The notes beneath the pieces are model-generated. The model made no database searches and was not told the origin of the DNA. It was given only the letters and a program-made list of their open reading frames with translations. The translations under genes were made by a program, and so were the position numbers. 64,000 nucleotides of DNA. Source: Methanosarcina barkeri MS. GTDB taxonomy: Archaea > Halobacteriota > Methanosarcinia > Methanosarcinales > Methanosarcinaceae. Location of the stretch: assembly GCF_000970025.1 (NCBI RefSeq), contig NZ_CP009528.1:1289168-1353167 (forward strand). Direction: 5' to 3'. Below, piece by piece: positions 1-64,000 of this stretch. Position 1 is the stretch's first letter. Each line of letters begins with the position of its first letter.

Positions 1-1
1 C

Positions 2-106
2 GAAAAGGGCACCGTCCTCCCGAGACGGGACTCGGGCATCGAAGCATTTACATGTAAGGTGAACATAGAGTGCACAAAAAGCCGACAAAAAGATAGGCGA
101 AAATAA
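2..106 (+). CDS. Possible C-terminal end of a gene running in from the left edge
   Basis: The second frame is open from the edge for 34 codons and ends in TAA at 104-106. The peptide is basic, with a run including KGTVLPRRDSGIEA. I do not recognise a family. It ends 33 bases before the cyclophilin start, so it could be the end of an upstream gene in the same operon, but an open stretch this short can also arise by chance. Confidence 0.3.
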   Translation, partial: EKGTVLPRRDSGIEAFTCKVNIECTKSRQKDRRK

Positions 107-139
107 AAATAAAACTGAATGACTGGCAGAGGAAAAGCA

Positions 140-607
140 ATGGCTGTATGGAAAGGAAAGAAAGTGGTTCTGAATACCACTATGGGCGATATAACAATCG
201 AGCTCTTTGAAGACATGCCGATTACGGCAGGAAATTTCGCAAAACTCGTGGATAAAGGCTTCTACGATGGAGTTGTTTTCCACAGAGTGATCGACAAATT
301 TATGATCCAGGGTGGAGACCCGACAGGTACAGGCATGGGGGGGCCAGGTTATGAGATCCCGGATGAGTTTACGAATCATAATCGCAATGACAGGGGCACT
401 CTATCCATGGCAAACGCAGGCCCTAACACAGGCGGCAGCCAGTTCTTTATCAACCTTGTGAACAATAATTATCTCGACAAGATGCACCCTGTCTTCGGAA
501 AGGTAGTGGATGGCATGGATGTTGTGGATTCTATAGGAAAAGTGAAAACTGACCGCCAGGACCGCCCGAAAACCGAAGTTAAAATTATAAAGGCTGAGCT
601 GGTCTGA
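140..607 (+). CDS. Cyclophilin-type peptidyl-prolyl cis-trans isomerase
   Basis: Cytoplasmic prolyl isomerase that assists protein folding. The 155-residue product is a single compact cyclophilin domain with the family signature: [19 protein letters not shown] (catalytic Arg in FHR and the Gln of MIQGGD), then [11 protein letters not shown], and the closing [17 protein letters not shown]. There is no signal peptide. An in-frame ATG exists at 119, but the ATG at 140 is preceded by GCAGAGG at 126-132 at normal spacing and gives the usual N-terminus, so 140 is preferred. The gene stands alone, followed by an AT-rich spacer with minisatellite repeats. The family call is secure. Confidence 0.93.
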
Positions 608-910
608 AACTTCTTATACTTAGGGACAACTCTTGCTTTTTATTTTTCCTATCTTTCTAGCTTTCTATTTTTTATACATTCTGCTTTTTATTTCTATTTT
701 TGACTATTATTTTTTGTCATCATTTTGACCATCATTTTGACCATCATTTTTGGTCACAATTTCTGATCACTATTTCTAATCACTATTTCTAATCACTATT
801 TCTAATCACTATTTCTAATCACTATTTCTAATCATATTTTCGGATACAATGATAAAAAAGCCCGCCTAATAAGAATATAATTTCTTTTATCGGAGACTGA
901 AGCCTGTTGA
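608..910. repeat. AT-rich spacer with a 13-bp minisatellite
   Basis: No gene is seen. After a T-rich stretch suited to transcription termination there are short TCATTTTGACC repeats (about 718-750), and then the 13-bp unit TATTTCTAATCAC repeated head to tail from 771 to 834: four full copies and one partial copy, almost without mismatch. This lies just upstream of the ribonucleotide reductase gene, so it could change its promoter spacing if copy number varies. Confidence 0.85.
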
Positions 911-2602
911 ATGTTTACAGGAGAAGAGATTTTTGTGTGGGAAACAGAGGAGGGACTGGATTTTCTGGCAAGTGAAACCCTTAAAGCCAGGTATCTGCGT
1001 GAGGGAGAAAAGAATTGGGAAGATGTCTGTGAGAGGATTGCAAAGGCAGTTGCAGCAAATGAAGAAGAGTATCTTGATTTCAAGGACCTCATGGTCAGAA
1101 AGATTTTTCTTCCGAGCTCACCCACGCTCATGAACGCGGGCACCGAACTCGGACAGCTCGCAGCTTGTTTTGTAATTCCTGTGGAGGATAGGGTTGAGGA
1201 AATCTTCGATTCGATAAAAACTGCAGCTCTGATCCAGAAAACCGGAGGAGGCACAGGTTTTGATTTCTCAAAAATACGCCCTGAAGGTTCTTCCAGCTCA
1301 TGTGGCGATGACGCGACAAGCGGTCCCGTAGCTGTCATGAAACTTTTTAATGAGGTAACTGAGATCGTAAAACAGTTTGGAAGGCGACGGGGTGCCAATA
1401 TGGGCATCCTTGATATTTCCCACAATGATATCCTTTCTTTCATCAGGGCAAAACATGTCGAAGGAGAGTTGAGCAACTTCAACCTCTCGGTTATGGTGCC
1501 TGATGCTTTCATGGAACTTGTTGAAGCGGATAAGGCTGACGAAGTTTGGAACAGGCAAACAGATGTGACAGTCGGGTGCATATTTTCCGAGATTGTAGAA
1601 GGAATCTGGAGAAATGGCGAACCGGGTATTCTTTTTTATGACCGAATAAATAGAGATAACTTCACGCCTGCACTTGGTGATATCTCGGCCACAAACCCCT
1701 GCGGGGAAGAACCACTTCTGCCTTTTGAAGCCTGCAACCTGGGCAGCATAAACCTTTCCCTTTTCGTTATTGACGGGAAAGTAAACTGGGATTTTCTCAG
1801 GGAAGTAGCCGGAAAAGCTATCCGTTTTCTGGATAACGAAATTGATAAGAATACGTATTCTGTTCCGGAGATCGAGACTGCAACTAAGAGGACCAGGAAA
1901 GTAGGGCTTGGGGTAATGGGGCTTCACGACATGCTTTTAAAGCTCGGGCTGCCCTACGACTCACAGGAGGCTCTCGAGCTTGCGGAAAAGCTTATGGAAC
2001 AGATTACCTGGGCTTCGATCAGGGAATCAAGGAGACTTGCTGCGGAAAAAGGAAGTTTTCCGGAATATGAGAATTCCACATGGGAACTTCCTATGAGGAA
2101 TGCTGCATTAACCGCAGTTGCTCCAACAGGCTCGATCAGCATTCTTGCCGGTTGTTCGGCAGGAATTGAACCTGTTTTCAGCTGGGTCTACAGGCGGACT
2201 CAGACCGTAGGCAGGGAATTTATGCTTGTTCACCCGTTTTTCAAGGCGCATTTCAAATCAAAACTGTCGGAAGTTGACTATGACTGGCTTCTGGATCATG
2301 TCTATAAATACGGTACTGTGCAAGATGTGGAAAATCCAGAGCTTGTAAACGAAGAGGAAAAACAGCTTTTCAGGTCAGCCCTTGACATTGACTGGAAGGC
2401 CCATATTGATATGCAGGCTGCATTTCAACGACACTGCCATGCCGGGATTTCGAAAACTATTAACATGCCTGATTCCGCAGGAAAAGAGGATATCAAACAG
2501 GCTTTGGTTTATGCCTGGAAACGAGGGGTAAAGGGGCTTACTATCTACAGGACCGGAAGCAGACAGCATGTGGTACTCAGCCTCCAAAAATTTGAAAATT
2601 AA
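911..2602 (+). CDS. nrdJ: Adenosylcobalamin-dependent (class II) ribonucleotide reductase, short form
   Basis: Reduces ribonucleotides to deoxyribonucleotides using adenosylcobalamin as radical source. The 563-residue protein carries the class II barrel: SSPTLMNAGTELGQLAACFV near residue 74 (first redox cysteine), QKTGGGTGFDFSKIRP near 110, the active-site ATNPCGEEPLLPFEACNLGS near 260 (NxCxE with the thiyl cysteine), and APTGSISILAGCSAGIEP near 405. It ends soon after GVKGLTIYRTGSRQHVVLSL, without the C-terminal cysteine-rich tail that many class II enzymes use for re-reduction. There is no ATP-cone at the N-terminus. The ATG at 911 has no clear ribosome binding site; a GTG at 935 lies 11 bases after AGGAG (919-923) and could be the true start. 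Confidence 0.93.
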   Translation: MFTGEEIFVWETEEGLDFLASETLKARYLREGEKNWEDVCERIAKAVAANEEEYLDFKDLMVRKIFLPSSPTLMNAGTELGQLAACFVIPVEDRVEEIFDSIKTAALIQKTGGGTGFDFSKIRPEGSSSSCGDDATSGPVAVMKLFNEVTEIVKQFGRRRGANMGILDISHNDILSFIRAKHVEGELSNFNLSVMVPDAFMELVEADKADEVWNRQTDVTVGCIFSEIVEGIWRNGEPGILFYDRINRDNFTPALGDISATNPCGEEPLLPFEACNLGSINLSLFVIDGKVNWDFLREVAGKAIRFLDNEIDKNTYSVPEIETATKRTRKVGLGVMGLHDMLLKLGLPYDSQEALELAEKLMEQITWASIRESRRLAAEKGSFPEYENSTWELPMRNAALTAVAPTGSISILAGCSAGIEPVFSWVYRRTQTVGREFMLVHPFFKAHFKSKLSEVDYDWLLDHVYKYGTVQDVENPELVNEEEKQLFRSALDIDWKAHIDMQAAFQRHCHAGISKTINMPDSAGKEDIKQALVYAWKRGVKGLTIYRTGSRQHVVLSLQKFEN

Positions 2603-2920
2603 ATTTTTTGTGGCCTGTAAAAAATGCAAAGCTGTAACTGTAAAAACCTTAAAGTTGTAGCTTATAAAAAACGTTTGTGACCTCAAAACTAAGTCTGGAG
2701 CTTACAAAGAAATATATTATTATACAGTGTAATGCTTACTGACTGCATTTTCATCCTTGCTTCAGCAATTGTAATAAGCCTTGATGATTCGTTTTCCCTG
2801 AAAAAATTGTTTTTCAGGAACAAAACAGTCCTTGGCAAAAAGACTTTTGTCATAAAAAAACCAATTATAAAGGCTCCGAATAAATAAAAATCTATATTTG
2901 AGCTCTATTTTTTCCTTTTT

Positions 2921-2990
2921 CTTTTCTTTTCTTTTCTTTTCTTTTCTTTTCTTTTCTTTTCTTTTCTTTTCTTTTCTTTTCTTTTCTTTT
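2921..2990. repeat. Perfect CTTTT pentanucleotide tract, 14 copies
   Basis: Fourteen uninterrupted CTTTT units, with imperfect C/T-rich continuation on both sides to about 3005. Tracts of this kind are prone to slippage; it lies between nrdJ and ileS and outside any gene. Confidence 0.95.
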
Positions 2991-3033
2991 CTTTCTCTTT
3001 CTCTTAAGTGAACCTGCTTCCGTCTCTTTAACT

Positions 3034-3310
3034 GCAATCCTTGACCGCAATCGTTACGATGTTGATCTCGTCGTTGCTGAGGTTTTCGGTCAAGCCTTTT
3101 TTTAAAAGGGTTGCGGGCAAGTAGTTTTTTAAAAGGGTTGCGGGCAAGTAGTTTTTTAAAAGGGTTGTGAGCAAGCAGTTTTTTAAAAGGGTTGTGAGCA
3201 AGCAGTTTTTTTGAAAGGGCTGTGATCACGTCATGGAGGTTGAGGATAAGGATTTCAAATTCAAGCGTTGATGGGGTTTTCGCTCAAGTTTTTCAAATGG
3301 GTTGTGGTAT
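3034..3310 (+). repeat. Dispersed palindromic-type repeat, copy 1, with internal tandem expansion
   Basis: This matches three other intergenic copies (37295-37460, 39968-40110, 50912-51028). The common core is a TTTTCG(C/G)TCAAGCC segment followed by poly-T, then AAAAGG(C/G)TTG and a GGGCAAG tail. Here the tail unit of about 27 bp (TTTTTTAAAAGGGTTG plus a GCAAG tail) is repeated about four times between 3101 and 3215, and a further partial copy of the left part follows at 3232-3310. The perfect hairpin of the other copies is degraded here. Confidence 0.7.
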
Positions 3311-3442
3311 AACAAAGCTTAAATCAAGTACAGTAATTACTCAATAAATTGATTGGCGTGTGGAAGATACGTTTCCTTCAGGACAGGTAAAGACGTTCTT
3401 TCCCGAATACTTATATTATGTTCGTTAAATACTTATTTGAAG

Positions 3443-3455
3443 TTTAATATATAAG
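3443..3455 (+). promoter_or_regulatory. Archaeal TATA box for ileS
   Basis: TTTAATATATAAG lies about 150 bases before the ileS ATG. With the usual archaeal spacing the transcript would begin near 3478, giving a leader of roughly 120 nt. No known aminoacyl-tRNA-synthetase leader was recognised. Confidence 0.5.
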
Positions 3456-3599
3456 CGGCCGGTAGTAAAGTTTTCCAACAGTCCACCGGTTAGAAATTTA
3501 TTATCAATACTTATCGGGTAGCTGCAGGACATCTTCAGAACAGGACTGCACTGACCGCACTTTCACTTTATAGCTAATCTTTCTTCAGGGAGACCCTAT

Positions 3600-6500
3600 A
3601 TGATAAAAGAAATCACTGCTAAGTATAACGCAGAGCAAATTGAAAAAAAGATCACACAGCTCTGGAAAGATAGCGATGCTTATCGAAAGACCAGAGAGCA
3701 CCGCAAGACTGGAAAAAGACTTTTTTTTGTTGACGGCCCCCCATATACGACCGGACATATCCACTTGGGAACTGCCTGGAATAAGATCATTAAAGATTCC
3801 ATTCTTCGCTATTACTCCATGAATAACCGTAATATTCTCGAGCGTCCTGGCTGGGATATGCACGGTCTGCCGATTGAAGTCAAAGTTGAAGGCGTGCTCG
3901 GCTTCAAATCCAAAAAGGACATTGAGAGCTTCGGGGTAGAGAATTTTATCGAGAAATGTAAGGAATTTGCTATCAACCAGAAGCAGGAAATGACTGAACA
4001 GTTCCAGAGGCTAGGGGTCTGGATGCAATGGGAAGCTCCCTATATGACCTTAAAAGACGATTATATTGAAGCTGCCTGGTGGACCCTCAAGCAAGCCAGT
4101 GAGAAAAACCTTCTGGATGTGGGCAAACGTTCAGTCAACTGGTGCCCTCGCTGTGAGACTGCAATTGCAGATTCCGAGGTCGAATATGCCGAAAGGACCG
4201 ACCCTTCAATCTATGTGAAGTTTAAGATCAAAGGTGAGGAAAATACCTTCATAGTCATCTGGACAACAACCCCCTGGACAATTCCCGCAAACGTAGCTGT
4301 AGCCGTACATCCTGGTTTTGAATATTCTAAATTCAGGGCAATCAGGCAGGACGGCTCTGATGAGATCTTGATTGCAGCTACCGACCTGATTGATAATGTC
4401 CTTAGACAGGGCAGGTATGTTGACTACGAAGTACTTGAGACAATGCTTGGGGAAGACCTGACGAAACTTGAGTACGAAAGCCCTGTTGGAGATCTTGTGC
4501 CTGTGCAGAATGAAATAAAGCATGGCATTTATCTTGCCGATTACGTAACTGCAGAAAACACAGGCTGTGTACATATTGCCCCAGGGCATGGTATGGACGA
4601 TTTTAACGTTGGCGTGAAGTATAACCTTCCAATCCTCTGCCCTGTGGGTCCGAACGGTGCCTATACTGAAGAAGCCGGGGAATATGCGGGCAAAAACGTC
4701 AGGGAAGCAAACCCGATTGTTATTGAAGACCTGAGAAAACGCAACAGACTGCTTGCAGAAGGAACTGTTACGCACAGGTACGGGCACTGCTGGCGCTGCA
4801 AAACTCCTATAATCTACCTTGCAACCGAACAGTGGTTCCTCAAGGTTACAGAAATAAAGGACAAAATGCTTGAGGCACTTGATGCTGTAGACTGGTACCC
4901 TGAATGGGCAGGTTCAGCCAGATTCAGGACCTGGGTCGAAGGCGCAAGAGACTGGTGCATTTCCAGGCAGCGTTACTGGGGAATGCCAATTCCGGTCTGG
5001 AAGTGCAAGAAATGCGGAAAACTTGAGGTAATAGGAACCAAAGCCGAACTGCTAGAAAAATCCGGAGCATGCGGTGATGTCGAACTTCACCGTCCCTATG
5101 TGGATAAACTAACTATTCCCTGTGAGTGCGGTGGAGAGAAAAAGCGTGTTGAAGATGTTTTCGATGTCTGGTTTGATTCGGCTGTCGCTTCCTGGGCTAC
5201 CCTGAAGTTCCCGCAGACCAGGGAACAGTTCGACGAATGGTGGCCTGCTGACTTTATCACTGAAGGACATGACCAGACACGCGGCTGGTTCTATTCCCAG
5301 CTCGGAGCAAGCATGGTGGGCTTCGGACGAGCTCCTTACAAGAGTGTGCTCATGCATGGCTTTACGCTTGATGCAGGCGGAAAGAAGATGTCCAAAAGCC
5401 TTGGAAACGTGGTTTCCCCGATTGATGTAATCGACAAGTATGGGGCTGATACTCTGCGTGCCTATGTGCTTTCCTCAAGTGCACCCTGGGATGACCTTAA
5501 GTTCAACCAGGAAGAAGTGGAAAACGTCCACCGTTCGATCAATATTCTCTGGAACGTTTTCAGGTTCCCGCTGCCTTATATGGCACTCGATAATTTTGAT
5601 CCGCTTAAGGTCAGCCTTGATTCCGTAAAAGACGCGCTCAGGGAGGAGGACAGGTGGATTCTCTCAAGAGTTCAGTCTGTTGTTAAGGCTGTAGATGAAG
5701 CAATGAGCGGGTACTTCCTGCATAAGGCAGTGCGTGAGATTCTTGAATTTACTCTGGAAGACCTCTCCCGCTGGTATATACAGCTTATCCGCCCAAGGAC
5801 CTGGACCGAAGCCGATGATCCTGATAAGCTTGCAGCTTACTGCGTGCTTTATGAAGTCTACGTAACCCTTACAAAATTGATCTCTCCTTTTATGCCTTAC
5901 CTGGCTGAAGAGATGTATCAGAACCTGATCAGAAATGTAGACCCGAATGCACTGGAATCGGTTCATATGTGCGATTGGCCAAAAGTCAATGAAGCTTATC
6001 TTGACCCTGAACTCGAAGCTGCTATGAGTACTGCGCGTTCAATAGTGGAAGCCGCTTCAAACGCTCGCCAGAAGGCAGGAAGAAAGCTCAGATGGCCTGT
6101 TTCCCGAATAGTTGTTTCCCCTGAAAATGAGGACGTAGCAAAGGCTGTAGAGAGACTGCGCTCAGTCCTTATGGATCAGACAAATTCCAAGGCAATTGTC
6201 CTGACGCCCGTTGGCGAGAGCTGGGATGAACTCGGGCTTGAAGTAATCCCTGATCCGAGCAAAATAGGCCCTGTGTTTAAGAAGGATGCAGGAAAAGTCA
6301 TTCCTGCCTTGCGAAAGGTTGACGGTTTTGCTTTGAAAAAAGCCTTTGCCGAAGCTGGCGAGTTTGAACTCTCTCTTGCAGACGGAACAACGGTTACAGC
6401 TACTCCGGGCATGGCAAACTTCAAAGAAACCCTGCCAGGAGGGACTGCAAGTGCAGAGTTCGATGCAGGTCTTGTCTATGTGGACGCAAACCTGACTCCA

Positions 6501-6776
6501 GAACTGGAAGCTGAAGGATATGCAAGGGAAGTAATTCGCAGGCTTCAGGATATGCGGAAGGAACTTGACCTTGTAGTGGACGAAAACATCCTTGTCTCGG
6601 TCCGGATCGAAGATGAAAGAGTCCTGAGACTTGTTGAAACACTAAAGGATCTGATTGCAGAAGAGGTAAGAGCCGATATCCTTAACCTTGGCAGTGATGT
6701 CGATGTTTCCGGAGCCCTTATAAAGGATTGGGATGTCGAAGGCATTGCCATGAAGATGGGTATTGCAAAGAAATAA
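3600..6776 (+). CDS. ileS: Isoleucyl-tRNA synthetase
   Basis: Charges tRNA(Ile). The 1058-residue class I synthetase has the HIGH-type motif GHIHLGTAW at about residues 52-60 and KMSKSLGN at about 596. The editing (CP1) domain is present, with [13 protein letters not shown] near 222 and [10 protein letters not shown] near 322. Paired-cysteine segments ([32 protein letters not shown]) suggest zinc binding. The long C-terminal region contains the anticodon-binding helices ([11 protein letters not shown]). Length and order are those of the archaeal/eukaryotic-type IleRS. The ATG at 3600 follows an AGGGAG box. MptE follows after 71 bases on the same strand. Confidence 0.97.
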
Positions 6777-6847
6777 ACTCTTAAAAAGGGTTGAAAATTA
6801 AAGAAGTTTTGAACTCAAACTTTAAAACGGAAGGGAAACTGATTCGT

Positions 6848-7480
6848 ATGGATTTTGCTACCTGGGAACCGATTTACGAACGAATCCTTGAGGATTTCGG
6901 ATTTGACCGAACAGGTGATGAAAAGGCAGCTTTTTTCCTTTCCTACATGTTGACAGAAGAAAACACGATCAGCTTATCTGAGCTCAAAGCAATAATTTCC
7001 GGAAATCCTGTCCTTGTCTGCGGAAACGCTCCAGGGCTCAGGAATGACCTTTCGGAAATCAATTTTTCTGCTTTTACGGTAATTGCAGCCGACGGAGCCG
7101 CTGCTGTACTAATGGATATGGGCATTGTGCCTGAAGTCATCTGTACCGACCTTGATGGCAATTCAGAAGCTGATATCGAAAAAGAGATACTTGCCTGTGA
7201 AAAGGGCTCGATAGTCCTTATTCACGCGCATGGGGACAATATTGATAAGCTTGAAAAATATGTTCCCCGCTTTAAGCGATTTATTGCAACTACCCAGGCA
7301 GGACCTTTTAACGAAGTCTATAATTTTGGAGGCTTCAGTGATGGAGACAGATGCTTTTTTGTAGCCAGGGAATTTGGAGCTCAAAAAATTAGGCTAGCAG
7401 GTTTTGATTTTGAAGATAACGATGTAAACCCGATTAAGAAAAAGAAATTGAAATGGGCAAAGAAATTAATGGGGACCTGA
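6848..7480 (+). CDS. mptE: 6-hydroxymethyl-7,8-dihydropterin diphosphokinase, archaeal type
   Basis: Pyrophosphorylates 6-hydroxymethyl-dihydropterin, the last step before joining the pterin to the methanopterin arm. The protein of about 210 residues has the DUF115/MptE pattern: PVLVCGNAPGLRNDL (nucleotide loop), VIAADGAAAVLMDMGIVPEVICTDLDGN (acidic metal-binding segment), VLIHAHGDN, TTQAGPFNEVYNFGGFSDGDRCFFVA, and a basic tail. The ATG at 6848 follows GGAAGG and starts at the conserved MDFATWEPIYERIL. A longer TTG-initiated frame from 6791 is less likely. Closely downstream of ileS. A decayed second copy lies at 9874-10375. Confidence 0.85.
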   Translation: MDFATWEPIYERILEDFGFDRTGDEKAAFFLSYMLTEENTISLSELKAIISGNPVLVCGNAPGLRNDLSEINFSAFTVIAADGAAAVLMDMGIVPEVICTDLDGNSEADIEKEILACEKGSIVLIHAHGDNIDKLEKYVPRFKRFIATTQAGPFNEVYNFGGFSDGDRCFFVAREFGAQKIRLAGFDFEDNDVNPIKKKKLKWAKKLMGT

Positions 7481-8175
7481 GATCTTTAAAAAGTAATTCA
7501 CCTAACTGAAAACGCTAAGAATCCAATTGATAATAACACAAATATAATAAATCAGCAAGTTCTCTTATTTTTATTCACAATCTGAATCGAAAAACTTATC
7601 CTATTAAATAGTCGCCCTTTATATTGATATTTTGCTTAAAATAAAAAGACTAAAGTTATAAAGTTTAATAATAAAAAGAGTTGTACTACTTTTTCAACAA
7701 AATTATGTTATTTTAAGGCTCTATATTGAATTTAGTCAGGAAATAGGGATTATAGAGATTATTAAGACAATATTTTTTGGCTGAATATTCAATTACAGAT
7801 TTTTATTCCTGATTTATTGAGAGTTTTTATAGAACTAGATATTGTAGAGTAAATTCAAAAGTAAGCTTGTTTTATTGATAGAGGTTTTCTCTATTTTTAT
7901 ATAGGTTATTTATATTCAGAAACAGTTATTCTAGGTCTTTTATATAATTTATAATTCTATGTTTAATTGTACTTTCATGGGAGAACATGGGAGGACTGTT
8001 TCTTTCTAAACGGAAATGAGTACTCTAATAATTTCTAAAAAGTTGCCATGAAAGTATGATTAGGGGGTGGGTGAATAAGTTTGATTAGAGAGTGTAATTC
8101 CCTAGTCTAAAAAGCTCACCTTTACAGAGATCTGAAAGTATAGAATAACATAGCAAAATCTTGGAGGTAAATATA
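7481..8175 (+). promoter_or_regulatory. Intergenic region with promoter block and long leader of small ORF A
   Basis: The block 7926-7973 carries TTATTCTA, then TTTATATAA exactly 13 bases later (7939-7947), then TACT 31 bases after the TATA start. The same elements at the same spacing precede small ORFs B and C. The predicted leader is about 210 nt. It includes an 11-bp inverted repeat, TACTTTCATGG (7970-7980) with CCATGAAAGTA (8046-8056), and ends in GGAGGT (8163-8168), 7 bases from the ATG. 7481-7900 is AT-rich with no gene visible. Confidence 0.7.
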
Positions 8176-8283
8176 ATGTGTGGATGGTTTGGTGGCTGCG
8201 GCTGGGGCGGCGGCTGGGGCTGGCGTCGCTGCTGGCGCCGCTGTGGCGGCTGGTACGGCTGGGGCGGCGGTTGTGGCTGTTAA
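8176..8283 (+). CDS. Small Gly/Trp/Cys/Arg-rich protein A (35 aa)
   Basis: Not a recognised family. The ATG sits 7 bases after a strong GGAGGT. The 35-residue product is built only from a few residue types: about 15 Gly, 7 Trp, 6 Cys, several Arg, and single Phe and Tyr. It starts MCGWFGGCGWGGG and ends WGGGCGC. The G+C-rich coding stretch stands out sharply from AT-rich surroundings. The 3' sequence after the TAA (AGAGCAATCG, AGGCCAAT) is shared with ORF B at 9302, and the promoter is shared with B and C. Repetition of all three parts argues that it is a real gene. Possible roles (metal or haem binding, envelope peptide, processed peptide) cannot be distinguished. Confidence 0.65.
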   Translation: MCGWFGGCGWGGGWGWRRCWRRCGGWYGWGGGCGC

Positions 8284-8346
8284 GAGCAATCGACAGGCCA
8301 ATCGTTGAGCTCGTAAAATGTTAATTATGGATGAATAAAAAAGCTG

Positions 8347-8393
8347 TCAATTCAAGATAGAAGGATAATTTCTGATTAATTGTCTTGAATTGA
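8347..8393 (+). terminator. Inverted repeat downstream of small ORF A
   Basis: TCAATTCAAGA (8347-8357) pairs perfectly with TCTTGAATTGA (8383-8393) around a 25-nt loop, 64 bases after the stop of ORF A. It may end or stabilise the short transcript; function is inferred. Confidence 0.4.
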
Positions 8394-9097
8394 TGGCTAT
8401 GTATTTTATTACCTGCGGTAGCAACTGTAAGCTACATATGTTTGAAAGTGAAGTTTCTCTATTTAGACGGATCTGGATGTTGTGTATTAACAGATCTTCA
8501 AATTTAGTCATTAGTCAAATGAAAATTCGTCACTGTTTACTTAGTAATAAAAATAATAAGGTATTAAAGTTTGAAAACCAAATAAGTAACACTATTTTCT
8601 GTCGCTAAATACACATCTTATAAGCCATCAAATCGCTTATAATTAGTAAAATATGGCGTTTTTGTACTTTTAAGGCTCTATTTTTGTCTTAATTTTGATT
8701 TCAAACTAAGGTTACTGATTTTATTGAGCTATTCTAAAAATTAATATTTCTAAATTAAATATAAAACTAAACTCATTTTATAGAGCATAATTTCCCAGCT
8801 TTTTCAATGACTATTTAGTGTTAAGAATATATTATTCTATTCCATTTATATAATTTACAACTATATTATTAGTTGTACTCTCTGGCAATTAAAGTTGAAT
8901 CTGATTCTTATTAGGGGTTGGTAGATTACAACTTGAGTGTCAGGAGTAATAATAGAGTTTGTGAGTCGATATAAAATTAGGTTGGAGAAAGATATACTCG
9001 AATCTTATATTATATCTTCTCAAATATATAATGAACTGTGTAAATTAACGCGAAAAACATACAACAACAAAATATAGTAAATATGGAGGTAAATACA
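8394..9097 (+). promoter_or_regulatory. Intergenic region with promoter block and leader of small ORF B
   Basis: Block 8832-8880: TTATTCTA, TATA box TTTATATAA 13 bases on (8845-8853), TACTC 31 bases after the TATA start, then GCAATTAA at 8885. The distance from TATA to the start codon is 253 bases. Near 8986-9022 a GATATA/TATATC inverted repeat with A/G-rich flanks could form a hairpin. The ribosome binding site GGAGGT is at 9085-9090. The stretch 8394-8830 is AT-rich; a 72-codon frame from about 8390 lacks a ribosome binding site and is not accepted. Confidence 0.7.
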
Positions 9098-9301
9098 ATG
9101 GGAGGATTTCCATTCTTTAAGAAGTTCGGCGGCTGCGGTTGCGGCGGCGGCTGGGGCGGCTACGGTGGCTGCGGTTGCGGCGGTTTTGGCGGCTTTGGCG
9201 GCTGGGGCGGCGGTTGTGGCTGCAATGATAGGAAAGTTTGCTGTGTAACAGCAGTCCGTGCATGCTGCTCCAAAGGCGGCGGCTGGTGGGATGACTGTTA
9301 A
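9098..9301 (+). CDS. Small Gly/Cys-rich protein B (67 aa)
   Basis: Unrecognised family, paralogous in style and context to ORF A. The ATG at 9098 lies 7 bases after GGAGGT, as for A; an upstream ATG at 9083 overlaps that box and is rejected. The product begins MGGFPFFKKFGGCGCGGG, continues as a Gly/Trp/Tyr/Phe/Cys repeat to about residue 42, and ends in a different cysteine-rich part: CNDRKVCCVTAVRACC, then SKGGGWWDDC. It has 12 cysteines in 67 residues. The composition suggests a secreted or metal-binding structural peptide, or a precursor to be modified, but this is inference. The tail after the stop matches that of ORF A. Confidence 0.7.
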   Translation: MGGFPFFKKFGGCGCGGGWGGYGGCGCGGFGGFGGWGGGCGCNDRKVCCVTAVRACCSKGGGWWDDC

Positions 9302-9873
9302 GAGCAATCGCTAGGCCAATAGCTGAATGCTAATTTATCAACCACGGATTAAGTAATTAGGTATACTATAAAACCGATAGTGGACTCATTTGTACAATCC
9401 TCCGCCGGGATACAGAAGCAGGAGAACCTTGATGGCGTCAGAACCTGAAATCTATTGAAAGGTCTCTCCTGCAATTAAACAGTCACTTCTCAGAAAGGAC
9501 TAACGAATAAGCTCAGTCTCATTTTATTCATCCGACTGACATACTTTAATTGAGGTTCTGCCATTTTCTTGAAAATTCCTTATTTTTTAATAATGAGCTG
9601 ATCCCAAAACTCAAAATTGCTTCTCTGAATCCTGTATTCCGAATAATCAATCAAGTTTCTGATCATGAAAACAATCCTGAAAATTCTTGATGATTAAGAA
9701 CGAAATGACTTTTGGGATAGGCTCAATATTAGATAATAACGTCTATTTTACAAAAAACTTGGTTAACGTAGTTTATATTCAATTCAATGAAATATTGGGT
9801 TTTATTTTTATTCTTCTGTTGTATTCTCAATATCAACCTTACTTGAGTGTTATTTACTGGCGTTTTATCTTTT
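9302..9873. other. Intergenic region, no gene recognised
   Basis: The first 65 bases resemble the 3' flank of small ORF A. About 9388-9500 is less AT-rich and may be a decayed coding fragment, but no family could be read from any frame. A 68-codon frame at 9687-9893 has no ribosome binding site and runs into the decayed mptE copy, so it is not accepted. Confidence 0.6.
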
Positions 9874-10375
9874 ATCTGAACTTAAAGCAATAATTTCCGA
9901 AAACCTGCCCTTGTCTGCGGAAACGCTCCAGAGCTCAGGAATGATTATTCGAAAGTCAATTTTTGAATTTTGCAGGAATTGCAGTGATGGAGCCGCTGCT
10001 GTACTCATAGCTATGGTATTGTGCTGAGGTCATTTGTACCGACCTTGATGGCAATTCTGAAGCTAACATCGAAAAATAGATACTTGCCTGTAAGCATGGT
10101 TCTACAGTCTGACCCTGCCGTTAGGATATATTTATAAGCTCGAAAAATACGTATCCCGCTTTAAGCACTTTATCGTGACTACCTAAATAAAACCTTTAGG
10201 TAAGGTCTACAATTTTGGAGTTTTCCTTCAGGGCGACCGACTCGTTTTTATTGAAAAGGAGTTCCCGGCAAAAACTGTTAAACTTACTAAATTTGAGTTT
10301 TAGGATTCGAGAGCGAACCTGCTTAAGAAAAAGAAGTCGAAGTGAACGAGATAAGAAATTTAAATGTTGGAACTT
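9874..10375 (+). pseudogene. Decayed second copy of mptE
   Basis: From TTATCTGAACTTAAAGC at about 9874 the DNA follows the intact mptE (6965-7475) with many substitutions, small deletions and stops. Recognisable stretches include CTTGTCTGCGGAAACGCTCC, GGAGCCGCTGCTGTACT, GTACCGACCTTGATGGCAAT and the basic tail AAGAAAAAGAAG. The N-terminal third is absent and no frame stays open. It sits upstream of small ORF C as intact mptE sits upstream of small ORF A, which suggests that an mptE-plus-small-ORF unit was duplicated and the mptE part then decayed. Confidence 0.85.
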
Positions 10376-11043
10376 TAAAGCAAAAAGTTCTTCTTAAGGA
10401 TGGTTAAGGTGAAGAAAGTAAATAAATTTCCCAATATGCGTCTTTTGAATAAATCCGGCTTTTATATTTTTAGAAATAAAATGCTCATTTAAATTAAAAA
10501 TACAGAGTATTATAATTTGGATTTAAAGTGATTTTTCTATCTAATTTAGTAGATTCATTCATTTTATGAATTATTTTTACATTTGATCACATAAATATAC
10601 TTATCTTTTCATAATATATTTTATTTTTATCGTATATGGAAAAAAAGAACATTTAATACCTTTTTTATTGATATTTTAAGACAAATCCACAATTTAAATT
10701 GAATGAATAAGTCTGCCCATGTTTTCCCGTGAAATTTGCCCAGATTTTCCAGGACTATTTAATTATAAGTATAATTTATTCTATATGCTTTATATAAATT
10801 AAAACTATATGTTTAATATACTCACTAGCAATTAATATTTAGATATGTCAATCTTAAAATTAAGATAGGCTCCCAAAGATATCATGAAATTTAATTGTTA
10901 GGAGTATCGTGTAATAAAATAGTTTCGGAAAAATAGTTGTTTATGAATTCGAAAAAAACGATTATTTCTCAAAGATTAACAAAAATAGTTAACAATTTAA
11001 GAAAAATAAATTTATCTACAAAAAAAGAGTGGAGGGAATGAAC
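10376..11043 (+). promoter_or_regulatory. Intergenic region with promoter block and leader of small ORF C
   Basis: Block 10776-10823: TTATTCTA, TTTATATAA 13 bases later (10789-10797), TACTC 30 bases after the TATA start, then GCAATTAA at 10828. The start codon lies 255 bases after the TATA start. The leader is A-rich and ends in GGAGGG (11031-11036). The upstream part, 10376-10770, is AT-rich with no gene seen. Confidence 0.65.
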
Positions 11044-11121
11044 ATGGTCTTCAGCTATTACTATTCAAGGGTTTGCTGGTACTATGAGAAGGTTTGCTTC
11101 TTCATGAAGGTCTGTTACTGA
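11044..11121 (+). CDS. Small Tyr/Cys-rich peptide C (25 aa)
   Basis: Unrecognised. The ATG at 11044 is 7 bases after GGAGGG, the same spacing as small ORFs A and B, and it lies behind the same promoter block and leader length. The 25-residue product is aromatic and cysteine-rich, with Val-Cys recurring three times: RVCWYYEKVCFFMKVCY. It is not Gly-rich, so homology to A and B rests on the upstream region, not on the peptide. It could be a short functional peptide or a leader peptide. An ATG at 11038 in the same frame is possible but too close to the ribosome binding site. Confidence 0.45.
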   Translation: MVFSYYYSRVCWYYEKVCFFMKVCY

Positions 11122-11544
11122 TTCAGCAAAGAAGTAACCTACAAAAATTATTCAGTTTGTTTGAAGTAACAGAAATAGTATTATAGTCATCTGTTCAAAG
11201 CGTGAAGTGTAAATTTTCAATTTATTGCTCCCTGGACTGGTGACTCTCTTTTATTTTCGTATCAATGGGTAATCATTTCTTTAAACTTTGCTTTCAACGA
11301 AATGCGATTTTTGCCTGAGACACAAAACAAGCATCATTATTTTCTTTTCTGAACATGGGGAAATCTCTGCCATCTTAACATAATCGTTATTAGTAGAATT
11401 ATTCTTTTGTTAGGTATACACAAATAAGGCCGTAAGATAATGTAAAATCAATCATCTTGGAAATTCAAGTTTGATATTAACTATACTTAGCTAGACGAAG
11501 TTCTTGAGCAAACTATTTATTTAATGCAAGGAAAAAGGTAACCT
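11122..11544. other. Intergenic region, no gene recognised
   Basis: AT-rich DNA between small ORF C and the fluoride-type locus. No open frame with a ribosome binding site and no clear structure were seen. Confidence 0.6.
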
Positions 11545-11605
11545 ATTAGCGATGAATTCCGCCTAAACTTTATAGTCTAAAACCGTTTATGCTGATAACT
11601 TTTAC
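11545..11605 (+). ncRNA. Degenerate fluoride (crcB-type) riboswitch
   Basis: The order of conserved elements matches the fluoride riboswitch: GCGATG, TTCCGCC, TAAAC, AAACCG, then GCTGAT and a final TAC. It lies directly upstream of a CrcB fragment and an inorganic pyrophosphatase, both expected in a fluoride regulon. The hairpin stems and the long-range pairing that should close the fold are weak or broken (the TGAA/TTTA pairing is only marginal), so the element may have decayed together with the truncated crcB. The call is by eye; a covariance-model search would decide. Confidence 0.5.
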
Positions 11606-11831
11606 ATCAACTATTGAGGTTTTACTGATATACTATTATGTGTATACCATTTTATCGAGAGGTATAGGTGGCTTCATAGGTGCTACCTTGAGATATGCTT
11701 TAGGTAGATGGATTCAAAATAGCTTCGTCAATTTTCCAGTAGGCACATTAATCATAACATTAACCATAAACACAATAGGAAGTTTCTTTTTAGGGAAGTA
11801 CTTGAAAGCAAGAAATAGTTGGAAGTGTTGA
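11589..11831 (+). pseudogene. crcB: Truncated CrcB/Fluc fluoride channel
   Basis: The family exports fluoride through a small four-helix dimeric channel of about 120 residues. Here only the first half is recognisable: GIGGFIGATLRYALGRWIQ and FPVGTL...INTIGSFFLG (the GGxxGAxxRY and NxxGSFxxG motifs). The frame then ends at KARNSWKC, with the last two helices missing. The extra residues ITLTI and the unusual N-terminus suggest further damage. Its stop lies next to the ppa start (TGATATG), so translation into ppa may be coupled. Confidence 0.65.
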
Positions 11832-11832
11832 T

Positions 11833-12330
11833 ATGACTGAAAGACAGGTCGAAAGCGTAATTGTTGAAATTCCAAAAGGGAGCCGGAACAAATTCGAATA
11901 TGATAAGGAAAAGAGACTGATAAAATTCGACAGAATGCTTTCTTCTTCAATGGTATATCCCTCGGATTATGGTTTTTTCCCAGACACGCTATCCCTTGAT
12001 GGTGACCCTTTAGATGCTATGGTTTTAACGTGGGAACCCACATTTCCGGGTTGTGTAATCGATGTCTATCTTGTAGCGTTATTTGACATGGAAGATTATA
12101 AAGGAAGAGATCAAAAAATCCTATGCGTTCCAAAGAATGATCCTATGTGGAATTATATTGAGTCAGTCGATCAGGTCCCGCCTCATTTATTTAAGGAAAT
12201 TACTCATTTCTTCCAAACTTATAAGAACTTAGATAAAAAACAAGTGAAAGTTATCGGTTGGAAAAGCCTCGAAACAGCAATCACTGTACTTCAGGAAGCT
12301 AAAGATCGATATGCTGCACAGAAAAAATAA
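11833..12330 (+). CDS. ppa: Inorganic pyrophosphatase, family I
   Basis: Hydrolyses the pyrophosphate released by biosynthesis to two phosphates in the cytoplasm. The 165-residue protein has the complete soluble PPase signature: EIPKGSRNKFEYD (Lys and Glu of the active site), YPSDYGFFPDTLSLDGDPLDAMVL (with the DGDPLD metal-binding acids), D(M)EDYKGRDQKILCVP and the later DQVPPHLFKEITHFF. Family I enzymes are strongly inhibited by fluoride, which fits placement behind a crcB fragment and a fluoride riboswitch-like leader. The ATG overlaps the end of the crcB remnant by adjacency. Confidence 0.95.
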   Translation: MTERQVESVIVEIPKGSRNKFEYDKEKRLIKFDRMLSSSMVYPSDYGFFPDTLSLDGDPLDAMVLTWEPTFPGCVIDVYLVALFDMEDYKGRDQKILCVPKNDPMWNYIESVDQVPPHLFKEITHFFQTYKNLDKKQVKVIGWKSLETAITVLQEAKDRYAAQKK

Positions 12331-12402
12331 AGCAGACGAAAAACCGGAAAACCATTGTCATCAATTGTGGGGGATGTGATTCTGGGTCTTCACTGTAGAA
12401 AA
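12326..12402 (+). repeat. Fragment of the pilus ATPase gene
   Basis: This 77-bp stretch, starting at the ppa stop codon, matches 17570-17662 inside the pilus/secretion ATPase gene (shared pieces AAAGCAGACGAAAA, CCGGAAAACCATTGT, ATCAATTG, GGGTCTTC), with a 14-bp deletion near its end. It is one of several pieces of that operon scattered through the window. Confidence 0.8.
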
Positions 12403-12476
12403 GTGAAGAAAAACATCTGACAAAATTACTTGATTTGTAAACTGAGCATTGTATGAAAATCCGATTTTACTATTTT

Positions 12477-15260
12477 TCAGTTTTGTACTGGTTCTGTAAA
12501 CCTTATACAGAATTCAGTTCCTGAATCTCTTTTTAACTCAACTTCGCCATCTAACTGATCTACCAGGGTTTTCACTAACTGTAATCCAAGAGAATTGGAA
12601 TCTTCTAAATTGAAATCTTCAGTAATACCAAGCCCGTTATCCGAGATTATTAATACAAAATCGGTGCCATTATAACTTTCTTTTATGCTTTCCTGATCTT
12701 TACTTGCGTATTCTGCAGAGTCTTTCCTACAAAGTTTGATTTGGATTTTTCCGTTATCTCTGCCTAAAAATGCGTACTTCAGGGAATTTGATACGAGTTC
12801 GTTAATGATTATTCCTAGTGGGACAGCAACATCCATATTAAAGAAAATATTTTCTTCAAGTTCAATATTCAGGCTCGTGTTAACATTCCCAACTCTATAA
12901 GTCTGAAAGAGATTTTCAACAAGCCTTTTAATATACGACGAGAAGTTTATTGTATCGTTTCCTCTGCCTTCATGCAGCTCTTCATGGATAAGAGCAATTG
13001 ACATCACTCTGTCCTGGCTTTCGATGAAAGCGTTCAGAACTTCAGAATCTTCAGTAGATTCTCTGCTTCTGAACTTTTCAGCCTGTAGATCAAGAAGGGA
13101 AGAAATCACTTGCAGATTATTTTTAATTCTATGATGAATTTCTTTTTTTCGGGCATCTTCGGCTTTTGCCAGAAGTCTTTCCGCATTGACCTGCTCAGTA
13201 ATATCTCTACCAATAGCTGAGACAGCAATTAGCTTTCCAGAAGCGTCAAAAACAGGAGAATAAGTTACTGAAACATTTATTAGTCTACCATCCTTTTTTA
13301 ACCTTACAGTTTTATAACGCTGGATTTTTTCTCCGTGCTTAACTTTTTCAATTAATTTGGTTATGTCTCCTTTAAAATTATCCAGTTCAACGATAGAGAC
13401 ATTTTTACCCAGAGCTTCTTCAGCCGAATAACCATAAATCTGCTCTGCTCCTTTATTCCAGCTTGTAATAGTACCTTCGAGAGATTCAGTTACAATAGCA
13501 TCACTTGATGATTCCACAACATCCGCTAATATCCTGATCTTCTCCTCGACTTTCTTATGTTCGGTGATGTCCTGAACTATTCCTCTTATTCGAATTGGGT
13601 TTTTATTTCCATCATAAACAACTTCACCCTGTGCATGGATTATACGCTCTTCTCCATCAGCTGAGATAATCCTGTGATCAATGCTAAAGGACTTACCACT
13701 TAAAGTATTTTTAACGGCATTATCCACATAGTTTCGATCTTCGGGATGCACATAGCTTAAAAGTTCACTGTGTGTATAAAACAACCTTTTAGAAAAATGC
13801 CCAAAAATACGACACATCTCATCAGACCAGTAAATTTCACCGGTTGTAATATTCCAGTCCCAGTTCCCAATATGAGCTATTTTTTGAGCTTCAGAAAGTC
13901 TTCTTTTTTCTTCCATCAATGATTTATAAGCCTTTTCAAGCTCAAATGTACGCTCTTTGATTTTTGCTTCTAAATTATTATGTGCTAGTCTAAGGGATTC
14001 TTCTGCTTTTTTACGCTCAGTTATATCCTGTGTTATGCCGAAACCACCGATAACCTCTCCGTTTTTGTCAAATTCAAAATATGCCCTCTTACGCACCCAC
14101 TTGATCTTACCATCCACGACAATGCGATATTCTATGTCATATGGTCTGCCCTTTAATTGGGCTATCCATTCTTTATCAACATATTTCCTATCATCCGGAT
14201 GGACTTTAGAAATGAAGGTTTCATAAGTCAGATGAGTGTCTTTTGGGATGCCAAAGATACGGTAATTCTCGTCAGACCATGTCAATTCGTTTTTAAGAAT
14301 ATCCAGACGCCAGCTTCCGATATTTCCTACTATTTGAGCACGATCAAGATCTTCCCTGCTTTTCTCTAGCTTATCCACAAGAATCTCACGTTCTTTCAGT
14401 GATTTGGCAAGTTTGAAGTTACTGTGGCTCAGTTGTGAGATCATGTTGGCAAGTTTCATGAAGAAGGACATATATTTGTTTACAGTTTTTCTACTCAGCC
14501 TTGGAATTTTCTCAAACTCTGCTATATACTCATCCTCATTGAAGCCGTATTTTTTAGCCTGGGATTGGAAAAAGTCATATTCAGGAGCCTCGTCTTCAAA
14601 AAAGAAATAGCCTGAAAAAATATTGCCTACGTGCTGACCTTCCACAATGAGGGGAGTTGCGACATTCCATATATTATTCTTGCACCTGTATATCTTAAAT
14701 TCTCCGGGGGCAGCGCCCAGAGACAATTTTGTATCACTTTCTATGCAGTACTTGCAGGTTTCAGGATGAACCCTGTAGGATTTTGAGCAAATCTCTTGCC
14801 CCCCAGCAATTACAAAAACATTACCTTTGAGATCAATCAGAGCTGTGGTAATGTGAGTAAGTTCATATAAGTCATCCATGAGAGACTGGATCGATGGAAT
14901 ATCAAGAATATCAGCCAGCTTAAGTTTTTCAACCCCCCTAGCTTCACTTCCCGGGATTTTTTCTTCAAAATCTTTATGACTACTTATATCGAATCCATAA
15001 ATATTTACATATTCTTGATCTGATAAGGGACAAAAAACAATCAAATAGACTCCTTTTCCAACTTTAACTTCCATTTTTTCTGGATAATTCTGGGTAATTA
15101 CTTTTTGCACAATATCTAAGATACTTGAAGGCAGTCTTTCTACTATTGTCACGCCCCATTCATGTAATAAGGGTTCACTAGCCTCGTTTGAGTAAAGAAT
15201 CGTACCATCTTTTCCAACACTGATTACAGGATTCGGACTATTCTCCTGAAATTGCTCCAT
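12477..15260 (-). CDS. Soluble multi-PAS sensor histidine kinase with PocR domain
   Basis: Signal-transducing autokinase of 927 residues without membrane segments. In order: a short PAS-like start (1-100); a PocR ligand-binding domain (about 110-285) with the cysteine-rich segment CSKSYRVHPETCKYC; a coiled linker; three PAS/PAC units starting near IVGNIGSWRLD, IAHIGNWDWNI and ILADVVESSSDAIV; a HisKA_2 dimerisation/phosphoacceptor helix (KKEIHHRIKNNLQVISSLLDL); and a HATPase domain (NELVSNSLKYAF, DNGLGI, SLGLQLV). This HisKA_2 type is common in Methanosarcina, where cognate regulators are often unlinked; none is adjacent here. AAGGGG lies 7 bases before the ATG. The ligand is unknown; PocR plus PAS suggests sensing of a small metabolite or redox state. 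Confidence 0.92.
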   Translation of the reverse strand: MEQFQENSPNPVISVGKDGTILYSNEASEPLLHEWGVTIVERLPSSILDIVQKVITQNYPEKMEVKVGKGVYLIVFCPLSDQEYVNIYGFDISSHKDFEEKIPGSEARGVEKLKLADILDIPSIQSLMDDLYELTHITTALIDLKGNVFVIAGGQEICSKSYRVHPETCKYCIESDTKLSLGAAPGEFKIYRCKNNIWNVATPLIVEGQHVGNIFSGYFFFEDEAPEYDFFQSQAKKYGFNEDEYIAEFEKIPRLSRKTVNKYMSFFMKLANMISQLSHSNFKLAKSLKEREILVDKLEKSREDLDRAQIVGNIGSWRLDILKNELTWSDENYRIFGIPKDTHLTYETFISKVHPDDRKYVDKEWIAQLKGRPYDIEYRIVVDGKIKWVRKRAYFEFDKNGEVIGGFGITQDITERKKAEESLRLAHNNLEAKIKERTFELEKAYKSLMEEKRRLSEAQKIAHIGNWDWNITTGEIYWSDEMCRIFGHFSKRLFYTHSELLSYVHPEDRNYVDNAVKNTLSGKSFSIDHRIISADGEERIIHAQGEVVYDGNKNPIRIRGIVQDITEHKKVEEKIRILADVVESSSDAIVTESLEGTITSWNKGAEQIYGYSAEEALGKNVSIVELDNFKGDITKLIEKVKHGEKIQRYKTVRLKKDGRLINVSVTYSPVFDASGKLIAVSAIGRDITEQVNAERLLAKAEDARKKEIHHRIKNNLQVISSLLDLQAEKFRSRESTEDSEVLNAFIESQDRVMSIALIHEELHEGRGNDTINFSSYIKRLVENLFQTYRVGNVNTSLNIELEENIFFNMDVAVPLGIIINELVSNSLKYAFLGRDNGKIQIKLCRKDSAEYASKDQESIKESYNGTDFVLIISDNGLGITEDFNLEDSNSLGLQLVKTLVDQLDGEVELKRDSGTEFCIRFTEPVQN

Positions 15261-15926
15261 TCATTTTCCCCTTCAGACTCCTCTCTTTGACGGTGAAATA
15301 CCTGACTTTAGGGTATTGTTACGTCTACTCAACAAGCAAATGTATGTTTATTAATACATAAAAACACCTAATTCATTAAATTTAATAAATTAAATTTAAT
15401 TTATTAAATTTAAATGATTCTTCTTTTTAACAAATATTACTATATTTAAAAAATAGTAAATAAAGATATTTATTAATTTAATATGGGTTTGAAACTATAA
15501 AAATCGTTTAAATTATGAAACTTTGACCTTGAGCTTTAAAAATCATTGAAAATAAGAGAAACAGTTTTTAGGCGATACAAAAATCTAAATTCCTACTTTA
15601 CACTAAAGTTAAACAAGATGGCTACACCCCTATGAGCTTTTGGTACATGCATCAAATAAGAAAAATTTTATATTAATGTTAAAGTTTTTCATAAGAACTA
15701 TGCCAATTGGATAATAAATCAGGTCATCACGTCGTTCTCACTGAGCTAATACTCAATTGTTGAATAATTTAAAAGTTGTTGTGTATACCAATAACTGATC
15801 ACATATAGAGTTTGAAGGAATTATTAACGTCAGAGTTTCTGTTCAATAACTTGGTGATACAACCGGAACTAGTATAAAAGAAAATATTATATAAATATAC
15901 TAGATAAAAACGAGCAGGGGAAATAA
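15261..15926. other. AT-rich divergent intergenic region
   Basis: Separates the kinase gene (left) from the MarC gene (right), so it carries both promoters. It contains a perfect 38-bp palindrome at 15376-15413. TATA-like sequences are too many to assign. No gene seen. Confidence 0.6.
15376..15413. repeat. Perfect 38-bp AT-only palindrome
   Basis: The arm TTAAATTTAATAAATTAAA (15376-15394) is followed with no spacer by its exact complement (15395-15413). It lies about 115 bases upstream of the kinase start codon and could be a binding site for a dimeric regulator or a cruciform; the AT-only content means chance cannot be dismissed. Confidence 0.85.
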
Positions 15927-16565
15927 GTGATAACCGAAAACCTCGGGTTTTTAATCCATGTTTTCACAATTATCTTCGTCGTTGTCAACCCTATCAGTGG
16001 AGTGGTAACTTTTATCTCTTTGACCAGCAAGGTGATGGATGAGAAAAAAAACGAAATCGCAAAAAAGTCAGCCATACTTGCGTGCGTAATTGCCCTATTT
16101 TTTGCAATTGCAGGAAATATCATACTTAACCTGTTCAACATTAGCGTGGATTCGCTGCGGGTTGCAGGAGGACTCCTGCTTTTCAGCATTGCTTTTGATA
16201 TGATGCATGCTAAAATCTCAAAGGGGAGGATTACTGAAGAAGAGATCTCTCACTCTCAGGAAAGGGAAGACATCTGGATCTTCCCGATAAGCCTTCCACT
16301 TCTGACAGGACCAGGTACGATCAGTACAGTGATTGTCTTGATGGGGGGAACGGAAGCAGTTATGCAAAAAATAATAATTCTTGTATCAATCATAATGACA
16401 TTCCTTATCTGCTATTACATCTTCCAATTCTCAAGGGTGATTCATAAGCTTATAGGGTATAATGGGATGCTGGTCTTTACAAGGCTGATGGGACTTTTGC
16501 TTGCTGCTCTTGCAGTGGATTTAACTGTTAAAGGTATAATAAATATATACCAGTTAACAGTTTAA
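15927..16565 (+). CDS. MarC-family integral membrane protein
   Basis: Polytopic membrane protein of 212 residues with about six hydrophobic segments and the family-typical starts and loops: FVVVNPISGVVTFISLT near the N-terminus, LRVAGGLLLFSIAFDMM in the middle, and the conserved ISLPLLTGPGTISTVIVL before the last helices. The MarC/UPF0056 family has no agreed function (the antibiotic-resistance role once proposed was not upheld). The start is GTG at 15927, after CAGGGG. It stands alone. Confidence 0.88.
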   Translation: MITENLGFLIHVFTIIFVVVNPISGVVTFISLTSKVMDEKKNEIAKKSAILACVIALFFAIAGNIILNLFNISVDSLRVAGGLLLFSIAFDMMHAKISKGRITEEEISHSQEREDIWIFPISLPLLTGPGTISTVIVLMGGTEAVMQKIIILVSIIMTFLICYYIFQFSRVIHKLIGYNGMLVFTRLMGLLLAALAVDLTVKGIINIYQLTV

Positions 16566-17462
16566 GACAGTAAGTTTTACATGCTGTCTCACAACTCAAC
16601 CTGTTCTCTAAACTTCTTGGTATCCCATAATTTACCGGTTTTCGGGCTTCTACACGTCGTTTTAACGGCATGTATTCAAGGCGGGGGTGTTCACCTTACT
16701 CAAATAAAATGTCTCAAAATTCATAGTAACCATTGGGTCCCATGGATTCTTTGGAGATGTTAGCCTGTTTATGGGGTAATTTGTAGCATCCACGTCAAAA
16801 ACAAAACATATCATGCAATTGTTGATGTGCTATTTTTTGATCTTGTAAGCTGCAGCCAAGAGCAAGCTGCAGCCCATTAGGAGATCTGTCTGGAAGTATC
16901 AGTGTCTCGATTTAGAAAGAGGTTACTTTCGAGATGAAGCTTTTTTACTGAAAATGAGAGTTGTGCGGATCTGGGAATATTTTTGGAATCGATCACTTGA
17001 TACCTCCAAGATATAAATAAACTAAGTTTGTTATATATTTATTGGATATGTTCTACATATTTTAATTTTTACTATTTAGATCTACTTTCGTGGGGTTGAT
17101 TTGCAGGGGTGAAATGAGTATAAGTCCAATATGCAACCATATCAGCATGGTATTCATCGTGCACAACCGTTCAAAAGAGTATATACTAAAGTATACGAAT
17201 TTCAATATCCAAAAAGAGATTGAAGAAGTTTAACCACTTCTGCTTTTAGTCCTCGTTTGTTTTACCGTCCTCGTGGGTTCCGCCTTAGCCGTATTTCTTT
17301 TTGACTGTGATTTTGAGCCGGTTCACCGTTAAAGGTTGGTAGTTGTTGTAATCTTCTGACGGTTAAGCATCATTTTGTCAACAAATTAATAGCCCTATTT
17401 TCCGATCAGTCGAAAAAACTTAATACACTTAGAGATAAATTAAGAAGTTGATAGGGAAACGG
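16566..17462. other. Gene-free region with possible decayed coding pieces
   Basis: Nearly 900 bp without an acceptable gene. About 16,590-16,790 and 17,220-17,340 are less AT-rich than typical spacers and may be remnants of genes, but no family could be read in any frame. AAGCTGCAGCC is directly repeated at about 16,850-16,880. The pilus operon promoter must lie near the right end. Confidence 0.6.
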
Positions 17463-20210
17463 GTGTTTGATTTGAATATAAAGGCAAAACTTCAGGATGC
17501 TGTCAATGCCCTTAATTATGGCAGTCTTTCTGTACCGGACAAAAAAGAAGAAGAAACCTGCTCTTACCGGATAAAGCAGACGAAAAGCCGGAAAACCATT
17601 GTTATCAATTGCAGAGATTGTGATTGTGGGTCTTCCCTTAACGATATCTACTGCAGAAAAAATATTCTCGGCATCCTGCAAAAAGAGGTTAAGGCTGACT
17701 GTCTGGTACTCTCAAGGTTGTATGAGAGAGATTACGAAGGGGAAGCCCTGTCTTTACTTTATACTCTTGCAGGTTTTGAAGGGATCATAACAGCATATGA
17801 AAGCGTGGAAAAAGTGCCCAAAGACTGTACTTTGCCTGAAAAGAAAGCTTGCGAACTGGAGAGAAAAGAGATAATTGCTTCTTTTGCTAAAACCGTAGAA
17901 ACTGATCCTTTAAAAGCCAGGATGGAAATAAAGCGATTTATTCAGGGAAAAATGCTGAATAAAACTTCAGAAAAGGCTACAAGGAAAATTACAGAGAAAG
18001 CTTCAGGACGAACTATTTATAAAATCTCAGAAAAAGTTCCAGAAAAAAGTTTGGAAATTCTTCCGATTTGCAAAGCTTGTTCCGAGCATTTTTATCAGAT
18101 GCTTTATGAAATTGAAGAAAAACTATCCAGTTTTCCTGAAGTTTCTCTTATTAAAAAATCCGAAACTTGGTTTTTATCAAAAAGACCCGTAGAAAATTCT
18201 GAAAAAGGAATTGGTAAGACAATCGAAAAAACAATTGGAAAAGTAACAGGAAGCCTGATAAAGGACACATCAGGAGAAGCAACCCTGGCAAAAATCTCCA
18301 GACATTTTCCGTTTATGGCAAGTGCAATCCGGAAGGAAAAAATGGAGAAAAATAAATACGTTGTGGACGAGCTTTTCGACTACGAAAACGGCATCAGACC
18401 TCATGTTCGACCCCCTTTTTCTAGCTCAAGGGTCTATGCAGATGTGCCTGAAAATACCGAATTTCTTGAGTGCTACGATATAGACAACAGGGAAGGTAGG
18501 AAACTTGAGGTTTCGATTTATCGCTACATTGACAGGCCGGAAAAATTTTACATGATCCGGCCTCCTGAGTATAATCTTAGGGAGGAAGACCTCAAGCTGC
18601 TTGAAAAAGTCCGGATGCGAATGATCCATCACAGGCCAAAAGACCTTGTCTTTACAGATCCGGCTGTAGCCAGGGAATATTTCAGGCGCATGGCAAAAAC
18701 GCTTCTTGAAGAAGAATTGCTCGCAAGTGGGGAAGCCTGTAGCCCTAATGAACTGGAAAGTTATGCTGACCTACTTGCAAGGTATACTAACGGGCTAGGG
18801 ATAGTGGAAGACCTGCTTTCTGATGCCAGGATCACAGATGTATATATCAATGCCCCTGCCGACAAAAATCCTGTCCACGTTGTGCTGGAGGGAGAAGAAT
18901 GCGTAAGCAATGTTTTTCTTTCGCAGGACGACCTCGATGCCTTGGTCTCCAGGTTCAGGATCATCAGCGGCAGGCCCTTTGGAGAAGCGGTTCCTGTGCT
19001 GGAACTTAACCTTGAGGCTTTCGGAGTAAGGGTTTCGGTAATAGGAGACCCTCTCAGTTCAAGTGGGCTTGCCTATGCCTTCCGAAAGCATTCCCTTTCA
19101 CCCTGGACCCTGCCTAAACTGATCAATACAGGTTCGGTTTCTCCATATGCAGCCGGGCTTTTAAGCTTTCTTATGGACGGGCAGGCTTCAGTTCTGGTCG
19201 CAGGAGAAGTTGGGGCCGGAAAAACCTCCCTGCTATCTGCCATGCTGCTTGAGATCCCGCAGAAATACAGGATTCTTACAATTGAAGACACCCCTGAGCT
19301 CCCTATCGAAAAACTTCAGAGTCTGGGCTGGAAAGTTCAGGGTATGAGTTCACAATCCTCAGTTTTGAAATCAGGAGCCGAAATGAGCCCTGAAACAGCG
19401 CTTCGAGCAGCTCTGCGCCTTGGAAATTCCGCCCTGGTGCTTGGAGAAGTCCGGGGGGAAGAAGTAAAAGTACTCTACGAAGCCATGCAGGTCGGAAAAG
19501 CCGGAAACTCGGTTATCGGGACCATTCATGGCTCGTCCACGGTAAACGTATACGAGAGAATCGTGCACACCCTTGGGGTTCCTCCGGCGTCGTTTAAGGC
19601 TACGGACGCCGTAATTATTTGCTCAGGTATAAGGCTTGAGGGCAGCATGAAAAAACTAAAACGAGTGAGCCGTATCGCAGAAACAACCAGTGCCGTGATC
19701 GATAATTCCGAGCCTTCGGATATCTTTACGGACATAATGAAATATGATGCCTCTCAGGACTGCCTGCTTGCAGGAAAGGCTCTGGAACAGGGACAATCCG
19801 AACTTATAGAAAAGATTGCCAGAAAATGGGGAATTTCCATAGATAGGGCTTTAAAAGGTATCGAACTTCGCGCAAGGATAAAAGAAAAAATCGCAGTTGA
19901 AGGGCTAAAAAAACCTTTCCTGCTGGAAGCCGAAGCCGTTAGCCAGGCAAACAACATGTTCTGGCTGCTTTCAGATTCTATGAAGAAAGACAAACCGTAT
20001 GAGAATGAATATGCAAATGGAAATAATTCTTCAAATAATTCTTCAAATAATTCTTCAAATAATTCTGTAGGGAACTCTGCAAATAATCCTGCAGGTAATT
20101 ATGCAGCTGATTCGGAAGCCGGCTGCAGGGACGACATGGAACCTCTTTATAAACAGTGGGAAACCTGGTTTGAGAACTTTGCCAAAAAACGTTCGGGTAC
20201 AGGAAAATAG
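17463..20210 (+). CDS. Type IV pilus/type II secretion ATPase (VirB11/GspE family)
   Basis: Cytoplasmic secretion ATPase that powers assembly of a pilus-like fibre with the downstream membrane protein. About 915 residues. The first about 320 residues are a lineage-specific region with KASGRTIYKISEKVPEKS-like repeats. An N-terminal secretion-ATPase domain follows (FFDYENGIRPHV-like region to about 480), with LLSDARITDVYINAP. The catalytic core has Walker A GEVGAGKTSLL near 580, the Asp box TIEDTPELPI near 605, Walker B ALVLGEVRGEE near 655, and the His box GTIHGSS near 690. The C-terminus has a low-complexity Asn/Ser repeat (about 20024-20075, 12-bp periodic). GTG at 17463 follows AGGGA; a TTG at 17448 is an alternative. 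Confidence 0.9.
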   Translation: MFDLNIKAKLQDAVNALNYGSLSVPDKKEEETCSYRIKQTKSRKTIVINCRDCDCGSSLNDIYCRKNILGILQKEVKADCLVLSRLYERDYEGEALSLLYTLAGFEGIITAYESVEKVPKDCTLPEKKACELERKEIIASFAKTVETDPLKARMEIKRFIQGKMLNKTSEKATRKITEKASGRTIYKISEKVPEKSLEILPICKACSEHFYQMLYEIEEKLSSFPEVSLIKKSETWFLSKRPVENSEKGIGKTIEKTIGKVTGSLIKDTSGEATLAKISRHFPFMASAIRKEKMEKNKYVVDELFDYENGIRPHVRPPFSSSRVYADVPENTEFLECYDIDNREGRKLEVSIYRYIDRPEKFYMIRPPEYNLREEDLKLLEKVRMRMIHHRPKDLVFTDPAVAREYFRRMAKTLLEEELLASGEACSPNELESYADLLARYTNGLGIVEDLLSDARITDVYINAPADKNPVHVVLEGEECVSNVFLSQDDLDALVSRFRIISGRPFGEAVPVLELNLEAFGVRVSVIGDPLSSSGLAYAFRKHSLSPWTLPKLINTGSVSPYAAGLLSFLMDGQASVLVAGEVGAGKTSLLSAMLLEIPQKYRILTIEDTPELPIEKLQSLGWKVQGMSSQSSVLKSGAEMSPETALRAALRLGNSALVLGEVRGEEVKVLYEAMQVGKAGNSVIGTIHGSSTVNVYERIVHTLGVPPASFKATDAVIICSGIRLEGSMKKLKRVSRIAETTSAVIDNSEPSDIFTDIMKYDASQDCLLAGKALEQGQSELIEKIARKWGISIDRALKGIELRARIKEKIAVEGLKKPFLLEAEAVSQANNMFWLLSDSMKKDKPYENEYANGNNSSNNSSNNSSNNSVGNSANNPAGNYAADSEAGCRDDMEPLYKQWETWFENFAKKRSGTGK

Positions 20211-20257
20211 GTGTCAGAGAGGAGTTGTTAGAGAGAAAAGTTGTCAGAGGGAGAAAT

Positions 20258-22198
20258 ATGGAGGAAGAGAGCAACTGGTATGTGCGAGCCTGTAAAATTA
20301 CAGCAAGGCAATGGATATGGGCTGTCTCTGACCCTGCCGCTTTCCGCAGGCGATGCGAAAAGAGCGTAAGCCGGGAATACAGGGACGCCCTCAGGTTTAC
20401 TGGTTATGACCTTGAAGCTTTCGAAACCGTGCTCTTTTCCTATGTGGGAACCTTTGCAACTTTAATCCTGCTGGCCGGAGTAGATCTATTTCTAATCCTT
20501 TCAAGAAGTTTTGATGCCAGAGTACTTACTATAATGGGAGTCCTGACTTTTATCATTCCCCTGCTCGCACTCTATTACCTGAGTGAGTATGTGAAGCTCA
20601 GGGCAGGATTTATGAAAATATCCTCTCTTGGAGACATTCCTGAGATCCTGAGTTATATAGTCATGTCCATGAAACTTGTTCCTAACCTGGAACATGCCGT
20701 GCTTTTTGCTGCCAGGAATTCCGATAGGCCCCTTGCAAAGGACTTGCGAAAACTCGCCTGGGACCTGAACCTCAGGATTTACAGCAGCATGGATGATGCG
20801 CTTCTTTCTTTTGCCGACCTGTGGGGAAGGAATAGCGAATATTTCAAGCGTTCCCTCCACCTTATAAAGAGCTCGACAGCCGAACCTGACGAAGCCCAGA
20901 GGGTTATAACCCTGAACCGTGCCCTGGACATAAGCCTTGAAGGCACGGAAAGTCTTATGGATGCCTTTGCAGCAAAGCTGAAGACCCCAAGTTATATTCT
21001 TTACTCGATATTCATACTGATCCCGCTTGCCCTTGTAGCTCTCCTGCCTGCGGTTACAGTTGTAGGAATAAAACCTGAAATAATAGACCTTATTTTCATT
21101 TACGACCTTATTTTCCCGGCTCTTGCTGCCCTATATTCCGAATATATTCTTATGCAGAGGCCTGTTGCTTTTACTCCCAGGGAAATTCCAGACTCTCATC
21201 CTGACCTTGCAGATATCAAGCAAAAGAAACGCTTTGCTTTAACGCTTTCAGTCCTGGTATTCTGCCTTATAGCGCCTTTAGGATATCTCCTGCTGAGGTT
21301 AGGAAATCCAGGAGGAATAGTTGCAACCGCGCCTCTTGAAGGATATTTTTCACCTACTCTCCCGCTTATTCTGGGTGGAACAATTGGAATTTCAGTATAC
21401 CTCTATTTCTCGGCTGTTCCTTACAAAAAAATAAGAGACCGGATAAAAAAGATGGAACAGGAATTTGCAGATTCCCTTTTTGTGCTCGGGAGGAGAATTT
21501 CGGAAGGAAAAGCACCGGAAGAAGCTTTTGCCCATACTGCCAGGACTATGGAAGGCTCAAAAATCGGAGAAGCTTTTCAGGAAATTTCAATGAACCTACT
21601 CAGTATGCGGACAAACCTCAAAGCTGCAATTTTTGATGAAGATTTCGGAGCCTTCAGGCACGTATATTCAGAAAGAATCCGGAACACAATGCTCCTTTTT
21701 ACGGAAAGTGTCCACAAAAACCATGAAGCTGCAGGTGCCTCGATTATAAAACTTGCAGACCATCTAAAAGAGCTCGGGACAGTTGAAGAACGAATCCGAC
21801 GCTCCCTTTACGACGTTACCTCAACCATGCGCTCTACAGCTGTGATTTTTGCCCCACTCATTGCAGGGATTACCCTTGCCCTATCTGAGGTTATTACGAA
21901 AATTCTGAGCCAGGTAGCCGAAAGGGTAAACCGAATTCCTTCCGACACATCAGGAATGCCTGTTGAAATCGGGCAGGCAGCTTTTTCCCAGTCAATTTCT
22001 CCTGACCATTTCCTGCTTGCAATAGGGGTTTATATTGTCCTGATCAGTGCTATTCTCACCCGCTTTGCAGGTTCGGTGGAATATGGAGGAGACAGGACTC
22101 AGTTGAAATACGACCTCGCCTGCATGCTCCCAATTTCAATTGCGATATTTGCAGTGTCTACTGCAACATCAAGAATTATCTTCAGAGGGCTGGTGTGA
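20258..22198 (+). CDS. Type II secretion/archaeal pilus membrane platform protein (TadC/FlaJ-like)
   Basis: Membrane platform of the pilus/secretion machine, partner of the ATPase 47 bases upstream. About 646 residues, with several transmembrane groups (LILLAGVDLFLILS, MGVLTFIIPLLALYYL, FILIPLALVALLPAVTVVG, FALTLSVLVFCLIAPLGYLLL and three near the C-terminus) and two soluble helical T2SSF-type domains (about 110-230 and 405-510, the second with GRRISEGKAPEEAFAHTA). The ATG at 20258 follows AGAGGGA; an upstream TTG at 20225 is less likely. Truncated or partial copies of its 3' end occur at 27974, 48386 and 49581. Confidence 0.88.
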   Translation: MEEESNWYVRACKITARQWIWAVSDPAAFRRRCEKSVSREYRDALRFTGYDLEAFETVLFSYVGTFATLILLAGVDLFLILSRSFDARVLTIMGVLTFIIPLLALYYLSEYVKLRAGFMKISSLGDIPEILSYIVMSMKLVPNLEHAVLFAARNSDRPLAKDLRKLAWDLNLRIYSSMDDALLSFADLWGRNSEYFKRSLHLIKSSTAEPDEAQRVITLNRALDISLEGTESLMDAFAAKLKTPSYILYSIFILIPLALVALLPAVTVVGIKPEIIDLIFIYDLIFPALAALYSEYILMQRPVAFTPREIPDSHPDLADIKQKKRFALTLSVLVFCLIAPLGYLLLRLGNPGGIVATAPLEGYFSPTLPLILGGTIGISVYLYFSAVPYKKIRDRIKKMEQEFADSLFVLGRRISEGKAPEEAFAHTARTMEGSKIGEAFQEISMNLLSMRTNLKAAIFDEDFGAFRHVYSERIRNTMLLFTESVHKNHEAAGASIIKLADHLKELGTVEERIRRSLYDVTSTMRSTAVIFAPLIAGITLALSEVITKILSQVAERVNRIPSDTSGMPVEIGQAAFSQSISPDHFLLAIGVYIVLISAILTRFAGSVEYGGDRTQLKYDLACMLPISIAIFAVSTATSRIIFRGLV

Positions 22199-22380
22199 AA
22201 TAAGAGTTATAGTAAACTGGTGATTACTGTTCATTCAAGAATTGATCCTAAAGTGTAAATAAAACCGCATTTTATTCCATACGTCTTCGGTTAAGTGAGT
22301 AATCGTGACAAATTGCGTCAATTTCCTCAACATTTGTCAAATATTTTATAAATTACGAGCTGGAGCAGGGTATCGATTTC

Positions 22381-22524
22381 ATGCAAATAGGCCAAAATTT
22401 AAGACCTGCTTCTAATACAAAATCGATAGCTTTCAGGCAAGAAAATTCCTTAACCGATGACCAATGGATTGTTCTTTGTTATTTTGAGATTTATAACTCC
22501 ACTGAAATAATAGCTAAACAATGA
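22381..22524 (+). CDS. Possible small protein or truncated gene (47 aa)
   Basis: ATG at 22381, 47 codons, ending TGA. The peptide includes QENSLTDDQWIVLCYFEIYNS and then TEIIAKQ, which looks like the start of a helix-turn-helix domain but breaks off. Only a weak GGAG lies upstream. It may be a fragment left in the accessory region behind the pilus operon. The rest of 22199-22644 shows no gene; its first about 65 bases are shared with the flank of the copy at 28674. Confidence 0.3.
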   Translation: MQIGQNLRPASNTKSIAFRQENSLTDDQWIVLCYFEIYNSTEIIAKQ

Positions 22525-22644
22525 CTCAAAATTAAATATAATCATTTTTTTATTTTAATCTTTTTCTTTATAAGGGAAGTACTATATAATGTCACGTTTT
22601 TAATTCTTTTTCATTATATGTTTAAATATTAATTTACTGGGTTT

Positions 22645-23586
22645 TTAAATGAGAGACCAAAAATATGGTAAATCTTGTAAAGCATAACGGGGCTCTGTAG
22701 AAATCCTTAATTTTATGCAAACTATTTCCACTACTTTTTTATTTATATTGTACACTATCAGTTTAATTTTTATTTCTTTGACTTGATTATAGAACTTTCT
22801 TGCTCTTAGTACTTCTCCAAACTTCCTTTTGACAACAGAAAACGTTGTTTCCGCTATGTTCCTTTTATTATATTTGATTTTATCAAAGTTCAAATATAGC
22901 TTTCTTCTGTATTTTCCTCTTACTTTCTTCCTCTTTCTTTTTCTTACAGGCATAATTGAATCTGCTTTAATTTCTTCTCTAATTAGAACATGAATTTTTT
23001 CAGAATCATACCCCTTATCTAGGACGTAACATCCAGATTTTCTTGACTTATTTGATTGTCTTATCAGAGCTTTTGCATGTTTGACATCATGATCTGTTTT
23101 TTGACTGATTTTCCATCCTAATATCACTTTTTTTTCTGTATCTACTGCTATTGAAGTTTTCAGGAAGCTACTTCGGAGCTTCCCTGTTCTTCGAGAGTAA
23201 TAATGACTTGCATAAGAACTCGTAAATCCAGTTGCATCAATTGCTGTAATTGAAGCATTTTCTCCATGTGAATAAAATAGTTTTAGAGTTTTTGACAAAA
23301 TTAGGTTAAACAATGACGAAGGGATTCTTGATACAAACTTTTGAAGAGTAGTGTAATGAGGAACCTTATCAAGGTCAAGTTTTTCTTTTATATTACTCAT
23401 AAGGTCAATAAGTTCGACAAAATCACGATAATCTGTGCTTATATACTCTTTCAGTAAAACAAGAACAAGAAGCTGATGTTGAGTGTAAACACGTTTGGAA
23501 TACTTACATGAGTAAAGGTTCAGTCTGGAAGACTGAACCGTTTTAAGACTGAGATCAATAAATTTAATATACTTATTTGATGACAA
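22645..23586 (-). CDS. IS5-type DDE transposase
   Basis: Catalyses movement of the surrounding insertion sequence. The 313-residue protein has the DDE triad: ITAIDATGF (first Asp), YVLDKGYDSEKIHVL (second Asp), and RNIAETTFSVVKRKFGEVL (Glu within the R-E-K signature of IS5-like transposases). TTG start at 23586, 9 bases after GAGGAG. The reading frame runs through the left inverted repeat (where it encodes RISTEP) and stops 46 bases outside the element, so the last about 15 residues come from flanking DNA. Confidence 0.88.
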   Translation of the reverse strand: MSSNKYIKFIDLSLKTVQSSRLNLYSCKYSKRVYTQHQLLVLVLLKEYISTDYRDFVELIDLMSNIKEKLDLDKVPHYTTLQKFVSRIPSSLFNLILSKTLKLFYSHGENASITAIDATGFTSSYASHYYSRRTGKLRSSFLKTSIAVDTEKKVILGWKISQKTDHDVKHAKALIRQSNKSRKSGCYVLDKGYDSEKIHVLIREEIKADSIMPVRKRKRKKVRGKYRRKLYLNFDKIKYNKRNIAETTFSVVKRKFGEVLRARKFYNQVKEIKIKLIVYNINKKVVEIVCIKLRISTEPRYALQDLPYFWSLI

Positions 23587-23696
23587 TAGAAATTGCTCCT
23601 CGTTTTTTGTGGGGACAAAGAATAAGAAGCATTTTTACAATCTTATTTTTATAAATTTTTGGGTAAAAACAGAATCTAGAGGATTTCTACAGGGCC
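22691..23696 (-). mobile_element. Insertion sequence with 17-bp terminal inverted repeats
   Basis: The ends are GGCTCTGTAGAAATCCT (22691-22707) and, inverted, AGGATTTCTACAGGGCC (23680-23696), differing at one position. Length about 1.0 kb with one transposase gene. No obvious target duplication could be fixed at the borders. It lies behind the pilus operon in an accessory stretch. Confidence 0.85.
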
Positions 23697-23974
23697 AAAA
23701 TATACTCATTTTTTAAAAAGCTTTAAGAGATGTCGATTTAAAAAAATGCGTTTCATAGTCTTTGGAATGAATTTTTACTAATTCGCATAGCTCTGATTAG
23801 CCGATATCGAAAATTTTCTTTGAGTAAACAAAATTAGATAAAATTTGAAGAAAATTCTTGACTTTTGGACACTCACATTAATCTCAAATTTCTATTAGTA
23901 AGCCAAAAAGGTATGTTTCTATTGTAGTATTTTGGCGTAGCCTCCAATATTTATTGTTACAGGGCAATATTCGC

Positions 23975-24126
23975 TTAAATTTCCCTTTTAAGAATTCCCC
24001 ATTCTATGAGTCTCTTTTCTATGTCCCTCACTTCGTAATCTGTAAAAGAAAGACTCTGGTAATGCTTTAGGGATGTTATAGTGTCATGACCCTGTCTAAG
24101 TATACTTATTAAATTATTTTAAATAA
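23975..24126 (-). pseudogene. C-terminal remnant of a tyrosine recombinase/integrase
   Basis: Translating the minus strand gives LISILRQGHDTITSLKHYQ, then SLSFTDYEVRDIEKRLIEW, ending GILKREI and a stop. RQGHDTITSLKHY matches the GH...HY active-site region of phage-type integrases (the last His and the following Tyr), and the tail fits their C-terminus. The frame is closed by a stop just upstream, so the catalytic Arg boxes are missing. The remaining parts of 23697-24325 show no gene. Confidence 0.6.
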
Positions 24127-24325
24127 TTATCGATAAACCTTTATTTTAACAGACATAATTAATATTGACAATTAAAATGAAGAAAGTCATATAATTATTG
24201 TACTTTTATGAATAAATAAAAATTTATTCAATTATATTTATTAATATAGGGATTTTTTATCTTTCTTTTTATTTTATTGTCAAATATAGAAGTAAAAACG
24301 CTTAGGTAAATAGGGGTGATATATT

Positions 24326-26716
24326 TTGAAAAGTGAAGAACATATTTTAATAATTATATTATTAATGTTTTCCTTTATATTTTGTGCAGCAACCATGCCA
24401 GTTAAATCTGCACAGAGTGACGTTTTGAAATCCCCTACTGCTGATTTCTTTGCTTTTTTCACTTCTGGTAATGCACCACATACTACAGAATTCATGGATA
24501 AAAGTACAGGAAATCCTACTGATTGGTACTGGGAATTTGGAGATGGAGCTACTTCGACCAAGCGAGATCCAGTACATACGTACCAAGATCCAGGAAGCTA
24601 TACTGTAATACTTACAGCAACTAATGATGCAGGCAGTGATGTGGTAACAAAAGCTGGTTATATTATAGTGAAAGGATCTACAACGAATACAGAGTCCGCA
24701 AAGAATACAGAATCTGTGAAGGATACGGAAACCACAGAAAATATAGAATCTACGGAAAATACAGTACAAGAACCCGTTGCTGATTTCTTTGCTTTTTCCA
24801 CTTCTGGTAATGCACCACATACTACAGAATTCATGGATAAAAGTACAGGAAATCCTACTGATTGGTACTGGGAATTTGGAGATGGAGCTACTTCGACCAA
24901 GCGAGATCCAGTACATACGTACCAAGATCCAGGAAGCTATACTGTAATACTTACAGCAACTAATGATGCTGGCAGTGATGTGGTAACAAAAGCTGGTTAT
25001 ATTATAGTGAAAGGATCTACAACGAATACAGAGTCCACAACGACTACAGAATCCGTGAAGGATACGGAAACCACAGAAAATATAGAATCTACGGAAAATA
25101 CAGTACAAGAACCCGTTGCTGATTTCTTTGCTTTTTTCACTTCTGGTAATGCACCACATACTACAGAATTCATGGATAAAAGTACAGGAAATCCTACTGA
25201 TTGGTACTGGGAATTTGGAGATGGAGCTACTTCGACCAAGCGAGATCCAGTACATACGTACCAAGATCCAGGAAGCTATACAGTAACACTTACGGCAACT
25301 AATGATGCTGGCAGTGACGAGAAAATAAAAGCCAGTTATATAGTAGTAAAAGAATCTGCAACGAATACAGAGTCCACAGTGAATACAGCGGAAAAAACGG
25401 TTGCCAAGTCTTCTGCATCTTCAAAAGAATCCACAAAGGATATAGAATCCACAACGAATACAGCGGAAAAAACGGTTGCCAAGTCTTCTGCATCTTCAAA
25501 AGAATCCACAAAGGATACAAAAATAAGCGCAAGCAAAATTGTTTCATTAAGTTATCTTCAAGTAGCAGCTGAAACTGACCCCGCAAGATCTCAGGGCAAA
25601 ACAACTCCTGGAGCTACTGATTCTGTGAAAATTGTTGAAGCCGCTTTGGTCGAGGAAGGATATCTCGATGATACCTATGCACATGATGGAGCTTACGGAT
25701 CCGCTACAATCAATGCTTATAAAAAATGGCAGGAGTCGTTAGGTTCCCCAGCAAAATATTGTGACGGAGTACCAGGAAAGACAGATTTGACCAAGCTTGG
25801 TAATAAGTATGGATTTACAGTGGATGCATCTACAGTCTCAGACTTTTATCTATATCGCTCAGAGGAAGATACTACAAAACTTAATAATGCAGATAGTAAC
25901 AAGGAAACAACACCCAAATATACAAAAGTGACAAAAAGTAATCAGGATTCATTATTAAAACCATCAAGCGCATCCAAAGTTGATACCTCGTCTAAGGTTT
26001 ATTCTGAACCAGATGTAAGAGTAGTCAGTGCAAAGCTAGATAGTTCCAGAGAATACATTGAAGTAGATTACTATTTAAAATCTGATTTTTATTCAAATAG
26101 TCGCACAGGCACTTCTTTTTCAATTGGCTACAAATTTAATAATCCACAAATAAACAGAGTTTTTGAAAATGAATTTGTAGATATTAATCAACCCAAAGGA
26201 CATTATGTGGCAAAAATACCATATCCAGGGATTAACTTTGTGGATAAAGAACCAATGTCGGGGATTATTGCCAAAGTAACTATTTACACCCATTATACAA
26301 CAGCATTTGGTAGAGACGGAAATGACCACTATAGAGCAAAGGGAATAACATTATCTACAGCACCAACTGGAAAACCATATGTTAGTGATCCTCATGTAGT
26401 TGATAGGTTCGACGTAGCAAAGGGATTTGTCATATCAAAAGCTACAGGAATTGGTATAGCTCTTTATTCTAAAATACCGAATGTAAAAAAATTAGGCATA
26501 TTATTGACCGTGTTTGGAGAGTATAAAGATATAGATGAAAAATTTGGATTAAATACAGCGCCTCCCGATCTTTCGGTAGGTCAAATCATTCAAACCACTA
26601 CCTGGTTTGATGATGATAATGGGTACGAAAACATAAAGATGTGGCAAAATCAGGAGGCTTTTGATAACCACTTAACGCCTATATATGATGCTAACATCTC
26701 TTGGCCTGTTCCATAA
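24326..26716 (+). CDS. Secreted surface protein with three near-identical PKD domains
   Basis: 796 residues. The start has a signal peptide (IILLMFSFIFCAATMPVKSA). Three PKD domains follow, each with ADFFAFxTSGNAPHTTEFMDKS, WYWEFGDGATS, HTYQDPGSYTV and linker repeats rich in Thr/Glu/Ser (TNTES, KDTETTENIEST). Next comes a shorter EKTVAKSSASSKESTKD repeat, a peptidoglycan-binding-like helical domain (VKIVEAALVEEGYLDD...YGSATINAYKKWQES) at about 435-505, and an unrecognised C-terminal region of about 250 residues. No membrane anchor or sorting tail is seen at the C-terminus. Likely exported to the cell surface; binding target unknown. The start codon at 24326 is TTG, following AGGGGTG. Confidence 0.85.
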   Translation: MKSEEHILIIILLMFSFIFCAATMPVKSAQSDVLKSPTADFFAFFTSGNAPHTTEFMDKSTGNPTDWYWEFGDGATSTKRDPVHTYQDPGSYTVILTATNDAGSDVVTKAGYIIVKGSTTNTESAKNTESVKDTETTENIESTENTVQEPVADFFAFSTSGNAPHTTEFMDKSTGNPTDWYWEFGDGATSTKRDPVHTYQDPGSYTVILTATNDAGSDVVTKAGYIIVKGSTTNTESTTTTESVKDTETTENIESTENTVQEPVADFFAFFTSGNAPHTTEFMDKSTGNPTDWYWEFGDGATSTKRDPVHTYQDPGSYTVTLTATNDAGSDEKIKASYIVVKESATNTESTVNTAEKTVAKSSASSKESTKDIESTTNTAEKTVAKSSASSKESTKDTKISASKIVSLSYLQVAAETDPARSQGKTTPGATDSVKIVEAALVEEGYLDDTYAHDGAYGSATINAYKKWQESLGSPAKYCDGVPGKTDLTKLGNKYGFTVDASTVSDFYLYRSEEDTTKLNNADSNKETTPKYTKVTKSNQDSLLKPSSASKVDTSSKVYSEPDVRVVSAKLDSSREYIEVDYYLKSDFYSNSRTGTSFSIGYKFNNPQINRVFENEFVDINQPKGHYVAKIPYPGINFVDKEPMSGIIAKVTIYTHYTTAFGRDGNDHYRAKGITLSTAPTGKPYVSDPHVVDRFDVAKGFVISKATGIGIALYSKIPNVKKLGILLTVFGEYKDIDEKFGLNTAPPDLSVGQIIQTTTWFDDDNGYENIKMWQNQEAFDNHLTPIYDANISWPVP
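24440..25372 (+). repeat. 339-bp tandem repeat encoding PKD domain plus linker, three copies
   Basis: The coding sequence GCTGATTTCTTTGCTTTT recurs at 24440, 24779 and 25118, an exact period of 339 bp (113 codons). Copies are nearly identical at the DNA level, including synonymous positions. This points to recent duplication or ongoing homogenisation, and copy number may vary between strains. Confidence 0.9.
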
Positions 26717-26747
26717 TTACGATGTCAGGACTGTTAGTACAGGCATA

Positions 26748-26791
26748 TCTTTCCCGTAACTATGTTAAGTTTATCATAGTTACGGGAAAGA
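26748..26791 (+). terminator. Perfect 17-bp hairpin after the PKD-protein gene
   Basis: TCTTTCCCGTAACTATG (26748-26764) is exactly complementary to 26775-26791 with a 10-nt loop, 31 bases past the stop codon. It is a strong RNA hairpin without a T tract. It may protect or end the transcript. Confidence 0.6.
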
Positions 26792-27973
26792 CAGACCAGA
26801 TAATCTAATTGTTTTGGAGGAAATTTCCTTCAAGAATTAACTGCATAGAGAGATAATAGTTTATCAGGCTGGATTTTCTGGCTTACCTTTCGCGACATTG
26901 CTCACCCTTAAGTGCATAGGCCAGATACCCGCCTGCCTTCAATGACTTGGTACAGTGATTATCATAAAACCTATGAGTTTTCACTTCCTTTGAGCCAATT
27001 CCTGTGACAAATCACTGGAAATATCAGTTAAATCAATGTTTTACAATAAAACCTCTGCATTTTAATTGGTTAAATCCAAGCTTTAGGCTCTTTAAACATG
27101 TTTTTTAGTTATCAAGTTAATTAGGAAATTTCTGACACTCCTATAAAACATCTGAATAGCAGAAGTTCTGACACATAGGTAATTTGGGATGACATTGTTT
27201 AATTTTAAAATCCTTCAATGCAGAAAATTATCGTAACTTTTGCATATAATTATTTCAAATTTGGCTTGCTATGTTTTTTTCCTGTTTCTTACGTTTAATG
27301 AATACACGTATCGGCAGGTAAAGTAGAGGGGTCTAATTTTTGTGCTCTCTTGATATCGTTTTTTCTTATTCGTCGTTTTTGCACCTATAGTTTATGGAAT
27401 ACGACTAAACAAAAAAATATAGGCACGTTCACCCAATAACGTTTCATCCTGTTAGTTAACAAGTCCGAACAGAACATCCTTTCTTAATTGTCATTTTTGA
27501 AGGGCTGCCTAAATATTTCATTTCCACAAGAAATCGAGGTAAAAATTAAGGTGATATATAAATTAAGTATTACAAATTGTATTATCTTTCATACTAATTG
27601 TGTTAATGATCTAGAACGTTTTTGCAGTGGGAAAAATTGTGATTCTGGCCTATTTTGGGGTTGGCATATTTCGACTGCAAATTAATAGACACATTGGATT
27701 GAAATTTAATGTCGTTATTGAACTGAAACAATCCAGGCTTTATAACTATGTTGAACTTGATAGTCTTATATTTGAGATCTCAATCAGAGTTTAACATTAA
27801 ATAAAGAGTATACAAAATTAATGCTATTAAGTAACAATATTAGTTTGTTATATAATATTTTTAAAAGTTACAATTTTATACTTAAGGGTAATAAGTTAAT
27901 AACTGAATTTTAAAGCCTAAATTTTTACTTCTCGAACTTGGAACATTGAAAAAAGCTTCGTTTTCTATTGTAC
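26792..27973. other. Gene-free region with possible coding remnants
   Basis: Almost 1.2 kb without an acceptable gene. On the minus strand about 26883-27010 reads as a short open fragment (SKEVKTHRFYDNHCTKSLKA, then GGYLAYALKGE) of no family I know; it is probably a gene remnant. The rest is AT-rich. Confidence 0.55.
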
Positions 27974-28676
27974 TTCGGAAGGAAAGGCCCCGGAAGAAGC
28001 CTTTGCCCATACTGCCAGGACTATGGAAGGCTCAAAAATCGGGGAAGCTTTTCAGGAAATTTCAATGAACCTGCTCAGTATGAGGACAAACCTCAAAGCT
28101 GCAATTTTTGATGAAGATTTCGGAGCCTTCAGGCACGTATATTCGGAAAGAATCCGAAACACAATGCTCCTTTTTACGGAAAGTGTCCACAAAAACCATG
28201 AAGCTGCAGGCGCCTCGATTATAAAGCTTGCAGACCATCTAAAAGAGCTCGGGACAGTCGAGGAACGAATCCGGCGCTCCCTTTACGACGTCACCTCAAC
28301 CATGCGCTCCACGGCTGTGATTTTTGCTCCACTCATTGCAGGGATTACCCTTGCCCTGTCTGAGGTTATTACGAAAATTCTGAGCCAGGTAGCTGAAAGG
28401 GTAAACCGAATTCCTGCCGATATGTCAGGAATGCCTGTTGAAATCGGGCAGGCAGCATTTTCCCAGTCAATTTCTCCGGACCATTTCCTGCTTGCAATAG
28501 GGATTTACATTGTCCTGATCAGTGCTATCCTTACTCGCTTTGCAGGTTCGGTGGAATATGGAGGAGACCGGACGCAGTTGAAATATGATCTGGCCTGCAT
28601 GCTCCCAATTTCAATTGCGATATTTGCAGTTTCTACCGCAACCTCAAGGATTATCTTCAGGGGGTTGGTGTGAAAT
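27974..28676 (+). pseudogene. 5'-truncated copy of the pilus membrane platform gene
   Basis: Begins abruptly inside the second T2SSF domain (TCGGAAGGAAAGGCCCCGGA) and follows the intact gene (21496-22198) to its stop and about 65 bases beyond. Over the 216 codons after the first Met I count only three amino-acid differences (Ser to Ala, Thr to Met, Val to Ile) but over thirty synonymous ones. So this is the end of a once functional, diverged allele and not a freshly duplicated or long-decaying piece. It faces a truncated copy of the secreted-protein gene at 28768. Confidence 0.9.
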
Positions 28677-29147
28677 AAGAGTTATAGTAAACTGGTGATT
28701 ACTATCCATTCAAAAACTGATTTCAAAGCAAGAACTGATTTCAAAGCGCAAATAAAAGAAAGGGGCTTTAATTACCCCCAAAAAAATTAAAAGTTATATT
28801 CGACAAATTTGCATTCCTAAAATCGAACCAGTACTGTTCTATCGTATTGACAATACCTTGATTATTCACAGTATTGGCAGATCCATTTACAATATTCTGT
28901 GCTCCAGAGTCATTTATTTCAACAGGCTGTGTACTGTCTGAATCTGGCATCACAGGATCGGTTGTCTGTTCAGATGCATCCCCAAAATAACTTTTTACAA
29001 TGTTATAACTAGTAACTCCCATAATTCCACAGTCAAACTTCTTGGAAGATCCCCAGTCTTTATACGACATGGTTTTATTCTTGTTATAAAAGGCTGTTAC
29101 TTCCTTCCGTTGGGGTCCGAACCATCTATAGTATGCCTCATATCGTA
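28550..29147. repeat. Left arm of a roughly 600-bp inverted repeat (partner at 49130-49700)
   Basis: End of the pilus membrane gene, intergenic strip and end of the secreted-protein gene occur here in one orientation and at about 49130-49700 in the opposite one. The strips AATAAGAGTTATAGTAAACT and AGAAAGGGGCTTTAATTACC are shared exactly. About 20 kb lies between the arms. Confidence 0.85.
28768..29147 (-). pseudogene. 5'-truncated copy of the secreted-protein gene at 48845
   Basis: The minus strand encodes the last about 125 residues of the protein at 48845-49501 (for example GSSKKFDCGIMGVTSYNIVK, NTVNNQGIVNTIEQYW, NITFNFFGGN) with few changes and an open frame, but the signal peptide and N-terminal half are missing. 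It converges on the truncated pilus gene copy, mirroring the arrangement at 49.1-49.7 kb. Confidence 0.88.
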
Positions 29148-29441
29148 TCCTCTTTATATTGAGTGAGTAAAAGTAAATTTCATGTATTTACTGAAAATTT
29201 AAAAATTTAATTAAATTTGAGAAACAACCTTAAGCGATGTACTCAACTTTATAACTGTATGATTAAATTGTTGTGCATTTTTCAAGTTGGAAAATTCTCC
29301 ATTCAATTTGAAGAGAATACATAAAAAGTAATGAAAAAAGTTAATTGTAATGGAATGAGGCTTTTTTCTCAGTAGATTCTATTTAATACAAGAGGTAAAT
29401 GCCCTGGAAAGTCCAGAGCATTCGAAACTCTCAATTTAAGT

Positions 29442-31037
29442 TCAGGTACGTCTTCTTCCCAGGATGCCTGTAACTGCGAAAAGTCCTGCTATAGCAAGGA
29501 CAGGACCAAACCCGGGAGTATCTTCGGGGTCTTCATTTTGCGCCGGAACTGATGATTCATCTTTTTCCTGATTGGAATCAGTTTTTCCCTCAGGCTGCTT
29601 GCTGCTTCCTTCAAGAGAAATCGGTACTCCTACATAAACAACAGGAGTATCCGAAACAACCTCTCCTGAGTATTCATCAAGGTCAAGGAAACTTGCTTTG
29701 CATGCAGGCAGATGGATTTCCCCTTCTTTATGCATTTGAAGGATATAGGTTACTTTTTTTGACCCGCCGCCGCTTTCGAGAATCTGCTTGAAACTGGTTT
29801 CCCCGCTTATTAGTTTAGCTTCAGGAGGTACGGTGTCGGTTACTGTCACACTTGAATCAACGTTTCCTGTGTTTTTTACAGTGATCGTTACGGTCAGTTC
29901 ATCTCCGGAGTTCAGTTGCTGTCTGTTAATGGTTTTTGTAACTGAGATATCAGGCCCATAAATTTTTACCTTTTCCGAGTTATTGGAACCTGCGTCTCCG
30001 TTCTGCCCATTAGGCAGGATAAAATTAGCCGTTGTTTTTGGGAAAGTGAATTCTCCCGGTTTTTCAGGAATCAGGGTGTATTCAAAAACTTTTTCAGCTA
30101 CTTCTCCGGATTTAAGGGAAAGGGTCTTCTCGAGCACAGCGTCTTTCTTAAGGTGCGTTTCGGAAGCGATCGAATCCTTAAGTACGATATCATCTATGTC
30201 GCAGAGCCCTGAGTTCCGGACATTGACCGAGACATGGATAGGCTTTCCCATGTGATTATCTCTTGTAATAAACTTTGAAATAACAAGGCCCCATTTTTTT
30301 TCTATTTTTATGACTTTGAAGCCTATGTCTTCGTACTTCTCGTTCCTTACATCCTCGCATGTAATTTTTGCAGTTATATTAAGGTTAGTGTCTTCCCAAG
30401 GTTTGGGAGCTTTCAGTGTAAGGTTCACAGGTTCAAGAGTCTCGTCTTTAAGAACATCTCCAAGTGTGTACTTTTTTTTTCCTTTAAGGACATCCATTCC
30501 GGCTGTGTCTATTGTTAGAATGGCATTTTTAGCTTTTGCGTCTCCATCGTTTTTAATCTCTATTGAGACATCGAGTACACTGTCTCCGGTAGATTTTGAA
30601 TCATATGTGTCCTTTTTGGTTTCAACGTCTATGTCAAACTCTGGTTCTCCTTTTATAAGGATATCCAGTTTAGAATAAGGGTTCCAGTTTCCTGTCTTGA
30701 ATTCCTTTCCATCCTTCTTGATAGTCTCATAATTCGGGTCCACTTTCTGGGCATAAACCTTTACCCTGTCGTTATATACGACTTCCATGCCTGCGGAGAG
30801 TGGAGAAGTCTTCAGTTTTTCCCTATCCATTGAGATTGAAACAAACACCTGTCCTTTATCGTTGAAATCTTCTGCCTTTATAACATAATCATTAACTGTT
30901 ACTGTATCCCCCCAGTACAGTGTTTTTCCATCCAGTTTCTCTACCCACTCGATGTCTTCTTCCGCAAGAGCGGTCATTGAGAAAGCCGAAATGAAGAAAA
31001 CTGCAAGTAATGCAATCAGTGCAAGCTTCTTAGCCAT
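29442..31037 (-). CDS. S-layer-like surface protein with PGF-CTERM tail
   Basis: 531 residues. An N-terminal signal peptide (KKLALIALLAVFFISAFSMTALA) is followed by a region resembling Methanosarcina S-layer-related proteins (DGKTLYWGDTVTVNDYVIKA). Then come several beta-sandwich CARDB/DUF11-type repeats (IEIKNDGDAKAKNAILTID, VNVRNSGLCDIDDIVL, VTVKNTGNVDSSVTVTD-like). A Ser/Glu/Asp-rich spacer precedes PGFGPVLAIAGLFAVTGIL and a final GRRRT, a typical archaeosortase (PGF-CTERM) sorting signal. Expected to be exported, processed and anchored in the envelope. Stands alone, with a probable TATA box near 31131-31150 on this strand. Confidence 0.88.
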   Translation of the reverse strand: MAKKLALIALLAVFFISAFSMTALAEEDIEWVEKLDGKTLYWGDTVTVNDYVIKAEDFNDKGQVFVSISMDREKLKTSPLSAGMEVVYNDRVKVYAQKVDPNYETIKKDGKEFKTGNWNPYSKLDILIKGEPEFDIDVETKKDTYDSKSTGDSVLDVSIEIKNDGDAKAKNAILTIDTAGMDVLKGKKKYTLGDVLKDETLEPVNLTLKAPKPWEDTNLNITAKITCEDVRNEKYEDIGFKVIKIEKKWGLVISKFITRDNHMGKPIHVSVNVRNSGLCDIDDIVLKDSIASETHLKKDAVLEKTLSLKSGEVAEKVFEYTLIPEKPGEFTFPKTTANFILPNGQNGDAGSNNSEKVKIYGPDISVTKTINRQQLNSGDELTVTITVKNTGNVDSSVTVTDTVPPEAKLISGETSFKQILESGGGSKKVTYILQMHKEGEIHLPACKASFLDLDEYSGEVVSDTPVVYVGVPISLEGSSKQPEGKTDSNQEKDESSVPAQNEDPEDTPGFGPVLAIAGLFAVTGILGRRRT

Positions 31038-31593
31038 AGTTACCTTCCTTGAATTTTATCCTTTTATATCGAATCTGCGCACTGGAAGCATGCATTTTGA
31101 GCTGCTGTAATAGATACGGCTCTTTAGTTTTTTTATATTTTATAAATTATATCTACTTACTAACGGTTTTATTCACGAATGATACCAGTCATATGATATC
31201 AGCCGTATTTTACTATTCGATGCATTGATTTTGCCCCAGCACTCCCTATGATTTACACTTTTCTAATTCACCATTAATTTATTAACTCTAATTTTATGGC
31301 TTTCTTATTAAAGTCAAGATCACTATCAATTAGTAACTCTATGATTTGCTGGTCTAGATTGGGTATGGTCTAGACTGGTTTGTATTAAAGTCGTTTTGAG
31401 AAGAAATAGTTTAAACTCTATAAATTATCTTGGTATCAAGTATTTAATTTTTTGTACTGTTTGCAATCTTTAATAAACTTCTTATATCAGAGTTGTTTTC
31501 TTTTCAAGGCAGGGTATCTTCTTAAACGAAGAAAGGAGGTCCTCAAGTTTCAATTAAGATCAGCAGTCCCTTCCGGATGTAAGAGGTTTTTTC
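31038..31593. promoter_or_regulatory. Divergent intergenic region
   Basis: Separates the S-layer-like gene (left, minus) and the Nif3-like gene (right, plus). A minus-strand TATA-like run lies at about 31131-31150 and a plus-strand CTTATATCAG near 31480. No gene is seen in between; the few short frames lack ribosome binding sites. Confidence 0.5.
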
Positions 31594-32343
31594 ATGGAAC
31601 TTATAAAAGTTGTAGAAATTCTCGAAGAAATTGCACCACCTGAACTTGCTGAAGGTTTTGACGAAGGCAGGATCGGGCTAATTCTCAACCTGGAAAACAA
31701 TATAGAAAAAATTGCAGTTGCCCTTGATGCCAGTTCTTATGTGCTTAAGAAAGCTGCAGAAATGGGAGCAAATCTTCTGGTCACCCACCACACCCTTATC
31801 TTCCATCCGATAAACAAAATCTCAAAATCCCTGGCTGAATCCCTCAGGCTTGCCCTTGATAACGGGATATCCCTTTACAGCATGCATACAAATTATGATA
31901 GAGCCGAAGGAGGCATTAATGACGTGCTTGCTGCAAGGCTTGGGTTAAAGAATCTCAAAAATGTGGAAGTCGGTAGAATAGGAGAGGTTGAACCCTGTAC
32001 TTCGGCTGAACTGGCTTCCAGTGTCTCGGAGACTTTGCAAACGCCTGTCATATATGCCGGAGAAAAAGAGGAAATAAGGCGGGTAATGGTTTTCGGCGGC
32101 AGTGGCTTTGCAACTGAGTTCCTTGAAATTGCAAGGGCAAATAAAGTTGATGCCTTCATATCTTCCGAACTTAAGCATAATATTCTCCGCGATTATGAGG
32201 ACCTCTGCCTGATTGATGCCACTCACTATGCCACTGAAAATCCAGGCATGGAGGCTTTGTGCTCCAGACTTCGTAAAATTCCTGGGCTCAAAGTGGAGTT
32301 CATCGAACAGCCTTCCGGACTCAAGGCGATTGATAAAACCTGA
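31594..32343 (+). CDS. Nif3-like dinuclear metal centre protein
   Basis: Conserved cytoplasmic protein of 249 residues with the metal-binding motifs of the NIF3/DUF34 family: LLVTHHTLIFHPINKI (two His), SMHTNYDRAEGGINDVLA (HTNYD), and the C-terminal DATHYATENPGMEAL (H...E). The family is almost universal, often annotated as GTP cyclohydrolase type 2, but that activity is not established for archaea; a metal-insertion role has been proposed. The ATG at 31594 gives the standard MELIKVVEILEEIAPPELAE start. Monocistronic; followed by a large minisatellite. Confidence 0.9.
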   Translation: MELIKVVEILEEIAPPELAEGFDEGRIGLILNLENNIEKIAVALDASSYVLKKAAEMGANLLVTHHTLIFHPINKISKSLAESLRLALDNGISLYSMHTNYDRAEGGINDVLAARLGLKNLKNVEVGRIGEVEPCTSAELASSVSETLQTPVIYAGEKEEIRRVMVFGGSGFATEFLEIARANKVDAFISSELKHNILRDYEDLCLIDATHYATENPGMEALCSRLRKIPGLKVEFIEQPSGLKAIDKT

Positions 32344-32387
32344 ACATTTTTCCGGATTCTAGTCAGTGAGGAAGATCCTGAAAAACT

Positions 32388-32659
32388 CAAACTAAATATA
32401 ATACTTTAATTAAAATAACCTACTAATTAAAATAATACTTTAATTAAAATAACCTACTAATTAAAATAATACTTTAATTAAAATAACCTACTAATTAAAA
32501 TAATACTTTAATTAAAATAACCTACTAATTAAAATAATACTTTAATTAAAATAACCTACTAATTAAAATAATACTTTAATTAAAATAACCTACTAATTAA
32601 AATAACCTACTAATTAAAATAACCTACTAATTAAAATAATACTTTAATTAAAATAATTG
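32388..32659. repeat. 17/34-bp AT-rich minisatellite
   Basis: Two 17-bp half-units, TAATACTTTAATTAAAA and TAACCTACTAATTAAAA, alternate to make a 34-bp period. Six complete 34-bp periods start at 32401, 32435, 32469, 32503, 32537 and 32571; then the second half-unit is repeated alone and a partial copy closes the array. No spacer variation, so not a CRISPR. Confidence 0.95.
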
Positions 32660-32733
32660 AAACTAAGTTCACGTGAAACTGTAGATTACAGCAAAATATG
32701 TTTTAACTCAGCGAATGTAGGAGTAATTCTAAT

Positions 32734-32937
32734 ATGACAGAAGAAAAAGACCAGAATAGACCGAATATAGGGAAAAAGGATCAAAACAGACCGGATGTAG
32801 GAAAAGAGGATCAAAGCATGCAGGAAGAACTCAGCGATGATTCACTGGAATCAATGCTTGTAGAACAGTCAAAAAATCAGATCCGTTCGGATTACCGGCG
32901 AAGTCTGGGCAATGAATATCGTAGAAGATACATGTAA
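32734..32937 (+). CDS. Small charged hypothetical protein (67 aa)
   Basis: No family recognised. The N-terminal half is built of a repeated KKDQNRPNIGK/KEDQ unit (about ten residues, three copies) and the C-terminal half is Arg/Tyr/Glu-rich (RRSLGNEYRRRYM). No signal peptide or membrane segment. AGGAG lies 10 bases before the ATG. The internal repetition suggests recent expansion; it may be a small cytoplasmic nucleic-acid-binding or disordered protein, but nothing shows which. Confidence 0.6.
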   Translation: MTEEKDQNRPNIGKKDQNRPDVGKEDQSMQEELSDDSLESMLVEQSKNQIRSDYRRSLGNEYRRRYM

Positions 32938-33140
32938 TGAACCTACATGTAATGAATTCAGATTCGAAGTATATGTAATGAATTCAGAGTGGATTTCTCT
33001 TTTTCCAGTAAATCATTTTTACAATTTTCATATGTTGTTTTCTTCTCTCTTTTGCTTCAGTTAATCTAAAATTTCACTAGGGTTTCAGTTTAACTTGATC
33101 TATAATCTTTAAGGTCTATTGGATTAGTTGATATCTTTTT

Positions 33141-33971
33141 TCACACCTTTCCAACATCCTTTTTCATAGCTTTAATTCTGGCTCTGGTTTCAACTGCATT
33201 CAAATAGTTCTCAATATGTTCACGTAACATCTGTACTTCTTTAGTCTCTGGCATTGAGTACAGAATTGTCTCAAGATAACCGTGTTCTCTGAGAAGGGAA
33301 AAAGCTGCAGGAAAACTAATGTCAAAAATCCAGCTCAGACGAAGGAGTTTAATATCATTCAGGTTTTTTACATCTGCAAGCTTTGCCATCCTGTTATTCA
33401 GGATATCAGCAACTATATTTTCCGAACATCCGGGCGTATCGGGAATATTGAGTTCAAGGGCTGGATTCCTGAATTCTTCTTCTTTCTCATAATCTTCACT
33501 CACAAGCTTCAGGATATCCAGCTTATCGGCGTCCCGGATCAATTTCAAATAAAAAAGGAATTCTCTGGTAGTTTCTGTGCATTTGGGAATTTCCATGCGA
33601 TTATGATATCCAACAGCTTTCAGGATTATATCTTCCTCTTCCCGAGATAGAATGGAAAGAATCCCGGCATTTTCCAGGATTTTTACGCCAAGCAAGGCAT
33701 GATCTTCTGATTCTGAGTCTTTGAACGTCCTGTATTTAGTAAACTGTTCAAAGCGGCCCAGATCATGAAATAAAGCTATTGATTCAGCGAGCCTGCAATC
33801 TTTCTCCTCTAAATTTTCCGCTTTGGCAAGTAAAAGGATATTTTCACATACTCTTGCTGTATGTTTGATTTTTAGCTCAACGTTTTCTTGGATAAAGACC
33901 TCAGGAGAGGAAAATTGGTCTACATAATCCAGAAACCATATTTTGAAAAAGTCCAGGTCTTCCTTCTGCAT
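33141..33971 (-). CDS. HD-domain phosphohydrolase
   Basis: 276 residues. Metal-dependent phosphohydrolase domain of the HD superfamily: KIKHTARVCENILLLA (first His), AESIALFHDLGRFEQF (the HD pair), EDHALLGVKIL (second His), and DADKLDIL (distal Asp). Members act on nucleotides, cyclic nucleotides or phosphoesters; the substrate here is not apparent. ATG start. Reading towards the left, with an AT-rich gap upstream of the S-layer side. It lies just downstream of, and on the same strand as, folD, but 136 bases separate them, so cotranscription is uncertain. Confidence 0.8.
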   Translation of the reverse strand: MQKEDLDFFKIWFLDYVDQFSSPEVFIQENVELKIKHTARVCENILLLAKAENLEEKDCRLAESIALFHDLGRFEQFTKYRTFKDSESEDHALLGVKILENAGILSILSREEEDIILKAVGYHNRMEIPKCTETTREFLFYLKLIRDADKLDILKLVSEDYEKEEEFRNPALELNIPDTPGCSENIVADILNNRMAKLADVKNLNDIKLLRLSWIFDISFPAAFSLLREHGYLETILYSMPETKEVQMLREHIENYLNAVETRARIKAMKKDVGKV

Positions 33972-34110
33972 GCTTTTTCAATAGGAGTTTCAATGTATAA
34001 TATTTTCGTATATCTACGGAGGCTTTGAGGCTGAATTTAATTGTTAATTTTAGCACTATTATCTCAAAAAAGATTAAAAGGCCTGATAAAAAGGCCTTAC
34101 TAAAGAAGTT

Positions 34111-34974
34111 TCAAAAATTCTTTTCTGCACATCCAAGTACGTGCTTCATAAGCATGGCAATTGTAAGAGGGCCTACTCCTCCAGGAACAGGAGTAATGAG
34201 GGATGCCTTTTTGATCACGTTTTCGAAGTCTACATCTCCGTATACACCATCTTTTTCCTTGGTAATACCCACGTCAAAGATTACTACTCCTTCCTTTACC
34301 ATGTCGGCTTTAATAAGGTGTTTGACTCCAGTTGCAACCACCAGAATATCTGCGTCAAGAGTGTGTTTCTTAAGGTCATCTGTAAATACATGACAAACCG
34401 AAACTGTTGCATTCCGGTTAAGGAACATTGCTGCCAATGGTTTTCCGACAACATTGCTGTGCCCGACAATAACCACGTTTTTGCCCTTGATAGGCACGTT
34501 ATATTCTTCAAGAGCCCGGATAACTCCATGTGGAGTACATGGAACAAGCCCTTCATCACCGATCATTAGCTTTCCCATATTGTAAGGGTGAAAGCCATCC
34601 GCATCTTTTTCAGGGGCTATGGCTTCCATTGCTTCCTGAGGGAAGAGGTGTTTCGGAAGTGGGAGTTGAAGCAGAATTCCGTGAACATTCTTATCTTTGT
34701 TAAGGGTATTGATCAAGGAGATAAGTTCCTCCTGACTGATTTCTGCCGGAAGAAAGTGGTCTTCTGCCCGAATGCCCACACGTTCACAGGCTTTGTGCTT
34801 CAGGCGGACATACATTTTGGAAGCAGGGTCGTCGCCAACAAGGACAGTAGCAAGTCCAGGCGTAACTCCCCGGCCACTTACAAGGGCTTCAACTCCAGAC
34901 TTCACTTCAGCTTCAATTTTCTTTGCAAGAGCTTTCCCATCTATAATTCGTGATTCATACCCTTCATCTAACAT
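34111..34974 (-). CDS. folD: Methylene-tetrahydrofolate dehydrogenase/methenyl-tetrahydrofolate cyclohydrolase
   Basis: Bifunctional cytoplasmic enzyme interconverting methylene-, methenyl- and formyl-tetrahydrofolate. 287 residues with the FolD signatures: [18 protein letters not shown] (catalytic Tyr/Lys), [40 protein letters not shown], the Rossmann loop [18 protein letters not shown], and the closing [15 protein letters not shown]. Ends typical. Lies 24 bases downstream of glyA on the same strand, so the pair is an operon: GlyA makes methylene-THF from serine and FolD turns it into the formyl donor for PurN. Most methanogens use methanopterin instead, so this set is a marker of folate use known in Methanosarcina. 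Confidence 0.96.
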
Positions 34975-34998
34975 TGGTAAAACATCTCACTTCTTTAA

Positions 34999-36237
34999 TT
35001 AACAATAAACCGGGAACCTTGAACAGAGTTCTCTGACCTTGTCACTTGTTTCTGACAGAATCTTATCGTTTTCTGAGTTTGTGATTGCGGTCTCAATATA
35101 GTCGGCAATTAATTCCATTTCCGTTTCCTTCATACCCCTTGTGGTACAGGCAGGGGTTCCGAGCCTTACGCCGCTTGTGATAAATGGACTGCGAGTCTCA
35201 AAAGGCACCGTGTTTTTGTTTGCAATAATTCCGGCTTTGCTCAGGGCGGCTTCTGCATCCTTGCCTGTTATATTCATATTGTTGAGATTGACGAGCATAA
35301 GATGATTATCCGTGTCGCCAGAGATCATATCAAAACCTTTCTCTTTCAGGCATTTGCAGAGGGTTTTTGCGTTCTTTACGGTCTGAACCTGATCCTGTTT
35401 GAACTTCTCACTCATTGCTTCTTTAAAGGCTACTGCCTTTCCAGCTATAACGTGCATGAGAGGCCCACCCTGAAGGCCGGGGAAAACCGCTTTGTTAATT
35501 CCGGTCGCAAGTTCTTCTGTCCTGGAGATAATAATTCCGCCTCTTGGGCCCCGGAGAGTTTTGTGGGTTGTGCTGGTAACAAAGTCCGCATAAGGCACAG
35601 GACTCGGGTGCACACCCGCAACTACAAGACCTGCAATGTGAGCAATATCTGCAAGCAGATAGGCTCCGACCTCGTCAGCAATTTCGCGGAACTGCTTGAA
35701 ATCGATTTCACGAGGATAAGCTGAAGCGCCGCAAACAATCATTTGCGGTTTGTTTTCCTTTGCTTTTTTCATAAGCTCGGAATAGTCCAGCATCTCAGTC
35801 TTTTTACTAACTCCGTAAGGCACAATATTAAAGAGTTTCCCGGAAAAACTCACAGGGCTGCCGTGAGAAAGATGCCCACCGTGAGAGAGGTCCATGGACA
35901 TGATGGTATCTCCAGGATGCAAAACCGAGAAATAGACAGCCATATTAGCTCCAGAACCAGAGTGGGGCTGGACGTTTACGTAATTTGCGTTAAAGATTTT
36001 CTTTGCCCTGGCAATTGCGAGATCTTCGGCAATGTCCACGAAATCGCAGCCGCCGTAGTACCGCTTGCCGGAGTATCCTTCGGCATATTTATTGGTCAGA
36101 ACTGATCCCTGAGCTTCCATAACGGCTTTGCTCGTATAATTTTCAGATGCGATAAGGTTCAGTTTATATTCCTGGCGCTCGGCTTCTTTTTTTATAGCCT
36201 CGAACAATTCCGGGTCAATTTTTTCAATATAAGACAT
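34999..36237 (-). CDS. glyA: Serine hydroxymethyltransferase
   Basis: PLP enzyme converting serine and tetrahydrofolate to glycine and methylene-THF. About 412 residues, with the family blocks [67 protein letters not shown], the PLP-lysine motif [14 protein letters not shown], and [20 protein letters not shown]. The ATG at 36237 follows AGGTGA; the GTG three codons earlier is not preferred. First gene of the glyA-folD pair. Pterin specificity (folate versus methanopterin) cannot be read directly; linkage to folD suggests folate. Confidence 0.97.
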
Positions 36238-36648
36238 TACTGTCACCTGTAATCTATTCCTTTAAAATCTTTCAAAATCAAGAGTTTTTATGGCTTGGAT
36301 TGATGGGTTGATTAATGTTAACATGTGCATGCATACAGGAGCTACCTTCCAGATTGGATAGTTACTCAAGAGGCTGGCATTCAGCGATAAAACCGCCGAA
36401 TAATGGGGAGTACTATTAAACAGACTCTATAACCTTCCTGATGGGTTTTTCATTCTGAAGTTTCAAAACTTTCGGTAAAAAGCTCCTGAATATCTTGAAG
36501 ATAGGAAATTTCGAAACCTGAAAAGTCCTTATGGTCTATGCGGTTCCGTGGAATACCTATAAGTTTGGAATATTTATAACTATCAGGGATTAAAGAAGTT
36601 ATTAATCGGTAAAATCTATTCCGGTTTTATATGATCTTAAGCGTTTAC
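36238..36648 (-). promoter_or_regulatory. Upstream region of glyA-folD
   Basis: About 410 bp without a gene. On the minus strand TTATAAATATTCC near 36562-36577 resembles a TATA box, which would give a leader of about 300 nt before glyA; a nearer promoter was not clear. Also serves as the terminator region of purN. Confidence 0.4.
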
Positions 36649-37257
36649 TCAAGTTCCGGTTACTACGTTTCTACCCTCAATTTTAAGTTTACCCTCGGTA
36701 AAGAGCCTGACTGCTTCAGGGTAGATAACGTGTTCCTGCTCTAGAATTCTGGCAGTAAGGGTTTCTTCCGTATCCCCGGTAAGCACAGGCACGCACTTCT
36801 GGATGATTATTGGCCCTGAGTCCAGCCCTTCGTCAACAAAATGCACTGTACAACCTGCAACTTTTACCCCGTATTCAAAAGCCTGCTTCTGGGCGTGAAG
36901 TCCTTTGAAGGCCGGAAGAAGAGACGGATGGATGTTCATAATCCTGTTCCCGTAAGCCTTAATTATCTCATTTCCTAAAATTCGGAAGTAGCCTGCAAGC
37001 AAAAGAAGATCCGTATCGTACTGGTTCAAGACAGTCAGGATAGCTTTATCATATTCGTCCCGATCATACTCGCCCGGGTCAAGGAAAACTGCGTTTATTC
37101 CGTGATTTTTGGCACGTTCGAGCGCGTACGCATTTGCTTTATTGGAAATAACCACATTAATTGTAGCATTCTTTATGTAACCCTTATCAATGCTGTCCAT
37201 AATTGCCTGGAGATTCGAACCCCTTCCAGAAACCAGCACTGCAATTTTTACAGTCAT
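36649..37257 (-). CDS. purN: Phosphoribosylglycinamide formyltransferase (formyl-THF dependent)
   Basis: Third step of purine synthesis: transfers formyl from 10-formyl-THF to GAR. 202 residues with VLVSGRGSNLQAIMDSI (phosphate loop), LLLAGYFRILG, the catalytic NIHPSLLPAFKG (Asn and His) and HFVDEGLDSGPII (Asp). Full length for the family. Many archaea use the formate-dependent PurT; presence of PurN with FolD and GlyA nearby supports folate-based one-carbon supply. ATG start. Same strand as glyA-folD but separated by about 410 bp. Confidence 0.95.
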   Translation of the reverse strand: MTVKIAVLVSGRGSNLQAIMDSIDKGYIKNATINVVISNKANAYALERAKNHGINAVFLDPGEYDRDEYDKAILTVLNQYDTDLLLLAGYFRILGNEIIKAYGNRIMNIHPSLLPAFKGLHAQKQAFEYGVKVAGCTVHFVDEGLDSGPIIIQKCVPVLTGDTEETLTARILEQEHVIYPEAVRLFTEGKLKIEGRNVVTGT

Positions 37258-37294
37258 CGAAGCTTTTAGATTGAAACAGTGCTATATTAGGGTT

Positions 37295-37460
37295 TTGGAA
37301 CAATCTTTTCGCCGGTTGAACCAAAATCGTTGCGCCGGTTTATCACGCCGATAATGTTAGGGTAAGGGTCTCAAATTCAAATGCTGAACCGTTTTCGCTC
37401 AAGCCTTTTTTGAAAAGGCTTGCAGGCAAACAGTTTTTTAAAAAAGGTTTGAGGGGGGCG
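37295..37460 (+). repeat. Dispersed palindromic intergenic repeat, copy 2
   Basis: Contains a perfect hairpin at 37400-37422: arms CAAGCCTTTT and AAAAGGCTTG around TTG, followed by a GCAGGCAAACAG tail and a second T/A run. The left part shares GCCGGTTTATCACGCCG with copies 3 and 4. Lies between purN and the HTH-regulator gene, in the space upstream of purN. Confidence 0.85.
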
Positions 37461-37479
37461 GGCGGCGGAAACTTGGTTT

Positions 37480-38463
37480 TTACTTTTCTTCGTGAGTTTC
37501 TCTACGTTCCTCTATAAAGGTAAGGAGCTCTTGAGAATCACTTATTTTATCAAGTTCTTTTTTCTCGATCATAACCGTGTTTTCTACGGATTTTATTTTT
37601 GAGTGCCCGTTGATGATAAACACGGATTGGGTCTCAGTGACGCAGGAAATACTGCTCATTAAATGAGCCCTTTTGACCACTGTCGTATTGAATTCGCTGA
37701 CTCCTGTAAGGATAACTGAGGATTCGTCCCGTGATATGGCCTTGAAAGGAGCCTGCGCAGTAGGAAGGACGTCATAGCCAAGCATGGAAATTGTGTTAAG
37801 GATCAAATCTTCCGGTAAAAGCGTACAGGGTTTTTCCTGGGTTTTGGTTCTGGATTCTGCTTTCTTTCGGGGCTTCCTGCTCCCGCAGGATTGCAGGATA
37901 TTTATGGGCTTTGCAAGCTCAACCCCAAAGATATCTTCCAGCTGGAGTACGACATCTATCGACGCGTCCATGCCTTCTTCTTCGTATTTGCTGATAGTTC
38001 TCCTTGAAACCCCTACCATGGAGGCAAGAGTTCCAAGAGACATTGACTGACCCATCCTGGCTTTTTTAAGAAGATCTCCTTCTATAGAGACGTATAACCC
38101 GCCCGGAGCTGCTGAAACAAGAGGAGGAACATTTTCAATAAAGTAATCGTAAAGAGTCTGTACATTCAGGGCAAGAATATCATAACGCATATACACAACG
38201 CTATCTTCAAGCATCTGGTCTCTGGTCTTTGCCCCCACAACAATAGCAGAGCCCCCAAGGTATTCGGCAAGGTACTTCATCTCCCTGGCAGTTTCTTCAT
38301 TCAGGCCGTCAATATTAAATAAAACCTTGCAAAGTAATAGTGTTTCATCTTTCCGTGCGGCAACATCAAAGCTCCTCGGACGAATATTACAGCGATCGGA
38401 GAGTGCAAAACCCGCACGTGCTAATACATCGATAATTTGATGTATGAGAACCTCTTTTGTCAT
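37480..38463 (-). CDS. Archaeal HTH (XRE-type) transcriptional regulator
   Basis: 327 residues. The central helix-turn-helix (about 139-190: SMSLGTLASMVGVSRRTIS, then KYEEEGMDASIDVVLQLE) is of the XRE/Cro kind. It is flanked by a nuclease-fold-like N-terminal domain (LARAGFALSDRCNIRPRSFD, LLCKVLFNIDGLNEETA) and a C-terminal domain of similar style (ISMLGYDVLPTAQAPFKAIS). This architecture is known as a conserved archaeal family of putative regulators; targets are unknown. A minus-strand AATATATATAG TATA box at about 38489-38503 is so close to the ATG that the leader would be very short. Confidence 0.8.
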   Translation of the reverse strand: MTKEVLIHQIIDVLARAGFALSDRCNIRPRSFDVAARKDETLLLCKVLFNIDGLNEETAREMKYLAEYLGGSAIVVGAKTRDQMLEDSVVYMRYDILALNVQTLYDYFIENVPPLVSAAPGGLYVSIEGDLLKKARMGQSMSLGTLASMVGVSRRTISKYEEEGMDASIDVVLQLEDIFGVELAKPINILQSCGSRKPRKKAESRTKTQEKPCTLLPEDLILNTISMLGYDVLPTAQAPFKAISRDESSVILTGVSEFNTTVVKRAHLMSSISCVTETQSVFIINGHSKIKSVENTVMIEKKELDKISDSQELLTFIEERRETHEEK

Positions 38464-38613
38464 TCCAGTATCAATCTCTGTTTGAACATCTATATATATT
38501 TTTCTTTACTTTTGACAATCCTCACAGTAGAAAAAAACGTCGATGAGTAACGAAAACTGTAATTGTCCGAAGCATATCTGGAAAATTAAAAGGCAAAAAC
38601 TGGAACCGAAAAA

Positions 38614-39900
38614 ATGATTATCGGAATTGATGATACCGACTCAAACGAAGGAATGTGCACAACATATCTGGGGGCTCTGCTGCTGGACGAACTTCAAGCC
38701 TACGGAACTGTAGAGACTCGCCCACTCCTTATACGCCTGAATCCGACTATCCCCTACAAAACAAGAGGAAATGCTGCAGTAGCAATGAAACTCAAGACTG
38801 ACTGCCCTGAAAAAGTAATTGCTCATGTTGTGTCCAGAATAGAGGAATTTGCACGCATTGAATGCGAAAAAACTAACCCCGGCGCGGTTTTTATCCCGGA
38901 AAAAGCTTACGAAAAGCTCAAGCCCGTCCTCAGGAATTTTCTGGAGAAAGCCGTAAAGGAAGTGATCGAAATAGAGGAGGCAAAAAGCCTTATCTCAGAA
39001 TCCGGGGTTCCTTCAAAGGGCTTCAAAAATGGAAGAGGATTGATAGGCGCCCTTGCAGCATGTGGGGCTATGCTTAACCTTGAAGAATGGGATCACACTT
39101 TCGAGTACCTGGCATACAGACAAAAGGAAAAATGGGGAACCCCACGCAAGATCGAGAAGGAAAGTTTCTTTGAGGCAGACAGGAACACTTATCCTGATAC
39201 CTGGGACACCGTGGACCTTAAAAACAGACTTGTTGTCTGTGTACCTCACTCGGCAGATCCCGTGCTTTTCGGGATCAGAGGGAAAAATCCAGCCGTAGTT
39301 ACAAAAGCTGTATCCCTAATCAGGGCTGAACCCATAGAACGTTTTGCCATATACAGAACAAATCAGGGTACTGATATGCACCTGATTTCCGCAGAAAGTA
39401 TTGCAGAAATAAGGGATATGCACTCTTACACGCTCGAAGGCACAGTCTCTGCAGTTCCAGAAACTATTCACGGAGGGCACGTTATTTTTCCCATTCAGGA
39501 TGGAGATGGAAACGAAATTGACTGCGCAGCCTTCGAACCCACAAAGAACTTTCGGCTGCTTATAAGGAAACTCAGGCCCGGAGATAGAATTGTAGTATCT
39601 GGAAGTGTAAATTCCAGAACTTTCAACATCGAAAAAATAGAGATAAAAAAGCTCGCTCCTCTTTACAGGGAAGAAAACCCGGTGTGTCCAACCTGCGGAA
39701 AACATATGAAATCATCAGGCCAAAACCAGGGTTTTCGCTGTAAAAAATGCGGAACTCAAGCTACCTCAAAAATTCTGTGTGAAACAAACAGAAACCTTAC
39801 AGAGGGATTATATGAAGTCCCGCCCTGCGCCCGTCGGCATCTTGCAAAACCTCTTGTAAGGGAGCAGAAATCTGATATAGAGATTCACCCTGCCCGCTAA
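38614..39900 (+). CDS. tiaS: tRNA(Ile2) 2-agmatinylcytidine synthetase
   Basis: Modifies C34 of the AUA-reading tRNA(Ile) with agmatine, so that it reads AUA and not AUG. 428 residues: IIGIDDTDSNEGMCTTYLG at the N-terminus (family-specific kinase-like part), PYKTRGNAAVAM, the FGIRGKNP segment, an OB-fold region (YTLEGTVSAVPETIHGGHV), and a C-terminal zinc ribbon CPTCGKHMKSSGQ...CKKCGTQA. Length and order are normal. ATG with only a weak upstream purine run. Essential archaeal gene, convergent with nadE. Confidence 0.95.
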   Translation: MIIGIDDTDSNEGMCTTYLGALLLDELQAYGTVETRPLLIRLNPTIPYKTRGNAAVAMKLKTDCPEKVIAHVVSRIEEFARIECEKTNPGAVFIPEKAYEKLKPVLRNFLEKAVKEVIEIEEAKSLISESGVPSKGFKNGRGLIGALAACGAMLNLEEWDHTFEYLAYRQKEKWGTPRKIEKESFFEADRNTYPDTWDTVDLKNRLVVCVPHSADPVLFGIRGKNPAVVTKAVSLIRAEPIERFAIYRTNQGTDMHLISAESIAEIRDMHSYTLEGTVSAVPETIHGGHVIFPIQDGDGNEIDCAAFEPTKNFRLLIRKLRPGDRIVVSGSVNSRTFNIEKIEIKKLAPLYREENPVCPTCGKHMKSSGQNQGFRCKKCGTQATSKILCETNRNLTEGLYEVPPCARRHLAKPLVREQKSDIEIHPAR

Positions 39901-39967
39901 GAAAAATAGGGATAAAAAAATCCCTTTCAATAAATTAGAACCACATATAAACTTATTTTTTATAAAT

Positions 39968-40110
39968 CAATCCGTTTGACCACAAACGCGCACCGTTTGA
40001 TCACGCCGACAATGACGTTTTCGCTCAAGCCTTTTTTGAAAAGGCTTGCGGACAAACCATTTTACAAAAGGCTTGCGGGCAAGCAATTTTTTAAATAGGG
40101 TCACGGGAAT
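39968..40110 (+). repeat. Dispersed palindromic intergenic repeat, copy 3
   Basis: Perfect hairpin at 40025-40047 (arms CAAGCCTTTT/AAAAGGCTTG around TTG), preceded by GATCACGCCGACAATGACG and followed by degenerate tail copies (AAAAGGCTTGCGGGCAAGCA). Lies between the convergent genes tiaS and nadE, where the hairpin could help to end transcription from the left. Confidence 0.85.
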
Positions 40111-40130
40111 CGGACGGGGATTAGGGTAAC

Positions 40131-40928
40131 TTAGTTTGGCGGCACCGGAGGAGCATTTCTTTTATGCTCACTTTTCTCTATACGGTTCATGACCGAATTC
40201 AGTTGTTCTGCAGAAATCCCGAGAGTGTTCAGAATAGTTTCAGAATCTTCGTTCTGCTCAAGCTTTTTGAGTACCTCATCTACTTTTAAATACGATATTC
40301 CAAGTTCGGCTTCATCGGTTTGGCCTGCCCAGAGACCTGCTGAGGGTTTTTTCGTGATAAGAGAATCAGGAACTCCGAGCCTGCGAGAAAGCTCCCATAC
40401 CTCGGTTTTGTAAAGTCCGCCTATGGGTTCGAGATCAACGCCTCCATCTCCATATTTCGTAAAGTAGCCAAGCAAGATCTCGGTTTTATTGCCGGTTCCT
40501 ATGACCATACGATTCATCCGGTTTGCATGGAAGTAAAGGAGAGACATTCTGATTCTTGCTTTCAGGTTGCCCATGGAGAGACGATCTGTAGATTCACTCT
40601 CAGGGACTGAAGCCATGAAAGCCGAGATAATTCCTGAAATGTCAATAGTCTGAAACTCAATTCCCAGACAGTCTGCAAGAGTTTTTGCATCTTTGCTGTC
40701 TTCAGAAGGGGTAAGGCCGGATTCGGGCATATGGATTCCAAGCACTTTATCTTTCCCCAGAGCTTTTACGGTAAGCGTTGCGGCAAGGGCTGAGTCTATT
40801 CCCCCACTAATGCCTACAACAGCTCCGTCTACACCTGCTTTACGGGTTTCATTCCGGATAAAATCAATAATCCTGTTCTGCGCGATTTCAAGGTTCATGC
40901 TGTCAATTCCTTGGTACTCATCAGGCAT
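40131..40928 (-). CDS. nadE: NH3-dependent NAD+ synthetase
   Basis: Amidates deamido-NAD with ammonia and ATP in the last step of NAD synthesis. 265 residues with the pyrophosphate loop VGISGGIDSALAATLTVKALG, the ATP/NaAD segments MVIGTGNKTEILLGYFTKYGDGGVD, IGGLYKTEVWELSRRLGVP and KPSAGLWAGQTDEAELGISY. No glutaminase domain, as usual in archaea. An inner Met ten residues on (MNLEIAQNRI) is an alternative start. Ends KRNAPPVPPN. Confidence 0.95.
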   Translation of the reverse strand: MPDEYQGIDSMNLEIAQNRIIDFIRNETRKAGVDGAVVGISGGIDSALAATLTVKALGKDKVLGIHMPESGLTPSEDSKDAKTLADCLGIEFQTIDISGIISAFMASVPESESTDRLSMGNLKARIRMSLLYFHANRMNRMVIGTGNKTEILLGYFTKYGDGGVDLEPIGGLYKTEVWELSRRLGVPDSLITKKPSAGLWAGQTDEAELGISYLKVDEVLKKLEQNEDSETILNTLGISAEQLNSVMNRIEKSEHKRNAPPVPPN

Positions 40929-41556
40929 ATAATTTTAATGGCCTTAAGATCCTGAGAATTCAAGATCCTGAGGTAGTAGATTTGAAAGACATCAGGTTTA
41001 AATCCCTATTCAGATTTAAATGACTATTTTGACGATTAAACAATTTTATACACAGAAGTTCCAGATATATAAAACCTCAGAGGAAAAATGGAGTTATGGT
41101 AAACTTATTTAATAAATGGAAGGTATAGGAGTAATATATGCCTGGTAATATAATATAAATAACTGATAATCAAATGTACGTCTAACCAATAACTGATTAT
41201 CAAAAGTACTTCTAACCAGTAGCTGGTTATCAAATGTACGTCTAGCCAATAACTAATTATCAAATGAGCCTCTAACCGACAAATTATTATTCGGATAGGG
41301 TTACAGGCTATAAAGGGGGTTTCTCTGGATAGGAAGACTGGACCGAAAATTCAAGGCATGAAAGTTCCATTACAAACACTCCGGGGTGAAAATCTACCTT
41401 ATCAAAGGCATTGAAATAAAAAGACGTCTAATATACAAAACGGGTAGCTCCATAATGTGCAGTCCAGAGAAATTGGAAAACCCGGTGTCCATTTATTTTA
41501 TACGATCATTAAACTAAAAGTTATTATCAAAAAGACAACTATTTTCGGGATGATCT
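40929..41556 (+). promoter_or_regulatory. Upstream region of the Cdc48-type ATPase gene with 30-bp repeats
   Basis: About 630 bp with no gene. It holds four 30-bp direct repeats (41158-41277) and, nearer the gene, a TTTATTTTATACG TATA-like sequence at about 41491-41503, roughly 60 bases before the ATG. The left end carries the nadE promoter on the other strand. Confidence 0.5.
41158..41277. repeat. Four 30-bp direct repeats (iteron-like)
   Basis: Units begin at 41158, 41188, 41218 and 41248, exactly 30 bp each. Consensus start AATAACTGATTATCAAATG, then TACGTCTAACC. They differ at several positions each, so they are older than the other minisatellites of the window. There is no spacer, so not a CRISPR. 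The regular spacing of nearly three DNA turns would suit cooperative protein binding upstream of cdc48. Confidence 0.85.
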
Positions 41557-43884
41557 ATGGAAGAAATACAGTTGAAGGTTGAAAAAGCATATCCTATCGA
41601 CCTTGGAAGAGGAATTATCCGACTTGACCCTACAACTTTGCTGAAGCTTCAGCTCTCACCAGGCGACATCGTGGAAATAAGAGGTAAGAAAAAGACCACG
41701 GCAAAGGTATGGAGAGCTGACAGGCAGGACTGGGACCAGGGACTCGTGAGAATTGATAACTTCATCCGGCAAAATGCAGGCGTTTCCATAGGAGAGAAGG
41801 TAACTATCAAAAAAGTTGAAGCTCCGGAAGCAAAAAAGCTTGTTTTGGCGCTTCCTGAAAGCATGATGCAGGGGGGACCTGAACTTCAGTTTGGGGAACA
41901 TGCAAATGAAATCATAAAACGGCATATTCTCAAAAGGCCGGTTTTCAGGGGGGACATCATTCCTATAATAAATTCGATGTCTCAGCCAATGACAGAATCC
42001 CTTACTACAAGCCAGGTAATCCCTCTGGTTGCTGTTGAGACTGACCCTGCAAACACGATTGTTCTTGTTACGGAAGCGACGCTTATCGAACTTCGTAAAA
42101 AGCCGGTTCAGGGGTATGAAAAAGCAACCCGGGGCGTGACTACTTATGAAGATATAGGAGGCCTCGGGGCTGAGATCATGCGTGTCCGGGAAATGATAGA
42201 GCTGCCCATGAAGCATCCTGAACTTTTCGCCCACCTTAATATCGAACCTCCGAAAGGAGTTATTCTCTATGGCCCACCCGGAACCGGAAAAACTCTGATT
42301 GCAAAAGCCGTAGCCAATGAATCCGGGGCAAGTTTCCATTACATTGCCGGCCCTGAAATTGTAGGGAAATTCTATGGAGAAAGTGAAGAAAGGCTAAGGA
42401 AGATCTTCGAGGAAGCAACTCAGGATGCGCCGTCGGTTATTTTTATTGATGAAATTGATTCCATTGCTCCTAAAAGAGAGAATGTAACAGGGGAAGTGGA
42501 AAGGCGTGTGGTCGCCCAGCTCTTGACTCTGCTTGACGGGATGGTAGAGAGAGGCCAGGTTGTGGTTATAGGAGCCACAAATCGTGTGGATGCGATTGAT
42601 CCGGCACTCCGAAGACCAGGCCGCTTTGACAGAGAAATCCATATAGGTGTGCCTGATACCAAAGACAGATATGAAATCCTCCAGATCCATACCAGGGGTA
42701 TGCCCATAGAAAGGGATGAGGAACCCGAGGAAATCGAAAAAGTCGAAACCGAAGCGGATGAAGCTGCCCTGGAGAGGGAAAGGAAAGAAAAGGCAGATAA
42801 ATATCTGATGTATTTGGCTGAAAGGACCCAGGGGTTTGTAGGCGCAGATCTGCTGGCTCTTGTACAGGAAGCTGCCATGCGGTGCCTGAGGGAAAATCTG
42901 CCTGACCTTGATCTGGAAAATGAACCAGTTCCTCCTGAAAGGCTGGAAAAAATCGTTGTAACCAAGAAAAACTTTGAAGATGCCCTGATGGAGGCCGAAC
43001 CCTCTGCTCTAAGAGAAATTTATGTTGAAATGCCCACAGTTAGCTGGAATGATGTTGGAGGGCTCGATGAAGCAAAGCAGTCCATTACTGAGGCTGTGGA
43101 ATGGCCCATTAAAAATCCGGAAAAGTTCGCTCACATGGGTATAAAAGCTCCAAGAGGAATTTTGCTTTACGGCCCTCCAGGAACTGGAAAGACCCTGATA
43201 GCGAAGGCTGTTGCCAAAGAGTCAAATGCTAACTTTATAAGCGTCAAAGGGCCTGAGATTTTCTCAAAGTGGCTTGGAGAATCGGAAAAAGCTATCAGGG
43301 AGACCTTCAGGAAAGCACGACAGGTCGCTCCCTGTGTGATTTTCTTTGACGAAATTGATTCGATTGCTTCTATGCCAGGGATGGAATCTACTGACAGTCA
43401 CACTTCTGAGAGGGTGCTTAACCAGCTTCTGACCGAGATGGACGGGCTTGAGTCTCTTAGAGATGTGGTGGTGATTGCCGCAACCAATCGCCCTAACCTT
43501 CTGGACCCTGCGATCCTGCGTCCAGGACGTTTTGACAGGTTGGTTTATATTGGTTCTCCTGACAAGAAAGGCAGGCTTAAAATCTTCAGGATCCATACAA
43601 AGGGTACACCTCTTGCTGATGATGTGGACCTTGAAGCCCTTGCCGACATAACTGAAGGGTATGTAGGTGCCGATATTGAGTCCGTTTGCAGGGAAGCCGT
43701 AATGATTGCCCTGAGGGAGAATTTCGATGCAGAATCTGTAGAAATGAGACACTTCAGGGAAGCTCTGAAGAAGGTAAAACCCACAATTACGGAGAATATC
43801 GCTCAGTTCTACGAAAAGATCGAGGCACAGTTTAAGGGAGGCCAGAGACTTACAGAAACAGCTGGCTATATCGGTTACAGGTAA
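41557..43884 (+). CDS. Cdc48/VAT-type AAA+ ATPase
   Basis: Protein unfoldase/segregase of 775 residues, cytoplasmic hexamer. N-terminal double-psi barrel domain (1-180: [18 protein letters not shown]), D1 with Walker A GPPGTGKT near 240, Walker [13 protein letters not shown] near 295 and arginine-finger region [12 protein letters not shown], then D2 with Walker A GPPGTGKT near 537, Walker [13 protein letters not shown] near 593 and [12 protein letters not shown]. An acidic/charged insert ([20 protein letters not shown]) follows the D1 ATPase core. The C-terminus is IGYR, close to but not a perfect HbYX proteasome-docking motif. The terminal codons seem to have seeded the adjacent minisatellite. 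Confidence 0.96.
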
Positions 43885-43916
43885 AACTGCAGGCTAGAAT
43901 TACATTTAAGGGTTAC

Positions 43917-44071
43917 TGGTAAAAATTACAGGTAAAAATTACAGGTAAAAATTACAGGTAAAAATTACAGGTAAAAATTACAGGTAAAAATTACAGGTAA
44001 AAATTACAGGTAAAAATTACAGGTAAAAATTACAGGTAAAAATTACAGGTAAAAATTACAGGTAAAAATTA
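43917..44071. repeat. 13-bp minisatellite after the Cdc48-type gene, about 12 copies
   Basis: Unit AGGTAAAAATTAC repeated without a mismatch for most of its length. The last codons and stop of the upstream gene read GGTTACAGGTAAAA (43872-43885), which is nearly one repeat unit, so the array probably grew out of the gene's own end. Confidence 0.95.
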
Positions 44072-44222
44072 CGGTAAGAATTTAATCCAGTAACTCTTTA
44101 GAAGATTAGTTTTAAAAGGAAAAAGTTTTAAAGATCCTGGTTTCAAATGGAATAAAATATTCAAAGTGGAAATCAAGCTTTACCCAAACCGATAATATAC
44201 TGCCAACGGAGATACGATCAAA

Positions 44223-44477
44223 ATGTCAAAGGAATTTGCAAAGAACCTCTTTAACAAGCAGGTCATGGCTACCGACGGAACAGAAATAGGAATTTTGAAT
44301 AACGTTGTAGTCGAGATTAAAGGGGGAAACATTATTGACATGGTGGTTGCCCCAAATGTCAATTTAGATACTTCCAGGTACAGGAAAGCAGATAATTTTA
44401 TCCTCGTTCCTTTCGATTCGGTAAGTGCAATTAAAGACTATATAATAATAGACAAGATGAAAGCAAAGATAAACTAA
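44223..44477 (+). CDS. PRC-barrel domain protein
   Basis: 84-residue single-domain protein: KNLFNKQVMATDGTEIGILN, VVVEIKGGNIIDMVVAPN, FILVPFDSVSAIKDYIIID. The PRC-barrel fold is found in photosynthetic reaction centre subunit H and RimM; the short archaeal versions are common in methanogens with unknown role, possibly RNA or cell-division related. ATG at 44223, no strong ribosome binding site seen. It stands alone. Confidence 0.85.
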   Translation: MSKEFAKNLFNKQVMATDGTEIGILNNVVVEIKGGNIIDMVVAPNVNLDTSRYRKADNFILVPFDSVSAIKDYIIIDKMKAKIN

Positions 44478-44709
44478 ATAGGAGGAAAGGAACAAAAATT
44501 CCTTTCCTTTGGGATATTAAATTTGTTTTCTTATTTTTCTTTTAACAGAGGAACTCTTCTTTTAGTTCCGCCTGTTTTCATTAAAACTTGCTTTCATTGA
44601 AGCTTGTTTTCTTTAAAATCTGCTTTTTTAAAGGGAATTTTATTTTAATCTCAAGTTTTCGACCCTAAAGTGTTTTTCTAATCACAGTTTTAACCACAAT
44701 TTTATTTTC

Positions 44710-44901
44710 AGCAAAGAAATAAATGGAAAAATTTGGGTTGACCAAGAAGCATGGATACCTCTAAAATACGACACATATGATAAGAATGACAATCTCACAA
44801 TGACTATACAGATTCAATATCTAAAAGTAAATACTGTAATTCCTGGTTCTGAATTTGTTTTTGAAATTTCATTTGAGGCAAAAATAATTAATTATGTATA
44901 A
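44710..44901 (+). pseudogene. C-terminal remnant of a LolA/DUF4367-like surface protein
   Basis: The frame gives SKEINGKIWVDQEAWIPLKY, then DTYDKNDNLTMTIQIQYLKV, ending IINYV and a stop at 44899. The WVDQEAWIPLKYDTYD pattern is like the end of outer-membrane-lipoprotein-sorting-type (DUF4367/LolA-like) domains of methanogens. No start and no N-terminal part remain. Confidence 0.5.
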
Positions 44902-45006
44902 GGGCATTCTTTAATATTGCATAATCTATAATGGGAAGTGATGATCACTGAACAAAATTGATATATATATATAAATAATAATAAAAAATTATATTATATT
45001 TCGCGA

Positions 45007-45153
45007 TTGACTATTTTTTTTCTTGCATCAAGTATTATTACGGGATATATGCATAGTGACATAACATATGGAATAAAAAATGGGATTGTTATTGTGGTCG
45101 GATTAACAATTTTTATAATTTTCTATGAGAGGCACAAAAAAGGAAATAATTGA
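45007..45153 (+). CDS. Possible small membrane protein (48 aa)
   Basis: From a TTG at 45007 the frame reads LTIFFLASSIITGYMHSDI, then NGIVIVVGLTIFIIFYERHK and a stop: two hydrophobic segments and a basic tail. No ribosome binding site, and the frame is open further upstream, so it may be the end of a larger decayed gene. Confidence 0.25.
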   Translation: MTIFFLASSIITGYMHSDITYGIKNGIVIVVGLTIFIIFYERHKKGNN

Positions 45154-45276
45154 TGCCATGATTAGATTTGAACGGTGAAAAGCAAACGATGGAAAGTAAG
45201 CGACAAAAAATACATGAAATTCTTCTAATTACAGACACAAAGAAATGAAAGTACTTGATAGAATTTTCATGCCAAA

Positions 45277-45510
45277 CGCATATGATATTCTTTGGATAAC
45301 TGGCACAAAGAAATTAAAGTACTTTTCACTTCACACTTTATAGGCTATCTATTTCGTCATTAACTTAGGTAGTCAGGTTGTCCGAACTATGGTTTTTCAA
45401 ACCATTGCTAAACTAATCAGTGAATTGTCATACAAGGCTTAAATTTGATAAGGAGCAGAGACTCAACAGGGGCATTGGGAGCCAGTTTTGTTCCGTACTT
45501 TCATGCTAAA
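45277..45510 (+). repeat. Dispersed noncoding repeat, copy 1 (partner at 54892-55127)
   Basis: Begins AAACGCATATGATATTCTT and continues through CACAAAGAAATTAAAGTACT, TTTTTCAAACCATTGCTAAA, CTAATCAGTGAATTGTCATA, GATAAGGAGCAG and GGGAGCCAGTTTTG. The same order occurs at 54892-55127 in the same orientation with about one change in ten. The part AGACACAAAGAAATGAAAGT also appears just outside at 45232. No coding frame; perhaps the end of a mobile element. Confidence 0.8.
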
Positions 45511-45905
45511 CAGGGGTGCAACCGCCAGGAAAAACTTAGAGCTTGCTGGATACTATATTTCGTATGTATCTTGCAAGTGACTGTAGTGTAAAAACCTTTC
45601 CTTCCAATTATTATATAACTCAGACTATTTTATCTAAACTTTCCTAGTTTAAAATAAAGATCAATAAGTAACTAAAAATAGAAGAAATTTTACTTGTACA
45701 ATTATATAATATCTAAGTAGTCTACTTATTTGCCGAGTTTACCTGATATACAAATATAGATGTAATCAAGATTGACATTTTTGATCCAATATTATATTAT
45801 TATCGGGAAAATCAAAGGCTATAATTCTATCCGAAAGTCCGAATATATAGGTTACACAAATTGTACCCTGGCTTTGAGGGATAAAAGCTATGTGGGGGAG
45901 GGGAA

Positions 45906-48236
45906 ATGAAAATCAAATGCAAGTTATGTTCAATAGCTTTAACTTCAACAGTATTAGTTTTTATATTTTTAGCTTTAATTTCAACTTTAGCATCAGCGGC
46001 ACAGGTGACGAAAATTGGTAGTGGGTCTGATCCTGCTATTTATGGTAACAAAGTAGTATGGACAAATAGTGGTGTTATAAAGGTTTATGATTTGACCGCC
46101 AGAACAGTCACTACAGTTAATTCTTCTGCAGCATCTTATCCGGCTATTTACGGCAATATATTAGTGTGGCATGACGAAAGCAGCAAGACGCCAAGGCTTG
46201 CAGTATACGACATGTCAACAGCCGCAAAAACTTACATTACACAGAATGTAGATCAATCCAGCAGACCTGCCATTTATGGCAATAGGATCGTTTGGAGTGC
46301 AGATTACAATGAATCAAATTACAATTACAACGTATATATGCGTGATATCTCAACTTCCAAACAAACTAAAATTGCAAATGGAAACAGTCCTGACATATAC
46401 GATACCAGGATAACATATGGTTACGAGGATGCAGATGGGAGAACCATAGCTGTTTACGATATTAATACTAAGGAAACTATAAATGTACACTCTTCTAGCC
46501 AGATATTTAGTCCCCATATATATGGTAATAAAGTGATATGGTCAAACTTCTATTCCAGGGACGGATTTATTGAAATGTATGACCTTATTACCAAAAAAAC
46601 CATAGATGTTACCAGTGATAATACAGGTAATACTTTATATGGACCTGATGTCATAGCTGATGCGGGAGATGACACAGGTACTCATATTGACATAAACGGA
46701 GACAAAATCGTATATTCAAAATCTGGCGATGACCAGTTTGGTTATGCAGGTGTATACGTTTATGATATTCCTTCAGCAAAAAGCACTCCAGTTTACATTT
46801 ATCCAAAAGAAACTTACACTACACCGGACGTGTACGAGAACACTATTGTATGGGGAATAGATAGTAACTATGGCAGGGGGGAGACTGAAGATAGCGACAA
46901 TAATGGTATCTATTTAAGTGATCTTTCTGCCATAAACTCCCTACTACAGGTAGCTGAATTTACTGCCAATGTAACTTCCGGAACTGCACCTTTAGTTGTG
47001 TTATTTACTGCCAACGGTATTGATGGAGGTTCGGCTTCATGGCTCTGGGATTTTGGGGACGGAATTACCTCTAAACATGAAATGAAGGCAACGCACACAT
47101 TTACCAAACCTGGCACATATGACGTTACTTTAAAGGTAACCGGTGCCACTGGCAATATTTCTATAGATAAACTGGGTTACATTAGGGTCACGAATTCTAC
47201 TACTCCAGACCTGGGGATTCCGGTTGCAAACTTCAGTAGCAGCGTTATCGAGGGGTATGCTCCCCTAACGGTACAGTTTACTGATCTTTCTCAGAATGCA
47301 GTCTCAAGGGTATGGGACTTTGATTCTGACGGAAAGGCTGACTCCAGTGACCCGAATCCCATTTATATATATTCAACCCCTGGTACATATTTCGTTAACC
47401 TGACAATCTATAATGCAAACGGTTTCTCTTACCTTATTAATACAATAACTGTACTGGAAAGCAATTCCAGCGACGACAGTAACTCAAGCAGTGACGGAAA
47501 CAGCAAGAGCGGTGGTAGCAAAAGCAGCGGTAGCAAAAGCAGTGGTAGCGGAGGAGGAGGTGGCTCTCCTGAGCCTGCAAAAAACATTGAAGTAAAGGAA
47601 CTTTCACAGGTGTTCATTACAAATGGAAAAGAGGTAAAATTTGATTTTACTAAGAATGCAACCTGCGTTGTTTCTGTGAACTTTGATGCAAAAAAGACTC
47701 TGGGTAAAACCACAACCATTGTAGAGATGTTGAAAGGAAAATCTTCCCTGGTTTCCGAACTGCCTTCTGGAGAGGTCTACAAATCCTTTAATGTTTGGGT
47801 TGGGAATGGCGGAATTGCAACCTCAAAGAACGTAGAAAACCCGACCGTTTGTTTCAAGGTTGAAAAATCCTGGATAGAGAATAAAAAGATCGATCCAGCT
47901 TCAATCACCCTTAACAGTTATAGCGAGAAAAAATGGGGGCAGCTGGAGGTAGAAACATCCGGAAAAGATGATAAATTCCTGTATTTCACGGCAAAAACTC
48001 CGGAATTCTCTTCCTTTGCAATAACAGGCACAGCAAAAAAAATCTCTGATGAAACTGTGACAGAATCCCAGCCTGAGACAGAGATAGGAGCAGTTAATAA
48101 TAATGTAAACGAAAACGAGACTGGGAACGAAGGAATGGAAGCTGAACAAAAAGAAATTCAGGGTACGTCTGGATTTGAAATAGGCTTAGGAATAGCTTGT
48201 ATCCTTGGCTTATTCCTTTATAAGCGGAAGCACTAA
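45906..48236 (+). CDS. Surface protein: beta-propeller, two PKD domains, PGF-pre-PGF region and sorting tail
   Basis: 776 residues. A signal peptide (STVLVFIFLALISTLASAA) is followed by a propeller of at least six repeats of the DPAIYGNKVVWTN type (about 30-350). Two PKD domains follow (about 355-430 with WLWDFGDGITSKHEM; 440-520 with VWDFDSDGKADSSDPNP), then a Ser/Gly linker, a PGF-pre-PGF domain (SQVFITNGKEVKFDFTKNAT to KTPEFSSFAITG, about 560-720), an acidic spacer and a C-terminal SGFEIGLGIACILGLFLYKR, then KH, which resembles a sorting/anchor signal. A TATATA at 45844 and GGGGGAGGGG before the ATG suit strong expression. Likely an adhesin or envelope component. Confidence 0.88.
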   Translation: MKIKCKLCSIALTSTVLVFIFLALISTLASAAQVTKIGSGSDPAIYGNKVVWTNSGVIKVYDLTARTVTTVNSSAASYPAIYGNILVWHDESSKTPRLAVYDMSTAAKTYITQNVDQSSRPAIYGNRIVWSADYNESNYNYNVYMRDISTSKQTKIANGNSPDIYDTRITYGYEDADGRTIAVYDINTKETINVHSSSQIFSPHIYGNKVIWSNFYSRDGFIEMYDLITKKTIDVTSDNTGNTLYGPDVIADAGDDTGTHIDINGDKIVYSKSGDDQFGYAGVYVYDIPSAKSTPVYIYPKETYTTPDVYENTIVWGIDSNYGRGETEDSDNNGIYLSDLSAINSLLQVAEFTANVTSGTAPLVVLFTANGIDGGSASWLWDFGDGITSKHEMKATHTFTKPGTYDVTLKVTGATGNISIDKLGYIRVTNSTTPDLGIPVANFSSSVIEGYAPLTVQFTDLSQNAVSRVWDFDSDGKADSSDPNPIYIYSTPGTYFVNLTIYNANGFSYLINTITVLESNSSDDSNSSSDGNSKSGGSKSSGSKSSGSGGGGGSPEPAKNIEVKELSQVFITNGKEVKFDFTKNATCVVSVNFDAKKTLGKTTTIVEMLKGKSSLVSELPSGEVYKSFNVWVGNGGIATSKNVENPTVCFKVEKSWIENKKIDPASITLNSYSEKKWGQLEVETSGKDDKFLYFTAKTPEFSSFAITGTAKKISDETVTESQPETEIGAVNNNVNENETGNEGMEAEQKEIQGTSGFEIGLGIACILGLFLYKRKH

Positions 48237-48554
48237 AGCAGAATTCCAAAATTCGATATGTAAACAACAGATGAGAGGATTAACCTCTCTTTTTTTCTTT
48301 ACTCTTCTTTACTCTTCCTTACTCTTCCCCATTTTTCCTTATTCTTTCCATGTTTTTCCAATTTTATCTCATTTTACTAATTTTATACCAATTCCCTTAA
48401 GATAATTCTTAATGTCGTGGTAGACACTGCAAATATCACAATTTAAATTAGGAGCATGCAGGCCAGGTCTTATTTTAATTGCGTCCTGTTTTTCAGGATG
48501 GAAATATAGTTTTTCCTTCATGCTTAAATGGATATGAATTAAGAGAAAAGTATG
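48237..48554. other. Spacer with pyrimidine-rich terminator and one 129-bp repeat
   Basis: A CTTTACTCTTC-type pyrimidine run (about 48283-48340) follows the surface-protein gene and probably ends its transcript. The copy of the pilus-gene end at 48386-48514 follows. No gene. Confidence 0.6.
48386..48514 (-). repeat. 129-bp repeat derived from the end of the pilus membrane gene, left copy
   Basis: On the minus strand this matches the last about 35 codons of the gene ending at 22198 (LACMLP, TSRIIFRGLV region), with many changes. It runs parallel to the copy at 49581-49709, also 129 bp long, and both continue into the same non-gene sequence (TTTCAGGATG, AAATATAGTTTTT). The two copies enclose the secreted-protein gene. 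Confidence 0.85.
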
Positions 48555-48847
48555 TGAGAAATTAAGTGAATCGGATGAAGCAGGTAATCAATCCAAGGAA
48601 GTAATCAACGAAAGTAATGAATCTAAACATATTTATAAAGCTTTATGTGATATTATTAGAAGTTACGAAGGTTCAATGACCTGCCCAAAAAAGAATGTGC
48701 TGATGTTCTTAGTGAGTATCTTGAGAATAATGGATGGGATACCAGTGTTGAAGTAAAGACCTTCGTAGATTATGGTACAAGAGAGTATGCAGTTATTGAC
48801 ATTGATGATGAAGGTGAAGTATATGCTATTATGGAGAATTGGCTATG
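48555..48847 (+). pseudogene. Frameshifted small gene overlapping the next start
   Basis: One frame reads KVCEKLSESDEAGNQSKEVI, then KALCDIIRSYEGS; a second frame continues LPKKECADVLSEYLENNGWD, then YAVIDIDDEGEVYAIMENWL and a stop that overlaps the next ATG (ATGA at 48845). The split near 48675-48690 suggests a frameshift. The second part looks like a small conserved hydrophilic protein, but I do not recognise it. The ATGA overlap suggests it was once translationally coupled to the secreted protein. Confidence 0.45.
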
Positions 48848-49501
48848 AAACTTAAACTACTAAGTATTCTTTTTGTTGCTATGCTCGCAATTCCATCGGC
48901 TTCAGCTACGGAAAATTATGTAACTCCTACAAAAGAGCAAGTCACCCAGATCATGCTTGATTACAACCTCAGCAGCCAAAACAATTCCTATCAACTAGCC
49001 TGCGAAATCGGTCAATATGTTTCAGAAGAGTATAGTTGGAATTGTGATATAAGAGAACTTAATTTCACAAAACATGCTCCGATTTATATCAATGTCTTCT
49101 ATCCAGCAGCCGATAATAATAAAGGATATGAGGCATACTATGGCTGGTTCGGACCCCAACGGAAGGAAGTAACGGCCTTTTATGACAAGAATAAAACCAT
49201 GTGGTATAAAGACTGGGGATCTTCTAAGAAGTTTGACTGTGGTATTATTGGGGTTACTAGTTATAACATTGTGAAAAGTTATTTTGGGGATGCATCTGAA
49301 CAGACAACAGAACCTGTGCCGCCAGATTCAGACAGTACACAGCCTATTGAGAAGAATGACTCTGGAGTACAGAATATTGTAAATGGATCTGCCAATACTG
49401 TGAATAATCAAGGTATTATCAATACGATAGAACAGTACTGGTTCGATTTTAGGAATGCAAATTTGTCGAATATAACTTTTAATTTTTTCGGGGGTAATTA
49501 A
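48845..49501 (+). CDS. Secreted hypothetical protein
   Basis: About 218 residues. Signal peptide MKLKLLSILFVAMLAIPSAS. The mature part includes TPTKEQVTQIMLDYNL, transglutaminase/lysozyme-like CDIRELNFTKHAPIYINVFY, WFGPQRKEVTAFYDKNKTMW, and a C-terminal NTVNNQGIINTIEQYWFDFR, ending NITFNFFGGN. No family recognised. The ATG at 48845 lies 8 bases after GGAG; a TTG two codons earlier is not preferred. It lies between two 129-bp direct repeats, and a truncated copy exists at 28768-29147. Confidence 0.7.
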   Translation: MKLKLLSILFVAMLAIPSASATENYVTPTKEQVTQIMLDYNLSSQNNSYQLACEIGQYVSEEYSWNCDIRELNFTKHAPIYINVFYPAADNNKGYEAYYGWFGPQRKEVTAFYDKNKTMWYKDWGSSKKFDCGIIGVTSYNIVKSYFGDASEQTTEPVPPDSDSTQPIEKNDSGVQNIVNGSANTVNNQGIINTIEQYWFDFRNANLSNITFNFFGGN

Positions 49502-49709
49502 AGCCCCTTTCTTTTATTTGCGCTTTAGAACCATTTCTTGAATGGATAGTAATCACCAGTTTACTATAACTCTTATTTCATACCAGTCCCCTGAAGATAA
49601 TCCTTGAGGTCGCGGTAGAAACCGCAAATATTGCAGTTGAAATCGGGAGCATGCAGGCCAGGTCGTATTTCAACTATGTCCTGTCTTTCAGGATGAAAAT
49701 ATAGTTTTT
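49130..49709. repeat. Right arm of the roughly 600-bp inverted repeat
   Basis: Inverted relative to 28550-29147. It holds the end of the secreted-protein gene, a shared intergenic strip (49502-49580) and the 129-bp pilus-gene end. Both arms share the strip around AGTTTACTATAACTCTTATT. Confidence 0.85.
49581..49709 (-). repeat. 129-bp repeat derived from the end of the pilus membrane gene, right copy
   Basis: Minus strand encodes the same C-terminus as the gene ending at 22198 (for example ATSRIIFRGLV-like codons, here with a GGACTGGTATGA end). Homology to the pilus gene stops after CCTGTCT; the remaining about 20 bases match only the left 129-bp copy at 48386-48514. Confidence 0.88.
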
Positions 49710-49907
49710 AACCTTGGAACTCATTTGAGTAAAAAATAAAAATTTAATAAAAAAAAATAAATGTCTTTATTAATTTTCGAAATGAAAAAACGAATTCTGT
49801 GAAGCAAAAAACAAAGAGTTGAAAGTGAGAAAAGCTAAACACTGCTGTTATAAGAGATATTGACATTAGAAAAAATAAATATTTTTTCGGGAAAAAGGAA
49901 GCAAAAC

Positions 49908-50885
49908 ATGAAAGAACTCCATAACTGGATCAAAGCGAAAACTCTAGTTCTTACTCACGGAGATTCGGATGGTATATGCTCAGGTGCGATTGCAAAAACC
50001 GCTTATCCGGATGCATATGTGTATTTCACGAATCCTGTAAACCTTCTTGAAAAATTAGGGCTTATAAAAAATGTGAAAACCCTTATTATTTGCGATATTG
50101 CAATCGATGAAAGGAACTGCTCTGAACTTCATGCAGCACTTAGAGGATTTGCGGAGAAGTGCAACCTTTACTATATTGACCACCACCCTCTCCCGAAAAG
50201 CTGTGAAAAAGAGAGCTGGTTCTACCATGATATCGAAGCTTGTTCCGCAGAGTTGACCTACAGGCTCTTAGAGGATCGCCTGGACAGAGATATGCGTAGG
50301 ATAGCAATCTATGGAGCGATTGGGGATTTTTGTGACAACACTCCATGTTTAAAGAGCTGGGTCAAAGATTGGGATAAAAGGAATCTTTATTTTCAGGCCG
50401 GAACCCTGACCCAGGCCATCCTATATAAAGGAAGGGATTACGAATTCAAAAGGAAACTTCTTGAACCCCTCTCAAAAGACATAATCCCTTCAAATATTCC
50501 GGAACTGCTTAAGCTTGCCAGGGAAGCTGCAATTAACGAGGAGAGATTAAGGCTTTTTGTTAAATATAATGTGGAAGCTCTTAAAAATAGTGCATATATT
50601 GTAAATACAAATAACTCTATTTCAAAGGCAGCGATCTACGCAGCTTCTTACGGCAGGCGGGAAGTAGGGATTGCAGCCGAATTCCGTGAAAGAAAGGGAG
50701 CTTATGACCTCAGTATCCGCTCCAGGGGAGAGGTCGACATAAACAATATTCTCCGTTCAGTCGCACCAAGATTCGGAGGAAGCGGCGGTGGACATCCCCT
50801 TGCGGCAGGCGCTCGAATTCCTGAAGATTCCCTTAACGCATTCCTCAAAGCTTTTGATAAGGAACTGGGAGAAGCACATGGGTAA
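49908..50885 (+). CDS. DHH-family phosphoesterase (archaeal RecJ-like)
   Basis: About 325 residues. Single-strand nuclease or oligonucleotide phosphoesterase of the DHH/DHHA1 family. Motifs: LVLTHGDSDGICSGA (metal ligands), LIICDIAID, LYYIDHHPLP (DHH), IYGAIGDF, and the C-terminal DHHA1 FGGSGGGHPLAAGARI. The archaeal relatives take part in replication (GAN/Cdc45-like) or RNA decay; the short length suggests the stand-alone type. The ATG at 49908 follows GGAAG and gives MKELHNWIKAKTLVLTHGD; the TTG at 49860 has no support. Upstream of engB on the same strand. Confidence 0.88.
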   Translation: MKELHNWIKAKTLVLTHGDSDGICSGAIAKTAYPDAYVYFTNPVNLLEKLGLIKNVKTLIICDIAIDERNCSELHAALRGFAEKCNLYYIDHHPLPKSCEKESWFYHDIEACSAELTYRLLEDRLDRDMRRIAIYGAIGDFCDNTPCLKSWVKDWDKRNLYFQAGTLTQAILYKGRDYEFKRKLLEPLSKDIIPSNIPELLKLAREAAINEERLRLFVKYNVEALKNSAYIVNTNNSISKAAIYAASYGRREVGIAAEFRERKGAYDLSIRSRGEVDINNILRSVAPRFGGSGGGHPLAAGARIPEDSLNAFLKAFDKELGEAHG

Positions 50886-50911
50886 AAAACCGGAGCGCTG
50901 CTTGACTAAAA

Positions 50912-51028
50912 CCGTTGATTCGCAATCGTCTAACCGGTTTATCACACCGCTGCATGGGATTTTCGATCAAGTCTTTTTTGAAAAGGCTTGCAAGCAAACA
51001 GTTTTTTGAAAAGGCTTGGAGGTAAAAA
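50912..51028 (+). repeat. Dispersed palindromic intergenic repeat, copy 4
   Basis: Hairpin 50968-50990 (CAAGTCTTTT with AAAAGGCTTG, one G-T pair), preceded by CCGGTTTATCACACCG and followed by the AAGCAAACAG tail and a second AAAAGGCTTGG. The last bases, GGAGGT (51017-51022), form the ribosome binding site of engB, so the repeat now contributes to that gene's translation start. Confidence 0.85.
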
Positions 51029-51031
51029 ACA

Positions 51032-51661
51032 ATGGAAACCAGTAAGACTGCAGCTGAAAGCGGGGTAAGTTTTGAGATTATTTTTGTAGGCCGTTCAAAC
51101 GTGGGAAAATCCTCGTTGCTAAGGGAACTCTTCGGAGCGAAAGTAAGGGTTGGAAAACGTCCTGGGGTTACCTTACGCCCTGCGCATGTCCAGGTCTCGA
51201 ACCTGCTTATTACGGATATGCCTGGCTTCGGCTTCATGAGTGGAGTAAAAGACCGAAAGCAGGACATCGTAAAAGACAAAACCGTGCACTATATCGAAGA
51301 CAATGCCGAAAGGATCCAGCTCGGGGTGCTTGTAATAGACAGCCCGTCTTTCCCGCAGATAGTAGACCGATGGGACTCAAAGGACCAGATTCCAATAGAT
51401 GTTGAAATGTTTGATTTCCTCAGGGAAGTCGGGATTGACACCATTATTGCTGCAAACAAGATGGATAAGGTAAAAGAAAGCGATTATGATCCCCTTCTTG
51501 ACGAGATTACAGTTCGACTCGGGCTTGAACCTCCCTGGCAGAACTGGAGGCATATAATAGCTCCTATCAGCGCCAAAAAAGGAGACATAAAAGCTTTAAA
51601 AGGTCTGCTTCGGGACAGGCTGCATGAAATGAAAAGAGATGACCTGTTCAAGTATGTTTGA
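51032..51661 (+). CDS. engB: EngB-type GTP-binding protein
   Basis: Small GTPase thought to act in ribosome assembly. 209 residues with G1 GRSNVGKSSLL, G2/G3 PGVTLRPAHV and ITDMPGFGFM, G4 NKMDK near 150 and a G5-like APISAKKGD. A short archaeal version with an insert between G3 and G4 (DRKQDIVKDKTVHYIEDNAE). GGAGGT ribosome binding site 9 bases upstream, donated by the dispersed repeat. Likely read with the DHH gene. Confidence 0.9.
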   Translation: METSKTAAESGVSFEIIFVGRSNVGKSSLLRELFGAKVRVGKRPGVTLRPAHVQVSNLLITDMPGFGFMSGVKDRKQDIVKDKTVHYIEDNAERIQLGVLVIDSPSFPQIVDRWDSKDQIPIDVEMFDFLREVGIDTIIAANKMDKVKESDYDPLLDEITVRLGLEPPWQNWRHIIAPISAKKGDIKALKGLLRDRLHEMKRDDLFKYV

Positions 51662-51690
51662 TTTGAAAAAGCTCGTCACAAGGCATATCG

Positions 51691-52290
51691 TCATAAGGCA
51701 TAATTGCCATGTAAATTCGCGTCTGAGTGGATCTTATAATACTCAAAAAGCCTTTCTCCCCGCTCAATAGCTTTTGGATCAGAGCTAAACAAACCTGTAG
51801 TTATGTCATATTCAGTGCCGCTTTTCTTGTATTTAAGGCCAGGCATTTATCCGTAACAATTAGCCCCATTTTAAGGTCTTCATTCTTAGATTTTAACTGA
51901 AAATTTTTATAATTTTTCAGTATCTTCAGTTTTTCTGCATAAGGCGACTGTTTTAATTCTTCTGCAACATGAAGAGGAACTATAAGCTCAACGGGGGTTC
52001 CTTCTTTAACTCTCTCCGAGATAGAATCAGCATAGTCTTCAGTTATTACGGATGATATGCCGTATATATAATCAGCATTTTTAATTATTTTTAACTGGTT
52101 GCTGTAGACATTATGAATTTTTGTCCTTTTATCATAGAGAACTTTAAAATTGTAAGGACATCCAATTTCTTTTAGCAATGGAATGGGAATTCCCTCTATG
52201 TAATGCGTAGACCAGAAATATTTGAATTTATTAACTGTCCCAACTGTTGCAAAAGAATCCGCAACTCCTGCGAGTTTTATCTAATAGTTT
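51691..52290 (-). pseudogene. Broken FilR1/DUF1724-type transcriptional regulator
   Basis: The minus strand encodes the ligand-binding FilR1 middle domain of methanogen regulators: LAGVADSFATVGTVNKFKYF, YIEGIPIPLLKEIGCPYNFK, then YIYGISSVITEDYADSISER and GTPVELIVPLHVAEEL. Near 51838 a frameshift cuts the frame; the other frame continues CLALKYKKSGTEYDITTGLF, then ERGERLFEYYKIHSDANLHG to a stop at 51691. The N-terminal winged helix is missing. An intact member would sense a small molecule and control transcription. Confidence 0.8.
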
Positions 52291-52499
52291 TATCTAATAT
52301 CTCAAAGGACTATTAATATTAAGTAATACTATGCTAAAATGAAATCATAAATTAAGCATCTAGTTTGATAGTTTAATAATCTGGTTAAAACCTTTACAAT
52401 TTATATAACTTATTTTACTAGTAATTAACGGAGTTCAAATTTACTCTACAGGATCCATTTGAACTATATATGCCCGGAGGTATAGGTGGGAAATTTTTC

Positions 52500-53098
52500 A
52501 TGATGAAAAAATCTATTTATAAAATATTGTTTATTGTCGTTATTATTGTTTTTCTGATTATCGTAGTACCCTCAGTACTGTTTACACCTGCACACGTCAA
52601 GTCGAATATGTCAATTGATAATGAAACACCTGTTGAAGAACAACAGATAGCTGGTTTATTTATTGAATTTGAAAATGGGACTACTGAGCAGGAAGTTAAA
52701 ACTATTCTTGAAAATTCCAATATACCTGTAAACTACAGTATAGATTACAATACTGACATTAGCTCAGGAAGGAACTATGCAAAAGTAGAAAAAGACAAAA
52801 AAACGGCTGTAGTAGATGAATTTAAGAAAGGAGAAAAAATTCCTGAACCTGATTTTCCTCCTGATATCAAAAAAGGGGATTATTACATAGTTGTATCCTC
52901 AATAGGTTTTGAAGACGAAAATTTTCTTAATGTGATGAAAAAAATAATCTTCAGGTGAAAATGACAACTATGTGTTATGTTTCTTTTGGAAATGAACCAA
53001 AAAATTGGATCCCAGAGAGTGACGCAATCAGGATAAGAAATGAGCTTGAAGCAAATGAAAAAGTCTTTATTGTAAATTTTGACGGTGCTGCATATTAA
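52500..53098 (+). pseudogene. UPF0228-like secreted/membrane protein with a single frameshift
   Basis: The first part (52500-52958) encodes a signal anchor (KKSIYKILFIVVIIVFLIIV) and the domain IAGLFIEFENGTTEQEVKTI, NYSIDYNTDISSGRNYAKV, GDYYIVVSSIGF, as in the Methanosarcina UPF0228 family. At the seven-A run 52938-52944 (ATGAAAAAAATAATC) the frame closes, but one base more would restore NNLQVKMTTMCYVSFGNEPK, then NWIPESDAIRIRNELEANEK, ending VFIVNFDGAAY at 53098. The last part is therefore intact in the other frame. It is either a very recent mutation, a sequencing error, or slippage. Confidence 0.8.
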
Positions 53099-53264
53099 AA
53101 AGATAAGTAATGATTTGACTTCTAGAATGAAAACTAAAGCACTGGACTACGGATGACCTCTTTCTGCGAGGTGTAGTACAGATTATAAACAGAACTAAAC
53201 ATGAGGAATAAAGACTTCCTTTTAATATTTTTGACTATAAAAATTATTTGATTTTTGTGGGGGT

Positions 53265-53717
53265 CTAAATATTAAAAATCGCCAAAAAATATTCATCTTT
53301 TTAGGAATTCTAATACTGATTTTGCTGAATTATTTCGTCGTTTTCCCATATTTGTTAGTTGGCTCTCCTGAGCCTTTATTTTATATATAATAATGATCTC
53401 CAGAATCATGAGGTAACAGTTGAAGTATTTGATTCGTATGATGAATCTATATTCAAAGGAACTTATGAACTAGCTCCTGACGAGCGCATCGCACAGCCGA
53501 AATCATTATATGGCTATTGCTGAGATGGTCAATGCCATGGTCTAAAGGAAAATATACATATTTTGCAGAGGGGGAATATGAGTTTAAAGTTATTTTAAAT
53601 GGCGAAACTACGGACACCTGCAGAACACTGCCACATGCCTGGAGTTCTGTAGTGATACATATAAATAAAACAAATAATTCTGATTCTCCAATGCGTATAG
53701 GAGTAATAACTGTGTAA
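53265..53717 (+). pseudogene. Frameshifted paralogue of the gene at 53997
   Basis: Pieces in three frames: NRQKIFIFLGILILILLNYF (membrane segment), then NNDLQNHEVTVEVFDSYDES and RIAQPKSLYGYC, then a third frame WSKGKYTYFAEGEYEFKVIL, ending PMRIGVITV. The HEVTVEVFD, EYEFKV and VVIHI parts match the protein on the opposite strand at 53997-54449. Several mutations separate the pieces. Confidence 0.7.
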
Positions 53718-53996
53718 TCTGTTTTGTGACAAGTTGTATGTATGAGAGGTTCCTCGTCATTATTATCGGTTACAATGAACACAAGAAAGTAAAAGGGATA
53801 AAGTTAAGCGTTTTAGTAGGTTTGTAAGAATCTACCTTTCTATTTCTTCCATAAAATGTCAGTTAAAGACTGCCTTAGAAGCAATGTGTAAAAGAGTCTT
53901 GGGGTGGACTATTAGAGTCAAAACTTTGAAAGGGTTGAAGAAAAGGAAAAGCTGTGAAAAAACTATTTTTAAGTGAACAGTAGAGATTGAATTTTC

Positions 53997-54449
53997 TCAC
54001 ATCGATTGTCTAGTCTCTATGAGAATAGGGATAGTTTCACCTGATTCAGGTTTATAGAGAACAGTTTTACCTAATTCAGCGTACAGATATATAACTACTG
54101 TAGTTTTACGATTTGGAATTTCTACTTTAGTTGTATTTGTAATTTGTTTATCCATAGTTACCTTGAATGTATATTCTACATTTCCCCCACGGAATCGTAC
54201 ACCAAAAGGACGACGTTTCACCAAATCACTTTTACGCTCCAGAGTATGTGTTTCATTTATTACTGAGTTGTTATTTTTATCAAATACTTCAACTGTCACC
54301 TCATGACTCTTCATGTCATGGTTTTTTATTACAAAAAATGATGCTGCAGGTCCCATACACATTAATAAGCAAAGAGAAATATAGCTGAATAAAACAGTTA
54401 CTAGTAGAAATCCTATGATAAGTAATTTTTTTCTTACGTTACTGACCAA
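53997..54449 (-). CDS. Membrane-anchored or secreted hypothetical protein
   Basis: 150 residues. N-terminal hydrophobic segment LLIIGFLLVTVLFSYISLCL, then a beta-rich domain: NHDMKSHEVTVEVFDKNNNS, YTFKVTMDKQITNTTKVEI, TTVVIYLYAELGKTVLY. It looks like a small beta-sandwich envelope protein. No family recognised. A decayed paralogue (53265-53717) converges on it. ATG start without a clear ribosome binding site. Confidence 0.6.
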   Translation of the reverse strand: MVSNVRKKLLIIGFLLVTVLFSYISLCLLMCMGPAASFFVIKNHDMKSHEVTVEVFDKNNNSVINETHTLERKSDLVKRRPFGVRFRGGNVEYTFKVTMDKQITNTTKVEIPNRKTTVVIYLYAELGKTVLYKPESGETIPILIETRQSM

Positions 54450-55231
54450 TTAAACCATCTCTGCAATCTTGTATTTCTACTAAACACTACAGAATTTTCA
54501 AAAACCTGATATTCTTCGCAGTTTCTCAGCAGTTTAAATTCAACCTTCTGAATTATTAACTGAAATATACATAGTTTTCAGGATGAGGGGGTGATCTATA
54601 ATTATTAATTGTAGTCACAGAATAGAGTAGGCACTTGCAGTTTGTATTGCAAAAGCACAAACGAATACAAAAATTACTACTTTGTAACTAATTTTGTGTT
54701 TATCCAACTGTTTCGCCTCATTTACATTTTGAATCTTTGTGAAAATCTTCTAAGGTTATTATTCACAATTAAGAAAGTGCCAATAACATTATGTAAAAGT
54801 TTACAAAGGCATAATGATATAAACTGTATTCTTTTTAATAAATTTTATTTTTTTAAAAATTATTAATTTCTAAAAAATGTTTTTTACCTAAACGCATATG
54901 ATATTCTTCGAATAATAGACACAAAGAAATGAAAGTACTCTACTTTACCCTTTTTTGACTATTGATCTCGTCATACCCTGGGTAGTAAAGTTGCTCTAAT
55001 TTTGGTTTTTCAAACCATCGCTAAACTAATCAGTGAATTGCCATACAAGACTTAAATATGATAAGGAGCAGAAAATCAAAAGGAGCATTGGGGGCCAGTT
55101 TTGGTCCTTAATTTCATACTAAAGAAAAGATATTTGTTTCCAGCCAAAAAAGACAAAGACTTTAAACTGTACTAAAAAGAATCTTTAAAATTTCATGTGA
55201 TTGCCGCAAAAAGAAACGGCAGCCACCACTA
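54450..55231. other. AT-rich region with the second dispersed-repeat copy
   Basis: No gene accepted. A 74-codon frame near 54642 is Phe/Asn/Lys-rich and lacks a ribosome binding site. The dispersed repeat lies at 54892-55127; the last about 100 bases are the terminator region of the ligase gene. Confidence 0.65.
54892..55127 (+). repeat. Dispersed noncoding repeat, copy 2
   Basis: Same order of blocks as at 45277-45510 (ACGCATATGATATTCTT, CACAAAGAAATGAAAGTACT, TTTTTCAAACCATCGCTAAA, CTAATCAGTGAATTGCCATA, GATAAGGAGCAG, GGGGGCCAGTTTTG) in the same orientation. Both copies lie in accessory DNA. Confidence 0.8.
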
Positions 55232-56938
55232 TTACAACCTTTTCAACTGCTGGCTATATACCTTTCCAATTCTCTGTATCGTATCGGCTTCTTCGGGATC
55301 TTTATCGTCCCGGATACGAATAAAGCGAGGGAAACGCAATGCAAAGCCTGAATCATAATTGGGGCTTTTCTGGATTTCCTCAAAGGCGATTTCCAGGACT
55401 ATTTTCGGCCGGATTGCAAATATGCCGCCTGCCTCTCCGCCTTCCATAAGCCCGGAAAGTATCTCTGTGAGTTCCTTTAACTGATCGTCGGTCAGGCCTG
55501 TACCCACTTTGCCGATCTGGAGAAAACGCAGGTTTTCTGGGTCATAACAGGCAACCGTATAAGAACCCAGGAGGTTGGCACGCCTGCCAAAGCCCCACTC
55601 GGCTCCTACGATTACAAGGTCAAGGGTTTCCATAAGAGGCTTTTTCTTAAGCCAGTTTTTGCCACGTTTACCAGGGGAATAAAACGAATTCGGATTTTTG
55701 ACCATAACTCCTTCGTGCCCGGCATCTAAGGCTTCCTTATAGATCTTCTCTATAAGTTCGAGGTCTCCGGTTATCACCTGTTTGTCCACGGAGATGGATT
55801 TTGAATCCTCAACCGAGCTTTCCACGCAGGATTCAAGCGCTTTTCGCCGCTCAATCAGAGGCAGGTCTATCAGCGTTTTTCCGTTTAAGTACATTATGTC
55901 AAAAAGGTTTAGCTGAATAGGGATGCCAAGGGCTTTTTCTTCCACATCGTACTTGCGCCGGAAACGTTTAAGGATCTCCTGAAATGCCCTGGGCTTACCA
56001 TTCTCGTCCACTGCAACAGCTTCTCCGTCAAGGATTGCGGATTCGGCCTTTACATGTTTGCGGACTATTTCTACAAGGTCAGGAAGGGAGTTTGTGACAT
56101 TTTCAAGCTTTCGTGAAAAAAGCATAACCGAATCTCCGGCCTTGTGAACCTGGATTCTTGCCCCATCGAATTTCCATTCGATCGCAGCTTCCTTCATTTC
56201 CTTTATGTCAGCAACTATGTCAGGGCTGATCTGTGAGAGCATCATCTTGATCGGGCGTTTGATCTCAATCCCGAGACTCTCCAGGGCTTCCACCCCGCCC
56301 TCCTTGGCAGTTGCAGCGACTATCCCCAGGTCATTAGTAACCATAAAGGCGTGTTCAACCACATCCGCAGGCACGGAAAAAGCTTTTGCAATTGCATCCC
56401 TTACAACGCCTTCTCCGACGCCTATGCGAAGTTCCTCAAGCGCAAGTCTGGAGATATATTTTGCTTCCCTTGGAGTCGAGGAAGTAAAGAGAAACTGAAG
56501 ATTCTTTATCTTAATGTCCTGTGAGCCTTTTCCTGAGGCTTCGGAGGCAATCTTAAAACGGTTATAAACTTCGGTTATTGAGAGTTCGGGCTGCTCTTCG
56601 AAGAAAGAGGAAAAAGTAACCTGATTTTTCCTTTTCTCCTTGAGGATCAGAAGGGCTGTGTCCCCTATATCTCCGGTAGTCCGAATAAGAGATTCTATAC
56701 TTTTTACTGTCATTCCGGAGGCTTTGGAAAGTGAAACATACAGCAGGCTAGTGCCAATTCCCAATTGTTCTCCGCTCCAGGCAGGAAAAACCTCACTCAT
56801 AATAAAATGAGTTGCAATGGGCAGCTCTTCAACATCAACCTTCTTAAGAAGGTCAGCAACCCTACTTGTAGTATCAATTGTACTCGAGATTTTTTCAATC
56901 GCCTGGCAGGTTTCTGCAAATTCCCTGAAACTTGTCAT
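55232..56938 (-). CDS. lig: ATP-dependent DNA ligase
   Basis: Seals nicks in replication and repair. About 568 residues in the archaeal/eukaryotic ligase I arrangement: an N-terminal helical DNA-binding domain ([15 protein letters not shown] to about 220), the nucleotidyl-transfer domain with motif [14 protein letters not shown] (active Lys), motif [33 protein letters not shown], motif [21 protein letters not shown] and [18 protein letters not shown], then an OB-fold ending [23 protein letters not shown] at 56938; the TTG two codons earlier is not preferred. Essential gene on its own strand. Confidence 0.96.
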
Positions 56939-56981
56939 GATCAACGCAGCTTTTTAATTTTATTTTTCCGAATTCAGGGCA

Positions 56982-57123
56982 AAACCTGAATTCTTAACCT
57001 GAATTCTAACCTGAATTCTTAACCTGAATTCTAACCTGAATTCTTAACCTGAATTCTAACCTGAATTCTAACCTGAATCCTTAACCTGAATTCTAACCTG
57101 AATTCTAACCTGAATTCTTAACC
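56982..57123. repeat. 12/13-bp minisatellite with GAATTC, about 11 copies
   Basis: Units CCTGAATTCTTAA (13) and CCTGAATTCTAA (12) alternate irregularly between the ligase start and the end of the homoserine dehydrogenase gene. It is the third array in the window with a unit of about 13 bp. Confidence 0.92.
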
Positions 57124-57125
57124 TA

Positions 57126-58121
57126 TCAATTTCCGTAAATTGCGATCAGATCGCTGAGAATCGCACTTGCAGTTTCAATTGGGCCTGCACCTTTACCCGT
57201 AACCGTAATTTCCCCCGCAAGTTCGGTTTCTACCGAAGCCACATTTAGCGTCCCTCCGACTGCAAGAGGATGGTTGATAGGTACAAGTCTGGGGGCTACA
57301 TGAATTCTTTCCCTGCTGACTTCTCCTATAAGCTTGATCACATGCCCTTTTTCATAAGCCATCTCAAGGGCTTCAGGTGTAACTTTCGTGATTCCCGTAA
57401 CCTCAACGTCATTATAAGTAGCATCAAGTCCGAAAATTGCGTTGGCAAGAATAACGAGTTTGCAAGCCGTATCAATTCCTTCCACATCATATGTAGGGTT
57501 GGTTTCAGCAATACCAAGCTGCATGGATTCGGCAAGAATGTCATTGTAACTTGCCCTTTCCTCCAGCATTCTTGTCAGGATATAATTACAGGTCCCATTT
57601 AGAATTCCTTTGATACTTTTAACCTTATTGCCTGCAAGCACTTCGTTTACTAGGTTGATAATAGGCATTGACCCACCGACAGTCGCTTCGAACCTGAAAT
57701 GAGAACCTGCTGCCTTTGCGGCTTCCATGAGTTCTTTGTACTTAAGGGTAAGAGGCCCTTTATTGGAGGTAATAACATCTTTTCCGGTCTTGAAGGCCGC
57801 AAACATATTCTGCATACCTGCCCCGCCAGTTAGTATATTCGTCGGGGTAGTCTCGATTACAAGATCATGAGCTACGGATTGGATAACCTCGACTCCAGAG
57901 ATATTTTCAAGAGCTACCGTCCTGTCTCTCCTCTTCCTGACAAGGCAGTCGGCAAGATCCACCCCTTTAGGATTAACAGTTGCGCCCTTTGAGTCCACAA
58001 CAGCAACTACTTTTACTTCCAGCCCGATACTTTCCAGATACTCTTTTTTCATAAGGAGTACTTCAGCCACGCCCTGTCCGATTGCACCAAACCCGAGAAT
58101 GGAACAGCACACTGTTTTCAT
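57126..58121 (-). CDS. hom: Homoserine dehydrogenase
   Basis: Reduces aspartate semialdehyde to homoserine for threonine and methionine. 331 residues: Rossmann loop CSILGFGAIGQGVAEVLL, the KGPLTLKYKELMEAA segment with the catalytic Lys region, GGSMPIINLVNEVLAGNKV, ILNGTCNYILTRM and EADPTYDVEG-like AETNPTYDVEGIDTACKLVI. No C-terminal ACT domain; regulation may come from the separate ACT protein encoded 26 bases upstream on the same strand. Confidence 0.95.
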   Translation of the reverse strand: MKTVCCSILGFGAIGQGVAEVLLMKKEYLESIGLEVKVVAVVDSKGATVNPKGVDLADCLVRKRRDRTVALENISGVEVIQSVAHDLVIETTPTNILTGGAGMQNMFAAFKTGKDVITSNKGPLTLKYKELMEAAKAAGSHFRFEATVGGSMPIINLVNEVLAGNKVKSIKGILNGTCNYILTRMLEERASYNDILAESMQLGIAETNPTYDVEGIDTACKLVILANAIFGLDATYNDVEVTGITKVTPEALEMAYEKGHVIKLIGEVSRERIHVAPRLVPINHPLAVGGTLNVASVETELAGEITVTGKGAGPIETASAILSDLIAIYGN

Positions 58122-58147
58122 GTTTTCAAATCTCCTAAAACTATTTT

Positions 58148-58651
58148 TCAGGCCTGGATATCAATTGGAAGAACCATAAGCAGGTCTTTTTTTGCCGAGA
58201 CTTCTTTGAGAATGGCGAGTGCCTTGTGCAAATCCTCTTTACCGACAGCATCGATTTTTATGAGGGCTGAAGAGAGCATATTGATACCTGGCATAGAGAG
58301 GGAAAGGTCCACAACCTCAGCAAACCCTGTCCTGTCAATCTCATCAATCGTATCCTGGATCCCTGTATGGACCACGTGCCCTATGAGCACTACATTTATA
58401 CTTTCCCTGAAACGGTGTTCACCGACTCTTACAACTCGAATCCCGTTTTCTTCAAGTTTAGCCTTTATTGTCTCAATGCTTTCAGGCCTTGTTTCAAGTA
58501 CAAGCTTTACAGGTACTGTTTTTCGTGGGGTTCTCTTCTGGTGGTGATGTACTACTGTTATCAGGTTAGCCTTACATTCCGAAAGGGGCTGGAGGGCTAA
58601 AAGCATCTGCCCGGGTACATCTTTTAATTCAATGTCCATGGAAACTCGCAT
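58148..58651 (-). CDS. Two-ACT-domain amino-acid-binding protein
   Basis: 167 residues. First ACT-like domain 1-80 (MDIELKDVPGQMLLALQPLS, with VPVKLVLETRPESI), second 85-165 (INVVLIGHVVHTGIQDTIDE, SLSMPGINMLSSALIKIDA). No enzyme domain. ACT modules bind amino acids allosterically. Directly upstream of hom in the same operon, so it probably acts as a separate regulatory subunit of homoserine dehydrogenase or of aspartate-family synthesis. ATG start at 58651. Confidence 0.8.
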   Translation of the reverse strand: MRVSMDIELKDVPGQMLLALQPLSECKANLITVVHHHQKRTPRKTVPVKLVLETRPESIETIKAKLEENGIRVVRVGEHRFRESINVVLIGHVVHTGIQDTIDEIDRTGFAEVVDLSLSMPGINMLSSALIKIDAVGKEDLHKALAILKEVSAKKDLLMVLPIDIQA

Positions 58652-59057
58652 GTTGTCCCTCGTACATTTTTTAATAATCCCTTGTGCGATTTAAATAATA
58701 ATTTAAATAATAATTTTACCCTTATACAATGTTCATTCACGCATTATTAAACAGCTTACTGTCAGGGTTGAGGTGGTATATCAGGATATCCGGCTTTAAT
58801 CTAGCCATCTAGCCTCTGGAACCTGAATTTTATAACCCGAGTTTCAAATCCGTTCCCACGCGGAGTAGGGCCTTATTACTCAGGTTTGCGATCAGGACAT
58901 TTATATCGGTAAGCAATTCTGGGCATAAGAGATAAAAAGGGTGCTCAAATATACCGCACACTCTATTGTTAACCATTTCTGCTGCTTAGTCAATGAATTC
59001 AGTTATATAGTTTACTGTTTATGATCCTACAAAAAAACTTTAGGGTACAGCATCTGC
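58652..59057. other. Intergenic region, no gene recognised
   Basis: About 400 bp containing the promoter of the ACT-hom pair (minus strand; TTATTTAAATT-like run at about 58686-58712, directly repeated) and the 3' end of the regulator gene. No gene visible. Confidence 0.55.
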
Positions 59058-60092
59058 TTATTCCTTCTTGCTTTCATGTTTGGTCTGCTTGGAGATATGC
59101 ATATCCGGAATACGGATTATATTCCCTCTTCCTTTTTTGAATTTCTCAATTAGACCGCGTTCCTCAAGGTCCGAGAGCATAAGACTGACTTTTGACTCCG
59201 AGTAGGGGGATTTTTTTCGCAGTTCTCTCTGGGTGATTCGGTTTCCACTAGCTCGTATCATTTCTAGAAGTTCTTTGAGATCCTCAGGAAGATTGAGCTT
59301 TGAATGTTCCTTAATTTCTAAATTCGATTTATTAGGTTCATTCTCATAGACAGGAGAACTCGAGATATTCTGAGCCTCTTCTGTAAGCCTGTTCTGCTGT
59401 ATATATTTGTCATTGGATGTTCCTTCGGATTTTTCAGCAAACTGCTCAGAGCTCAGTTCCGAAGTTTCAATAATGTTCTTGGAGGAATCGATTTCGACTT
59501 CTTCAGAATATATTTCATTCTTTATGGGGCACTTCGGTAGATATGGTTCTTGGCATTCTTCAGGAAAAGAAGTCCTTGCCGATTTTTGATGCTTCTTTCC
59601 TAAAAGGTAGGCTGCCAGTAGCAGGGCTAGCAGCAGGACTATAAGAACCAGGAAGGCAGGAGCTAAAACGGCATAGTTAGAGTTTGCCTGAGGTACGGGC
59701 TCTGTCTCTTCATAATCCAGATAAGGGGCTTCAAAGTTATCCTGGTCCAGAAGCTCTTCATGAGAAGGCGGGAAAAGGAGGAGATCATGTATATACTCTC
59801 CTTCGCCTGAGATCTCAACTTTTTCCTGAGCTATATAAACTATCTTATTTCCTTCAAGATAGCTGGCATTTATTGTATAGATTCCGGGGGTGAGGTTGAA
59901 AGAGTACTCCGAATCCGTTGCAATAACGTTCTGTTCCGGGGTAGAATTGATTTCTACAACTGAGTTATTAAGAGGCTTGAAAGTATCCCACTCATAAACT
60001 GTCCCGTGAATTGTGGCCGCGATTGCATTTCCCTGAGAGACCATAATGAGAAAGAAAATAAGTGAGAAACTGCATAGCTTTCTAAAATTCAC
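59058..60092 (-). CDS. Membrane-anchored winged-helix regulator with extracellular beta-sandwich domain
   Basis: 344 residues: signal peptide (SFSLIFFLIMVSQGNAIAA), carboxypeptidase-regulatory-like beta-sandwich (27-125: TIHGTVYEWDTFKPLNNSVV, FNLTPGIYTINASYLEG), one transmembrane helix (about 145-168: APAFLVLIVLLLALLLAAYL), a charged linker (170-265), and a C-terminal winged helix (270-335: LLEMIRASGNRITQRELRKK, SKVSLMLSDLEERGLIEKF). It looks like a one-component sensor: extracellular domain outside, DNA-binding domain inside. Related archaeal families exist; ligand and target genes are unknown. Confidence 0.78.
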   Translation of the reverse strand: MNFRKLCSFSLIFFLIMVSQGNAIAATIHGTVYEWDTFKPLNNSVVEINSTPEQNVIATDSEYSFNLTPGIYTINASYLEGNKIVYIAQEKVEISGEGEYIHDLLLFPPSHEELLDQDNFEAPYLDYEETEPVPQANSNYAVLAPAFLVLIVLLLALLLAAYLLGKKHQKSARTSFPEECQEPYLPKCPIKNEIYSEEVEIDSSKNIIETSELSSEQFAEKSEGTSNDKYIQQNRLTEEAQNISSSPVYENEPNKSNLEIKEHSKLNLPEDLKELLEMIRASGNRITQRELRKKSPYSESKVSLMLSDLEERGLIEKFKKGRGNIIRIPDMHISKQTKHESKKE

Positions 60093-60259
60093 GAAATGTT
60101 AAATGGGTTTTTAGCATAAATCTTTTACTTTTCTTTGTAAAGAGAGAGTAAAAATAATGCAGGCCTATTAAAGCTTTGTAAAGGAGTCAAGGAATGTATC
60201 AAGCTTGAAAGCCTATATATGTCTGTTAATAAGATAAATTCCGAAAAGAATAATTATAT

Positions 60260-61396
60260 AGGACTTACGCAGTTAAAATGCCGAAAACTTGATATCTTTA
60301 TAAATATACTTATGGCTTAGTGTTTCTCTAAAAACGTACGGAGTTATGGACATAAATCCACCTAAGTGTACCGACATTGACTACATTAATTTTCTCATTG
60401 CGGCTTCTAACGTTTTTAGCTGTACTGAAGCTGCTAGATGTTATCCAGACATAGCTAATGCTCCTTCTCATGATGCTTTTACTCGTTGCCTTCAAAGGCA
60501 ACCTCCAGACACGGAAGCACTATGGGAGGAAGTAAAAAGTTATGTCAAGCTTAAGGGAGGATACCTAATTGTTGATGATTCAACATTAGATAAACCATAC
60601 GCAGAAGAAATTGCTTTTGTTCGTCGTATGTGGAGTGGAAAACATCATCGTACTGTAAAGGGAATAGGCCTGGTTACCTTAGTTTGGACTGACGGTACAA
60701 CCGTTATACCTATCGATTTTCGAATTTATAACATCGATGTAGACGACAAAACAAAGAATGACCATTTCCGTGATATGCTTGACAAGGCCGAAGAACGTGG
60801 TTTTAATCCCAAATTCGTTTTATTTGATACATGGTATGCAAGTGTGAAAAACCTTAAAGCCATTAGACAGAAAGAGTGGCATTTCCTTACAAGATTGAAA
60901 AATAATCGTTTGGTAAATCCTGACAACAAGGGAAATGTGCCACTTGAAACAGTAGATATTCCTCCAAAAGGACGTGTGGTTCACCTCAAAGCATATGGAT
61001 TTGTAAAGGTGTTTAGGATAGTTTCAAAAAATGGAGACACGCAACACTGGGTTACAGATGTGCAAGAGATGGATGAAGCAAAACGTGAAGATTTGGCAAA
61101 GAAGTCATGGAAAATTGAGGAATATCATAGGGGAATAAAACAGTTCTGTGGTGTCGAAAAATGTCAGGCAAGAAAGGAAGAATCACAAAGAGCACATATA
61201 ATGTTCTCATTAAGAGCTTTTCTTAGACTGGAATTACAAAGAATCAAAAGTGGAATATCCTGGTTTGAAAGTGCTATGAAAATTAGAAGAGTGGCAGTGA
61301 CAGAATACTTAAGGAATCCCCAATACACGTTAAATTAATTCAAATATTTGAAAGTTTGGAAAAAACAATATGCTAGGAGCCAACTGCGTAACTCCT
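60260..61396 (+). mobile_element. Insertion sequence with 15-bp inverted repeats and 7-bp target duplication
   Basis: Ends AGGACTTACGCAGTT (60260-60274) and, inverted, AACTGCGTAACTCCT (61382-61396). The 7-bp sequence ATTATAT directly abuts both ends (60253-60259 and 61397-61403). About 1137 bp with one transposase gene. Intact ends and flanking duplication point to a recent insertion. Confidence 0.9.
60346..61338 (+). CDS. IS701/IS4-type DDE transposase
   Basis: 330 residues. Triad: GGYLIVDDSTLDKPYA (first Asp), PKFVLFDTWYASVKNL (second Asp), SWKIEEYHRGIKQFCGVEKC (Glu), with the conserved WSGKHHRTVKGIGLVTLVW segment. Full length; the frame is uninterrupted. ATG at 60346 close behind a GGAG. 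Confidence 0.9.
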   Translation: MDINPPKCTDIDYINFLIAASNVFSCTEAARCYPDIANAPSHDAFTRCLQRQPPDTEALWEEVKSYVKLKGGYLIVDDSTLDKPYAEEIAFVRRMWSGKHHRTVKGIGLVTLVWTDGTTVIPIDFRIYNIDVDDKTKNDHFRDMLDKAEERGFNPKFVLFDTWYASVKNLKAIRQKEWHFLTRLKNNRLVNPDNKGNVPLETVDIPPKGRVVHLKAYGFVKVFRIVSKNGDTQHWVTDVQEMDEAKREDLAKKSWKIEEYHRGIKQFCGVEKCQARKEESQRAHIMFSLRAFLRLELQRIKSGISWFESAMKIRRVAVTEYLRNPQYTLN

Positions 61397-61452
61397 ATTA
61401 TATTTACTTGATCATTCTAACGTTATACTAAGTTATAAAGGGAGGCAGTCAG

Positions 61453-62472
61453 ATGAAAAAGTCAAGAATTGTTCAAGATCTGGCTTGTTTTACGATTATA
61501 TTAACCTTGCTCAGTTTACTGCCAGGAGGCTCCCTCGCTGCCAGAAACTCTTCTGATCATGGAGACGGCAATCAGAACCAGTATATTGGAGATACCCTCG
61601 TTTCATACAATGAAACTGACAATGTGAATGAGAAAAACAGTTCTGAATCCGATGTGAAACAAGAACAGAAGAATCTCAGCATAAAAAACCAAAATAATGT
61701 TTCAGATTACAAGCAGGAAAGAAAACAATTAGAGGAAGAACTTCAGCTTCATAAGCAAGAGTACAATGAAGCAAAAGAAGATTTTCTCAAAATAAAGGAT
61801 CGTATTCGGTCAAAAGAACTTGACCCGAACTCCGAAGAAGCTCTAAATGCCACAAAGTTCTATCTTAATGCAAGTATTAACTATATGATATCTCACCTTT
61901 CAATTGTAGAGAGCAATATGGAATACTCAAACGGGAACAGAACTGATGAAAAAGTTCTTGCTATAGATGAAAATATAAAATTGCTTGAAGTTGAAAAGGC
62001 AAACGTTGCAAACGCATCAAGCCAGAAAGAGCTTCTGGTCGTTGTCAGGTCCGTACGCGAAGTATGGAATGATGCCGAGAAAGTCAGCCTTTCAAGCGCA
62101 GGGCAGACTGTAAGCGAGAAAATCGGAGAATTTCTTGAAAAATCCGAAAATCTCTCTGAAAGGCTTGGAGTAAGAGTTGAGGGTCTAAGAGAAAATGGTG
62201 TTGATACATCTGAACTTGAAATTAAACTTGCCAGTTACATTTCTTACATTAAATCCGCGCAGGAAAAGAAAGTAATGGCAGATTCCTTATACAGTGGTGA
62301 GAATGTAACCCTAGTAGATATGCGAACTGCGAATAATTACCTCCGTCAGTCTCTCAATGATATCAGTAAAGCTAACAAGTTACTCAGAGAAATTTTTGGC
62401 AAGCTCAAAGATTATGAAACCGAAGAGGATAATGGAACTGAGGCTAGAAACCTAACAAAACTTAGGGATTAA
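61453..62472 (+). CDS. Secreted coiled-coil hypothetical protein
   Basis: 339 residues. N-terminal signal peptide (FTIILTLLSLLPGGSLAARN), an Asn/Ser-rich stretch, then long helical segments with heptad-like spacing: KQERKQLEEELQLHKQEYNE, YLNASINYMISHLSIVESNM, and further ones up to DISKANKLLREIFGKLKDYE. No known family; likely an exported or envelope-attached protein. GGGAGG lies before the ATG. The end (NGTEARNLTKLRD) is repeated as DNA twice after the stop. Confidence 0.7.
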   Translation: MKKSRIVQDLACFTIILTLLSLLPGGSLAARNSSDHGDGNQNQYIGDTLVSYNETDNVNEKNSSESDVKQEQKNLSIKNQNNVSDYKQERKQLEEELQLHKQEYNEAKEDFLKIKDRIRSKELDPNSEEALNATKFYLNASINYMISHLSIVESNMEYSNGNRTDEKVLAIDENIKLLEVEKANVANASSQKELLVVVRSVREVWNDAEKVSLSSAGQTVSEKIGEFLEKSENLSERLGVRVEGLRENGVDTSELEIKLASYISYIKSAQEKKVMADSLYSGENVTLVDMRTANNYLRQSLNDISKANKLLREIFGKLKDYETEEDNGTEARNLTKLRD

Positions 62473-62560
62473 GGGATAACGGAACTGAGGCTAGAAACCT
62501 AACAAAACTAGGGAAAAAAGGATAATGGAACTGAGGCTAGAAACCTAACAAAATTTAGGT
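62427..62560 (+). repeat. 46-bp direct repeat formed from the gene end, three copies
   Basis: GGATAATGGAACTGAGGCTA, then GAAACCTAACAAAA, first inside the gene (62427-62472, coding the last residues and stop), then at about 62474-62519 and 62520-62560 after it. Few mismatches (GATAAC, GATAAT). The stop codon lies at the end of copy 1. Confidence 0.92.
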
Positions 62561-62954
62561 AAAGCAACCTGAAAAACTCTAATCAGTACTGAAAAATATA
62601 GCAGATATAGTTAATATTTAAATATAATGCCATTAGTATTGTAAATGTAACACCGTTAATTTTAACTGTAACATAATTAATACCGAATAGAATATGTTTA
62701 ATTTTAAATTTGGAATGATTAATAACCAAATATAATACCTTTAGTTATAAAGGTACTAACTTTAGTTATAGATATGATCTTTTCAGTTATAAACATATTA
62801 CTTTTAGTACCATATGTAACACAATAAATAGTTAAGAGATTAAGTAGTATTCCCCCAAAAGAATTACGATTTCTAATAAAAGGGAAAAATCTAGTCAGGG
62901 GATGAGACTGGAAAATTTATTGAAAGAAAAATCACATAATTAAGGAGGTAGAAA
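62561..62954. other. AT-rich intergenic region
   Basis: No gene. Several short near-repeats (AGTTATA, TAATACC, TATAATACCTTTAG) at about 62640-62830 and the ribosome binding site of the next gene at its right end. Confidence 0.6.
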
Positions 62955-63221
62955 ATGGTTAAATTCGTTCACCTGCTTGTACTGTCAGCTTTAATTATCT
63001 GGCTTGCAGCATCCGGTTGTGTTGGGAACAGTACGTCTGAAATAGAGAAGACAGGAGTAAACTCAAACGCAGTCGGGGCAGGGAATGCGGTACCAACTAC
63101 AGAAATGGAAATGGAACTTACGCAAGCAGATATCCAAGAGGTTGATTCCAATATGGAAGATCTCGAAGACTTGCTTAAGGAGGCAAGCCCTGAAGAAGAT
63201 ATAGAAATTGAAGAGTTGTGA
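62955..63221 (+). CDS. Small acidic lipoprotein
   Basis: 88 residues. AAGGAGGT precedes the ATG. Lipobox-type N-terminus: VHLLVLSALIIWLAASGCVG, predicting cleavage before Cys, then a Ser/Thr-rich and strongly acidic part (MEDLEDLLKEASPEEDIEIE). Methanosarcina exports many such lipoproteins, and this one sits downstream of another exported protein. Function unknown. Confidence 0.75.
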   Translation: MVKFVHLLVLSALIIWLAASGCVGNSTSEIEKTGVNSNAVGAGNAVPTTEMEMELTQADIQEVDSNMEDLEDLLKEASPEEDIEIEEL

Positions 63222-63234
63222 AATAGAAAAAAAG

Positions 63235-63266
63235 AAGTGAAAATATGCTAAAAACCGTTTTCACTT
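63235..63266. terminator. Hairpin between convergent genes
   Basis: AAGTGAAAA (63235-63243) pairs with TTTTCACTT (63258-63266) around a 14-nt loop, between the stop codons of the lipoprotein gene and the phasin-like gene; it could serve both strands. Confidence 0.5.
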
Positions 63267-63587
63267 GAAAAATATCTTTTCTTTGTTTTTGAGTATTTGA
63301 ATTTCTTCTTCCAGTGTTTCTATTCTGGACTCAAGTTCATGCATATCTTTTTTAGTAAAAATGTCGGTTTTTGATATAGATTCCTGAATCTTCTCAGAGA
63401 TTTTCTTCTCAAGATCAAGCTTCTGTTTTTTTCGTTCTTCAAGCATATCTTGGACAGCTTTTTTGCCTTCTTCCTTACTGATGTCCCCTTTATCAACAAG
63501 TTCCTTTACAAGATCATCTATCTTATCTTCGGTTATTGCCCAGAGGCCGGCTCCTATAAGCCCAAGTTTTCTGATGGATTCCCTCAT
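63261..63587 (-). CDS. Phasin-like coiled-coil protein
   Basis: 108 residues: RKLGLIGAGLWAITEDKIDD, LVDKGDISKEEGKKAVQDML, then a long helix LEKKISEKIQESISKTD and HELESRIETLEEEIQILK. This pattern (short amphipathic start with 'EDKIDDLVKELVDKGDISKEEGK', then a coiled coil) is that of the phasin/PhaF-like family of polyhydroxyalkanoate-associated proteins. Methanosarcina is not known to make PHA by the usual route, so the role is uncertain. ATG start. Confidence 0.65.
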   Translation of the reverse strand: MRESIRKLGLIGAGLWAITEDKIDDLVKELVDKGDISKEEGKKAVQDMLEERKKQKLDLEKKISEKIQESISKTDIFTKKDMHELESRIETLEEEIQILKNKEKIFFK

Positions 63588-64000
63588 GTATAAACACTCG
63601 CTTTTAAATTATCGATCTGGAAAAAGCTCACATGAAATAATTCTACATGAAAATAGTTAACTGATATGATCTCCAGGGATGTATTAAAAATTCCCCCTAG
63701 GAAGTAGGTAATGTATGGCTTTGTTTGAGATGTCTTGTGCGATCTACTTTCTATGACAATTTTCTATTCTGATCTGCACTATGTAATAGTTTTAGGTTTC
63801 GATCTACTTCATATGAAAGTTTTCTGTTCTTACATTATTTGTCTGTGTTTTATATAAATGTTTTCTGAGTATAGTTATCAGGCTTCTGACTTTATGTGAT
63901 CTGGGCTCGAGTTCTCTTCAGATTAATATTTTTAAAATGACCGGGTTATCATTAAGGAAACTATGTATCAGGAAACTATGTATCGAGGTTTTTTCTTAAT
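63588..64000. other. Intergenic region at the right edge
   Basis: No gene. A 31-bp sequence CGATCTACTTTCTATGACAA plus TTTTCTATTCT (63740-63770) recurs with changes at 63800-63830, 60 bp later. It is T-rich, with possible promoters for the phasin-like gene (minus) and for a gene beyond the window. Confidence 0.55.

Follow-up and report, generated by a model that had tools for sequence, protein, structure and literature searches.

Comparative analyses of a 64,000-nucleotide stretch of Methanosarcina barkeri MS DNA (the window) gave strong support to three short open reading frames, micro-ORFs A, B and C, being real and translated protein-coding micro-genes, and likewise to the co-regulation of the micro-protein set to which they belong. 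The best reading of their sequence context is that each constitutes its own short transcription unit. We tentatively place A, B and C in a Methanosarcina regulon of co-regulated, aromatic-rich micro-proteins that would act in bulk at the membrane or envelope, a reading to which we give somewhat less than an even chance.

All three micro-ORFs lie on the forward (+) strand. Micro-ORF A (8176-8283) encodes 35 aa and belongs to class I, micro-ORF B (9098-9301) encodes 67 aa and belongs to class II, and micro-ORF C (11044-11121) encodes 25 aa of the MxFSxxYSxV family. These sizes and start positions were confirmed on the sequence, as was the hexamer GGAGG(T/G), which at all three is followed by 7 bases and an ATG; a second in-frame ATG of C, at 11038, lies only 1 base past the hexamer. 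The TATA box TTTATATAA is present at 7939, 8845 and 10789, that is 237, 253 and 255 nt 5' of the ATG of A, B and C, respectively, and the three promoters form a single 59-nt repeat family. A and B also share a 24-nt repeat at the SD and start (88%), and their 3' flanks are alike, as predicted, over a 63-nt repeat (71%). The original prediction had described A and B as dominated by Gly, Cys and Trp and C as rich in Tyr and Cys. This held for the Gly/Trp/Cys-rich A, while B was found to be Gly/Cys/aromatic-rich, with as much emphasis on Gly, Cys and Phe as on Trp, and C is rich in Phe as well as in Tyr and Cys. The G+C content of the coding sequences (A 71%, B 61%, C 40%) stood above that of the AT-rich flanks (26-28%), as had been noted; that of the whole window is 39%.

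Codon comparisons indicated that the reading frames are under purifying selection. Among codons with a single difference, 286 changes were synonymous and 88 non-synonymous in class I, and 274 and 145, respectively, in class II, where 19-21% synonymous changes would be expected without selection; the counts were made on protein-guided alignments, by which the synonymous calls are somewhat inflated. The synonymous excess was also seen in close pairs that align with at most a few gaps (6/1 and 14/7). C alone gave 7 synonymous and 9 non-synonymous changes against an expectation of 14% synonymous, in a small sample. GGC made up 59% of the glycine codons of the micro-ORFs, compared with 24% for the window genes, and GGG was nearly absent. 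The SD and start were retained in every cassette used. Stops and frameshifts, sought as a refutation of the original prediction, were found neither in the orthologues of A and B nor in the closest relatives of C; some more distant C-type loci had diverged or carried no recognisable micro-ORF.

The original prediction called for a search of Methanosarcina genomes for short ORFs behind the same promoter block, and this search revealed a genus-wide, multi-copy recurrence. DNA searches with A and B gave matches in 25 of the 31 Methanosarcina genomes and those with C in 28 of the 31, usually several in each genome. Among the retrieved loci GGAGG was followed by a short ORF of this type in 67 instances, most of them with a TATA box 220-300 nt upstream, and a further class II paralogue of 65 aa was found in the M. 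barkeri MS genome itself (G000:C2:1684833, L074). R1, a sequence model of the promoter and leader, matched 30 of the 31 genomes; outside the genus but within the order it matched only two genomes, both of one sister genus, and there it lay upstream of a large exported protein. A protein-profile search outside Methanosarcina returned nothing for class II. A micro-ORF followed the promoter match in 77 of 117 cases but none of 4000 start points drawn at random from the remaining window, and the pairing of promoter and micro-ORF is therefore not due to chance.

Alignment of the cassettes revealed a common order, namely a promoter block of about 60 bp, a leader of about 200 nt, GGAGG, the micro-ORF and often a matching 3' terminator hairpin. 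All of these elements were found on the + strand in the window. The promoter blocks, identified by profile match, occupy 7904-7965 in A (TTATTCTA and TTTATATAA at 7939; R1 match E 7e-20), 8796-8870 in B (TTTATATAA at 8845; E 4e-23) and 10740-10815 in C (TTTATATAA at 10789; E 8e-19). The consensus of the aligned promoters 5' of and including the TATA box is TTTTC-A-GACTATTTAATA-TAAGAA----TTATTCTA------TTTATATAA. Terminator-like hairpins with U-rich tails follow A (8342-8411, conserved with other cassettes) and C (11185-11258), and this terminator type (ATAGYCATC-TTCAAG/CTTGAATTGATGRCTAT), again with its U-rich tail, was also found in many further cassettes.

The leaders, at 7966-8175 (A), 8872-9097 (B) and 10816-11043 (C), open near the expected TSS with a predicted basal stem, UACU--CUGGCAAUU/AAUUGCC--GAGUA. 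In A the basal stem pairs 7966-7980 with 8046-8060 and is followed by a second hairpin at about 8063-8121; in B a basal stem and a second hairpin were likewise predicted, and in C a basal stem. The folds of B and C were better than those of shuffled sequences (z -3.4 and -3.6, respectively), while that of A was not (z -0.8). Across the 39 leaders of classes II and III, the basal stem was paired in 95% of its cells and 8 of 12 pairs showed two-sided changes, a level of pairing reached by none of 500 shuffles, and slid controls gave 25-56%. An equivalent stem was supported, with fewer changes, in 14 class I leaders, A's class. Pseudoknot pairing of the P1 loop (UCUCCAA) with a downstream UUGGGGG was rejected because the 71% of cells paired equals that of the shuffles.

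Since conservation is higher in the leader than in the proteins, and the leader stem covaries, we asked whether a conserved, structured small RNA that also contains a micro-ORF could be the main product; sRNAs with translated sORFs are reported for M. mazei (PMC11456600). The strong selection on the ORFs and their codon bias argue against such a dual-function RNA, as do the SD and start kept throughout the cassettes used and the lack of any match between the leader and the Rfam covariance models at E<=1, and we consider it quite improbable.

Lower-scoring matches led to a second genus-wide locus (G000:C2 about 4177000-4179500; L172, G000:C2:4177000-4180500), strongly conserved across Methanosarcina, which contains three more classes. 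Class D peptides are hydrophobic and of 24-31 aa, class E peptides (25-28 aa) occur in tandem in up to seven copies, and class F peptides (32-41 aa) in many cases end in a C-terminal GFGGFGRF; Cys is scarce or missing in classes D and F. C and class E very probably form one family, because C scored 11.2 bits against a class E profile built without it, where the best of 200 shuffles of its own sequence reached 6.8, and because a joint profile also finds C. Tandem arrays of the 25-aa aromatic peptides of this family occur at other places in the genus and also in M. barkeri MS. In at least five genomes, M. barkeri MS included, the same promoter precedes an exported, Tyr/Gly-rich protein of about 110 aa (L167, G000:C2 ~713 kb) with G[YF]xxG[YF] repeats, which is conserved in several species. 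It also precedes an unrelated exported protein of about 500 aa, whose family is about 80% identical across Methanosarcina (L180:1155-2648, L111:2627-4126) and had no match in Pfam, NCBIfam or PDB; its gene in M. barkeri MS is interrupted by a TGA. This protein was rejected as a general member of the regulon, since the promoter was found with it in only a few genomes and was absent 5' of most orthologues. The presence of the block before this unrelated protein nevertheless weighs against the regulon reading, as the block may be a general condition-responsive promoter.

Bacterial type I toxins such as Ldr, Ibs and Hok are tiny peptides encoded in multiple copies behind a structured mRNA leader, and multi-copy retention is usual for such loci. 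The cassettes resemble them in peptide size, multiple copies and tandem arrays, intergenic position and structured leader, and class I, rich in Trp and Arg, together with the hydrophobic class D would suit membrane-active toxin-like or antimicrobial peptides of 20-70 aa restrained by the leader or by an antisense RNA. However, no conserved antisense promoter was found in the cassettes: minus-strand TATA-like boxes were not conserved, and in a rough test only 1 of 14 class I cassettes had any. Moreover, GGAGG sits in a mostly unpaired stretch of the predicted folds of the A, B and C leaders, the usual transmembrane helix is missing from the Gly-rich class II, the codon bias suggests abundant rather than suppressed synthesis, and we know of no counterpart of the Gly/Cys-rich classes among these toxins. 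A toxin-like function is in our judgement unlikely, with a small but appreciable chance of being correct.

Analysis of the micro-proteins revealed that their composition is conserved and that sequence, residue positions and Cys number drift. Class I proteins contain 2-7 Cys and keep 6-9 Trp, and class II proteins contain 5-14 Cys; no stretch of class II was conserved enough to serve as a query against viral contigs. The average share of Cys is 13-14%, and CGC motifs are numerous in class II. This abundance would fit a metal, haem or thiol buffer in which Cys-rich proteins bind metals or sulfur species in the manner of metallothioneins. The variation in Cys number disfavours one fixed metal or haem site, though, and with neither number nor spacing of Cys conserved the proteins differ from metallothioneins; the very high aromatic content and the co-regulation of the Cys-poor classes D and F also weigh against it, leaving a rather low probability for this function. 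RiPP precursors, to which short peptides with Gly/Cys-rich cores in several variants would correspond, appear very improbable, as no modification or export genes were found adjoining A-C within the window and the alignments show no division into leader and core.

Neither a signal peptide nor a recognisable catalytic site was found in the micro-protein products. AlphaFold predicted B to be disordered (mean pLDDT 39, no usable fold), and class II is best read as low-complexity and mostly disordered. A class F peptide of the same promoter family was predicted to be helical from residue 2 to 25 and to end in a flexible tail (pLDDT 70), and the Wimley-White interface sums were negative for all peptides tested. 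From composition and this one helix prediction, an action at the membrane or envelope appears probable; the absence of a transmembrane segment from the Gly-rich class II speaks against it.

For the regulon of bulk-acting micro-proteins favoured here, we propose that a single transcription factor would read the block upstream of the TATA box and switch on the whole set together, with presumably high expression, and that the leader would stabilise the mRNA or gate its translation. The products would probably act in bulk as material, because they lack a signal peptide and a catalytic site and keep their composition more than their sequence. The exported Tyr/Gly-rich protein that shares their promoter speaks for this reading. 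Through Trp, Phe and Tyr they may partition to the interface of the inner membrane or envelope, where they could assemble by Gly-aromatic contacts into structures lockable by disulfides under oxidising conditions; since signal peptides are absent, any role at the surface would need a separate export route. A more specific version, in which one dedicated regulon makes a protein material (a membrane or envelope matrix or a condensate, possibly redox-setting or electron-conducting) from a structural peptide class undescribed in archaea, is speculative and held at low probability. High-glycine-tyrosine keratin-associated proteins and loricrin are short, eukaryotic structural proteins rich in Gly, aromatic residues and Cys and cross-linked by disulfides; the likeness to the micro-proteins is one of analogy, with no homology claimed.

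The expectation of a small-protein family under strong common control was thus borne out by genus-wide recurrence, shared promoter, covarying leader and purifying selection. The family is also apparently undescribed, as had been supposed: sequence searches of Pfam, NCBIfam and PDB found no relative of the micro-proteins, Rfam none of the leader, and the literature search on a Gly/Cys/Trp protein family in archaea found nothing relevant. A Ribo-seq catalogue of M. mazei lists 314 unannotated sORFs, and according to its main text (PMC11456600) the small proteins include unannotated, intergenic, SD-led ones of <=70 aa, some genus-restricted, traits that the A-C cassettes share. That main text describes neither a Gly/Cys/Trp family nor a shared promoter/leader cassette; individual members may be catalogued in its supplementary lists. 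MtrI, a stand-alone Methanosarcina small protein of 68 aa with several Cys, resembles B in these respects, but is folded and helical with an N-terminal zinc ribbon (PMC12774963), while B is low-complexity and multi-copy and is predicted to be disordered.

The cassettes would amount to dozens of overlooked genes under one switch in a genus that produces much biogenic methane. Thanks to the conservation of promoter and leader, the regulon can readily be located and tested, and the composition of its products is extreme. Knowing what these products do would account for a good share of the small proteins of Methanosarcina that are still uncharted, and may bring to light a new archaeal material with a stress, envelope or redox role.

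A-C lie between a conserved gene for a 229-aa protein (6791-7480) and an inorganic-pyrophosphatase-like gene at 11833. The description of the intervening DNA as otherwise without genes was correct except for a partial gene copy and a high-copy repeat. The former (about 9872-10360) is a degenerate, partial duplicate of the upstream 229-aa gene, matching its positions 6974-7360 with 78% identity along some 380 bp, which suggests that the A-C region grew through segmental duplication. The latter (about 9591-9731), 3' of B, is an element of about 130-140 bp with about 40 genome copies and inverted ends GATCCCAAAA...TTTTGGGAT, and looks like a MITE-type repeat. Just 5' of the pyrophosphatase-like gene an 80-aa ORF (11589-11831) is present which, by eye, resembles the N-terminal part of a CrcB-type fluoride channel and is apparently truncated. 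Elsewhere in the window, positions 2762-3229 consist of low-complexity tandem repeats with the translations KKRKEKKRKEKK and LLTTLLKNYLPATLLKN.

Follow-up and report, generated by a model that had tools for sequence, protein, structure and literature searches.

The DNA analysed here (the window) is a stretch of 64,000 nt from Methanosarcina barkeri MS, and all coordinates are window positions unless labelled otherwise. It contains two similar segments, R1 (48377-48514, minus strand) and R2 (49572-49709, minus strand), which enclose an intact gene for a secreted protein and match the 3′ end of a pilus-type gene located elsewhere in the window. The question raised by this locus is how pieces of the end of one gene came to lie on both sides of another, and whether the enclosed segment is an exchangeable cassette, as the preliminary description proposed.

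Repeats R1 and R2 and the pilC gene

R1 and R2 each measure 138 bp, have the same orientation and align without gaps at 82.6% identity. A BLASTN comparison of the two within the window yielded E = 2e-36, so the similarity is not due to chance. The two repeats of equal length and orientation in the preliminary description are thus confirmed, with coordinates there beginning 9 bp later. Both match, in antisense, the last ~36 codons of an intact gene of 657 aa (20225-22198, plus strand), R1 up to 48489 and R2 up to 49686; beyond these points they share a further ~24 bp (48490-48514 and 49687-49709) that are absent from that gene, in agreement with the ~20 bases noted earlier. The gene is preceded by a T2SSE ATPase gene (17448-20210; Pfam E 5.8e-21) and has a weak match to ArlJ/FlaJ (E 0.03); it is referred to as pilC, a putative assignment derived from this neighbour and this match. 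Its 3′ end appears to be both source and target of the repeats. The pilC end with 66 bp of following DNA (22090-22264, plus strand) matches R2 at 87%, and 22092-22204 matches R1 at 82%.

An additional copy of the pilC end, missed in the preliminary description, is found at 27974-28721 (plus strand). It is truncated at its 5′ side, 748 bp long and 94% identical to pilC; its part 28565-28721 is likewise matched in antisense by the repeats. Between pilC and this second end are located an IS5-family transposase gene (22645-23586, minus strand; Pfam, NCBIfam) and an ORF for a secreted protein with a PKD domain (24326-26716, plus strand; Pfam), the latter regarded as cargo. When the genome of the strain (4.57 Mb, two contigs) was searched with the R2 region, four matches were obtained, all of them inside the window, and a genome-wide repeat or insertion sequence was rejected. 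The preliminary description had held that a genome with no further repeats of this type would speak against its reading; this applies only in the sense that all four copies lie in the window.

The secreted-protein gene (48845-49501, plus strand; ATG at 48845, stop codon at 49501) encodes 218 aa, for which a Pfam search found no family at E 0.1. It is 87-92% identical in five relatives, and with dN/dS values of 0.08-0.28 in all 15 pairs it is, as judged from these ratios, under purifying selection. It is preceded by the degraded, frameshifted relic of a small gene (about 48540-48844, plus strand). In all four relatives where this small gene occurs (G003, G004, G025 and G027), it is likewise broken. 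The earlier account of a frameshifted small gene and an intact secreted-protein gene between the repeats was therefore correct. The secreted-protein gene has a second copy, truncated and broken with two internal TAA codons (28754-29144, minus strand), which adjoins the 748-bp pilC end. On the other side of R1 lies the gene of a PKD/beta-propeller surface protein of 776 aa (45906-48236, plus strand), which synteny identifies as the probable original neighbour of the pilC end in genomes of the G005 type.

Two functional readings of the repeats were considered. An alternative frame of R1 and R2 is open, but the changes between them fall on pilC codon positions 1, 2 and 3 in numbers of 5, 8 and 11, which fits the pilC frame, and the start codon is lost in G004; a small protein encoded by the repeats was rejected. 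It is also very improbable that the repeats act as antisense or terminator elements following surface-protein genes and are maintained for the regulation of pilC. They do lie in antisense behind a surface-protein and a secreted-protein gene, but they contain stop codons in the pilC frame, R1 has diverged from its G004 counterpart (90% identity) as much as the whole block (89.9%), and the pilC end has no unusual synonymous conservation. Synonymous divergence of pilC is 0.36-0.45 in the last 40 codons versus 0.30-0.50 elsewhere, which gives no signal of functional constraint on the 3′ end.

Other repeats in the window comprise a direct repeat of ~237 bp with 82.7% identity (45274-45510 and 54890-55123), tandem repeat arrays at 32390-32656 and 44000-44090, and a copy of 6974-7360, a fragment of the gene at 6791-7480, located ~2.5 kb downstream in the same orientation (9872-10249; 77.5%). 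This last fragment possibly has a history similar to that of the pilC end, at another gene.

The pilC locus in other Methanosarcina genomes

Thirty genomes of the genus were searched, and pilC orthologs were found in 24 of them, with no match in G012, G014, G015, G016, G020 and G023. An iterated profile of the pilC 3′ end was then used to scan the 22 genomes (the window and 21 others) with a fetched pilC region, G018 and G026 being left out because their pilC lies at a contig edge. Extra copies of the pilC end were detected in 13 of the 22, namely the genome of the strain itself, G001, G003, G004, G006, G007, G008, G009, G011, G019, G022, G025 and G027, and none in the other nine (G002, G005, G010, G013, G017, G021, G024, G028 and G029). 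G007 carries two additional copies ~50 kb away, and those of G011 are situated on other contigs. A scan of 111 genomes showed two similar fragments in other genera of the family (G034 and G051).

The DNA between the copies differs from genome to genome and encodes the secreted protein, PKD/beta-propeller proteins or a HepT/MNT pair. A full secreted-protein gene is present downstream of pilC, on the opposite strand, in G003, G004, G025, G027 and G029; G025 has both R1 and R2, G004, G003 and G027 have R1 only, and G029 has neither. Strains with a single repeat, and different genes between copies of the pilC end, had both been named in the preliminary description as evidence to be sought, and invariance of the locus as evidence against its reading; the locus does vary among the genomes compared, which represent one per species. 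Two kinds of intervening gene deserve separate mention: an NB-ARC/TPR protein of 1039 aa, possibly a defence-type protein, between pilC and the secreted-protein gene of G004 (L017 4900-8019), and a HepT-like/nucleotidyltransferase pair between pilC and the displaced pilC end of G001 (L050 12608-13275).

Occupied loci can be compared with loci free of repeats. In G004 the order is pilC, NB-ARC/TPR gene, secreted-protein gene, R1 and PKD/beta-propeller gene, while in G005 the PKD/beta-propeller gene directly follows pilC. Because R1 of G004 together with its flank aligns with the pilC end and flank of G005 over 2.6 kb (73%), R1 is best read as the original pilC end. Similarly, R1 of G025 and G003 aligns with the pilC flank of G013 and G002, and the repeat of G019 with that of G010. 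Behind pilC, 440 bp are common to G010 and three other genomes (G007, G009 and G022); G010 may itself have lost a repeat. On its right side R1 is followed by the PKD/beta-propeller gene in the window and G004 versus another flank in G003, G025 and G027, with the same cargo in both cases; the secreted-protein cargo may have entered more than one background, with a deletion as the alternative.

A series of three genomes argues for repeated insertion at the pilC end, each event leaving behind a displaced end. G019 has the order pilC-TolB(-)-repeat. G006 has pilC-TolB(+)-repeat-TolB(-)-repeat, in which the segment repeat-TolB(-) aligns with pilC end-TolB(-) of G019, and G001 has pilC-HepT/MNT-repeat-TolB(-), which aligns with pilC-TolB(-) of G019. 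Furthermore, identity to pilC decreases with distance in all three arrays having at least two displaced copies (94, 87 and 82% in the window in its un-inverted order; 84 and 80% in G025; 77 and 76% in G006).

The reference to an un-inverted order follows from the comparison of six genomes. Homologs of the leftward gene at ~29313 and of the rightward DHH gene at ~49706 adjoin in G004, G029, G003, G028 and G001 (in G027, the two were on separate contigs or not found together), whereas in the window they are kept apart by the segment 29313-49705, which is inverted relative to these five genomes. With the inversion undone, the window reads pilC ... truncated secreted-protein gene / R2 - secreted-protein gene - R1 - PKD/beta-propeller gene, which is the order of G004 and G025. 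Gene order in the relatives thus shows that a ~20-kb inversion moved the block of R2, secreted-protein gene, R1 and surface-protein gene away from pilC. A dispersed repeat of ~176 bp, found many times in G004 and G029, occupies the left breakpoint (29145-29320). Another dispersed repeat, ~60 bp in length (about 50955-51018), has dozens of copies in related genomes.

Proposed insertion boundaries and search for a recombinase

The left boundaries of the displaced ends were determined by a profile-based fit on a scale on which 0 is 3 bp after the pilC stop codon; displaced ends differing in their upstream arm were counted as separate classes (n=10), and pilC of G013, G021 and G024 (broken, divergent or partial) was left out here and in the swap test described below. 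Six of the ten classes have their boundary at -104 to -115, i.e., they start within 12 bp of each other; the remaining four begin at -85, -123, -142 and -237, and the 748-bp copy of the window at about -705 (the fit gave scores below 0 for G003 and both copies of G006). The probability of such a cluster under uniform placement is 0.0003-0.01; treating two classes that share their right flank as one raises it to 0.003-0.05. In this calculation, the value of -85 for the G006/G008 class is taken from G008 and the 748-bp copy is omitted. Among the 78 pairs formed by 13 left arms of 60 bp, strong matches were confined to the secreted-protein family (the R1 orthologs and R2 of the window) and to G006-G008; five other pairs reached an uncorrected p of 0.02-0.05, which is about chance level. 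A common origin of the left arms was rejected, the different classes being unrelated beyond chance. Clustered starts next to unrelated DNA suggest a preferred insertion point.

A pilC end replaced by an incoming one might be recognizable as a mosaic. In G025 and G027, pilC has no difference from -204 to -105 and then 14 differences, which is striking by eye. The change-point test, restricted to pairs with third-position divergence up to 0.36, gave an uncorrected p < 0.05 in four of 71 pairs, at -309, -147, -105 and -195; only one of these points (G025-G027, at -105) is at the expected place, and the swap is not statistically supported.

In the 24 genomes where pilC was matched, neither a tyrosine recombinase (up to 90 kb from pilC, or along its contig) nor an integron integrase beside the pilC array was found, and in 13 genomes no serine recombinase was found near pilC. 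The inserted cargo genes scanned included no recombinase, and viral contigs, plasmids and phages contained no attP-like sequence. A general process of 3′-end duplication was considered as well: in 864 kb of the strain's own genome (504 genes), three downstream direct duplications of 3′ ends, pilC among them, compare with four upstream direct duplications of 5′ ends, and thus there is no excess. This sample gives no indication of a general process, and pilC stands out by its recurrence across the genus. In L108 (864-1728), the 3′ end of an ORF (163 bp, 82%) is repeated ~3.4 kb downstream.

Proposed mode of accretion and comparison with known systems

Comparative alignment establishes the homology of the copies, the occurrence of empty and occupied sites, the stacking and the inversion, and accretion of cargo and displaced ends at the pilC 3′ end is well supported. 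We propose that incoming DNA would bring cargo and a pilC end of its own, by which the resident gene is completed, while the old resident end, most often its last ~100-112 bp, would be pushed downstream and then decay; we infer that every event inserted DNA and replaced the gene end. Repeated events would stack cargo and dead pilC ends, the youngest nearest to pilC. In the window, R1 would represent the original and oldest displaced end, moved on entry of the secreted-protein cargo, with the shared ~24 bp as the left arm of the insert; R2, with the same arm, would be a later displaced end, as would 27974-28721, the youngest, and the block carrying R1 and R2 would have been carried off by the inversion afterwards. 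By analogy with prophage e14 at icd, the repeated start point would reflect a site-specific recombination step, catalysed by an enzyme that acts in trans or has meanwhile been lost. The joint model, in which the pilC 3′ end is a recurrent and polarised insertion point in Methanosarcina and which includes the site-specific step, has in our judgement an even chance of being correct. The preliminary idea of an exchangeable slot holds in that the slot is variable; the slot is the pilC end, however, and not a symmetric cassette bounded by R1 and R2, which are displaced ends. Loss or amplification by recombination between the repeats, also envisaged there, is possible, as R1 and R2 share the left arm that a duplication would give.

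The main rival explains the same accretion by homology-facilitated illegitimate recombination, in which one side of DNA from another Methanosarcina pairs with pilC and the other side is joined illegitimately within the resident pilC end. The two models predict the same product and differ in the position of the junctions and in the need for a dedicated enzyme. That no recombinase was found near the pilC end fits the rival, as do the junctions elsewhere in four of the ten classes and the nature of the cargo, which resembles the genes, mostly for surface proteins, that normally follow pilC in other species; PMC5361080 proposes this route for the stacked immunity genes of Vibrio cholerae type VI secretion (T6SS) loci. 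Random joining, however, predicts no cluster such as that of the six classes with unrelated arms that start within 12 bp, and we regard this route as a tentative possibility. A plain duplication, in which the secreted-protein unit was doubled through unequal crossing-over of R1 with the pilC end and the remaining features arose by deletion, would dispense with any special insertion process. The shared left arm of R1 and R2 and the second, truncated secreted-protein copy are in its favour, and the R1-R2 pair itself may be explained in this way. It accounts for R2 but not for R1, and it fails for the unrelated cargo in G001, G006, G019, G003, G004 and G025 and for the opposite orientations of the cargo genes in G006; as an account of the pair without a special process it is doubtful.

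In Escherichia coli, e14 integrates within the protein gene icd at its 3′ end, leaving an old end of 163 bp (PMC6379469), with identity blocks of up to ~250 bp (PMC10111431). The likeness to the pilC site is that the insert supplies the replacement gene end, the old end lies as a direct repeat at the far side, and uninterrupted targets exist in relatives (here G005, G013, G002 and G010, which are empty or repeat-free). The pilC site differs in that no integrase is encoded in or near the inserts, the cargo comprises one or few genes, several start points exist and decayed ends are stacked. Sequential displacement was proposed for the T6SS arrays of V. cholerae in PMC5361080, and T6SS effector-immunity arrays and rhs/cdiA orphan ends share with pilC one conserved side that anchors new DNA while old 3′ pieces are pushed downstream. 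The pilC locus likewise has a one-sided homology anchor and an array of displaced ends with the older ones further away (ordered in three of three); in contrast to those arrays, the conserved end of the anchor gene is itself duplicated, the cargo is unrelated to the anchor and the junctions cluster. In an integron cassette array, unrelated genes are added in a polarised manner at a single position and are separated by a repeated site. The pilC site resembles it in this polarised addition and intervening repeat; it differs in that no integrase gene lies beside it and in that part of a coding gene serves as the repeated site. A comparison with integrons is also drawn in PMC5361080.

A search of the open-licence literature found no report of an insertion site at the pilC end. 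A bolder and unlikely extension of the proposed model is that a trans-acting system repeatedly stacks unrelated cassettes at the pilC end in a sequence-specific manner, with no resident integrase; the site would then be a functional archaeal analogue of an integron with a piece of a coding gene as attachment site. If this were true, the cassettes stacked at pilC would be surface proteins, a HepT/MNT pair and an NB-ARC/TPR protein. The accretion model would provide a defined, genus-wide locus in methanogens where gene gain can be read as ordered layers, with a predicted attachment point, and its cargo of cell-surface proteins, HepT/MNT pair and NB-ARC/TPR protein may be of the kind that varies under pressure from phages or the community.
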